Shown: positions 1 through 34,393 of the stretch, in pieces
Layout of the letters: each line of letters begins with the position of its first letter
Numbering within the stretch: position 1 is the first letter of the stretch
Source: an uncultured Ruminococcus sp.
GTDB lineage: Bacteria; Bacillota; Clostridia; Oscillospirales; Acutalibacteraceae
Length of the DNA stretch: 34,393 nt
Reading direction: 5' to 3'
Assembly (NCBI GenBank): GCA_934476515.1
Contig: CAKSNZ010000021.1
Coordinates: 1-34,393 of the forward strand
The notes under the pieces: model-generated
Told to the model about the DNA's origin: nothing
The model's input: the letters and a program-made list of their open reading frames with translations, nothing else
Databases searched by the model: none
Position numbers and translations under genes: made by a program

Positions 1-378
1 AAAGTAACAATTAAAGGAATAGGAAAGGTTACAATTACTATTACTGCAAAAGGAAATTCTGCTTATAAACCGGCAACAAAGAAAATCAATATTACTATAA
101 ATCCAAAGCCGGTAACAAAAATCACAGTGAAAACTGACAGTAAAAAGTCAGCACAGATTAGTTGGAGTAAACCGGCAAAGGTTTCAGGTTGTCAAATTAG
201 CTTTTCTTACAAAAAGAATTTTAAAGAGGGAGAGAGAATAGACCAGGTATTATATAAAAATAAAATCTTATATAAAGGTATAAAGAGAAACGCCTATTTT
301 AGAATCAGAGCCTTTACAAAATATAAAAATGTGAAGTATTATAGTAGTTGGACAGTGAAAACAATAAAATTTAAGTAA
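1..378 (+). CDS. C-terminal end of a secreted Ig-like/Fn3-like surface protein (5' end outside window)
   Basis: The reading frame is open from base 1 to the TAA at 376-378, giving 125 residues; the GTG at 127 lies inside the frame and is not a credible start. The first part (VTITITAKGNSAYKP, then KINITINPKP) looks like the last strands of a bacterial Ig-like domain. The rest (ISWSKPAKVSGCQISFSY, then YFRIRAFTKYKN and a final SWTVKTIKFK) reads like a fibronectin type III module with its usual W, Y and R/A-F positions. Such repeats end many secreted or wall-bound proteins of Ruminococcus-type bacteria. The catalytic or adhesive part, if any, lies upstream. A hairpin terminator follows 20 bases after the stop. 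Confidence 0.7.
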   Translation, partial: KVTIKGIGKVTITITAKGNSAYKPATKKINITINPKPVTKITVKTDSKKSAQISWSKPAKVSGCQISFSYKKNFKEGERIDQVLYKNKILYKGIKRNAYFRIRAFTKYKNVKYYSSWTVKTIKFK

Positions 379-397
379 CAATAAATATGAGTCTAAA

Positions 398-428
398 ACA
401 AGTGGCATTGCTATGTCACTTGTTTTTT
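398..428 (+). terminator. Intrinsic terminator of the surface-protein gene
   Basis: ACAAGTG (398-404) pairs with CACTTGT (417-423), with extra CAT/ATG pairing inside, and a run of T follows. It lies upstream of the methyltransferase ribosome site, so an ORF starting at 387 would run through it. Confidence 0.8.
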
Positions 429-482
429 GTTTATTGGGGAGTATTATATAGGTGTAAATTTATAGGTATTGGAGATATTTTT

Positions 483-1256
483 ATGGGAAACAGTGATTGG
501 AATTCTAATCAATATATGAAGTTTGGAAAAGAAAGAATACAACCATCCCTTGACCTTATAAGCAGAATTAAAGATTTAGATCCAAGCACTATTCTTGATA
601 TTGGATGTGGTCCCGGTAACAGTACATTTGCTTTGTATGAGAACTTCCCTAATGCTCAGATTAAGGGTGTTGATTCTTCTGAAAATATGTTGAAAAAAGC
701 AAGGGAAAAGTACCCTAATATGCAGTTTGAAAAGTGCAATGTACCTGATGATTTAGGTGAAGAAAGTTATGACCTTATCTTTTCTAATGCTTGTATCCAT
801 TGGATTCCTAACCATCAGAACCTTATATCTGAAATATTCAATAAGCTAAACAAAGGTGGTACACTGGCAGTACAAATTCCATTAACTCAAGAAGCTCCAT
901 TTTACAAAACTTTATTTAGGCTGATTGAAAATGAAAAGTGGAGTAAGTTAGCAGTTGTCCATAATTTCCATTACCTTATGCCTAATGAATACTACGACTT
1001 GTTTACAACTTTTGATTGTGACTTTCAAATTTGGCAGACTACATATTATCACATTGTACAGTCACAGGAGGGTGTAATAGAATGGTACAAAGGCAGTGGT
1101 CTAAGACCTTACCTTGAATTATTAGATGAAGAAGAAAAAGAAGATTTTATGACTGAATTAAAAGAAAGTTTAAAGAACTTATTTCCTACTCAAAGGGACG
1201 GTAAAGTGATCCTAAAAATGCCTAGACTATTCTTTACATTACAAAAAGATAGTTAG
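483..1256 (+). CDS. tam: Tam-like SAM-dependent methyltransferase
   Basis: A 257-residue class I methyltransferase. The N-terminus (MGNSDWNSNQYMKFGKER) and motif I (ILDIGCGPGNST) closely match the trans-aconitate 2-methyltransferase family (E. coli Tam is about 252 residues), as do IKGVDSSENML (motif II) and LIFSNACIHWIPNH (post-motif II). The frame extends back to an ATG at 387, but that start lies before the terminator at 398-428. I place the start at 483 because GGAG at 471-474 sits eight bases ahead and the Tam homology begins there. Tam-type enzymes methyl-esterify trans-aconitate or related acids. The family call is firm; the substrate is inference. The gene is monocistronic, with terminators on both sides. 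Confidence 0.75.
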   Translation: MGNSDWNSNQYMKFGKERIQPSLDLISRIKDLDPSTILDIGCGPGNSTFALYENFPNAQIKGVDSSENMLKKAREKYPNMQFEKCNVPDDLGEESYDLIFSNACIHWIPNHQNLISEIFNKLNKGGTLAVQIPLTQEAPFYKTLFRLIENEKWSKLAVVHNFHYLMPNEYYDLFTTFDCDFQIWQTTYYHIVQSQEGVIEWYKGSGLRPYLELLDEEEKEDFMTELKESLKNLFPTQRDGKVILKMPRLFFTLQKDS

Positions 1257-1261
1257 AATTT

Positions 1262-1297
1262 AAAGTTCGACTATATAGTTGGACTTTTCTTTCTTTT
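1262..1297 (+). terminator. Intrinsic terminator of the methyltransferase gene
   Basis: AAAGTTCGACT (1262-1272) pairs with AGTTGGACTTT (1277-1287), including two G-T wobbles, with an ATAT loop and a T-rich tail to 1297. Confidence 0.85.
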
Positions 1298-1373
1298 GTA
1301 GTAAAATAGAAGATGTTATATGTAATATTCTTTATAAAAACCTTAGTATATAGGTAAGAGAGGAGGATATGTT

Positions 1374-1931
1374 GTGGAGGATAATAAAATAATAGAACTG
1401 TTCTTTGATAGAAACGAAAGTGCCATTAATGAAGTTTCTATAAAATATGGAAAACTGGCTTTGTCAGTTTCCGGCAACATACTAGGCAATAAGGAAGATG
1501 CAACCGAATGTGTCAATGATGCATATTTGGGTGTGTGGAATACGATTCCACCTAAAAAACCGGAAAAACTTTTACCTTATATTTTAAAGGTGGTGAGGAA
1601 TATTTCTGTTACAAGATTTCATCATAATACAGCTAAAAAAAGAAACAGCAACTATGATGTGGCTTTTGAGGAGTTGGAGGAGTGTATTTCTTCAAAAAAC
1701 CAACCTGAAAGTGAAATAGAAACTAAAGAACTTAAGAAGATTATAGAAAGCTATCTTGATTCTTTATCAAAAAAAGACAGAGTTATTTTTATGAGAAGAT
1801 ATTGGTTTGCTGATAATTCCTCAAGTATAGCTGAGTTAGTAGGTATGAATGAAAACAGTGTAAATGTTCGCCTACATAGAATACGCAAAGGCTTGCATAG
1901 TTATTTATTAAAGGAAGGGGTGCTAGTATGA
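1374..1931 (+). CDS. ECF-type RNA polymerase sigma factor
   Basis: A 185-residue sigma-70 family protein with only regions 2 and 4, as in extracytoplasmic-function sigma factors. Region 2 spans about residues 20-85 (NKEDATECVNDAYLGVWNTIP, the core-binding and -10 recognition helices). Region 4 spans about 120-175 (LSKKDRVIFMRRYWF, then the helix-turn-helix IAELVGMNENSVNVRLHRIRKGL). It starts at GTG 1374, seven bases after the strong AGGAGG at 1361-1366; the ATG at 1369 is out of frame. Its stop overlaps the next start in an ATGA, so the two genes are translationally coupled, as is usual for sigma/anti-sigma pairs. The inducing signal is not visible. Confidence 0.9.
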   Translation: MEDNKIIELFFDRNESAINEVSIKYGKLALSVSGNILGNKEDATECVNDAYLGVWNTIPPKKPEKLLPYILKVVRNISVTRFHHNTAKKRNSNYDVAFEELEECISSKNQPESEIETKELKKIIESYLDSLSKKDRVIFMRRYWFADNSSSIAELVGMNENSVNVRLHRIRKGLHSYLLKEGVLV

Positions 1932-2692
1932 GCAAGGAAAAACTTTCTAAAGCCATAGGCGAGATTGATGAAAAGTATATTGATGAAGCTATGAATTATA
2001 AAAGTAAAAAAGTGATTCCCTTTGCAAGGTTACTTCCTTTTGTTGCTTGTTTCTGCATTATGTTTGTTGCTGCTTTACTATTGCCATCAGTTATAAAAAG
2101 TAACAATGTAACTAATGTTAAAAAGCCTGTAACTACCGGTCAAACCGTTACAAACTCAGCTGACAAAATAAATAAGGGTTATGATACATATGGTGGTGAA
2201 GTTGAGAATAATTTTGTAGTCAATAAGATTAAAAGTGTTGCAATAGAAGATTATGCAATAAAAGAAGTTAAAAGCTTTATTAAATACAAGGGTAGTAAAC
2301 TAGATAATATTATTGACCAATTTGAAATGGATACTGATGCTGATTATTATGTTATTACTTCAAGTATGCCTGATGGTTTTGAATTAACCGACTTCTATGC
2401 ATTATATGTTGAGAATAATGGTAAGAAAAAGTTACATGATTATGTATTTTCTTTTGATAAGGGAGAAAATAATATCACTATAAATATATGTCCTTATGAA
2501 AAGACCTTGTCCGGCTACTTTGTAAAAGGTGAAACAAATAAAAAGTCAAAAGTCAATAATTCTGATGTGATTATTTATGGGGAAAATTCATCATACTATG
2601 TGGATTATAAGGCTTATGGTACAACTTTTAGAGTAGATGCTAATGGAATTACAGAAAAAGAATTTGAAAATATGTTGGTGAATATAGTATAA
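1928..2692 (+). CDS. Putative anti-sigma factor, single-pass membrane protein
   Basis: A 254-residue protein overlapping the sigma gene by four bases. Residues 1-30 form a short charged cytoplasmic segment containing AIGEIDEKYIDEAMNYK, a motif I associate with anti-sigma proteins of Clostridia. One membrane helix follows (about 33-54, FARLLPFVACFCIMFVAALLLP), then an outside domain of about 195 residues rich in polar residues and beta-type sequence. The arrangement suggests that it holds the sigma factor at the membrane until an external signal releases it. The extracellular domain was not recognised. The role is inferred from topology and coupling, not from a catalytic motif. Confidence 0.7.
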   Translation: MSKEKLSKAIGEIDEKYIDEAMNYKSKKVIPFARLLPFVACFCIMFVAALLLPSVIKSNNVTNVKKPVTTGQTVTNSADKINKGYDTYGGEVENNFVVNKIKSVAIEDYAIKEVKSFIKYKGSKLDNIIDQFEMDTDADYYVITSSMPDGFELTDFYALYVENNGKKKLHDYVFSFDKGENNITINICPYEKTLSGYFVKGETNKKSKVNNSDVIIYGENSSYYVDYKAYGTTFRVDANGITEKEFENMLVNIV

Positions 2693-2982
2693 ATAAATTG
2701 TTAATTGTCATTTTGACTAATAAATAATTTAAAAGTGTTTATTAAAAATCACTAATTCTTAGGCAAATAAATAGTTTACATTGTGAATAATTTGTTTCAA
2801 TGTGTAAAACTGTTGTGATAATGACCAATGATTTGTGCAAATTGCTAAATAGAAAGCAATATTATAGTTGAAAATGATGAAAATGTTTTGTGCAATCTGC
2901 TTAAATATGAACAAAATATTAATATAATATTCATAGATTATTAAAAAATTGTATAAAAAGTAATAATTCAAGAAAAAAGGCC

Positions 2983-3011
2983 TTGCATTATCTGTGCAAT
3001 AATGATAGAAT
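2983..3011 (+). promoter_or_regulatory. SigA-type promoter of the candidate small RNA
   Basis: TTGCAT at 2983-2988, a 17-base spacer and TAGAAT at 3006-3011. Transcription would start near 3018. No ORF begins between this promoter and the terminator ending at 3144. Confidence 0.6.
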
Positions 3012-3017
3012 ACAACC

Positions 3018-3144
3018 AAGTTAAGAGAGCAAAACCTCTCATAAAACTTCAAAATTGCTTTTTCCAATCTTTTGTATTGTTTTGTTATATTTCATAATGT
3101 TCTTTTTTCTGGGAAGACCCTCTCATCTTATGAGAGGGCTTTTT
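3018..3144 (+). ncRNA. Candidate non-coding RNA or attenuator leader, about 127 nt
   Basis: A promoter at 2983-3011 and a strong terminator at 3118-3144 bracket about 127 bases without an ORF. Four segments can pair in alternative ways: GAGAG (3025-3029) with CTCTC (3036-3040); the same CCTCTCAT (3035-3042) with ATGAGAGG (3130-3137); and the second CCTCTCAT (3119-3126) with that same ATGAGAGG. Duplicated strands competing for one partner are typical of attenuators, but also of small RNAs that close into a rod. I could not match it to 6S RNA or any riboswitch class. Confidence 0.4.
3118..3144 (+). terminator. Strong intrinsic terminator upstream of the lysozyme gene
   Basis: CCCTCTCAT (3118-3126), loop CTT, ATGAGAGGG (3130-3138), then C and five T. 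It lies 130 bases before the lysozyme start and upstream of that gene's own promoter, so it ends the candidate small RNA. Confidence 0.9.
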
Positions 3145-3209
3145 CCTTTTGTTGTAAAAGTTGTATAATCAAAATTTTCTAAAAATATTAATGATTATTA
3201 ATATTTTTG

Positions 3210-3239
3210 TTACACTTTTGTTATAGAATATGTTATAAT
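3210..3239 (+). promoter_or_regulatory. Promoter of the GH25 lysozyme gene
   Basis: TTACAC at 3210-3215, an 18-base spacer and TATAAT at 3234-3239, with a TG one base upstream of the -10 box (extended -10). Confidence 0.6.
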
Positions 3240-3276
3240 AATATAAATGTGATTTTTATTTATAGGGAGGATTTTG

Positions 3277-4890
3277 ATGAAGAAATTATTATGTGTTCTT
3301 TTGACAGTAGTTTTACTTACTACAACTATTTTCACAGTTTGTGGTGCAACACTTGATTTTGATAGTGATGAATATGTAGCACCATTAAACTCTTGGCGTT
3401 ACAAGAATGGTGTGCCAATCTCAAGTTTAGAAAAAGTAGGTGCTTCTAATAAAAATGCTTGGAAAAGAACCTCAAAGGGTTTTGTAAATAACTACGGTCA
3501 GGTTATCAAAGGTGCAACAATGAAGGGTATTGATGTGTCACAGTGGAATGGCAACATTAATTGGTCTAAGGTTGCAAAAAGTGATGTTGACTATGCTATT
3601 ATTCGTGTAGGTTATGGTGATAACTATACATACCAAGATGATACATATTTTAAGAAGAATGTTCAGGGATGTATCGACAACAAAATTCCTTTTGGTGTGT
3701 ATATTTATTCCTATGCAGTAAATACAACAATGGCTAAGTCTGAGGCTAACCATGTACTACGTTTAATCAAAGGCTTAAAGCTTGATTTTCCTGTATATTA
3801 TGACCTAGAAGATAATTCTCAGTCCGGTTTAGGTTCTTCAAAGCTGGGTTCTATTGCAAAGACGTTCTGTAATGCAATTACTGCTAAGGGCTATAAGGTA
3901 GGTATCTATGCTAACCTTTATTGGATGAACAACTATCTAACAGATAAAGCATTTAATAATTCAAAGTGGTATAAGTGGATTGCACAGTACAATTCATATT
4001 GTGACTATACCGGAAAGTATCAGATGTGGCAATCAACAGATAAAGGACTTATAGATGGTGTAAGCAGTGCTTGTGGATATTTTGACCTTAACTTCTGGTT
4101 TGGTAAGAAGATTAAGTCATCATATGGTCAACCTGTTAAGCTAAGTAACAGTTCATATACATTTAAGTATTACGGTGAGGAACTAAAGAAAAAGTTAACT
4201 GCTACTGTATATACAACTGATAAAGAAAAAGGTGTTAAGTGGAGTAGCAGTAATAAAGATGTAGCTACTGTTGATTCTAACGGTAAGGTGGTAGCAAAGG
4301 GTCAAGGAACTTGTTACATTACTGCTAAAGCAAAATTTGATACTACAAAACTTGCAAGATGTAAAGTAAAAGTACAACAGATGGTTACAAGTGTGCAATC
4401 AAGCAAAAACAGTATTAGCCTTGAAAAGCCAGGTGAAACCTATACTCTAAAGGCTACTTGTACACCAACAAATGCTGATGATAAAAGTGTAAAGTGGGAA
4501 AGTTCAAATATTAAGGTTGCTACAGTTAATGCAATAGGTAAAATTGTTGCTAAGAAAAAGGGCTCTTGTCAGGTTACTGCAACAACTAACGATGGTACAA
4601 AGTTAACAACTCAGTGTAAGGTAACAGTTAAGAAACAAACTGTAACAAAGGTTGCTTTAAACCAAAAATCAGTATCACTGAAAAAAGGTAAGAAACTAAC
4701 ATTAAAAGCAACTTGTACTCCAACAAATGCTTACAAAAAGTCTGTTTCTTGGACTACAAGCAACAAGTCTATTGCTACAGTAAATTCTAAGGGCAAAATA
4801 AAGGCAAAGAAAAAGGGTACTTGTTATATTTATGCTACAGCTAAAGACGGTAGCAAAAAATATGCAAGATGTAAGGTAGTTGTATTTTAA
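3277..4890 (+). CDS. Secreted GH25 lysozyme with three C-terminal Big_2 domains
   Basis: A 537-residue secreted muramidase that would cut the MurNAc-GlcNAc bond of peptidoglycan. It starts at ATG 3277, six bases after AGGGAGG; a TTG one codon earlier is less likely. Residues 1-24 are a signal peptide (MKKLLCVLLTVVLLTTTIF, ending near CGA). The GH25 barrel covers about residues 82-285: GIDVSQWNG carries Asp86, and VYYDLED carries Asp176 and Glu178, the DxE pair with the family's usual spacing. Three bacterial Ig-like (Big_2) repeats of about 80 residues follow, each with a W-x-S-S/T-S-N, VATV and GKI/V-AK core; repeats of this kind typically aid wall attachment. It has its own promoter and terminator, so it is probably expressed alone. 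Confidence 0.92.
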   Translation: MKKLLCVLLTVVLLTTTIFTVCGATLDFDSDEYVAPLNSWRYKNGVPISSLEKVGASNKNAWKRTSKGFVNNYGQVIKGATMKGIDVSQWNGNINWSKVAKSDVDYAIIRVGYGDNYTYQDDTYFKKNVQGCIDNKIPFGVYIYSYAVNTTMAKSEANHVLRLIKGLKLDFPVYYDLEDNSQSGLGSSKLGSIAKTFCNAITAKGYKVGIYANLYWMNNYLTDKAFNNSKWYKWIAQYNSYCDYTGKYQMWQSTDKGLIDGVSSACGYFDLNFWFGKKIKSSYGQPVKLSNSSYTFKYYGEELKKKLTATVYTTDKEKGVKWSSSNKDVATVDSNGKVVAKGQGTCYITAKAKFDTTKLARCKVKVQQMVTSVQSSKNSISLEKPGETYTLKATCTPTNADDKSVKWESSNIKVATVNAIGKIVAKKKGSCQVTATTNDGTKLTTQCKVTVKKQTVTKVALNQKSVSLKKGKKLTLKATCTPTNAYKKSVSWTTSNKSIATVNSKGKIKAKKKGTCYIYATAKDGSKKYARCKVVVF

Positions 4891-4951
4891 TGGTGTCAAA
4901 ATTACTTTGATGGAATAATATGTACTAGGGATTAAACCCTATCAACACCAT
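4890..4951 (+). other. Nested inverted repeat after the lysozyme stop
   Basis: ATGGTGT (4890-4896) can pair with ACACCAT (4945-4951), and inside it TAGGG (4926-4930) with CCCTA (4937-4941). There is no T-run, so it is not a standard terminator; it may be a 3' stabilising structure or chance. Confidence 0.3.
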
Positions 4952-5020
4952 CAATAGTAGATAAAAGAAAAGAAGATATACCAACTAAAACTACCATTTA
5001 TTATACCTCCAAAATCAACG

Positions 5021-5056
5021 GCTCTTGCTTATTATTTTAATAGGCAAGAGCTTTTT
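5021..5056 (+). terminator. Intrinsic terminator downstream of the lysozyme gene
   Basis: GCTCTTGC (5021-5028) pairs with GCAAGAGC (5044-5051), extended inside by TATTA/TAATA, followed by five T. Confidence 0.85.
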
Positions 5057-5122
5057 CTACATTTATCTTGTTGCAAATATGTTAAAAATATGTTATTGTT
5101 TAGTTTAGAGGAGATGGCATTT

Positions 5123-5338
5123 ATGAAGAAAAATAAAGTTATAGCAATTATCGGTGTATTCTTTTCAGCAGTAGCACTAATAGCTTCAGCAGTTGAACTT
5201 TGGTACTGTGTTGTACATAATATTAATTTTTTAATTATGCCAATTCTTTTGGTTGCAGTTATGTTAATTGTACTGGTTGCTAATATTGTAAACTTAGTGA
5301 GAATTAATAAACACAACAAAAAGTTTTCTAAAAAATAA
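5123..5338 (+). CDS. Small two-helix membrane protein of unknown function
   Basis: A 71-residue protein. It starts at ATG 5123 because AGAGGAG (5107-5113) sits nine bases ahead; upstream in-frame starts overlap that site. After MKKNK come two membrane helices, about residues 6-28 (VIAIIGVFFSAVALIASAV) and 35-58 (NFLIMPILLVAVMLIVLVANIV), then a basic tail RINKHNKKFSKK. Both ends are therefore probably cytoplasmic. It resembles no family I can name. The next gene begins 17 bases downstream on the same strand, so the two are likely co-transcribed. Confidence 0.65.
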   Translation: MKKNKVIAIIGVFFSAVALIASAVELWYCVVHNINFLIMPILLVAVMLIVLVANIVNLVRINKHNKKFSKK

Positions 5339-5355
5339 TTAAAGTAAGGGATAGT

Positions 5356-6534
5356 ATGGACTTTTATCTACAGTATGGTAATTATTTATCAAACATCTTA
5401 CAATCACTTATAAAGAACAAAAAACCTGCCCAACCTGATTTTCAAATTGATTGGAGCAAGTTTTTTCACTTTTGTATGCATCATAAGGTTGCCAATATGG
5501 TGTATCTTTCAATTAAAGATTTTGATGTACCGAAAGAAGTTTTAAGTAAATTTAAGGATGTATATAGTAAAATTACTTTTATTGAGGCAAAGCAAGAAAT
5601 TTATTCTGATATAGTTTATTCTTCTTTTGAGGAAAATAAAATTTCTTTTTTGCCGGTAAAGGGTATTTTGATTAAAAAGCTATATCCTGTAGAAAATTAC
5701 CGTAGTAGTGGGGATATTGATATTCTAATTAAGAACAGTGATTTTGAAAAGTCCTGTAAAGTCCTTGAAAGCCTAGGCTACAAAACTTTTGAAAAGCCCA
5801 ATAAAGGCAATGACTATCATATTAGTTATGAGAAAAATTCAGTACATATTGAGCTACATTCTTCCTTAGCTCCTAAGGACTCTAATTTTTATGACTATTT
5901 TAACAAGTCATTTGATAGAGCATATTTAAAGGAAAACTCTAATTTTCATTATCTTTTAAACAATGAGGACTTTTATATTTATACTCTTTATCACCTTTAT
6001 AAGCACTTTGTAAAAGGTGGGGTAGGTGTTAGGTATTTTCTTGATATGTATATTTTAAATGAAAAAATGACCTTTGATTATACCTACCTAAACAGTGAAC
6101 TGAAAAAGCTGGGTTTATTTAATTTTAACGAAACAGTAAAGGCGCTTTCACAAGTTTTCTTTAACAACAAAAGCAAGGATAAAAGATTAACCGAACTTTC
6201 AAGATTTGTGTATATTAGTGGTGCTCATGGTGAAAGAACACTTTTCGCAATGTCAATGATTTCACCTAAAGACACTAAGAAAAAGGGGTTTTACTTTACT
6301 AATAAAGTTAAGTATTTTTGTGATGCTTGGTTTATCGGTTATGACGCTATGAAAGAAAGATACAAGGTTCTAGTTAATCACAAATGGTTACTTCCCTTTT
6401 GCTATATTCACAAAGGTTTTTATACATTGATAAAGAAACCTAAAGCTATCCTTAGAGAGAAAAATGAAATAACAAAGATGAATAAAGATGTGAAAAACTA
6501 CATTGACTCTATAAATAAAATGGCCGGAATATAG
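5356..6534 (+). CDS. NTP_transf_5 family nucleotidyltransferase-like protein
   Basis: A 392-residue protein of the uncharacterised nucleotidyltransferase family (NTP_transf_5). The diagnostic block is LPVKGILIKKLYP (residues 99-111) followed by RSSGDIDILI (116-125), with Asp120 and Asp122 as the probable metal ligands, and a third acidic site in VHIELHSSL (163-171). The remainder is helical with many aromatic residues and no membrane segment. Family members often occur in polysaccharide or peptide-natural-product clusters, but their substrate is generally unknown. Here the only partner is the small membrane protein just upstream. The ribosome site is modest (AGGG). The family is confident; the reaction is not. 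Confidence 0.75.
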   Translation: MDFYLQYGNYLSNILQSLIKNKKPAQPDFQIDWSKFFHFCMHHKVANMVYLSIKDFDVPKEVLSKFKDVYSKITFIEAKQEIYSDIVYSSFEENKISFLPVKGILIKKLYPVENYRSSGDIDILIKNSDFEKSCKVLESLGYKTFEKPNKGNDYHISYEKNSVHIELHSSLAPKDSNFYDYFNKSFDRAYLKENSNFHYLLNNEDFYIYTLYHLYKHFVKGGVGVRYFLDMYILNEKMTFDYTYLNSELKKLGLFNFNETVKALSQVFFNNKSKDKRLTELSRFVYISGAHGERTLFAMSMISPKDTKKKGFYFTNKVKYFCDAWFIGYDAMKERYKVLVNHKWLLPFCYIHKGFYTLIKKPKAILREKNEITKMNKDVKNYIDSINKMAGI

Positions 6535-6616
6535 TCTAAAATTTTTTCCATAAAAGTAAACACACTTTTCTACTTTCCTAATAATATATAATGTAAACGG
6601 AAAGGAGGAAACCCAA

Positions 6617-6748
6617 ATGTGTAACTGTTTTGGCAATGGAAATTGTTGCTGGATTATTCTTTTAATCATCATCTTCTGTGGTTGCTGTGGTGGCAACTCT
6701 AATGATTGTGGTTGTGGCGGTGGCTGCAACGGTGGATGTGGTTGCTAA
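6617..6748 (+). CDS. 43-residue Cys/Gly-rich membrane micro-protein (chorion-like high-cysteine type)
   Basis: A complete short gene: AAAGGAGG at 6601-6608, eight bases, ATG at 6617, TAA at 6746-6748; TATAAT at 6587-6592 may be its -10 box. The product has 12 Cys and 12 Gly in 43 residues. MCNCFGNGNCC is followed by a hydrophobic stretch (WIILLIIIF, residues 12-20) and a CGCC and CGCGGGC-type tail ending in CGC. This matches the small proteins annotated in Clostridia as chorion class high-cysteine protein. Function is unknown; the pattern suggests a membrane-anchored metal- or redox-active peptide. The very strong ribosome site and two-residue periodicity of Cys argue that it is real. Confidence 0.75.
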   Translation: MCNCFGNGNCCWIILLIIIFCGCCGGNSNDCGCGGGCNGGCGC

Positions 6749-6920
6749 TAGCAATCAAATTGCAATAGATAATTTTTAATAAATTCAATAGATTTTTTAA
6801 TTCTAATGATAATCAATGATTTTACCACTTTATAATAATATTTTTGTTTAAGAGTGTTGTTGGTAGATAATTATTATAATTTTAGTGAAATTGTAATACC
6901 TTTGATTATCTTATAAAAAG

Positions 6921-6944
6921 GCCTCACCAATAGGTGAGGCTTTT
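6921..6944 (+). terminator. Intrinsic terminator, probably of the Cys-rich gene
   Basis: GCCTCACC (6921-6928), loop AATA, GGTGAGGC (6933-6940), then TTTT. It lies 172 bases after the nearest plus-strand stop. Confidence 0.8.
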
Positions 6945-7037
6945 GACGTTTGTCTTTTGTGAGTTTGTATCTTAAGATATACTGTTTTTATAAATTAGTT
7001 TTTTAATTTTATTTGTGCAATCTATAAATCACTTCTA

Positions 7038-7466
7038 CAAATTTGGGTTTGTGGGGATGTTGTAAATTATAAAAAGTGTAAATTATGTCTTTTTATAAAC
7101 TGTAAACTATGTCGTTACATAATTTATAATACAACGATATTTTGTAATATAAATAATTCCGATATTTTATATGATATTATGGCTCACAGTCGTAGGGGCG
7201 AACATTGTTCGCCCGTTTAATAGTAAAATGTTTTATGTATCTTTGTCCTATGTAGAAACTAAAATTATAACTTAATACATAGGACAATATGCCAATAAAG
7301 AGGCTGATTTGCTCGGTCCAACAATGTTGGACCCTACAACTGTGAGTCATAGTTTCATATGATTTTATGTGCATATTCTCACTATGAATTTTTCTTTATA
7401 GCCGATTTAATTTAAAACAAATTCACCTTAACCCACAAACAAAACTAAAAGACAAACCCAAATTTG
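7038..7466. repeat. Dispersed repeat R1, copy 1 (MITE-like, cloverleaf-like core)
   Basis: A 429-bp element bounded by an exact 15-bp inverted repeat, CAAATTTGGGTTTGT at 7038-7052 and its complement at 7452-7466. Its core is a 29-bp imperfect inverted repeat (7169-7197 against 7332-7360, including CTCACAGTCGTAGGG with one mismatch). The core encloses three perfect hairpins: GGGCGAAC/GTTCGCCC (7196-7214), an 11-bp stem TTGTCCTATGT (7243-7287) and GGTCCAAC/GTTGGACC (7315-7333). Bases 7192-7352 differ from copy 3 (29644-29804) at only two positions in 161, so the copies are recent or under selection. No transposase is present. Confidence 0.8.
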
Positions 7467-7474
7467 AAAACTTA

Positions 7475-7520
7475 TCCAAATAAAAAATAAAAAGAAAACC
7501 ACTAGCAAAAACCAGTGGTT
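7475..7520 (-). terminator. Intrinsic terminator of the DUF896 gene
   Basis: On the minus strand AACCACT (7520-7514) pairs with AGTGGTT (7503-7497), followed by a T-rich tract to about 7475. Confidence 0.8.
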
Positions 7521-7604
7521 AAAAATAGATAGATTGAAAAATGCAAAACAAGTACAAAACAAATGCTAATCAAATTCAAAACAAATGAAAAAGGCAAATA
7601 TTTA

Positions 7605-7829
7605 TTACTGAATATTGTCATTGTTTTTCTTCTTAAAGTCGGTTAAAGGTCTAACCTTACCATCAGGAGTTTCAACATCAATATTCTCGAGTCTTTGCTT
7701 AAAGCCTTCCCTGAATTTGTCAAGATACTGTTGCCTAAGCTCAATCTGTTCTTCTGCTTCTTCCTTAGTTAAACCGGCAGATTTTTTCTTCTTAGCAAGT
7801 TCATTTATTCTCTTAATTAGTTCGTCCAT
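7605..7829 (-). CDS. DUF896 (UPF0291/YnzC) family protein
   Basis: A 74-residue protein with the full DUF896 pattern: MDELIKRINELAKKKKSAGLT, then EEAEEQIELRQQYLDKFREGF and a short tail with TPDGKVRPL. It matches Bacillus subtilis YnzC (about 77 residues), a small helical-hairpin protein that may bind nucleic acid and lies in an SOS-controlled operon there. Function is not established. AGGAGG lies seven bases before the start. The gene stands alone here, divergent from the MutS-like gene, with a terminator at 7475-7520. I see no clear LexA box in the 70 bp between the two genes. Confidence 0.85.
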   Translation of the reverse strand: MDELIKRINELAKKKKSAGLTKEEAEEQIELRQQYLDKFREGFKQRLENIDVETPDGKVRPLTDFKKKNNDNIQ

Positions 7830-7899
7830 AATTTACCTCCTAATTGTTTTTTAAGATTAATTGTGCTAATATTATACTATAGTTTAAAGGAGAATTCAA

Positions 7900-9591
7900 A
7901 TGGCTGACATAAGTTTACTTTACCCAAAAGGTAAGGAAGTTTCCACAATGACTTTAACTAATGAATCTATAAATGACCTATCTGTTGACTACATTGTTGA
8001 AAGCCTTACTAAAGATATATACGAAAAAAACAGTATCAAAAAAATCTTAACAAACCTAACTTGTGATATTGATGTTATCAACTATAGAGCAGATGTTTTT
8101 GAGGATATTCTTAATTTCCCTGAACTAAGGGATGGCTTAGTTGAATTGCTGAAAAAGTTAGAGGATTTACGAGAACTTGAAAAGTTTAACAAAGACGGTG
8201 ATGCATCATCCTTGTGGCAACTTATTAACAGACTTAGAGAAATTGACGGTTATGTGCTATGCATCACAATGCTAAAGAATATTCTCAACACTATTCCTAT
8301 TAAGTCACAAGGACTACTTGACCTTAAACAGACCATTGAAGATATTTATAACAATGGTGGTTTTGATATTCTGAAAAAGGATATTGATGAAACAATGGCA
8401 AAGGCTCAGAACCTAAAGTCAGTTACTATAGGTGTTAACCTTGACAGTGTGTTAAAGCCTAAGAATGCCGGTGTTATTTCTCTAAATAGTTTTGAGATTA
8501 CTAACAGTGGTATCCTAAAGAACTTTATGGGATTTACCGGTTCAAAGGAAGAACTGAACAGTGATGAAAAGGTACTTTCAAGTCACAAACTTCATCCTGC
8601 AAATCCTAGTCTAAACAGAACAAAATTCGGTTCAATTCAACAAGGTGCTAATACTAATGTACATATTGATACTTCAGGTTCTGCTACAGGTGATGACCCA
8701 TTGTCTCAAAGTCTAAAGAAGGTTGTTACCGATATTCTGAAAAGAATGGTAAAGAGTATCAAAGCAACACTTCAAAAGTATGTTAATATTTCAGGCTACT
8801 CATTAGTGGGCTTAATGCCTGAGATTATCTTTTACATTCGTTTTGCTGAGCTTGTTGATAAGATGAAAGAAAAGAAATTACCTGTATGTAAACCACTTGC
8901 AGTTCCTGATGACAGAGTGGCTTACGGTGAAGATATTTATAATATAAAACTTGCAATTAAGCGTACTAAGGGTGAAGAATTTGACATTATCGGTAATGAC
9001 ATTACATTTGATAATGAACAAAGAATTTATGTTATGACAGGTCCGAACAGAGGTGGCAAAACTACCTTTACTCAAGCAGTAGGTCATTGTTTCGTACTTG
9101 CACAAGCCGGTATTTATGTACCTGCAACAAAGTTCAACTACAGTCCTGTTGACAACATTTACACACATTTTCCTGCTGATGAAAACGATACTGTTGACCT
9201 AGGCAGACTAGGTGAAGAAAGCAAAAGACTTTCTGATATTTTTAAGGTTGCAACTGACAAATCGTTACTTTTACTTAATGAAAGTTTGGCTACAACAAAT
9301 GTTGCTGAGGGTGTGTTTATTGCAAAGGATGTTATTAAGGCAATGGCATACTTAGGTGTACGTTCAGTATTTAACACACATATGCATGAACTTGCCCATC
9401 ACCTTGATGAATACAACAGTGATGATAGTTATAGGAGTAAAGTGCAGAGCCTTGTTACCGGTATGAAAGACGGTCATAGAAGTTTTAAGTGCGAGATTGC
9501 ACCACCACAAGGCGTTTCTTATGCTAAAGATATTGCAGAGAAATACGGCGTAACCTACGACCAAATTAAAAAGAATATAGACAATAGATAA
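7900..9591 (+). CDS. MutS-type ATPase lacking the mismatch-recognition domain
   Basis: A 563-residue MutS-family protein with only the lever/clamp-like helical part (about 20-330) and the C-terminal ATPase. Walker A is GPNRGGKT (381-388), the MutS signature region is DTVDLGRLGEESKRLSDI (430-447), and NTHMHEL (492-498) fits the H-loop. It lacks the N-terminal domain with the Phe-x-Glu mismatch motif, so it is not the replication repair MutS, and has no Smr nuclease as in MutS2. Walker B reads LLLLNES (456-462): the usual metal-coordinating Asp is Asn460, while the catalytic-position Glu461 remains. Its partner DNA or process is unknown. Start ATG 7900 follows AAAGGAG. A bidirectional terminator follows. 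Confidence 0.8.
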   Translation: MADISLLYPKGKEVSTMTLTNESINDLSVDYIVESLTKDIYEKNSIKKILTNLTCDIDVINYRADVFEDILNFPELRDGLVELLKKLEDLRELEKFNKDGDASSLWQLINRLREIDGYVLCITMLKNILNTIPIKSQGLLDLKQTIEDIYNNGGFDILKKDIDETMAKAQNLKSVTIGVNLDSVLKPKNAGVISLNSFEITNSGILKNFMGFTGSKEELNSDEKVLSSHKLHPANPSLNRTKFGSIQQGANTNVHIDTSGSATGDDPLSQSLKKVVTDILKRMVKSIKATLQKYVNISGYSLVGLMPEIIFYIRFAELVDKMKEKKLPVCKPLAVPDDRVAYGEDIYNIKLAIKRTKGEEFDIIGNDITFDNEQRIYVMTGPNRGGKTTFTQAVGHCFVLAQAGIYVPATKFNYSPVDNIYTHFPADENDTVDLGRLGEESKRLSDIFKVATDKSLLLLNESLATTNVAEGVFIAKDVIKAMAYLGVRSVFNTHMHELAHHLDEYNSDDSYRSKVQSLVTGMKDGHRSFKCEIAPPQGVSYAKDIAEKYGVTYDQIKKNIDNR

Positions 9592-9598
9592 AAATAAT

Positions 9599-9623
9599 GG
9601 CTAGTGTATTTTGTACACTAGCC
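9599..9623. terminator. Bidirectional terminator between converging genes
   Basis: GGCTAGTGTA (9599-9608), five-base loop, TACACTAGCC (9614-9623). T-rich sequence on each strand lets it serve both the MutS-like gene and the ligase gene, which end 7 and 5 bases away. Confidence 0.85.
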
Positions 9624-9628
9624 ATTTC

Positions 9629-11179
9629 TTATGCTTTTATTCTGTTTTGGTTTTCAAGTAATGCAACAATAACAATAAATAGTGGAGTAGTGATTGGTTG
9701 GTCTATGTTTACCATAGCTTGAATACTGTAAGAAATAACACTTGCTACAAGTATAACACAGTATTTATTGCTTAAACTTCTCTTAATTCCACGTATAAGG
9801 GCAGAAACTATAAAAGTAATGTAACTACATACCCCAACTATTCCGATTGTTACAAGGTAATTTAGATAAATATTATGGGCAGCATTGGTTGTTTCATTTT
9901 TGAAAGCCATTAGTTCATCATTGTAACCCATATCAGTCATAATTTGACCAAAGGTATCGCAACCTGTACCGAATAGCTTTTGTAAAATATTTACATTAAT
10001 AAAAATGTAAATGCCTCTTATCCACATAAAGCCTCTGTGAGTTCCCCAGCTGTCATTAAATCTAAAGTATTTCATAGCACCGTTTAGTGTGGATTTTGTA
10101 TCAATAAAAGTAAAGTAACAAAATGTAAATACACATAAAGCAAAGAGCAATATTGTTAAAAAAATAAATGATAGGGTAATTACCTTAGGCATCTTTGTAA
10201 TTGATTTCTTCTTGCTAAAAATATTTAGAAAAATTCCCAAAGCCAATGTGATTGCTATTACAATATTAGTGTTGCCATACACAATGAAAGTTTCTATTGA
10301 ACTAAAGCCCATACTGTAGTCATCCATAATGTAGGAAAAATATCTGATTAATTTACAACCTATAAGCATTAATGAGGTGATAATCAGTAGATTTGAAAAA
10401 TGCTTTAAATTTCTTATAAAGAATATATAGCAAAATACAAATAGTCCTAATGTACCTAAGATACTGCCATCACTGTTGCAACAAACTATACCACCAAATG
10501 TTATTACAGCAGAAATACCGTAAATTATCTTTTGATAATATTTCTTTGAGAGAATAAACAGCACCATACAAAGTGGCATTACAATAGTTAAATAAGCTGA
10601 AAAAATATTTCTGTTGCCTATTGTTGAAATGAACTTTGTGTATTGACTTGAACTCATACCATTGTATAGGTTTAATGGGTCCCAGTAGAACTGTTGCAAA
10701 ATCCCTATAAATGCCACAAATGATGAAACAACTGCCATAACTATTGGAACAACTTTGTTTTCTCTGTATGTTCTTGAAATTACAAAATACACTACAAAGT
10801 AAGTAAAGGTAAGTATAAGTCCATTATTTCTTCCTAATTCACCGGTAAGACTATCAAATTTATAGTCGGAAACCAAGGTGCTTATAACAGAAGAAATTAA
10901 AAATCCTATCATTCCGTAATCGGTAAAAGATAGGATATTCTTTTTATTTTTAACTTTATTTTCTTTATCTCTTTGATTGTAATGAGTCAGTATTACACCA
11001 CCCATTAAAATCAATAATAAACTAGCCAAAACATAGAAGGCATATAGTTTATCATGTCTTATGTAATAATATTTGTCTGATACATATAGGGGAAAGAAAG
11101 ATACCATTAATGTGACAAATATAATGGAAACATTCCCCATGTAAAAGGATAAATCTTTTTTAATTTTCTTTTTCTCCAT
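9629..11179 (-). CDS. O-antigen ligase/polymerase-like polytopic membrane protein
   Basis: A 516-residue integral membrane protein with about twelve hydrophobic helices. The PF04932-type signature lies in the large loop and next helix: FGTGCDTFGQIMTDMGYN, then AHNIYLNYLVTIGIVG near residue 430-450, where the His is typical of Wzy/WaaL-type glycan polymerases and ligases. Such enzymes join or polymerise lipid-linked glycans on the outer face of the membrane. The frame opens at a GTG (11206) inside a terminator hairpin; I prefer ATG 11179 (MEKKKIKKDLSF), though its ribosome site is weak. It is the last gene of the TPP enzyme/cytidylyltransferase operon, but a terminator lies just upstream, so its expression may be lower or conditional. 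Confidence 0.8.
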   Translation of the reverse strand: MEKKKIKKDLSFYMGNVSIIFVTLMVSFFPLYVSDKYYYIRHDKLYAFYVLASLLLILMGGVILTHYNQRDKENKVKNKKNILSFTDYGMIGFLISSVISTLVSDYKFDSLTGELGRNNGLILTFTYFVVYFVISRTYRENKVVPIVMAVVSSFVAFIGILQQFYWDPLNLYNGMSSSQYTKFISTIGNRNIFSAYLTIVMPLCMVLFILSKKYYQKIIYGISAVITFGGIVCCNSDGSILGTLGLFVFCYIFFIRNLKHFSNLLIITSLMLIGCKLIRYFSYIMDDYSMGFSSIETFIVYGNTNIVIAITLALGIFLNIFSKKKSITKMPKVITLSFIFLTILLFALCVFTFCYFTFIDTKSTLNGAMKYFRFNDSWGTHRGFMWIRGIYIFINVNILQKLFGTGCDTFGQIMTDMGYNDELMAFKNETTNAAHNIYLNYLVTIGIVGVCSYITFIVSALIRGIKRSLSNKYCVILVASVISYSIQAMVNIDQPITTPLFIVIVALLENQNRIKA

Positions 11180-11185
11180 AATTTG

Positions 11186-11224
11186 CACCAAAAAAGAGGT
11201 TATCACAATGGTGAAAACCTCTTT
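11186..11224 (-). terminator. Intrinsic terminator inside the operon, just before the ligase gene
   Basis: On the minus strand AAAGAGGTTTTCAC (11224-11211) pairs with GTGATAACCTCTTT (11206-11193) with one mismatch, then a run of T. It begins seven bases after the cytidylyltransferase-fusion stop and ends about seven bases before the ligase ATG. Confidence 0.85.
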
Positions 11225-11230
11225 GTTAAT

Positions 11231-12529
11231 TTAGTCTTCTAATTTGTTTAGAACTTTAAGAATTGAACAAGCCTCATCGTCATTTAGACGGTTGCACTCA
11301 TATCTTTCATCTCTAAGCATAATTAGCAGTTCTTGAATTAGATAACGGAAACCTGTACCTTCAAAGTTAAATGATCTTCTGTCAACCTTTTTGCAACCAT
11401 TTTTAATAACCTTAAAGTAACCTGTATTCCACCAGTCATCTTCAAGAACAATTCTACCCTTAGTACCAATAACAGTTAGGTGGTTGTGTAGGTCAATGTT
11501 CTTACCGATTTCAATTCTTGCAACTGCGTCTTCATATCTAAAGAACATTGAACAATATTCTTCTCCCTCTTCATTACCGGGAATAATGTTCTTAGAAATA
11601 TATTTTGACTCAGTACCAAGTAGCTTTGTTACAGCAGTAATAGCAAGTACAGACATATCTTCAAGTGACTTTTCATATTCAAAGAAGTCGTTGCTCATAC
11701 CAATATCAATACTTAGCACCTTGCCAACTTCGTTACTCTTTGCAATCCATAGAAACTGAGAGAAAGCTCTTAGGTAAACCATAACAATGTTTTCCATTAG
11801 GATAACATTCTTTTCTCTTGCCAGCTGATTAAGCTCTTGACATTTTTCATTGTCAAGTGAGAAAGGAAACTCACAAATAACATGAATACCCTTTTCGATA
11901 CACTGTTTAATATAATCGTATCTTTTATCTAAGTTGCACTTAATATAAGCAATGCTAAGGTCTTGACAGAACTTTTCAAAACAGTTGCCATATGAGTTGA
12001 TTTCGTACTTATTACAAAATTCTTCAGCAACATTAATATCTTCACTAAATACTCTTTCAATGTGAATACCGGAAACATACTTTGTTTCGCCAACAACACC
12101 TAGGTCATCGGCATTGTCAGTAATAACACCAAAGTTTCTGATAGCACTGCTCTTTTCTCTGATTTGTGTTGAAGAAATGTTCTTTGTTCTTTCAAGATAA
12201 ACAACGTTGCAGTATTGCTTTAGGTGATCAAATTTACCAATCCAGTCACTACCAACAACAAGAGTATCAATATCATACTGAATAATATCTCTGGTCTTTT
12301 GACCTAAATATTCTTCAACAATAATTTCATCAACTAAACCTGTTTTCTTAACATTTTCAATTCTTGTTAGAAGTGAATCGTGAACAGAAAGTTTACCTCT
12401 TTCAATATCGTAACTTTCGGAAGTAACACCAACTATTAGGTAGTCACCGTAAGCTTTTGCCCTTTTAATAATATTATAATGACCTTGATGGAACAAATCG
12501 AATGTTCCATAAGTAATAACCTTTTTCAT
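11231..12529 (-). CDS. TagD-like cytidylyltransferase fused to a degenerate Gfo/Idh/MocA domain
   Basis: A 432-residue fusion. Residues 1-130 are a TagD/GCT-type cytidylyltransferase: YGTFDLFHQGH with His14 and His17, and RTKNISSTQIR (114-124), close to the RTxGISTT motif. It would join CTP to a small phosphorylated alcohol to form a CDP-activated group. Residues 133-430 resemble the Gfo/Idh/MocA oxidoreductase fold (KCIEKGIHVICE-type strand, NVILMENIVMVYL, AVTKLLG, VIGTKGRI). However, the nucleotide loop reads GVITDNADDL instead of GxGxxA, and the catalytic EKP motif is EFP (220-222), so redox activity is doubtful. GAGGAG precedes the ATG by six bases. It lies 22 bases after the TPP enzyme and before the polymerase-like gene. 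Confidence 0.8.
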   Translation of the reverse strand: MKKVITYGTFDLFHQGHYNIIKRAKAYGDYLIVGVTSESYDIERGKLSVHDSLLTRIENVKKTGLVDEIIVEEYLGQKTRDIIQYDIDTLVVGSDWIGKFDHLKQYCNVVYLERTKNISSTQIREKSSAIRNFGVITDNADDLGVVGETKYVSGIHIERVFSEDINVAEEFCNKYEINSYGNCFEKFCQDLSIAYIKCNLDKRYDYIKQCIEKGIHVICEFPFSLDNEKCQELNQLAREKNVILMENIVMVYLRAFSQFLWIAKSNEVGKVLSIDIGMSNDFFEYEKSLEDMSVLAITAVTKLLGTESKYISKNIIPGNEEGEEYCSMFFRYEDAVARIEIGKNIDLHNHLTVIGTKGRIVLEDDWWNTGYFKVIKNGCKKVDRRSFNFEGTGFRYLIQELLIMLRDERYECNRLNDDEACSILKVLNKLED

Positions 12530-12551
12530 ATTTTCTCCTCAAAACATTGAC

Positions 12552-14288
12552 TTAATAAGCCAAAATTTCTTCCATAAGATTTTTGTCAATATAAGGCTTT
12601 TGATTGTACATCTCTTCACCAAAATATGTTTTTGGATAAGCCTTTGACTTTATATCAAGATGAACTTCAATTAAGTTTGGAACATTTTTGTCAACATTCT
12701 TTAGTGTTTCTTCAAGTTCATCAATAGTGCTTACACTGTAAGAGTTGATACCATAAGCCTCACCAATATTCTTAAATACCGGTGCATCATAGCCACCCTC
12801 AGCAGTAGAACCAAAGTGTTTTCCATCAAAGAAGTCATCCTGCTGTTGCTGAATAAGTCCCAAACTTTCATTGTTTAGTACAATAGCAGTAACAGGAAGA
12901 TTTTCTCTCTTAATCCATTGTAATTCTTGAATATTCATCTGAAAAGCACCATCACCACATACAGCAACAGTAGGCTTTTTGTTTAGATAATGTGCACCGA
13001 TAGCTGCCGGTAATGCAAATCCCATTGCACCATGACCACCGGAGAATAATAGTCTTTGGTTATCAGTAATCTTAAATGATTGTCCCATCCATACTTGATG
13101 CTGACCAACATCACAACAAACTACTGTATCATTAGTTGCATAGTTTGAGATAAGGTCAACAAATTTGTTAGGTTCTCTCTCTTTGCTATGATTATCAAAG
13201 TCAACTAAAGGTTCTCTAACTTTCTTACAAGTTTCAACCCAAGATGTCTTATCAACCTTTTTGTCCTTAAGAACCTTTAACATAGCTTTTACAAGAAGGG
13301 CACAGTCACAACAGTAGTGAGTTTCATCACTATGAACTTTTCTTAATAGTTCATTTCTGTCAATATCGGCTCTAATGATTTTTGCATTCTTAGCAAAGTT
13401 CTCACTTTTGCCACCTGTCTGTCTTTTACAGAATGAACAAGCCAGAGAAACAATAAGGTCTGACTTTTTATATGCAAGAATATTAGCATATCTGTGACCA
13501 TAAGCAGCACCGATATAACCAAAGTTAAGAGGATCATCAACTTTTAATAAATGCCTACCAAGTAGGGAAGTGATAACAGGAATATTTAGCTTAGCGATTA
13601 ATTCCAAAATATCTTTGTGGAATTCACTGCCCTTTACAATACCGTTACCAAGCAGTAGCATTGGTTTTTCTGCTTTGATGATTTCATCAATAATGCTTGT
13701 TGCTACCATTTCATAGTTGATAATAACCTTGTCCTTTGGTGGAGTATAGGATTTTGCCTTTTCTAAATCAAGATCCTCTCTCTGTACATTCATAGGAATA
13801 TCTAGTACAACAGGACCTTTTCTGCCTTCATTTGCAATGTAAAAGGCCTTTTCAAGTTCATACTTTAGGTCCTCTACCTTGCTAATATGAGTTGCATACT
13901 TTGTAATTGGCTTAACCATATTTACAACATCAGTTTCCTGGAAACCTTGCTGACGAAGTTCTGAAATACCTGTGTATTCATATTCGTTTAGTTGACCGGT
14001 AATGAATACTACCGGTGTGCTATCGTAGAATGCATCAGCAATACCGTTCATAAGGTTAATAGCACCGGGTCCGGATGTTGAATAAGCTACAGCAGTTTTA
14101 CCACTTGCCTTAGCAAGTCCAACTGCTGCAAAAGCAGCACCTTGTTCATTATAACACATATGGTTTTCAATGCCATCAGCCTTGCACACAGAGTCAACAA
14201 AGTGTGCAATCATAGTACCTTGATAACCAAATATATCTTTTATACCTTGTTCCTTTAAGTAGGAAACAATAAAATCACTTGCTTTCAT
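12552..14288 (-). CDS. ThDP-dependent acetolactate-synthase-like enzyme in a surface-polymer operon
   Basis: A 578-residue three-domain thiamine diphosphate enzyme of the acetolactate synthase family. The cofactor-activating Glu48 sits in CYNEQGAAFAAVG, followed by STSGPGAINLMNGIADA. The central domain is about 190-330. The ThDP motif starts at GDG (445-447) and ends at NN (472-473), and GGHGAMGFALPAAIGA precedes it. There is no ilvN regulatory subunit or branched-chain amino acid gene nearby, and the next gene makes a CDP-linked compound. A role like that of YerE, which adds a two-carbon unit to a CDP-sugar, or another specialised carboligation is therefore more likely than valine synthesis; that is inference. 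AAGGTGA precedes ATG 14288, and a good promoter lies at 14331-14359. Confidence 0.85.
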   Translation of the reverse strand: MKASDFIVSYLKEQGIKDIFGYQGTMIAHFVDSVCKADGIENHMCYNEQGAAFAAVGLAKASGKTAVAYSTSGPGAINLMNGIADAFYDSTPVVFITGQLNEYEYTGISELRQQGFQETDVVNMVKPITKYATHISKVEDLKYELEKAFYIANEGRKGPVVLDIPMNVQREDLDLEKAKSYTPPKDKVIINYEMVATSIIDEIIKAEKPMLLLGNGIVKGSEFHKDILELIAKLNIPVITSLLGRHLLKVDDPLNFGYIGAAYGHRYANILAYKKSDLIVSLACSFCKRQTGGKSENFAKNAKIIRADIDRNELLRKVHSDETHYCCDCALLVKAMLKVLKDKKVDKTSWVETCKKVREPLVDFDNHSKEREPNKFVDLISNYATNDTVVCCDVGQHQVWMGQSFKITDNQRLLFSGGHGAMGFALPAAIGAHYLNKKPTVAVCGDGAFQMNIQELQWIKRENLPVTAIVLNNESLGLIQQQQDDFFDGKHFGSTAEGGYDAPVFKNIGEAYGINSYSVSTIDELEETLKNVDKNVPNLIEVHLDIKSKAYPKTYFGEEMYNQKPYIDKNLMEEILAY

Positions 14289-14330
14289 AATTCACCTTTA
14301 AATTAAGATTATTTAAATACACATAAGCTA

Positions 14331-14359
14331 AGTATATCATCATTATATAATTAAGTCAA
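14331..14359 (-). promoter_or_regulatory. SigA promoter of the TPP enzyme/cytidylyltransferase operon
   Basis: Minus strand: TTGACT (14359-14354), a 17-base spacer and TATACT (14336-14331), close to consensus, with the start codon about 43 bases downstream. Confidence 0.8.
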
Positions 14360-14400
14360 TTATTAACATATGTATAAATATAGATAAAATCTATATTAAA

Positions 14401-14438
14401 CAATAAAAAAGCGATTATCCATAAGAATAATCGCTTTT
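14401..14438 (-). terminator. Intrinsic terminator of the amylase gene
   Basis: A 12-bp perfect stem, AAAAGCGATTAT (14407-14418) against ATAATCGCTTTT (14427-14438), with an eight-base loop; on the minus strand a run of T follows. Confidence 0.9.
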
Positions 14439-14461
14439 ATGTTGGAAATTATTGGTTTTAA

Positions 14462-17134
14462 TTATGCCCAAGTACCTGAGAATAGGTTATCTGAACCCCA
14501 ACCTGTAGCCTTGTAAGTTGTGCCACCACTAACCTTTAGGTCATCTGACTGATTCCAAACATTATCCCAGTTGTTGTCAGTTGTTGCACCATTCATTCTG
14601 CAAATGATTAGGTTTTCATAACCACTTGGAACTGATAGAGTATTGTCTTTAATATCTACCCAAACACTATCTGTGTCGTTCCATAGGTAAGCAGCCCATC
14701 TTTCTGTGCCGGTAGTAATTGCAGACATATCAATCTTGATTGTGTTACCCTGAGGAGCAGTTGTTGCTGTAGTTGGCTTAGTTGTAGCTGTTGTAGGAGC
14801 AGTAGGGTCATTGTAAGAGAAAGTTGTACCTACAGGGAATGTATCAACTACCTTAATGCCATACTTCTGAATAAGCGTAGCATCCTTAACGTCAATAGAG
14901 CCATCACCATTTACATCAGCAGCTTTCTTCTGAACATCTGTAAATGTAATCTTGCTTACAGTATATTTTGATACTTTAACTGCGTCCTTAACATTGATTT
15001 GGTTATCAAAGTTTAGGTCACCGTATAGGTAAGTTCTGCTTGGAACAGTTGTTGCAGTTGTAGGATTTGTCTTTGAAGTTGTTGTTGTCTGCTGAGTATA
15101 TTCTTCCCACTTGTGGTTAGCAGAGAACTTCATTGAAGAACCTGAAAGTTCTAGACCAGGTACCATATCTGCCGGATAACGGTTTGTTGTAGCAGTTGAG
15201 TTTTCTGTAAAGATAACTGAACCGTTAGCAAATTCGTCTGGAACTTCTACTACATAGTAGCCTGTGCTACTGTCCTTAGTCATCTGTTTGCCCGGCCATT
15301 CTGCAACTGAATCTGTATCAGTGTAAATGTAAGCATATACGCTTGACCAGTTGTATGATGAGTTATCAAAGTAAATCTTCTGAATTTGGTCTGGATCTAC
15401 TTTCTTAAATGTATAAGAAGCATTAGATGTATCTGTACCATCTGTAGCAGTTAGCTTAACTGTGATTGTTGAGCCGTAAGAAACACCTTCACCGATTGTG
15501 ATTATCTTTGTGCCTGTGTATGTTTCTACTGTACCGTTATCAATCTGATATGTACCTGAAGTAGCATCCTTTAGACCAAGTGTTAGAGAAAGTGTCTGTG
15601 CCTTAAATGAACCACCGGCTTTTGAGATTGTGTTCTGTGGTCCTTTCTTTGCGTTATATACTACTGCAACACCTGATGAACCGATAGTACCTGAGATTTT
15701 ACCGTTAGCAACCTGGAAATCGTTACCTGTAATGACATCCTTATATGTACCGTTAGCCATCTTGTGAGCAGTTACATTAACATTGTTACTACCACAGTTT
15801 ACAAGAACAACACCCCTTGTGCCTCTTTCGTTGTAAGCAACACCGTTTTCTGATGATAGATATTCTGACTGACCAATCATATCATTTTTAAACTTGTTAA
15901 TAGCCTTAACAGTTTCATCAGCCCAGTTAGTTACATCAGCCTGACCCATCATTGCAGAACCCCAATTGTTAGGTCTTGCAAGATACATACCACAAGCCTG
16001 TTGTCTTGTACCAACTAAAGCCCATGTTTTGTCCATATTTGCATTGCCAACATTGCTTGAAGAACCTGCCTGATATGTATCGTGAGATTCGTTCCAAAGA
16101 ACTGACTTGTTACCTGCAGCCTTTGAACCGTCATCTAGGTTAAAGTCACTTCTGGTTGCACCCTGAGCATTGTTGCTGTTAACTGCGTTTCTGATACTGT
16201 TAGAAACTGAAGATAGTGTAATGCTCATTAGAGATGTATAAGAATTAACGATTGACTGACCGTTACTTTGGTCATCGTTACCTGTTGTTTTATCAAGAAC
16301 TTCACCATAATAGAAAGGTGTAACACCTCTTGTTGACTTAGCATAGCTTGTAGTTGCATTTAGAACTGTTGGCCAGAAGTCACTGCCAAAGCCTGAGTCA
16401 GCAGGTGTTTCAATGTGCTTAGCACCGTCAAAACGGAAACCGTCAGCACCGTTATCTATACATTCCTTTAGGAACTTTGTTGCATAGTTCTGAACTGTTT
16501 TGTTACCTGTGTTAAGGTCAGGAATACCATCCATACAGTACTGTGTAATATCGTGACGAGAAGCATACCAACTGTTCTTAGAAATATCATGCCATAGAGA
16601 ACTGTTGTTTCTGATTTCGTCAGGAATACATGGTGAAAGGTCGTTTTTAGACTTATTACCCATATGGTTAAGAACTGCATCAACTACAACCTTAACACCG
16701 TACTTATGAGCTTCATCACACATTGCCTTGAACTGAGAAGCAGTACCTAAAGCACTTGTACCATGAGCATTAGTTTCAATTGCAAAGTCAACAGGCTGAT
16801 AAAGTACCCACCAGCTACCCTTTGCAGTTTTACCTGCAGTAGATTCCTTTGCTACCTGAATAGGTGATGTCTGAACAGCAGTAAAACCTTGGTCTGCGAT
16901 TGTCTTCATATTTTTCTTGATGTTGTCAAATGACCAGTTAAAGCACTGAAGAATCTGACCATCCTGAATGTTGTCAGCAAGTCCATAAGCGTTAGCACCT
17001 GTTGACACAGTTGTTGAGCTAGCTTTTGATGCACTCTTGTCAGTAGATACGGCTGATACAACAGGGATAGATATTGCAGATACTGCCATACATAGTGAAA
17101 GTACAAAGCTAACAAATTTCTTTTTGCATTTCAT
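14462..17134 (-). CDS. Secreted GH13 alpha-amylase with CBM26-like module and dockerin
   Basis: An 890-residue multidomain starch hydrolase. Residues 1-28 are a signal peptide. The GH13 barrel, close to Bacillus AmyE (subfamily 28), spans about 47-495: DAVLNHM (region I), GFRFDGAKHIE with nucleophile Asp236, YYGEVL with acid/base Glu278, and WNESHDTY with Asp352. An Ig-like domain follows (about 500-578), then a CBM26-like starch-binding module (584-680), a Thr-rich linker, a dockerin (703-765) with two calcium loops (GDLNFDNQINVKDA and ADVNGDGSIDVKDA), a second Thr-rich linker and a C-terminal beta-sandwich (798-890) with an NNWDNVWNQSDDL motif. The dockerin implies docking on a cohesin scaffold, as in the Ruminococcus bromii amylosome; no cohesin is in view. 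AAAGGAGGA precedes the start. Confidence 0.93.
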   Translation of the reverse strand: MKCKKKFVSFVLSLCMAVSAISIPVVSAVSTDKSASKASSTTVSTGANAYGLADNIQDGQILQCFNWSFDNIKKNMKTIADQGFTAVQTSPIQVAKESTAGKTAKGSWWVLYQPVDFAIETNAHGTSALGTASQFKAMCDEAHKYGVKVVVDAVLNHMGNKSKNDLSPCIPDEIRNNSSLWHDISKNSWYASRHDITQYCMDGIPDLNTGNKTVQNYATKFLKECIDNGADGFRFDGAKHIETPADSGFGSDFWPTVLNATTSYAKSTRGVTPFYYGEVLDKTTGNDDQSNGQSIVNSYTSLMSITLSSVSNSIRNAVNSNNAQGATRSDFNLDDGSKAAGNKSVLWNESHDTYQAGSSSNVGNANMDKTWALVGTRQQACGMYLARPNNWGSAMMGQADVTNWADETVKAINKFKNDMIGQSEYLSSENGVAYNERGTRGVVLVNCGSNNVNVTAHKMANGTYKDVITGNDFQVANGKISGTIGSSGVAVVYNAKKGPQNTISKAGGSFKAQTLSLTLGLKDATSGTYQIDNGTVETYTGTKIITIGEGVSYGSTITVKLTATDGTDTSNASYTFKKVDPDQIQKIYFDNSSYNWSSVYAYIYTDTDSVAEWPGKQMTKDSSTGYYVVEVPDEFANGSVIFTENSTATTNRYPADMVPGLELSGSSMKFSANHKWEEYTQQTTTTSKTNPTTATTVPSRTYLYGDLNFDNQINVKDAVKVSKYTVSKITFTDVQKKAADVNGDGSIDVKDATLIQKYGIKVVDTFPVGTTFSYNDPTAPTTATTKPTTATTAPQGNTIKIDMSAITTGTERWAAYLWNDTDSVWVDIKDNTLSVPSGYENLIICRMNGATTDNNWDNVWNQSDDLKVSGGTTYKATGWGSDNLFSGTWA

Positions 17135-17374
17135 AAAATGTCCTCCTTTAAAATAAAAAATCCCATATATATTTTATCAAAATTACAAAAATTTTACTAC
17201 TGTGAAAAAGTACAATAAACAAGGTTATTTTTGTAAAAATTTTATAAGGAAATTAATAATATTTGAATAAACCGTGAACAATAAAGACTATTAAACAATA
17301 ATAATTCTAATATCGCAATATTCACACAACAAAATGTTATAATATGACAAAATAGTAAAGATGTTCTATAATAC

Positions 17375-17403
17375 TTGCAACAAATACAACTCTATGATAC
17401 AAT
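17375..17403 (+). promoter_or_regulatory. SigA promoter of the PP2C gene
   Basis: TTGCAA at 17375-17380, a 17-base spacer and TACAAT at 17398-17403, 24 bases before the ATG. The rest of the divergent amylase/PP2C gap (17135-17374) shows no box for the amylase strong enough to name. Confidence 0.7.
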
Positions 17404-17426
17404 AGGGGAAAGAATGGGGTTTAATT

Positions 17427-18176
17427 ATGTCCAGAAAAATAGGCTATGCTTTCCTGTGTAAAAAAGGAAAGGTAAGAAAGAAAAATCAAGATAACTACTG
17501 GTGTATGGGTGACTTTTTACCTCAAGAAAATGAGGGACAACAGAGAACCATCACCGGACAAATAAATTTGAAAGATTTAACCGGTGCATTCTGTGTTTTT
17601 GACGGAATGGGTGGTGAGGCTTGTGGTGAGATTGCCTCTTCAATTTCTGCTACAACCTTTAATAATATATATAAGTCAATAGTTGACCTTGATGTACAAA
17701 GTATTGTTGATATTTGTTACATAATGAACAGAAATGTTTGTCGCTTTGCAAAAAGACACAAGATTCAATATATGGGTACAACTGCCGCAATGCTTTTCTT
17801 TGGCAAAAAGGAAGTTTATGCTTGTAACCTTGGTGACAGTAGAATTTTCCTTTTAAGAGGTAATAAGTTACAGAAAATTTCTGTTGACCATGTAGCTGAG
17901 GGTACTATCTTTAAGAAACCACCACTTACTCAGCACATTGGTATTCCTACTGATGAATTTAGGATTGACCCTTATATTGTGTCGCTAAAGATTAGAAAAG
18001 GTGACAGATTTTTAATTTGTTCAGATGGTCTTACAGATATGCTTTCTCATGAAGATATTGAGGCTTTCCTAGTTGAAACCCATAGTATTGAGGATTGTGT
18101 TAATGATATGATGGAAACAGTTTATGCAAGAGGTGCTGTTGACAATACCACTATTGTGTTGTGTGAGGTTAGATAA
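17427..18176 (+). CDS. PP2C-family (PPM) protein phosphatase
   Basis: A 249-residue PPM-type phosphatase with all metal-binding motifs: NQDN (20-23), VFDGMGGE (57-64, Asp59 and Gly60), MGTTAA (116-121), NLGDSR (134-139), ICSDGLTD (197-204, Asp200) and DNTTIVL (239-245). It would remove phosphate from Ser/Thr (or Asp) of target proteins using two Mn/Mg ions. An insert of about 20 residues (29-48, FLPQENEGQQRTITGQINLK) follows the first motif. There is no membrane helix, so it is cytosolic. It lacks the PrkC-type kinase partner that such genes often have next door, so its targets cannot be inferred. It has its own promoter and terminator and is divergent from the amylase. Confidence 0.9.
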   Translation: MSRKIGYAFLCKKGKVRKKNQDNYWCMGDFLPQENEGQQRTITGQINLKDLTGAFCVFDGMGGEACGEIASSISATTFNNIYKSIVDLDVQSIVDICYIMNRNVCRFAKRHKIQYMGTTAAMLFFGKKEVYACNLGDSRIFLLRGNKLQKISVDHVAEGTIFKKPPLTQHIGIPTDEFRIDPYIVSLKIRKGDRFLICSDGLTDMLSHEDIEAFLVETHSIEDCVNDMMETVYARGAVDNTTIVLCEVR

Positions 18177-18274
18177 TTTTAATTTTTTTGTAGTGTAGCA
18201 TTGCAAAGTAATAAGTAATTAAAGTGGATTATAATTAGAACAATGCATTGTAATTTGAATAGTATATTATAAGC

Positions 18275-18308
18275 AAAGGCATAGTATGGAAACATACTAT
18301 GCCTTTTT
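18275..18308 (+). terminator. Intrinsic terminator downstream of PP2C
   Basis: AAAGGCATAGTATG (18275-18288), GAAA tetraloop, CATACTATGCCTTT (18293-18306), T-run; it lies 98 bases after the stop. Confidence 0.9.
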
Positions 18309-18417
18309 CAGTTTCAGTTGTGAGGTTAGATTAGTTATATAAATTTTAGCCTTTGAACCTAATTGTAAAGAAGATAAGTTTTTAATATTGATTGTGGGTT
18401 ATGGGAAATTAATTCTA

Positions 18418-18858
18418 CAAATTTGGGTTTGTGGGTGTGAATTATAACAAAATTTTGGTTCACAGTCGTAGGGACTTCACTACAAAGGTTTTTTATTCAA
18501 AAACTTTTGCATAAGTTCACATTAGCAAGTCAAACTTTGCCTACGGCTCGTTTTCTTTGATGTTCACTTAATTGTTCGCCTGTTAAAAAATGTGATACCT
18601 ATATTTTTTGTCCTATTTGCAGACTATAAATTATAATTTGCTACATAGGGCAATATACCAATAAAGAGGCTGATTTGCTCGGTCCAACGATGTTGGACCC
18701 TACACCTGTGAGTCAGAGTTTCATATGATTTTATGTGCATATTCTCACTATGAATTTTTCTTTGTAGCCGATTGAATATAAAAGAAACTTACCTTTACCC
18801 ATTAAGAAAATTAAAAATCCTAATTTATCTAACTAACCTTTACCCACAGTCAAATTTG
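18418..18858. repeat. Dispersed repeat R1, copy 2 (diverged, with about 100-bp insertion)
   Basis: Left end CAAATTTGGGTTTGTGGG (18418-18435) matches copy 1, and the right end CCCACAGTCAAATTTG (18843-18858) is its imperfect inverse. The core keeps CACAGTCGTAGGG (18461-18473), the GGTCCAAC/GTTGGACC hairpin (18681-18699) and CCTACACCTGTGAGTCA. The first hairpin is broken by about 100 bp of unrelated sequence (18474-18572), leaving only GTTCGCC of its right arm. Confidence 0.75.
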
Positions 18859-18893
18859 AAAAAACAAAAAGTGGGCATTAACAATGCCCACTT
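18858..18893 (-). terminator. Terminator of the LicD/amidase operon
   Basis: AAGTGGGCATT (18869-18879) and AATGCCCACTT (18883-18893) form an 11-bp stem with a 3-base loop; on the minus strand a T-rich tract follows (18868-18858). It abuts the end of R1 copy 2. Confidence 0.9.
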
Positions 18894-18939
18894 ACAAGTT
18901 ATATATGTTTACAATAGTGTATTTTACAAATTGTATTTA

Positions 18940-19677
18940 TTACTTCATAACACCGTTTTCATACTTAGTATTGATGATTTCGGCAACTGCAACATCAAGG
19001 TCTTCTTCTTTAATCTTGCCATTCTTAACAGCACTTGTAATTGTCTTTACTGCTGTTCTTAGGTCACTTGGCATTAGGATTATCTGATTTCCATCATTAA
19101 AAGCAGTTAGAACATCTTTTTTAATGTTTTTGCTTTTTGATAAGTTATCAGAAACTTGAAGTTGGTCTTTGTATGTAAATGTTGATTTTGTACCATCTTT
19201 CATAATAAATAGAGGTGTTTTGGAGTATGACTGAGTTGTATTTATCATTTCTTTAAAAGCTTTTTCACTTTCAACATTCTTAGGATAATAAACAATACCA
19301 CCAACAGGGTATTTCTCTAGTTGAGTTTTTGTAGTTTCACCTGCCATAGTAGCTACATCAACACCGGTTAACTGTTCCGGAGTAACAACAAATAGCTGAC
19401 ATACCTTTTCGTTAAGTGACATTTTTTCTACATATTCTTCAGCTTTGATTACATTCTCACTAATAGGAGAAGTAGTTGTTGGTTCTGTTGTTGAAACAGT
19501 TGTAGTAGTGGTAGAAGTTGTACCGATAATAGTGTCTTTTGCTGAACTAAAAGCCTTTGACAGTTCGCTTCTAAATACCCAACCACCAACTGCAAGAATT
19601 GCTACGACAAGAATAACAACAATAAGGATTACAAGTCCTTTGTGGCTACTATTGCCATGTTTGTTTCCGTTTGACAT
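18940..19677 (-). CDS. Membrane-anchored GH3-like protein missing the catalytic core
   Basis: A 245-residue protein. ATG 19677 is chosen because AGAGGTGA lies six bases before it; the frame opens two codons earlier at a TTG. A membrane helix covers about 14-33, then a Thr-rich linker (53-70). Residues 83-157 match the first part of GH3 beta-N-acetylhexosaminidases (MSLNEKVCQLFVV, YPVGGIVYYPKNV, TPLFI). Residues 190-242 match the very end (AFNDGNQIILMPSDL, AVKNGKIKEEDLDVAVAEI). The roughly 170 residues that normally lie between, including the catalytic Asp and the substrate-binding KH motif, are absent. It is thus probably not a hydrolase, but may bind wall glycan outside the cell. Last gene of the LicD operon, 21 bases after the amidase. 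Confidence 0.7.
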   Translation of the reverse strand: MSNGNKHGNSSHKGLVILIVVILVVAILAVGGWVFRSELSKAFSSAKDTIIGTTSTTTTTVSTTEPTTTSPISENVIKAEEYVEKMSLNEKVCQLFVVTPEQLTGVDVATMAGETTKTQLEKYPVGGIVYYPKNVESEKAFKEMINTTQSYSKTPLFIMKDGTKSTFTYKDQLQVSDNLSKSKNIKKDVLTAFNDGNQIILMPSDLRTAVKTITSAVKNGKIKEEDLDVAVAEIINTKYENGVMK

Positions 19678-19698
19678 AAACAATCACCTCTAAATTAT

Positions 19699-20535
19699 TT
19701 AATGCTTACTTTCATAATAAGCTATCATACCGTTTGTTATACCATCAACCATTTTGTTTTGGAATGTTTCATCGGACATTTTCTGATCTTCTTCAGGATT
19801 TGTCATAAAACCCAGTTCAAGAAGAACGCAAGGAACAGTTGTAAAGTTAAAGCCTACTAGGTCGTTTCTTTCAACAGTACCTCTGTCAGCAAGACCGGTT
19901 GACTGAATATATTCCTTTTGAATGATTGAAGAAATGTTCTTGCTTTCCTTTGCAATATTCTTATCAATATGCTGTTCTGATGGATATAGGGTAGATGCTC
20001 CATTTACAGAAGAATCATCAAGACCATCGGCATGAATTCTAAAGGCTAAGTCAACTTTGTGTTTGTTACCGTACTCAGCTCTTTGTACTAAACTCATAGG
20101 AGTAGTCTTTTTAGTTCTAATCATAAGGACAGTACCACCAAGTTTTTGTAATTTTTTCTGTAACTTTAAAGCAATTTCAAGTGTTAAGTCACCCTCACGC
20201 TTTTTTGTTACAATACCGGTAGTGCCTGTAGAACTGTTTTCATAGGTAACTTCACCATCACCGGCACCCTTGTACTTTGGTTCAACAAAGTTTCCACTGC
20301 AACCATGACCTGCATCAAGAAGAACTTTAAAGCCGGATAGCTTACCCACTTTTTCAGTTGGCTTTGTGGCAGTAGTTGTTGTGGTAGTAGAAGTGGTTAC
20401 TTTCGTACCGGTGTTTGTAGTAGTTGTACTACTGATAGATGTAGTACCCTTAGTATTGTTTTCAGCACTTTTTCCACATCCTACAAGAGAAATGAGGAAA
20501 ACTAATAGCAAAGAAAAGCTAATAATTTTTTTCAT
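19699..20535 (-). CDS. Lipoprotein N-acetylmuramoyl-L-alanine amidase (Amidase_3)
   Basis: A 278-residue lipoprotein. The signal ends in a lipobox SLVGC with Cys20, then a Ser/Thr-rich spacer (28-58). The zinc amidase domain spans about 68-275: LLDAGHG (His77), KKREGDLTLEIA (Glu114), FRIHADG (His168) and LLELGFMTN with catalytic Glu240. All three zinc ligands and the catalytic Glu are in place, so it should cut the bond between MurNAc and L-Ala of the peptide stem outside the membrane. It starts nine bases after the third LicD-family stop, which places wall remodelling in the same transcript as the LicD transferases. AAGG precedes the ATG. Confidence 0.9.
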   Translation of the reverse strand: MKKIISFSLLLVFLISLVGCGKSAENNTKGTTSISSTTTTNTGTKVTTSTTTTTTATKPTEKVGKLSGFKVLLDAGHGCSGNFVEPKYKGAGDGEVTYENSSTGTTGIVTKKREGDLTLEIALKLQKKLQKLGGTVLMIRTKKTTPMSLVQRAEYGNKHKVDLAFRIHADGLDDSSVNGASTLYPSEQHIDKNIAKESKNISSIIQKEYIQSTGLADRGTVERNDLVGFNFTTVPCVLLELGFMTNPEEDQKMSDETFQNKMVDGITNGMIAYYESKH

Positions 20536-20544
20536 AAAGATACC

Positions 20545-21750
20545 TTACTTTGACTCAAGAGAGATAATAGGTTCCATATAAGTTTCAGGAGTGATTTCTT
20601 CTAACTTATCAGCAATTTCATCATTACCTTCAAATCTGAAAATCATCATCTGAATATCAAAAAGTTCTTTGTTAACTGCAAAACCCTTGCCTTGCTTAAA
20701 AGCAATAAGTGTTGCAATTCTGTTTGGTCGCATAATCTGTGAAAGTCTGTAGTAATCTTCATTCTTTACAAGATTGCGAATAACACCCATCTTTGGCATG
20801 TAGTAAAAGTATAGTCTGGCTCTTGTACCGGTTCTTTTTGCTAAACTCCAAATCTGTTTCTTCTGTCTGTCATATTTATTAGAGAATTTGTAAATAAACA
20901 TATGTCTTGACTTCCTTCTAAAATATCTTTTAAATATATTTTTGTTTCGTGTTAATGTTCGGCTAAACTGTTTGCAAGAAGTATCTAGGAGAACAATGTT
21001 GTCTTTTTCTTCCTTAGGCATTTGGTTTCGCCAATCATAGTTAAATAGTTTGTCTAGGATAGACTCTATCTTTGTAGAGATTGAAAAACTTTTGCCATCA
21101 ATCTCTACAGATTTTACTTTTTTCAGAGGGTCATATGAAAAGGTTTCTAGTGTTTCATTAAACCCTTTAATTGAACAACGAGAGGTGATTTTGCCTTTAT
21201 GCCCATTTGAAAGTTTCTCAAAGATATTTCTGGATATTTTGTTGCTACCTGTTAGTTTCATAATGTTAACTATAGGTACAGGCAATAAATATTTGAAACT
21301 TTCAACATTTACAATACTGCAAAAATGTTTCTCCCAACCATGTTCCCAAAATCTATACTTAAAATGTTGGAACTTGGTGTTTTCCTCATTCCTTATAGGT
21401 AAAATCTCAACATAGATACCGGACATAAAGGTGTTTGCCTTTTGATCCAGTGAAATATTTGTTGTTTCACTGTTGCAGTATCTGGCTGAGTAATCCATAT
21501 ATGAAGGGTTGTTGTACATAGAGTCAAAGGTTCTTGTATAGAGTCTTTCTTTGCTCATAGCTTTACATAGTTTTGTAAAGTCATCATTATGCATAATGAT
21601 TCTTGCACAATCATCTTCAATAGTATGCTTGGTAATAGCACTTACTGCTGTTTTACCGTATAGGGAATAGGATATGTTGTTTTTCTTGCAAATATCATCA
21701 ATTTCTTCAAGTAGTTCTAATACACACTTACTTGCAGATTTGTCATACAT
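20545..21750 (-). CDS. LicD-family paralog without catalytic motifs (third of three)
   Basis: A 401-residue protein; ATG 21750 overlaps the stop of the gene before by eight bases (translational coupling), while the open frame begins further up at a TTG. The N-terminus aligns with the neighbouring LicD: LEEIDDICKKNNISYSLYGKT. At the place of GGTLIGA it has GKTAVSA, and where the active paralog has IPWDDDMDI it has IEDDCARI, so the DxD metal site is gone. ARYCNSET aligns with the next conserved block (ARYTDRTS). The middle is basic (IFKRYFRRKSRH). It ends with a helical segment and shows no TPR-like tail. Likely a non-catalytic partner, or a very diverged transferase; this rests on motif loss only. 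Confidence 0.65.
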   Translation of the reverse strand: MYDKSASKCVLELLEEIDDICKKNNISYSLYGKTAVSAITKHTIEDDCARIIMHNDDFTKLCKAMSKERLYTRTFDSMYNNPSYMDYSARYCNSETTNISLDQKANTFMSGIYVEILPIRNEENTKFQHFKYRFWEHGWEKHFCSIVNVESFKYLLPVPIVNIMKLTGSNKISRNIFEKLSNGHKGKITSRCSIKGFNETLETFSYDPLKKVKSVEIDGKSFSISTKIESILDKLFNYDWRNQMPKEEKDNIVLLDTSCKQFSRTLTRNKNIFKRYFRRKSRHMFIYKFSNKYDRQKKQIWSLAKRTGTRARLYFYYMPKMGVIRNLVKNEDYYRLSQIMRPNRIATLIAFKQGKGFAVNKELFDIQMMIFRFEGNDEIADKLEEITPETYMEPIISLESK

Positions 21751-24181
21751 TACTATCACCAGGAGCAACTAAATCATGGTCAGTGTGCTGTGGTCCGTCA
21801 ACAGTATTTCTAAATCTCTTACCTAAAACCATAGGTGTTCTTCTTACTTCTGGGTCAGCAAATGCACCAAGGTCATTAATAATTTTTATCATTGCATCTA
21901 CATCAATTTCCTGACCAACAAATACCTTGTCGATAAGTGAAACTTTGCTGTAAATCTTAGTAACATTGTTACTGTCACCGTAAGGAGCCTTCCACTTTTC
22001 GAACATATTGTTACGCATCATTTTTTTCTGATTCTTGTTGGCTCTTTCTTCTCTTACTGTTTCAACATTAAGTTTACGTAGTAGTCTTACATATTCTAGG
22101 TAACTATCTAGTTTCTTAAGGTCAGCAATAAATCTAAACTTTAGAACACAAAGTAGTTTTTCATCTTCGGTGTTTTCAGTAGCAGAAACATAAAGTTTAA
22201 CAGCTTTTTCACTTTCACCTTTCTTGTAAAGAACATCACCAAGGATAATATCCTTAACACTTGAAGGCTTTAACTTGTTAACTTTTTCTTCTAACTTTAG
22301 AAGTTCATCATAATCTTCACAAAGAATTGACTGTGTGTAAAGTTTCTTTTCGTTTTCATCAGCAATAAAGAAACCAACAACCTTTTCTACTGTTTTTGCA
22401 TAATTGTCACCTAAGAAACGGCTCTTTTCTTTTAGGAAGTCAAATAGGGAATAAACTCTATCATTCTTACCTTCTTCAATAATAAGGTCAACATACTGAT
22501 TAATTAGCTGTAGGTTTTCAGGTAAAACAGATAGTGCCTTTGCAGTGTCAAAGATAGTTTTGATGTTAGGAATATTTTCAGTAACAATATCCTGAATGTC
22601 AAGTTGAGTAAATCCGTTAAGTGTGTGATGGAAAGCATCAACATATAGGTTAACAAACTTCTCGGACTTACCGTTACTTTCAAGGTCAATCTGATATTTT
22701 AGTAGGTCACCATCATCAGAATATAGTTCTAGGCCCTTGTTAATAATACTGTTAAGGTCATGGAAGTTTTCTTCCATACCTAGTTTCATTAGAATATAAA
22801 TTCTAAGTTTAATAATACCGATTGAGTAAGGATACTTTTTGTATAGATAATCACTCTGTTCCTTAGCATCAACAAGTTTGCCGATACTTACATTGTGTAC
22901 TGTTTCTCTGAAGAAGAGAATATCTCTCTTTAAACCTAGCATAAATGGAGTTACAACTTTCTTCTGTTCTGTAACAGTAATGTATCTCATAGCCTTAGAG
23001 ATATTACCTCTGTTAAATAGAGTAAGTACAACCTTGTCAGCAATATCATCAGATAGCTGAAGTAGTACAGGATGACGATATTTATAAACATCATTGTAGT
23101 TGTCACGACCAAAATAATCTTTACGGAACTGTAGTGCAATATAGTCTGCGAAAATTCCTTCAAGAGTAGCAAAGTCATTGTTGCTATATGCTTCATTAAT
23201 TTCATCTTGTAATTCAGCATATTCATTTCTAAAGTCCTTAGCCTTTGACTTTAGTGAAACGGAAATATTAAAGTTTTTGATAACTAGCCATAGTGGCATA
23301 AATGGCATAACCCATGCTTTTTTGCGTAAGAACTTTTTCATTTCTTTCTTAGGGTCAACAAACTGCTTGATTTCATTTCTGATAACTTTGTAATCAGTAT
23401 CAAGAGAGAAGATAGCGTTGTGACCTGCTTGTTCGGTTGCAGGAGGTACAAACATCCATTCATCTTCGTAGTGTTCTACCAAATAGTCACTGATATAGTC
23501 AGGAGCTTGACCCTTAATATCTTCAAATAGAACCCAGTTCTTACTGTCACCAAAAATTTCTTTCTTAAATAGAAGTGGAGTACCACCCCAACGAAGAACT
23601 ACATAAGGACAATCCTCTTCTTTGTAGCTAAACATTTTCTTCTGTAAATCATCAAGAACTTTATCTCTGCCTTGGAATCTCATCTTTAAACGGTAGAAAC
23701 CATATCTAAACTGGTTAGCACCAAAACGATAAGAGTAAAGGATACAAGGGTTAATAAGGTCACTGTAAAGTGTAATATCCTTAGTGTATTGATCCCAAGC
23801 CTTTAGGTCAGGAAGATAGTCGTAACAGATAATATCAATCATATCACCTGCTACATCATCAAAAAGTACCTGTGTTGAGTGTACTGCTGATGAAGTTCTG
23901 TCTGTGTATCTGGCAATAACATTGTGGAAGTTGTGGTTAAGTTCCTGACACTCAAGAATTCTGTTGTCAGGTAGTTCAGTCTTACAAACTTCAACAAACT
24001 TGTCCCAGTTCTTTCTTGTCATTGTAATGTCCATATCGTCATCCCAAGGGATAAAACCTCTGTGACGAATAGCACCAATAAGAGTACCACCGGCAAGTTG
24101 ATAGTCAATGTTGTGCTTTCTACATAATTCATCCACTTCTTTGTATAGAAGATATAAGTGTTGTTGTTTATCAGTCATCAT
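21743..24181 (-). CDS. LicD-family phosphotransferase with long helical-repeat tail
   Basis: An 812-residue protein whose first 270 residues are a canonical LicD domain: DYQLAGGTLIGAIRHRGFIPWDDDMDI, with Gly31-Gly32-Thr33 and the metal-binding cluster Asp47-Asp48-Asp49 and Asp51. Downstream blocks are VIARYTDRTSS and GDMIDIICYD, then EDEWMFVPPATEQ. LicD/fukutin-type enzymes transfer a phospho-alcohol (phosphocholine, ribitol or glycerol phosphate) from its CDP form to a glycan. Residues about 310-770 are helical and repeat-like (DKVVLTLFNRGNISKAMRYI, SDDGDLLKYQ, DVLYKKGESEKAVKLYV), resembling TPR units. Of the three paralogs here only this one keeps the active-site residues. No signal peptide is seen, so it probably acts in the cytosol or at the membrane face. 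Confidence 0.88.
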   Translation of the reverse strand: MMTDKQQHLYLLYKEVDELCRKHNIDYQLAGGTLIGAIRHRGFIPWDDDMDITMTRKNWDKFVEVCKTELPDNRILECQELNHNFHNVIARYTDRTSSAVHSTQVLFDDVAGDMIDIICYDYLPDLKAWDQYTKDITLYSDLINPCILYSYRFGANQFRYGFYRLKMRFQGRDKVLDDLQKKMFSYKEEDCPYVVLRWGGTPLLFKKEIFGDSKNWVLFEDIKGQAPDYISDYLVEHYEDEWMFVPPATEQAGHNAIFSLDTDYKVIRNEIKQFVDPKKEMKKFLRKKAWVMPFMPLWLVIKNFNISVSLKSKAKDFRNEYAELQDEINEAYSNNDFATLEGIFADYIALQFRKDYFGRDNYNDVYKYRHPVLLQLSDDIADKVVLTLFNRGNISKAMRYITVTEQKKVVTPFMLGLKRDILFFRETVHNVSIGKLVDAKEQSDYLYKKYPYSIGIIKLRIYILMKLGMEENFHDLNSIINKGLELYSDDGDLLKYQIDLESNGKSEKFVNLYVDAFHHTLNGFTQLDIQDIVTENIPNIKTIFDTAKALSVLPENLQLINQYVDLIIEEGKNDRVYSLFDFLKEKSRFLGDNYAKTVEKVVGFFIADENEKKLYTQSILCEDYDELLKLEEKVNKLKPSSVKDIILGDVLYKKGESEKAVKLYVSATENTEDEKLLCVLKFRFIADLKKLDSYLEYVRLLRKLNVETVREERANKNQKKMMRNNMFEKWKAPYGDSNNVTKIYSKVSLIDKVFVGQEIDVDAMIKIINDLGAFADPEVRRTPMVLGKRFRNTVDGPQHTDHDLVAPGDSNV

Positions 24182-24200
24182 AGCTTTTTATTTCCTTACA

Positions 24201-26684
24201 TTAAATTTGAATTTGATTAGTTAAATTATAGAGTGAAATAGCAATTTCTCTGGTAAAGTAACTGCTTTCATCAATAGAATGTTCTTTAATAAAATCATTC
24301 TTTTGTTGAATAGATAGCAGTCCTGTTTTTGTAATCAGTTCTAAGAAATCAAGAACACTTGGATAAATCTTCTTTATTCTTTCTTCGTAAAATTCATAAA
24401 TAGATTTTTCACTTTTAAGTTCTTTTTCCTTTAATTTCTTAGTGCTGATTTTGTTATCGGAACTACTGTCATATATATGTTCAGTTGAACTTGTCAGTTC
24501 TCTATAAATACAATTTATTTCACCTAAAAAATCCTTTTTGATTACAAGGTTAAGGTAAGGGTCTTTGTTATCCTTAGCAACCTGAAACAAAATTTTACTA
24601 AACTTTTGAAATTCTCCAATTTTTCTTAGTACGTGGGATTTTAGTATTAAACAGTATAGATAATTAATGTCCCCAATATCTATGTTACTCATATAACTAT
24701 CTATATTATCATGAATCATAGATAGCTTGTTAAAGTCAGTACAATTAATTATCTCTGCTGAAACACAGGTAACAAATTCATTGTTGCAAATACCTTTAAC
24801 AATTTTGTGATACCAGGAAGATATTGTTCTTTCTGTTTTAGAAAAAATATTTTGAGCAAATTTTTCTTTGTATTTATACCTTAGGTTAACAAGATAATAT
24901 ACAAAGTCATATTGCTTTTTTGCTTTTCTTTCTTTGCCCTCTGTATTTTCAATTTCTTTATTCATCAATTCAAACTTTTTGTTGTGTAACCTAAAGTCAT
25001 CATTAAGAATAAGAAGCAGTTTGTCCAGAAAGTTTTTATCATTAGTATCCTTAATTAATGTATCAAGATATTTATCTATATTATATCTAATCTCTCTTTT
25101 AGTAACAATATTGTCTGCTTTAAAGTAAGAGTCAATGTACCCCATAATACCTTTTTCGAAATTATCATTAAAAATAACCTCGCTTTGATATTTTAGCAAA
25201 TCACCATCATTAGGAAAAATCTCAAGGCCTCTGTTAATAAGGTCATTGATTTCATCTTTGTGGTCATCAGCAAAGAAACTCTTTAGCAAACAATAAATTT
25301 TTAGTTTAATAAAAGAAATATTTTTAGGATATTTTTTTAGAAGTTTACTTAGTATAGAAATCGCTTTGTCAAACTTATTTTCATCAATAAGATTAAGAGC
25401 TTTTTTGTAGTGAAAAATATTTTCCTCTACCACTTTCATTACAAGAGTTTTCTTGAAATGGTAACTATAAACTTCTATAAAACGTTTTGCTTTATCAATT
25501 CTGCTGGTGTGAAAAAGTGTAAGTACAACAGCTTCATAATACTCAGGGTCAATCTTAATAAGTAAAGGATGATGATAACGATAAACATTATCAAGTTCTT
25601 TGCTACCAATCAATTCTTCACTGCTTTGGTTCTTAATATATTCCTTAAAAATATCAGAAAGTTTATTGTAGTTTTCTTCTTCACAATACTTTTCTATTTC
25701 TTCATTTTTACTACGCAAAAAGTTATGGTCCTCAAGGCTTTTGCCAATAAGTTCAATCTTACTTCTAAAATCCTTAGTTTTGAAACCTTGTTTTTCAGTT
25801 AAAAAATCAAAGTTCTTCTTTTTGTCGTATTCTTTGTTAATCTCTTCTTTATCAATAAAGTTGTATAACTCGGATTTTATATTTTCATATGTTGTTTTCT
25901 TATTTAGAATCAGTGCGTCATCTATACTCTTAGGAGTGTTTTGATACATCCATTCTTCACCATATATAATGGAAAGGTAAGAGTAAGGACTTCCAAATGT
26001 CCTAAACTTTTTTCCTGCAATGGTAACAACAGAATTAAATGAACCTACAATTCTTTTTGGAATACATATAGGCAAAGATGGTTCTCTAACCATATAAAAA
26101 TTGCAGTTATCATTATTGAATTTTCCTAGGTTATATTCCATAGAAGTAAGTAACTTTTCTTTGAAAGTTGCTTTGCCTTTTACTTTATTAAAAAAATAAG
26201 AAAATTTGTTATCTTCATACGGTAAACTATAGTTTTTACTGTTATTTAGTATGTCGCAGTAAAGCCTTAACTTTTTATAATAATGGTCAGCATCTTTTCT
26301 GCTGTTTCTTACTTTGTCCAAACAATAAATATCAATACCAATACCGGCTTTGTCACCGGTAACTAGGTTGTGTTTGTCTATAAAAGTTGTTTTTGTGTTT
26401 ATATATCTGGCGTATGAATTTGTACATAACTCATTGGTAATTCTACAGTCCAGAAACCTATGGTTAGTTCTTTCACATTCCTTGCTACATATCTCACAAA
26501 ACTTATAGTAATTATTGCTTGTCATAAAAACAGAAATAGTGTTACTTTCAGGTAGTAAAGTGTCAATGCTGATTGCCCCTAAAAGTGTGTCGCTACCAAT
26601 ACCGTAAGAAATGTTGTGTTTTTTGCAAATATCAGCCATTTCCAAAAGTAACTGATACAAAATTTCTTGATGTTGTGTTAGCAT
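24201..26684 (-). CDS. LicD-family paralog with degenerate active site and TPR-like tail (first of three)
   Basis: An 827-residue protein homologous over its length to the next gene. The N-terminus ICKKHNISYGIGSDTLLGAI matches CRKHNIDYQLAGGTLIGAI, but GGT is SDT and the stretch that should read IPWDDDMDI reads LPESNTISV, so every acidic metal ligand is lost. SYARYINTKTT, GIGIDIYCLD and GEEWMY still align with the active paralog. In the tail, RYHHPLLIKI, EAVVLTLFHTSRIDKAKRFI and FPNDGDLLKYQ match RYRHPVLLQL, KVVLTLFNRGNISKAMRYI and YSDDGDLLKYQ. Old duplication with loss of catalysis and retention of fold is the simplest reading; the frame is intact and long, so it is not a pseudogene. GGAG lies ten bases before the ATG. 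Confidence 0.75.
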   Translation of the reverse strand: MLTQHQEILYQLLLEMADICKKHNISYGIGSDTLLGAISIDTLLPESNTISVFMTSNNYYKFCEICSKECERTNHRFLDCRITNELCTNSYARYINTKTTFIDKHNLVTGDKAGIGIDIYCLDKVRNSRKDADHYYKKLRLYCDILNNSKNYSLPYEDNKFSYFFNKVKGKATFKEKLLTSMEYNLGKFNNDNCNFYMVREPSLPICIPKRIVGSFNSVVTIAGKKFRTFGSPYSYLSIIYGEEWMYQNTPKSIDDALILNKKTTYENIKSELYNFIDKEEINKEYDKKKNFDFLTEKQGFKTKDFRSKIELIGKSLEDHNFLRSKNEEIEKYCEEENYNKLSDIFKEYIKNQSSEELIGSKELDNVYRYHHPLLIKIDPEYYEAVVLTLFHTSRIDKAKRFIEVYSYHFKKTLVMKVVEENIFHYKKALNLIDENKFDKAISILSKLLKKYPKNISFIKLKIYCLLKSFFADDHKDEINDLINRGLEIFPNDGDLLKYQSEVIFNDNFEKGIMGYIDSYFKADNIVTKREIRYNIDKYLDTLIKDTNDKNFLDKLLLILNDDFRLHNKKFELMNKEIENTEGKERKAKKQYDFVYYLVNLRYKYKEKFAQNIFSKTERTISSWYHKIVKGICNNEFVTCVSAEIINCTDFNKLSMIHDNIDSYMSNIDIGDINYLYCLILKSHVLRKIGEFQKFSKILFQVAKDNKDPYLNLVIKKDFLGEINCIYRELTSSTEHIYDSSSDNKISTKKLKEKELKSEKSIYEFYEERIKKIYPSVLDFLELITKTGLLSIQQKNDFIKEHSIDESSYFTREIAISLYNLTNQIQI

Positions 26685-26730
26685 TTTCTATATACTCCAA
26701 ATAAGTTCATCTTAAAAAATTAAGTGAAAA

Positions 26731-27468
26731 TTAGAAATATTCGTAACCACCACTAATTTCTAACAATGTACCGTTGATAAAGTCATTAGTCATTGTATCA
26801 TAAACAAGTTTTGCAACTTCATCAGGTTGTGCAAAACGATGTAGGTTAATCTTTTTGTTGATTCTGTCGTAGCTTTCTTGTGAACGGCCTTTCTGCCAAG
26901 GAGTTTCAACGAATGATGGAGCAATAGCGTTGATAGAAACGTTCTGACCGTCAAATTCCTTTAGCAGGCATTTTGCAAGGTGATGAACACCGGCTTTTGA
27001 AACGGAATATACTAGGGAAGAACTATATGAAAGTTTGCCACATAGTGAACCCATAAAGATAATCTTACCACCATCATTAAAGTGTGGCTTAAACTTCTGA
27101 ACCATAAATGTAGGAACAGAAAGATTAGTTCTTAGGATTGTGTCCCATAGTTCATAGTCGTATTCTTCAAACTTTTTGTATGTGCCGATAGCTGTGTTAC
27201 ATACAAGCCAGTCAATCTTTTCAGATACTTCCAGCACATCTTTTACAAAGCCCTCCATACCTTCATATGTTGACATATCAGCATAAATGAAAGTAACCTT
27301 GGCTCTGTCTGCTTCAGAAAGTTCATTAGACATTTCTTCCATCTGATTTTTATCGAAATAATTAATAATTAGCTTATCGTTTTTGTCAGTGGATTCTTTT
27401 AGTAGTTTGTTTGCAATAGCTTTACCAATGCCGGAAGTAGCACTGGTAACAATCATTGTTTTTGCCAT
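26731..27468 (-). CDS. SDR-family (FabG-like) NAD(P)-dependent dehydrogenase
   Basis: A 245-residue classical short-chain dehydrogenase/reductase. The cofactor loop is TSATSGIG (8-15). The usual NNAG is NTAI (91-94). The catalytic set is Ser141, Tyr154 and Lys158 in YSVSKAG, with the normal 13-residue Ser-Tyr spacing, followed by INAIAPSFVETP. It would oxidise or reduce a hydroxyl/keto group. As first gene of the LicD operon it may form the alcohol or sugar that is later activated and transferred, though fatty-acid FabG-like roles are not excluded. GAGGG is seven bases before the ATG; the promoter is at 27563-27591 and an inverted repeat lies in the 5' leader. Confidence 0.88.
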   Translation of the reverse strand: MAKTMIVTSATSGIGKAIANKLLKESTDKNDKLIINYFDKNQMEEMSNELSEADRAKVTFIYADMSTYEGMEGFVKDVLEVSEKIDWLVCNTAIGTYKKFEEYDYELWDTILRTNLSVPTFMVQKFKPHFNDGGKIIFMGSLCGKLSYSSSLVYSVSKAGVHHLAKCLLKEFDGQNVSINAIAPSFVETPWQKGRSQESYDRINKKINLHRFAQPDEVAKLVYDTMTNDFINGTLLEISGGYEYF

Positions 27469-27509
27469 AATTATCCCTCAAATATAAATTTAGTTAATTT
27501 TATAAAGAT

Positions 27510-27547
27510 TGTGTTGTAATCAGCTTTTTAACGGGCTAATCAACACA
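27510..27547 (-). promoter_or_regulatory. Inverted repeat in the leader of the LicD operon (possible operator)
   Basis: TGTGTTG (27510-27516) and CAACACA (27541-27547) flank a 24-base centre with further partial pairing (AGC/GCT). It lies between the -10 box and the SDR start, and next to a marR gene, so it could be an operator or an RNA hairpin. Confidence 0.4.
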
Positions 27548-27562
27548 TACTTTAACTAATTC

Positions 27563-27591
27563 ATTTTATCATTTGGTATATTATAAGTCAA
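27563..27591 (-). promoter_or_regulatory. SigA promoter of the SDR-LicD-amidase operon
   Basis: Minus strand: TTGACT (27591-27586), 17-base spacer, TAAAAT (27568-27563). It is the only convincing promoter I see for the six minus-strand genes down to 18940. Confidence 0.75.
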
Positions 27592-27621
27592 CAAATTTTT
27601 GGGTTACAAATTGCTTACAAT

Positions 27622-27654
27622 ATAAAAAAATAGCTGCCACTTTCGTGACAGCTA
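27622..27654 (-). terminator. Intrinsic terminator of the marR gene
   Basis: TAGCTGCCAC (27631-27640), loop TTTC, GTGACAGCTA (27645-27654) with one mismatch; a T-run follows on the minus strand. It separates marR from the LicD operon promoter. Confidence 0.85.
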
Positions 27655-27684
27655 AATTGAAGGAAAATACTACTAGTTATTTTA

Positions 27685-28152
27685 TTAGTTGTGTGTGTCA
27701 GAATAAGCTAGGTGATTTAGGTTATTCTGAATTTTTTCTACGATTTCTAGGAACTTCTGGAAATCTTCATCAGAAATATCCTCAGTAACCTTATCTGTTA
27801 GAACATCAAGTGTTTCCATTTCTTTCTGAACTAGAGGAATTGTTGAGTCAACAAGCTTTAGTCTTACCATTCTTCTGTCGTTTTCATCAGAGATAGTCTG
27901 TAGGTAACCGTCCTTACGAAGCTTTTCAACTTCTCTTGAAACAAGACCCTTTGAAACATAGATGTTAGTTGCAATATTGCTAATTGTGTCATCACTAGGG
28001 TTTACATAAAGACTAGTAAGAATAGCCATACCTGTAGGTGAGATAACCTCATCATTAACTAGGCTTGTCTGTGCACAGTTACGGTAGTTGTTTGTGATAG
28101 CCTTACATAGCTTGTTTAGGATGATTGTGTTGTTGTATAGTTCGTTACCCAT
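27685..28152 (-). CDS. MarR-family transcriptional regulator
   Basis: A 155-residue winged-helix regulator. Helices at 1-60 form the dimer part. The DNA-binding part is about 62-110: TISNIATNIYVSKGLVSREVEKLRKDGYLQTI, then the wing DENDRRMVRLKL, with the DxxDRR motif nearly canonical. The C-terminal helices (VTEDISDEDFQKFLEIVEKIQNNL) complete the dimer. Proteins of this type usually repress their own and adjacent genes and respond to small aromatic or oxidising ligands. It lies upstream of the SDR-LicD operon in the same direction and divergent from a cupin gene, so either may be a target. AAAGGAG lies nine bases before the ATG. Confidence 0.9.
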   Translation of the reverse strand: MGNELYNNTIILNKLCKAITNNYRNCAQTSLVNDEVISPTGMAILTSLYVNPSDDTISNIATNIYVSKGLVSREVEKLRKDGYLQTISDENDRRMVRLKLVDSTIPLVQKEMETLDVLTDKVTEDISDEDFQKFLEIVEKIQNNLNHLAYSDTHN

Positions 28153-28243
28153 AGTAAAAACTCCTTTTAATTTTAAATTTATATATCTTATATTTTTGCA
28201 TTAATTTATTTTAAAAATGGAATAATTTAATTTGCACAATTAT

Positions 28244-28271
28244 ATTTTACATATATTTTCTGCAATGTCAA
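28244..28271 (-). promoter_or_regulatory. Promoter of the marR gene
   Basis: Minus strand: TTGACA (28271-28266), a 16-base spacer, TAAAAT (28249-28244), with a leader of about 85 bases. Confidence 0.6.
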
Positions 28272-28435
28272 CACTTTTTGCACATTTTTTCTACTTTTTG
28301 AAGAAAACATTGTGAAAACTTTATCAGTCAGCTTATAACTGATTATTTTTGATTGAATTTATTAATAAAATATGAACAATGAATGAAAAATACAAAAACA
28401 ATTTGGTTTTTCCACTTTATTTATTCATAATTTGA

Positions 28436-28444
28436 TGGTATAAT
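28436..28444 (+). promoter_or_regulatory. Extended -10 promoter of the cupin gene
   Basis: TGG immediately before TATAAT (28439-28444); no good -35 box, as is usual for extended -10 promoters. The start codon follows 35 bases later. Confidence 0.6.
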
Positions 28445-28479
28445 GTTAATAGTTTATTTACAACAAGGAGTGTTTTATT

Positions 28480-28815
28480 GTGATTTTTGATTATAATAAT
28501 ATGGAAACAACAGTTATCAAGAACTTCAAAGGTGGAGAAAAAGAAATTTCTGCTCAAATGTTTGATGATGAGCATGGCAAGATTATGAAAGCTGTCCTAA
28601 AGCCCGGTGCATCTATCGGCTACCATAAGCATGAAGGTAATGGGGAAATTGTTTATGCTATTAGTGGTAATGCTAAAGTCCTTTATAACGACGGTGAAGA
28701 ATCTTTTTCTGCCGGTCAGTGTCATTATTGCCCTAACGGTAATAGCCATAGTATCATCAATACAGGTGATGAGGATTTCGTTATGTTCTGTGTTGTGCCG
28801 GTACAAAAATTTTAA
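28480..28815 (+). CDS. Single-domain cupin protein
   Basis: A 111-residue small cupin. Motif 1 is LKPGASIGYHKHEGNGEIVYAISG (residues about 39-62) with His48, His50 and Glu55 as likely metal ligands. Motif 2 is FSAGQCHYCPNGNSHSIINTG, with His85 as the fourth ligand. It starts at GTG 28480, nine bases after AGGAG (28466-28470); an ATG seven codons on is possible but farther from the ribosome site. Small cupins bind a metal and a small ligand and act as isomerases, dioxygenases or sensors. The gene is divergent from marR, suggesting control by that repressor. The substrate is not deducible. Confidence 0.85.
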   Translation: MIFDYNNMETTVIKNFKGGEKEISAQMFDDEHGKIMKAVLKPGASIGYHKHEGNGEIVYAISGNAKVLYNDGEESFSAGQCHYCPNGNSHSIINTGDEDFVMFCVVPVQKF

Positions 28816-28971
28816 TTAGTGCCTATATTTATCTTTAATATGTAATTAGGCTTTGAAATTTAACCTAAGATGATTATTAATACCTATTTAAAATTATTGT
28901 TTTGTAGTTGCATACTAAGGGATAGTTATTTTATAGTCATCTTTATTTAGTTAATTTTTGTAGTTAACTTT

Positions 28972-29062
28972 TATAGTTGGCCTTTGTATTGAAAGAAGAT
29001 AATTAATTTTTATAGTTGTCCCTTGTATTGAAAGAAGATAATTAATTTTTATAGTTGTCCCT
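28972..29062. repeat. 39-bp tandem repeat, 2.3 units
   Basis: TATAGTTG recurs at 28972, 29011 and 29050, exactly 39 bases apart. Units 1 and 2 differ at two positions; the third is 13 bases long. It then passes into ATAACTATCTTC (29062-29073), which is nearly the inverse of the GAAGATAATTA inside each unit. Confidence 0.85.
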
Positions 29063-29107
29063 ATAACTATCTTCCATTAATATAAAAACAAAATAAAAAC
29101 AAAAGTA

Positions 29108-29143
29108 AAAGCAGTTTGTGAAAATATAATCACAAACTGCTTT
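29108..29143. terminator. Intrinsic terminator, possibly bidirectional
   Basis: AAAGCAGTTTGTGA (29108-29121) pairs with TCACAAACTGCTTT (29130-29143), loop of eight. T-rich sequence follows on the plus strand and, less well, on the minus strand. It lies 290 bases after the cupin stop. Confidence 0.7.
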
Positions 29144-29241
29144 CTTTATGTGTATTCATTTTTCTTTAAATTTGTTTTAGATTAATATAGTTGTATAAAT
29201 TAGTTTTTTAATTTTGTCTGCGATAATCTAAATCACTTCAA

Positions 29242-29899
29242 CAAATTGGGGTTTGTAGTGCTATTCGAAAGTTTTATTTAATATGGAATTGTAAATGAAT
29301 TTACAATTCCAACCACTCCTTCCGTCTTTGCATACGCAAAGCCACCAGCCACTGCATAAGTTCGCAAAGCCAAATATTAAATTTGGATGCTCACTTATCC
29401 CTCAGCGAGGGAGGCAACAAAGTATGTACAATTTTGAAAATATGTACATACTTATTGATTTGCAGAAACTGTGTCTGGCTCCCTCAGACGAGGGAGCTGT
29501 CATTCGTGAATTGCAAAGCAATTCACCTTTTAAAGAATGACTGAAGGAGTGGTTGATATTTTAAACTTGTTTAAAATATCATCATAGCTGAAACTTTCCC
29601 TTATTTCTAACTATAAAATATAAGAAAAATTATGAGTTACACAGTAGGGGCGAACATTGTTCGCCCGTTTAATAGTAAAATGTTTTATGTAACTTTGTCC
29701 TATGTAGAAACTAAAATTATAACTTAATACATAGGACAATATGCCAATAAAGAGGCTGATTTGCTCGGTCCAACAATGTTGGACCCTACACCTGTGAGTC
29801 ATAGTTATATATGATTTAAAATGCATAATCTCACTATAAATTTTTCTTTATAGACAATTAAATTTAAAACAAACTTACCTTTACCCACAGACAAAATTG
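29242..29899. repeat. Dispersed repeat R1, copy 3 (interrupted by R2)
   Basis: Left end CAAATTGGGGTTTGTAG (29242) and right end CCCACAGACAAAATTG (29884-29899) correspond to copies 1 and 2. Bases 29644-29804 match 7192-7352 at all but two of 161 positions and carry the same three hairpins. Without the R2 insertion the element would be about 362 bp. Confidence 0.8.
29285..29580. repeat. Element R2: hairpin-rich, nested in R1 copy 3
   Basis: Terminal inverted repeats AACCACTCCTTCCGTC (29311-29326) and its inverse (29539-29554, one mismatch) enclose consecutive perfect hairpins. These are TTTGC/GCAAA (29327-29340), CCAAAT/ATTTGG (29370-29386), CCCTC/GAGGG (29399-29411), an 11-bp stem (29420-29453), GCTCCCTC/GAGGGAGC (29478-29497) and GTGAATTGC/GCAATTCAC (29506-29526). 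Directly outside each terminal repeat lies a perfect 26-bp palindrome (29285-29310 and 29555-29580) whose sequences differ from each other. The TCCCTC-AGACGAGGGAGC core resembles a dispersed repeat I recall from other gut Clostridia. Confidence 0.8.
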
Positions 29900-29941
29900 A
29901 AAAAACCCAATTTGTATAGCACAATAAAATAAAAATAAACC

Positions 29942-31090
29942 TTACTCCAAAATACTCTCAGGTACTGTTTCAGCCATAACTTTATAGGCGATTTCTGATG
30001 GGTGTAGATGGTCACCACTATCATAACCCTTTTTAAAGGCAGAATGATTATTTTCATCACGAAGTGCCTTATCAAAGTCAACAACACCGTCAAATTTATC
30101 TGTGGTTCTTATCCACTCATTAACTTCATTTCTTAGCTTTTCTCTAAAGTCTGCATAGGTTCTCCAACCTTCAATAGGTAGAAGTGTGCCACCGTAAACC
30201 TTTAAGCCAAGGTTTCTTGCAATTTTAATGTATTCCTCAATACCGGCAATCATTTCTTCAGCAGTAGGTAGGTCACTCCAAGGTCTGAACACATTGTTCT
30301 CAACACCAACAGGATGAATAATATCGTTAATGCCATGTTGAATAATAACAGTGTCAGCACCTGATACGGAAGAAATTTCTCTTTCAAAACGGTTACTGCC
30401 TTTTAGTCCGTAACTGTCGTATTGAATACACTCATATTGTCTTAGAATTCTTGTGCCACATACTGCTCTCCTAACAATGGCAGTATCTTTATAGTTTTCA
30501 AAACATTTTTCTGCCAAATAATCAGGCCAAGACTGTGCAGTAATTGAGTCACCGTAGCAAATAACAGTTTTGTTCTTTTCTTCTGTCAAAACTTCAACAT
30601 TGTTTAAAAAGTAGAACCAGTTTGTACTTTTCATTTTTTCAACCGGTAATACCTTTTCATTAATGTTGTTTCCAAGTGCATAATAACCCTTAGATAATGG
30701 TCCTGTAACAAGTACTGCTGATCTTGTTTCTGTAAAGTCTTTTAAGTAGAAACTAACAGAAATATATTCATCACTGTTAATATCGAAAGGAATTTCATCA
30801 CTTTTGATTTCAATACCTTTTTCAATAGTAACACTTTCTTTGCCCTTAAATGTAATAGCAGTTGTGTCACTTAGCAAGTTACCTTTCTCATCACTTTTTG
30901 CAACCGTAGCACTTGTGATTGTGATGCTTTCTGTACCACAAAAGTTAGAAAAACCAAATCTAAGTTTGCTGCCATTAAATGCTGATTTAATAGGATAACG
31001 AAGTGTTATATCCTTAGTGTAGTTCTCTACCTGACGAGTGATAATAGAAGTGGCATTAGCCCAAGTTGATACCCATTTTGTATTTTCCAT
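29942..31090 (-). CDS. SGNH/GDSL-family esterase, cytosolic
   Basis: A 382-residue two-part hydrolase. Residues 1-165 form a beta-rich N-terminal domain (WVSTWANA at the start, RFGFSNFCG, YISVSFYLKD). Residues 170-382 are the SGNH domain: ICYGDSIT with nucleophile Ser182, GTRILRQ (block II Gly), HGIND with Asn255 (block III), and GDHLHPS with Asp360 and His363. The triad and oxyanion residues are complete, so it should hydrolyse an ester, such as an acetyl group on a glycan. No signal peptide, so the substrate is probably intracellular or imported. GAGGAG precedes ATG 31090, and its promoter lies at 31121-31149. The layout recalls two-domain carbohydrate acetylesterases; exact substrate unknown. 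Confidence 0.85.
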   Translation of the reverse strand: MENTKWVSTWANATSIITRQVENYTKDITLRYPIKSAFNGSKLRFGFSNFCGTESITITSATVAKSDEKGNLLSDTTAITFKGKESVTIEKGIEIKSDEIPFDINSDEYISVSFYLKDFTETRSAVLVTGPLSKGYYALGNNINEKVLPVEKMKSTNWFYFLNNVEVLTEEKNKTVICYGDSITAQSWPDYLAEKCFENYKDTAIVRRAVCGTRILRQYECIQYDSYGLKGSNRFEREISSVSGADTVIIQHGINDIIHPVGVENNVFRPWSDLPTAEEMIAGIEEYIKIARNLGLKVYGGTLLPIEGWRTYADFREKLRNEVNEWIRTTDKFDGVVDFDKALRDENNHSAFKKGYDSGDHLHPSEIAYKVMAETVPESILE

Positions 31091-31120
31091 TTTTCTTTCT
31101 CCTCAAAAATTCTATATATT

Positions 31121-31149
31121 AGGATATAACAAAAAAGTAGATATGTCAA
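31121..31149 (-). promoter_or_regulatory. Promoter of the SGNH hydrolase gene
   Basis: Minus strand: TTGACA (31149-31144), 17-base spacer, TATCCT (31126-31121). Confidence 0.65.
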
Positions 31150-31155
31150 AATTAA

Positions 31156-31184
31156 TTGCACTTTTTAGAATAATATTGTAAAAT
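31156..31184 (+). promoter_or_regulatory. Promoter of the ABC-F/LysR pair
   Basis: TTGCAC (31156-31161), 17-base spacer, TAAAAT (31179-31184), 29 bases before the ATG. Its -35 box is six bases from the -35 box of the divergent SGNH promoter. Confidence 0.7.
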
Positions 31185-31213
31185 AAAGGTTAAAGAAATG
31201 GAGAGGTGACAAA

Positions 31214-33115
31214 ATGTCTGTATTATCAGCTTATGATTTAAGTATGTCTTTTATAGAGAGAAAGCTGTTTGACAGTATTACTTTTACTGTAGAAGAAAAA
31301 GACAAAATAGGCTTTATCGGTGCAAACGGTAGTGGCAAAACCACATTGTTTAAAATTTTAACAGGACAACTTTCACCGGATACCGGCACAGTTACTGTTA
31401 GCAAAAATACTACTGTAGGTTATATGGAACAACACGCTTGTACCAGCTTAAATAGAACAGTTTATGAGGAGTTGCTTTCTGTCTTTCAACCATTAATAGA
31501 TATGGAAAAGGAGCTTGAAGAACTTCCTAAACAAATAGAAAATGCAACTGATGATATACATTCTTTAATAGAAAAGCAGGATTTGTTACTTCAAAAGTTT
31601 CAGGATAATGGTGGCTTAACTTATAAAAGCAGAACAAGAAGTTCCCTTATAGGTTTAGGCTTTACGGAAGAGGATTTCACGATGGAAGTTTCTAAACTTT
31701 CAGGTGGACAAAAAAGTAAACTTAGCCTTGCAAAGCTACTGCTTTCAGGTGCTAATATTCTTCTACTTGATGAACCTACCAACCACCTTGACATTAATGC
31801 AGTATCTTGGCTTGAAAACTTTTTGAAAGATTTTGACGGTAGTGTTATTATCATCAGCCATGACAGATACTTCCTTGATGCAGTTACAAACAGAACAATG
31901 GAACTTTATTGTAATCACTTAATTATGTATAAGGGCAACTACTCAGCCTTTATGGATAAGAAGGAAAAAGACCAAGAAAGTATCCGTAATAAATATGAAA
32001 ACGATTTAAAAGAAATTAAGCGACTTGAGGGTATTATTCAGCAACAGATTGAATGGTCACAAGAGCGTAACTATATTACTGCTGCCAGTAAGCAGAAAGA
32101 AATTGACAGAATAAAAGCACAACTAGTGCCACCGGAAGAAGAAAATCACGACTTAAGATTTAAGTTCCATGTAAATGAGGAAAGTGGCAACGATGTTGTA
32201 ATGTGCAAGGACCTTGAAAAATCTTTTGGCAATAATCATCTTTTCAGCAACCTTTCATTCCATATCAGAAAAGGTGAAAAGGTTGTTATTATGGGTGGCA
32301 ACGGTATTGGCAAAACAACTTTATTTAAAATGTTATTGGGCAAAGAAATGCCTGATAGTGGTTATATTGACTATGGTACAGGTGTAAAGATTGGTTATTT
32401 TGACCAAATGCAAGGTAATCTAAACTTAGAGAATGATGCCTATACTGAGGTTTACGATACTTTCCCTAATATGACAGAAACTGAAGTTAGAACTGCTTTA
32501 GGCAGATTTCGCTTTAGAGGTGACGAAGTATTTAAAAAGTTAAAGCTAATGTCCGGTGGTGAAAGGGCAAGAGTTAACTTGCTAAAACTTATGTTAAGTG
32601 GAGATAACTTTTTGTTACTTGATGAACCTACTAACCACTTAGATACTTTTTCAAGGGAAAGTCTTGAAAAAACTTTAAATGAGTATGAAGGCACTTTACT
32701 TGTAATCAGCCACGATAGATACTTTGTAAATAAAATTGCCGACAGAATTTTGTATATGACAGACAAAGGCTTTGTTGAGTATCTTGGAAACTATGATTAC
32801 TTTATAGAAAGAACAAAGGATAATCCTGTTGATACACCTGAACTAAAGGTTAGAAACGATAAACCAAAGGTCAATGACTATAAAAAGGAAAAAGAAGAAA
32901 GAGCTAAGATTCGTAAAAAGCAAAACGACATTAAGAAAATTCAAGCATTAATTGAAAAGCTTGATGAAGAAATTGCTGAAACCGAAAGTATGTTAGCTGA
33001 TGAAAGCATCACTTCGGATTATGAGAAACTTATGGAATATACGGAAAAGCTAAATGAACTTCAAACTTCCCAAGAAGATGCATTTGCAAAATGGGAAGAA
33101 CTTGAGAATAGCTAA
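31214..33115 (+). CDS. ABC-F family ATPase (YdiF/Uup-like, with C-terminal coiled coil)
   Basis: A 633-residue soluble protein with two ABC domains and no membrane helices. Domain 1: GANGSGKT (36-43), LSGGQKSKLSLAKLL, LLLDEPTNHLD. Domain 2: GGNGIGKT, MSGGERARVNLLKL, LLLDEPTNHLD. Between them is the charged helical linker (about 250-310) that in ABC-F proteins reaches into the ribosomal E site. The C-terminal 80 residues (KEKEERAKIRKKQNDIKKIQALIEK onwards) form a coiled coil as in YdiF and Uup. Such proteins act on stalled ribosomes, and some give antibiotic resistance; sequence alone does not show which. AGAGGTGA precedes the ATG. A LysR gene follows 27 bases later. Confidence 0.9.
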   Translation: MSVLSAYDLSMSFIERKLFDSITFTVEEKDKIGFIGANGSGKTTLFKILTGQLSPDTGTVTVSKNTTVGYMEQHACTSLNRTVYEELLSVFQPLIDMEKELEELPKQIENATDDIHSLIEKQDLLLQKFQDNGGLTYKSRTRSSLIGLGFTEEDFTMEVSKLSGGQKSKLSLAKLLLSGANILLLDEPTNHLDINAVSWLENFLKDFDGSVIIISHDRYFLDAVTNRTMELYCNHLIMYKGNYSAFMDKKEKDQESIRNKYENDLKEIKRLEGIIQQQIEWSQERNYITAASKQKEIDRIKAQLVPPEEENHDLRFKFHVNEESGNDVVMCKDLEKSFGNNHLFSNLSFHIRKGEKVVIMGGNGIGKTTLFKMLLGKEMPDSGYIDYGTGVKIGYFDQMQGNLNLENDAYTEVYDTFPNMTETEVRTALGRFRFRGDEVFKKLKLMSGGERARVNLLKLMLSGDNFLLLDEPTNHLDTFSRESLEKTLNEYEGTLLVISHDRYFVNKIADRILYMTDKGFVEYLGNYDYFIERTKDNPVDTPELKVRNDKPKVNDYKKEKEERAKIRKKQNDIKKIQALIEKLDEEIAETESMLADESITSDYEKLMEYTEKLNELQTSQEDAFAKWEELENS

Positions 33116-33142
33116 TCTTTTTATTTGATAGGGGGTGTGGAG

Positions 33143-34063
33143 ATGAACTTACTCCACTTAAAATATGCAATAGAAATTGAGAAAACTCAGTCTATCAACA
33201 AGGCTGCAGAAAATTTATATATGGGTCAACCTAACCTTTCAAGAGCAATTAAAGAACTTGAAAGGTCAATGGGTGTAAAGATTTTTCAAAGAACTTCCAA
33301 GGGTATGATTCCAACTCCTGAGGGTATTGAGTTTTTAGGTTATGCAAAGAAAATTCTTGCACAAGTTGATCAGGTGGAAAATCTTTTTTCTAAGAATAAG
33401 AGAAACACTCAGAAGTTTTCAATTTCTGTTCCAAGGTCAAGCTACATTTCATCAGCATTTGTAAATTTCTGTAGTAAAATTGATGAAGATAAAAGAGCAG
33501 AAATTTATTATCAGGAAACCAACAACCAACAAGCAATTCGCAATATATTGGAAAATGACTTTAAAATGGGTATTGTACGATATGATGTGAACTATGAAGA
33601 AACATTTAAAAAGTACCTTGAAGAAAAGAAACTAGAGGCTAAGGACATTTTCCAATTTAAGTACAATATTGTTGTGTCAAAGAATGACCCATTAGCATTA
33701 AAAAGTAGTGTCACAACAGAAGATTTAAGCAATTATATTATTATAAGCCATGCCGATCCATATGTACCCTCATTACCGGCACATGATTTGCAGAAAGAAG
33801 ATATGGGTTATAATAACGAAAGACATATCTTTGTTTATGAAAGAGCAAGTCAGCTTGAACTGTTAAGTAAAGTGAAAAGCACTTGTATGTTTGTATCCCC
33901 AATGCCAAAGTATTTGCTTAATATTTATGGCTTAAAAGAAATAAAATGCAGTGACAAAGTGGGAATGTACAAGGATGTGCTGATTTATCGAAAAAAACAA
34001 AAATTGGATTCTTTCGATGAATTGTTTATAAATCAGCTTGAAAATTCTATTAAGGAACATTAA
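33143..34063 (+). CDS. LysR-family transcriptional regulator
   Basis: A 306-residue LysR-type regulator. The N-terminal winged helix is typical: LLHLKYAIEIEKTQSINKAA, LYMGQPNLSRAIKELE and GVKIFQRTSKGMIPTPEG. The effector-binding part (about 92-300) has the usual two-lobe pattern (IYYQETNNQQAIRNIL, then MGIVRYDV). I start it at ATG 33143 because LysR homology begins there and GGGGG lies seven bases upstream; an in-frame start at 33125 would add six residues and lacks a ribosome site. It lies 27 bases after the ABC-F gene and is probably co-transcribed. LysR genes usually regulate a divergent neighbour, but here none is adjacent, so its target is not evident. Confidence 0.88.
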   Translation: MNLLHLKYAIEIEKTQSINKAAENLYMGQPNLSRAIKELERSMGVKIFQRTSKGMIPTPEGIEFLGYAKKILAQVDQVENLFSKNKRNTQKFSISVPRSSYISSAFVNFCSKIDEDKRAEIYYQETNNQQAIRNILENDFKMGIVRYDVNYEETFKKYLEEKKLEAKDIFQFKYNIVVSKNDPLALKSSVTTEDLSNYIIISHADPYVPSLPAHDLQKEDMGYNNERHIFVYERASQLELLSKVKSTCMFVSPMPKYLLNIYGLKEIKCSDKVGMYKDVLIYRKKQKLDSFDELFINQLENSIKEH

Positions 34064-34082
34064 AATTAAATAATAACCAAGA

Positions 34083-34116
34083 AATTGCCTATATTTTTCA
34101 CGAAATATAGGCAATT
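34083..34116 (+). terminator. Hairpin terminator after the LysR gene
   Basis: AATTGCCTATATTT (34083-34096) pairs with AAATATAGGCAATT (34103-34116), a 14-bp perfect stem with a six-base loop. The following T-run is poor (ATTATT), so efficiency is uncertain. Confidence 0.6.
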
Positions 34117-34161
34117 ATTAAGTTATATCATTTTTGATATATTGTTATGCATATTTTAGAT

Positions 34162-34190
34162 TTTACTTGTATGATTAAATGTGTTAAAAT
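34162..34190 (+). promoter_or_regulatory. Promoter of the adhE-like gene
   Basis: TTTACT (34162-34167), a 17-base spacer, TAAAAT (34185-34190). The -10 box lies inside the Rex-type operator. Confidence 0.6.
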
Positions 34191-34198
34191 TTTAACAA
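34181..34198 (+). promoter_or_regulatory. Rex operator (redox-sensing repressor site)
   Basis: GTGTTAAAATTTTAACAA matches the clostridial Rex consensus TTGTTAANNNNTTAACAA at 17 of 18 positions (my recall of the consensus). Inside it, TGTTAA-AATT-TTAACA is a perfect 16-bp palindrome. It overlaps the -10 box, so bound Rex would block transcription when NADH is low. adhE is a classic Rex target. Confidence 0.75.
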
Positions 34199-34199
34199 A

Positions 34200-34216
34200 C
34201 CGTAGGAAAACTACGG
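34200..34216 (+). promoter_or_regulatory. Hairpin at the start of the adhE-like leader
   Basis: CCGTAG (34200-34205), loop GAAAA, CTACGG (34211-34216). It would lie at the very 5' end of the transcript and could stabilise the mRNA. Confidence 0.45.
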
Positions 34217-34245
34217 ATGTATTTAAGAATTAAGGAGATTCAGTT

Positions 34246-34393
34246 ATGGCTAAGAATAGCAAGAACAATGCTAAAGCAACAGAAGAAAAAGCTGTTGTAA
34301 CAGAAGTAAAAGATAGCAATATTGTAGATTCAGTAGAAGCACTAGAAGCAAAACTAGCACAGGTTAGAGAAGCACAGAAGAAATTCTCAACAT
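34246..34393 (+). CDS. adhE: N-terminus of a probable bifunctional aldehyde-alcohol dehydrogenase (cut by window end)
   Basis: Only 49 codons are in the window. AAGGAG lies about eight bases before ATG 34246. The product begins with a polar, Lys/Ala/Glu-rich lead (MAKNSKNNAKATEEK, residues 1-15), followed by DSVEALEAKLAQVREAQKKFST, which fits the first helix of the acetaldehyde dehydrogenase domain of AdhE just before its usual QEQVD segment. The upstream Rex box strongly supports the call, because adhE is a leading Rex target in Clostridia. The enzyme would reduce acetyl-CoA to ethanol with NADH. The fragment has no catalytic motif, so the identification rests on the N-terminal pattern plus the operator. 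Confidence 0.65.
   Translation, partial: MAKNSKNNAKATEEKAVVTEVKDSNIVDSVEALEAKLAQVREAQKKFST

Follow-up and report, generated by a model that had tools for sequence, protein, structure and literature searches.

What does an operon do that joins three LicD-type genes to a cell wall amidase and a remnant of a GH3 protein? The question is raised by a stretch of 34,393 nucleotides from an uncultured Ruminococcus sp. (contig CAKSNZ010000021.1), hereafter called the window, in which six minus-strand open reading frames, encoding an SDR-family reductase, three LicD-type proteins (LicD1, LicD2, and LicD3), an Amidase_3 lipoprotein, and a short GH3 protein, occupy positions 18940 to 27468 (Table 1). The gaps between them, in the order from SDR to GH3, measure 46, 19, -26, 9, and 15 bases; since the database homologues of LicD3 are 401 amino acids long, its true start may be later and its overlap with LicD2 shorter. 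The original prediction had set these genes between one promoter and one terminator, and the reading frames, a promoter-like site, and a hairpin were indeed all found.

Table 1. Features of the six-gene operon and of the neighboring module, in window positions
Feature	Position	Strand	Basis
Conserved box 5' of the operon promoter, TTGTAAGCAATTTGTAACCC	27601..27620	-	Exact match in window
Promoter of the six-gene operon	27563..27591	-	TTGACT-17-TAAAAT
SDR-family reductase, 245 aa	26731..27468	-	Pfam adh_short_C2, 2.5e-37
LicD1, 827 aa; motif lost in the window's lineage; weak TPR-like C-terminal part	24201..26684	-	Alignment with carriers
LicD2, 812 aa; only LicD here with intact catalytic motif	21743..24181	-	Pfam LicD, 2.7e-29
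LicD3, 407 aa; conserved LicD-like protein without catalytic motif	20545..21768	-	Profile and alignment
Amidase_3 lipoprotein, 278 aa; retains its catalytic motifs	19699..20535	-	Pfam Amidase_3, 3.5e-38
GH3 remnant with membrane anchor, 247 aa; lacks both catalytic motifs	18940..19683	-	Pfam Glyco_hydro_3, 7.2e-09
Terminator-like hairpin and T run	18869..18893	-	Hairpin listing
TPP enzyme, acetolactate-synthase type, 578 aa	12552..14288	-	Adjoins TagD fusion in 7/7 carriers
TagD-type cytidylyltransferase fused to decayed Gfo/Idh domain, 432 aa	11231..12529	-	PF01467, 9.3e-17
O-antigen-ligase-like (Wzy_C) protein, 525 aa	9629..11206	-	Pfam, 1.8e-10

Promoter-like sites as a class were not enriched in the window (65, against a mean of 61.8 in shuffled DNA). 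The operon promoter itself was kept in all six upstream regions aligned (six of the eight operons known, the window included), with TTGACT, a spacer of 17 to 18 bases, and TAAAAT (five) or TATAAT (one). The 15-base gap between the amidase and GH3 genes contained no minus-strand site among those listed (all but five weaker sites), and no strong internal promoter was seen between the two genes. Upstream of the operon promoter, the box TTGTAAGCAATTTGTAACCC occurs once in the window (0.01 expected), with zero to one mismatches in four of the six carriers aligned and in decayed form in the other two; it is possibly an activator or UP-type site. A search of the window found no copy ahead of the TPP module described below, so that co-regulation of both modules through this box is unsupported.

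Orthologues of LicD2 were found in 7 of the 161 genomes of the genus, drafts included. The complete six-gene order is present in four of these carriers, a fifth differs by one additional LicD copy, a sixth shows the first four genes and then the contig end, and the seventh yields fragments that agree. The adjacency is therefore not peculiar to one genome, and the view of the locus as a single unit, conserved together with its one promoter, is supported. In samples of broad groups, searched under strict limits, no LicD2 orthologue was seen (1/398, a 34% match in G088; 0/400; and 0/295). A contig scan with the LicD2 alignment returned common LicD motifs, the best being 31% identical, with no carrier among the matches listed, and the plasmid records gave no match.

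Three LicD genes cannot be equated with three transferases: LicD chemistry is supported for LicD2, but not for LicD3 or, in the window's lineage, for LicD1. LicD2, in which the LicD domain is N-terminal, is the only LicD of the operon to reach the Pfam family (PF04991; 103.3 bits, cut-off 22.6), and its catalytic motif, FIPWDDDMD, is invariant in 15 of 15 alignment rows, consistent with the transferase chemistry predicted for it. TPR-type repeats are annotated in many of its relatives, and TPR models are precomputed for several; LicD2 itself matched no TPR model at an E value of ≤1 and gave only weak TPR matches in the PDB (E value, 0.19). In LicD1, the same motif is missing from the window and from G1123 and present in the other carriers seen; the window protein had no Pfam LicD match in the Pfam scan but scored 410 bits against a true LicD gene at the same position in L108. 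LicD3 was aligned in 12 sequences (the window and 11 of 13 listed proteins, hand-chosen from the homologue list), none of which contains PWDxD; a pattern count found a D-x-D string in two, outside any PWDxD motif. Its LicD ancestry is nonetheless suggested by a match of its profile to that of LicD2 (88% probability; E value, 3e-06), by the three of 12 members that reach Pfam LicD (best, 9.7e-08), and by a hit to the LicD-type NCBIfam model NF045866 that lies far under the cut-off (1.3e-4). Compared with the PDB, the LicD3 profile matched no LicD-type structure, and the structure model (mean pLDDT, 52.2) was too poor for use. The SDR protein is 77 to 85% identical in carriers outside the window's lineage.

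The amidase is, as had been predicted, a member of a wall-enzyme family: it scores 131.8 bits against Amidase_3 (cut-off, 27) and retains the metal-site motifs DAGHG, RIHADG, and ELGFMTN. Enzymatic activity of the GH3 protein, a putative glycan-binding remnant in the original prediction, is on the other hand not supported, as neither the KHFPGHG loop nor the nucleophile Asp motif was present in any of 23 short forms (hand-chosen from 59 listed proteins, P0121 to P0179, some of them fragments). Relative to a NagZ-type GH3 beta-N-acetylglucosaminidase (Bacillus subtilis YbbD, PDB 3bmx), the remnant lacks about 190 residues, both motifs included. Its Pfam and fold matches are to the GH3/NagZ fold and not to LytM; a Foldseek search with its model returned nothing at an E value of ≤0.001 (best, 1.8e-03). 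A sample of 100 genomes gave matches in 26; the short form was seen in five of these, all of them carriers, and the other 21 have GH3 frames of 413 to 612 amino acids with no LicD or amidase match within about 1.5 kb on either side. Wherever both genes are visible, the short GH3 gene directly follows the amidase gene, at 15, 21, 53, and 59 bases in the window, L107, L108, and L111, respectively, and at 82 to 83 bases in L109 and L178.

A second module, overlooked by the original prediction, lies nearby, at positions 9629 to 14288, and consists of genes for a TPP enzyme, a TagD fusion, and a Wzy_C protein, the last of which also adjoins the TagD fusion gene in all seven carriers. Orthologues of the TagD fusion (66 to 97% identity; next best, 39%) occur in all seven LicD2 carriers and in no other of the 161 genomes, a co-occurrence that may count a single event because the seven carriers may form one clade. 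The two modules are 4.7 to 6.8 kb apart in the window, G1123, and G1099, probably close in G1083, and apart in G1106 and G1173; in G373 and G1070, a 38% relative of the TagD fusion directly adjoins a LicD gene. A comparison of two near relatives showed greater divergence in both modules than in the flanking DNA, a pattern expected of a surface locus that is exchanged.

The TagD domain matches B. subtilis TagD (1coz) at 3.6e-33 and 118 bits, against at most 23 bits for choline enzymes, and the PDB chains nearest to it belong to true TagD/TarD enzymes; the match to TIGR01518 (3.7e-32, 111.1 bits) is under the equivalog cut-off of 165.4. Gfo/Idh/MocA proteins carry a GxGxxG motif for the cofactor and an EKP lysine. 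The fused Gfo domain lacks GxGxxG in eight of eight sequences and reads EFP or DFP in six of six carrier sequences aligned, and Gfo-catalyzed oxidation of the CDP-alcohol was dropped as a candidate step because the domain has neither the cofactor nor the Lys motif. We consider that this module probably supplies the donor for the operon.

We propose, with a probability of roughly 0.6, that the two modules form one system, which puts a phospho-alcohol on a surface glycan as a decoration or primer, and that the operon accounts for the transfer half. Gene order, co-occurrence, the state of the motifs, purifying selection, and the conserved promoter are observed; the donor, the acceptor, the link to the wall, the direction of the pathway, and the partnership with the amidase are inferred, and the pathway would run as follows. 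In the cytosol, the TagD domain would make a CDP-alcohol, either CDP-glycerol or a closely related compound, with the TPP enzyme and SDR possibly determining the form of the alcohol. LicD2, with LicD1 where intact, would take the phospho-alcohol off CDP and attach it to a precursor, either a glycan or a lipid-linked one, LicD3, together with LicD1 in the window's lineage, serving as a non-catalytic LicD partner. On the outer side of the membrane, the Wzy_C protein would act on the glycan, and the lipoprotein amidase would cut adjacent peptidoglycan, positioned or switched by the catalytically dead, membrane-anchored GH3 protein. A bolder version, on which we would wager little, is an envelope machine composed largely of retired enzymes, with one or two live LicD proteins at its core, with LicD3 (and here LicD1) structural or acceptor binding, the decayed Gfo domain riding on the cytidylyltransferase, the dead GH3 protein a dedicated amidase activator of GH3 origin, and the TPP enzyme and SDR building an undescribed branched phospho-alcohol donor, the TPP enzyme by analogy with the C2 transfer from pyruvate known in branched-sugar pathways.

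Known systems resemble the proposed one in part. Cps7C of Actinobacillus pleuropneumoniae, a TPR-LicD glycerol-3-phosphate polymerase that transfers glycerol-3-phosphate from CDP-glycerol, resembles LicD2, by the cited passages (PMC11666461), in its LicD catalytic domain, possibly in having a TPR-type part (given the repeats annotated in many LicD2 relatives), and in the CDP-glycerol supply that we propose for LicD2; the two differ in architecture (N-terminal TPR, 378 amino acids, in Cps7C; N-terminal LicD, 812 amino acids, and a weak repeat signal in LicD2), and those passages mention neither an amidase nor a GH3 remnant nor LicD pseudo-paralogues. The pneumococcal LicD1 and LicD2 are likewise two LicD transferases serving one teichoic acid polymer from a CDP-alcohol donor, but the donor step given in the cited part of that source (PMC13385700) is LicC, making CDP-choline, and here it is of the TagD type; LicA, LicB, LicC, and other choline and flippase genes of pneumococcal-type systems were not found among the window proteins scanned. 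Lactococcal wall polysaccharide loci combine LicD with glycerol-phosphate, TagD1-like, and Wzy genes, and these and enterococcal loci, in the portion of the source cited (PMC8327497), share with ours LicD with glycerol- or ribitol-phosphate side groups, a cytidylyltransferase, and Wzy genes, but have no TPP enzyme, decayed Gfo fusion, amidase, or GH3 remnant. EnvC, NlpD, and DipM, degenerate LytM amidase activators, offer the idea of a dead wall hydrolase controlling a live amidase; by the partial accounts used here, their LytM fold is unrelated to that of the GH3 remnant.

Several other explanations were weighed. LicD2 might be a transition transferase: two PF04464 proteins of about 1,000 amino acids, encoded elsewhere in the carriers, would make a polymer of the teichoic acid type, and LicD2 would prime or extend a polyol-phosphate linker for it. 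This is a tentative reading that deserves to be taken seriously: Cps7C provides a precedent in the cited passages (PMC11666461), paired PF04464 proteins of 1,012 to 1,033 amino acids occur in G1123, G1083, and G1106, and the strong PF04464 form (at least 229 bits) is found in none of the six carriers searched, compared with 9 of 12 non-carriers, although its absence from all six may reflect kinship only. The PF04464 genes are, however, unlinked to the operon, similar 900-amino-acid forms exist in non-carriers, G1107 has no PF04464 match, and the signal for a TPR part in LicD2 is weak. A phosphocholine or phosphonate decoration of the lic or pnt kind appears improbable. Phosphocholine pathways use LicD as their transferase (PMC10434233, in the part cited), and phosphonate clusters commonly include a nucleotidyl step (PMC6697681, likewise), but the cytidylyltransferase is of the glycerol-3-phosphate kind, and no PEP mutase, choline kinase, or LicC was present among the window proteins scanned.

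The operon might also hold two unrelated functions on one transcript, LicD glycan decoration inside the cell and co-expressed amidase-GH3 peptidoglycan turnover outside, the GH3 remnant deriving from a NagZ-like wall-recycling partner. With the LicD proteins predicted to be cytosolic and the amidase and GH3 proteins predicted to be outside, a joint machine is not needed; the full-length GH3 relatives sit elsewhere in other genomes, without LicD, and in B. subtilis NagZ adjoins an amidase, which we counted in favor of this explanation. We nevertheless regard it as rather doubtful, given that the short GH3 form was seen in carriers only, directly after the amidase, with a small gap in several genomes. 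That LicD1, LicD3, and GH3 are decaying leftovers without function would explain their lost catalytic motifs but is barely credible, as their frames are intact in several species, LicD3 is still 53 to 59% identical in distant relatives, and dN/dS values (NG86; one pair, window versus G1123) are 0.08 to 0.13 for the three genes (LicD1, 0.125; LicD3, 0.097), within the range of 0.03 to 0.14 of all nine genes of both modules (SDR, 0.032). By these ratios, the motif-less proteins are kept under purifying selection.

We found no open-licence paper joining LicD with R. bromii, nor one on LicD with a pseudoenzyme or on the gene composition of this operon. From a dockerin-CBM26 amylase, and with some LicD2 relatives named Ruminococcus sp., the carriers look like Ruminococcus bromii and its relatives, and R. 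bromii-type bacteria are abundant starch degraders of the human gut. With a probable donor module and a transfer module as two cleanly co-inherited markers, the surface chemistry of the carriers becomes testable, and the idea of pseudoenzyme partners in glycan transfer and in amidase control can be tested on the dead LicD and GH3 proteins, which are both conserved.

The run of six minus-strand genes comprising an SDR, the LicD-family protein LicD2 with its paralogues LicD1 and LicD3, an Amidase_3 lipoprotein and a short GH3 remnant is a genuine conserved unit. The genes lie at the positions given in the original prediction, bracketed by a promoter-like site and a terminator-like hairpin, and its reading of the gene families proved partly right. 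The genes are separated, in order, by 46, 19, -26, 9 and 15 bases. Among 161 genomes of the genus, seven carry LicD2 orthologues (56 to 82% identity, with one fragment at 71%), and the complete six-gene order was seen in four of these carriers (G1123, G1083, G1106 and G1173). The operon of a fifth, G1099, contains one additional copy of LicD1; in G1107, the first four genes are visible before the contig ends, and in G1080 the operon lies in pieces that are consistent with the gene order. Promoter-like sites were no more numerous in the window than in shuffled DNA; the one preceding the operon was retained in all six aligned upstream regions, with a spacing of 17 to 18 bases, and a box 5' of it was found with no more than one mismatch (0 to 1) in four of the six. 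Directly upstream of the operon lies a gene for a MarR-type regulator, which is present in the window, G1123, G1106, G1107 and G1173 and absent from G1083 and G1099.

In a sample of 100 genomes of the genus, 26 gave GH3 protein matches, and the short form was found in five of them, all operon carriers; the sixth carrier in this sample, G1107, has a contig that stops before the GH3 position. The frames in the remaining 21 matching genomes are 413 to 612 amino acids long, and no match to LicD or amidase was detected within approximately 1.5 kb on either side of them.

The main addition to the earlier account is a second module, probably one that makes the donor. It consists of a TPP enzyme gene, a gene in which a TagD-type cytidylyltransferase is fused to a Gfo/Idh domain, and a Wzy_C gene. 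Orthologues of the fusion (66 to 97% identity) were found in exactly the seven LicD2 carriers among the 161 genomes, being split in two pieces in G1080, and in all seven the fusion is flanked by the TPP and Wzy_C genes, so that the three genes accompany the LicD operon in 7/7 carriers. The same search, at 1e-20 or better, also matched 12 noncarrier genomes: eight of these matches are TagD-only proteins, and four (G1182, G1176, G373 and G1070) are full-length fusions with at most 39% identity over the whole length. The distant fusion in G373 and G1070 has a class V aminotransferase on one side and a LicD gene on the other. No GxGxxG cofactor motif was found in the Gfo/Idh half in any of eight aligned sequences. 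A distance of 4.7 to 6.8 kb separates the two modules in the window and in G1123 and G1099. They are probably near each other in G1083, where contigs break inside the MutS gene, and lie apart in G1106 and G1173. The seven carriers may represent a single clade.

Both modules were also compared with their counterparts in G1123 (loci L107 and L116). Across every one of the nine genes that make up the modules, dS was 0.52 to 0.90, against 0.16 to 0.38 in six flanking or intervening genes, and DNA identity was 77 to 92% in the modules and mostly 92 to 97% in the flanks. Both modules look as though diverged alleles had replaced them, in the manner of surface-glycan loci and as if by recombination; other causes are possible.

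Several neighboring genes were recorded as well (see the table). Beside the TPP gene, the window and its G1123 counterpart encode a dockerin-CBM26 amylase, in place of which four other carriers have a large beta-helix protein. The window further encodes an NTP_transf_5 nucleotidyltransferase, with a counterpart near the TPP-TagD module of G1106, and a secreted protein of the GH25 lysozyme type that carries three Big_2 domains. The latter has a 53% relative near the module in G1083. Separately, a strong form of PF04464 protein (229 bits or more) was found in 9 of 12 noncarriers and in none of the six carriers searched (G1123, G1083, G1106, G1107, G1099 and G1080), most of which have weaker PF04464 proteins of about 1,000 amino acids instead; G1107 has none.

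Positions of the two modules and neighboring features in the window and in compared loci
Feature	Locus	Position	Strand
Six-gene operon	Window	18940-27468	Minus
Promoter-like site of operon	Window	27591-27563	Minus
Terminator-like hairpin at other end of operon	Window	18893-18869	Minus
MarR-type regulator	Window	27685-28152	
TPP, TagD-Gfo/Idh and Wzy_C module	Window	9629-14288	
TagD-Gfo fusion	Window	11231-12529	
TagD-Gfo fusion	L169	7213-8535	
TagD-Gfo fusion	L170	1163-2434	
Gene beside TPP gene	Window	14462-17134	
Gene beside TPP gene	L162	1421-4516	
Gene beside TPP gene	L163	5447-8296	
Gene beside TPP gene	L165	8243-11536	
Gene beside TPP gene	L167	481-3993	
NTP_transf_5 nucleotidyltransferase	Window	5356-6534	
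NTP_transf_5 counterpart	L162	12268-13449	
GH25/Big_2 protein	Window	3274-4890	
GH25/Big_2 relative	L163	9869-11296	

The product of TagD-type enzymes is CDP-glycerol; enzymes of the LicD family transfer phospho-alcohols from CDP. Precedents are Cps7C, a LicD enzyme with TPR that uses CDP-glycerol to build a glycerol-3-phosphate polymer (PMC11666461), and lactococcal wall polysaccharide loci, in which LicD is combined with TagD1-like and Wzy functions (PMC8327497). On the basis of this chemistry and these two precedents, we think that LicD2 would move a phospho-glycerol-like group onto a glycan precursor. Plain CDP-glycerol does not account for the TPP enzyme and the SDR, which may shape a different alcohol. 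The amidase and the dead GH3 protein would act outside the cell, the latter perhaps in the manner described for LytM factors, in which an inactive hydrolase steers a live amidase. We infer that the acceptor of the modification is the wall.
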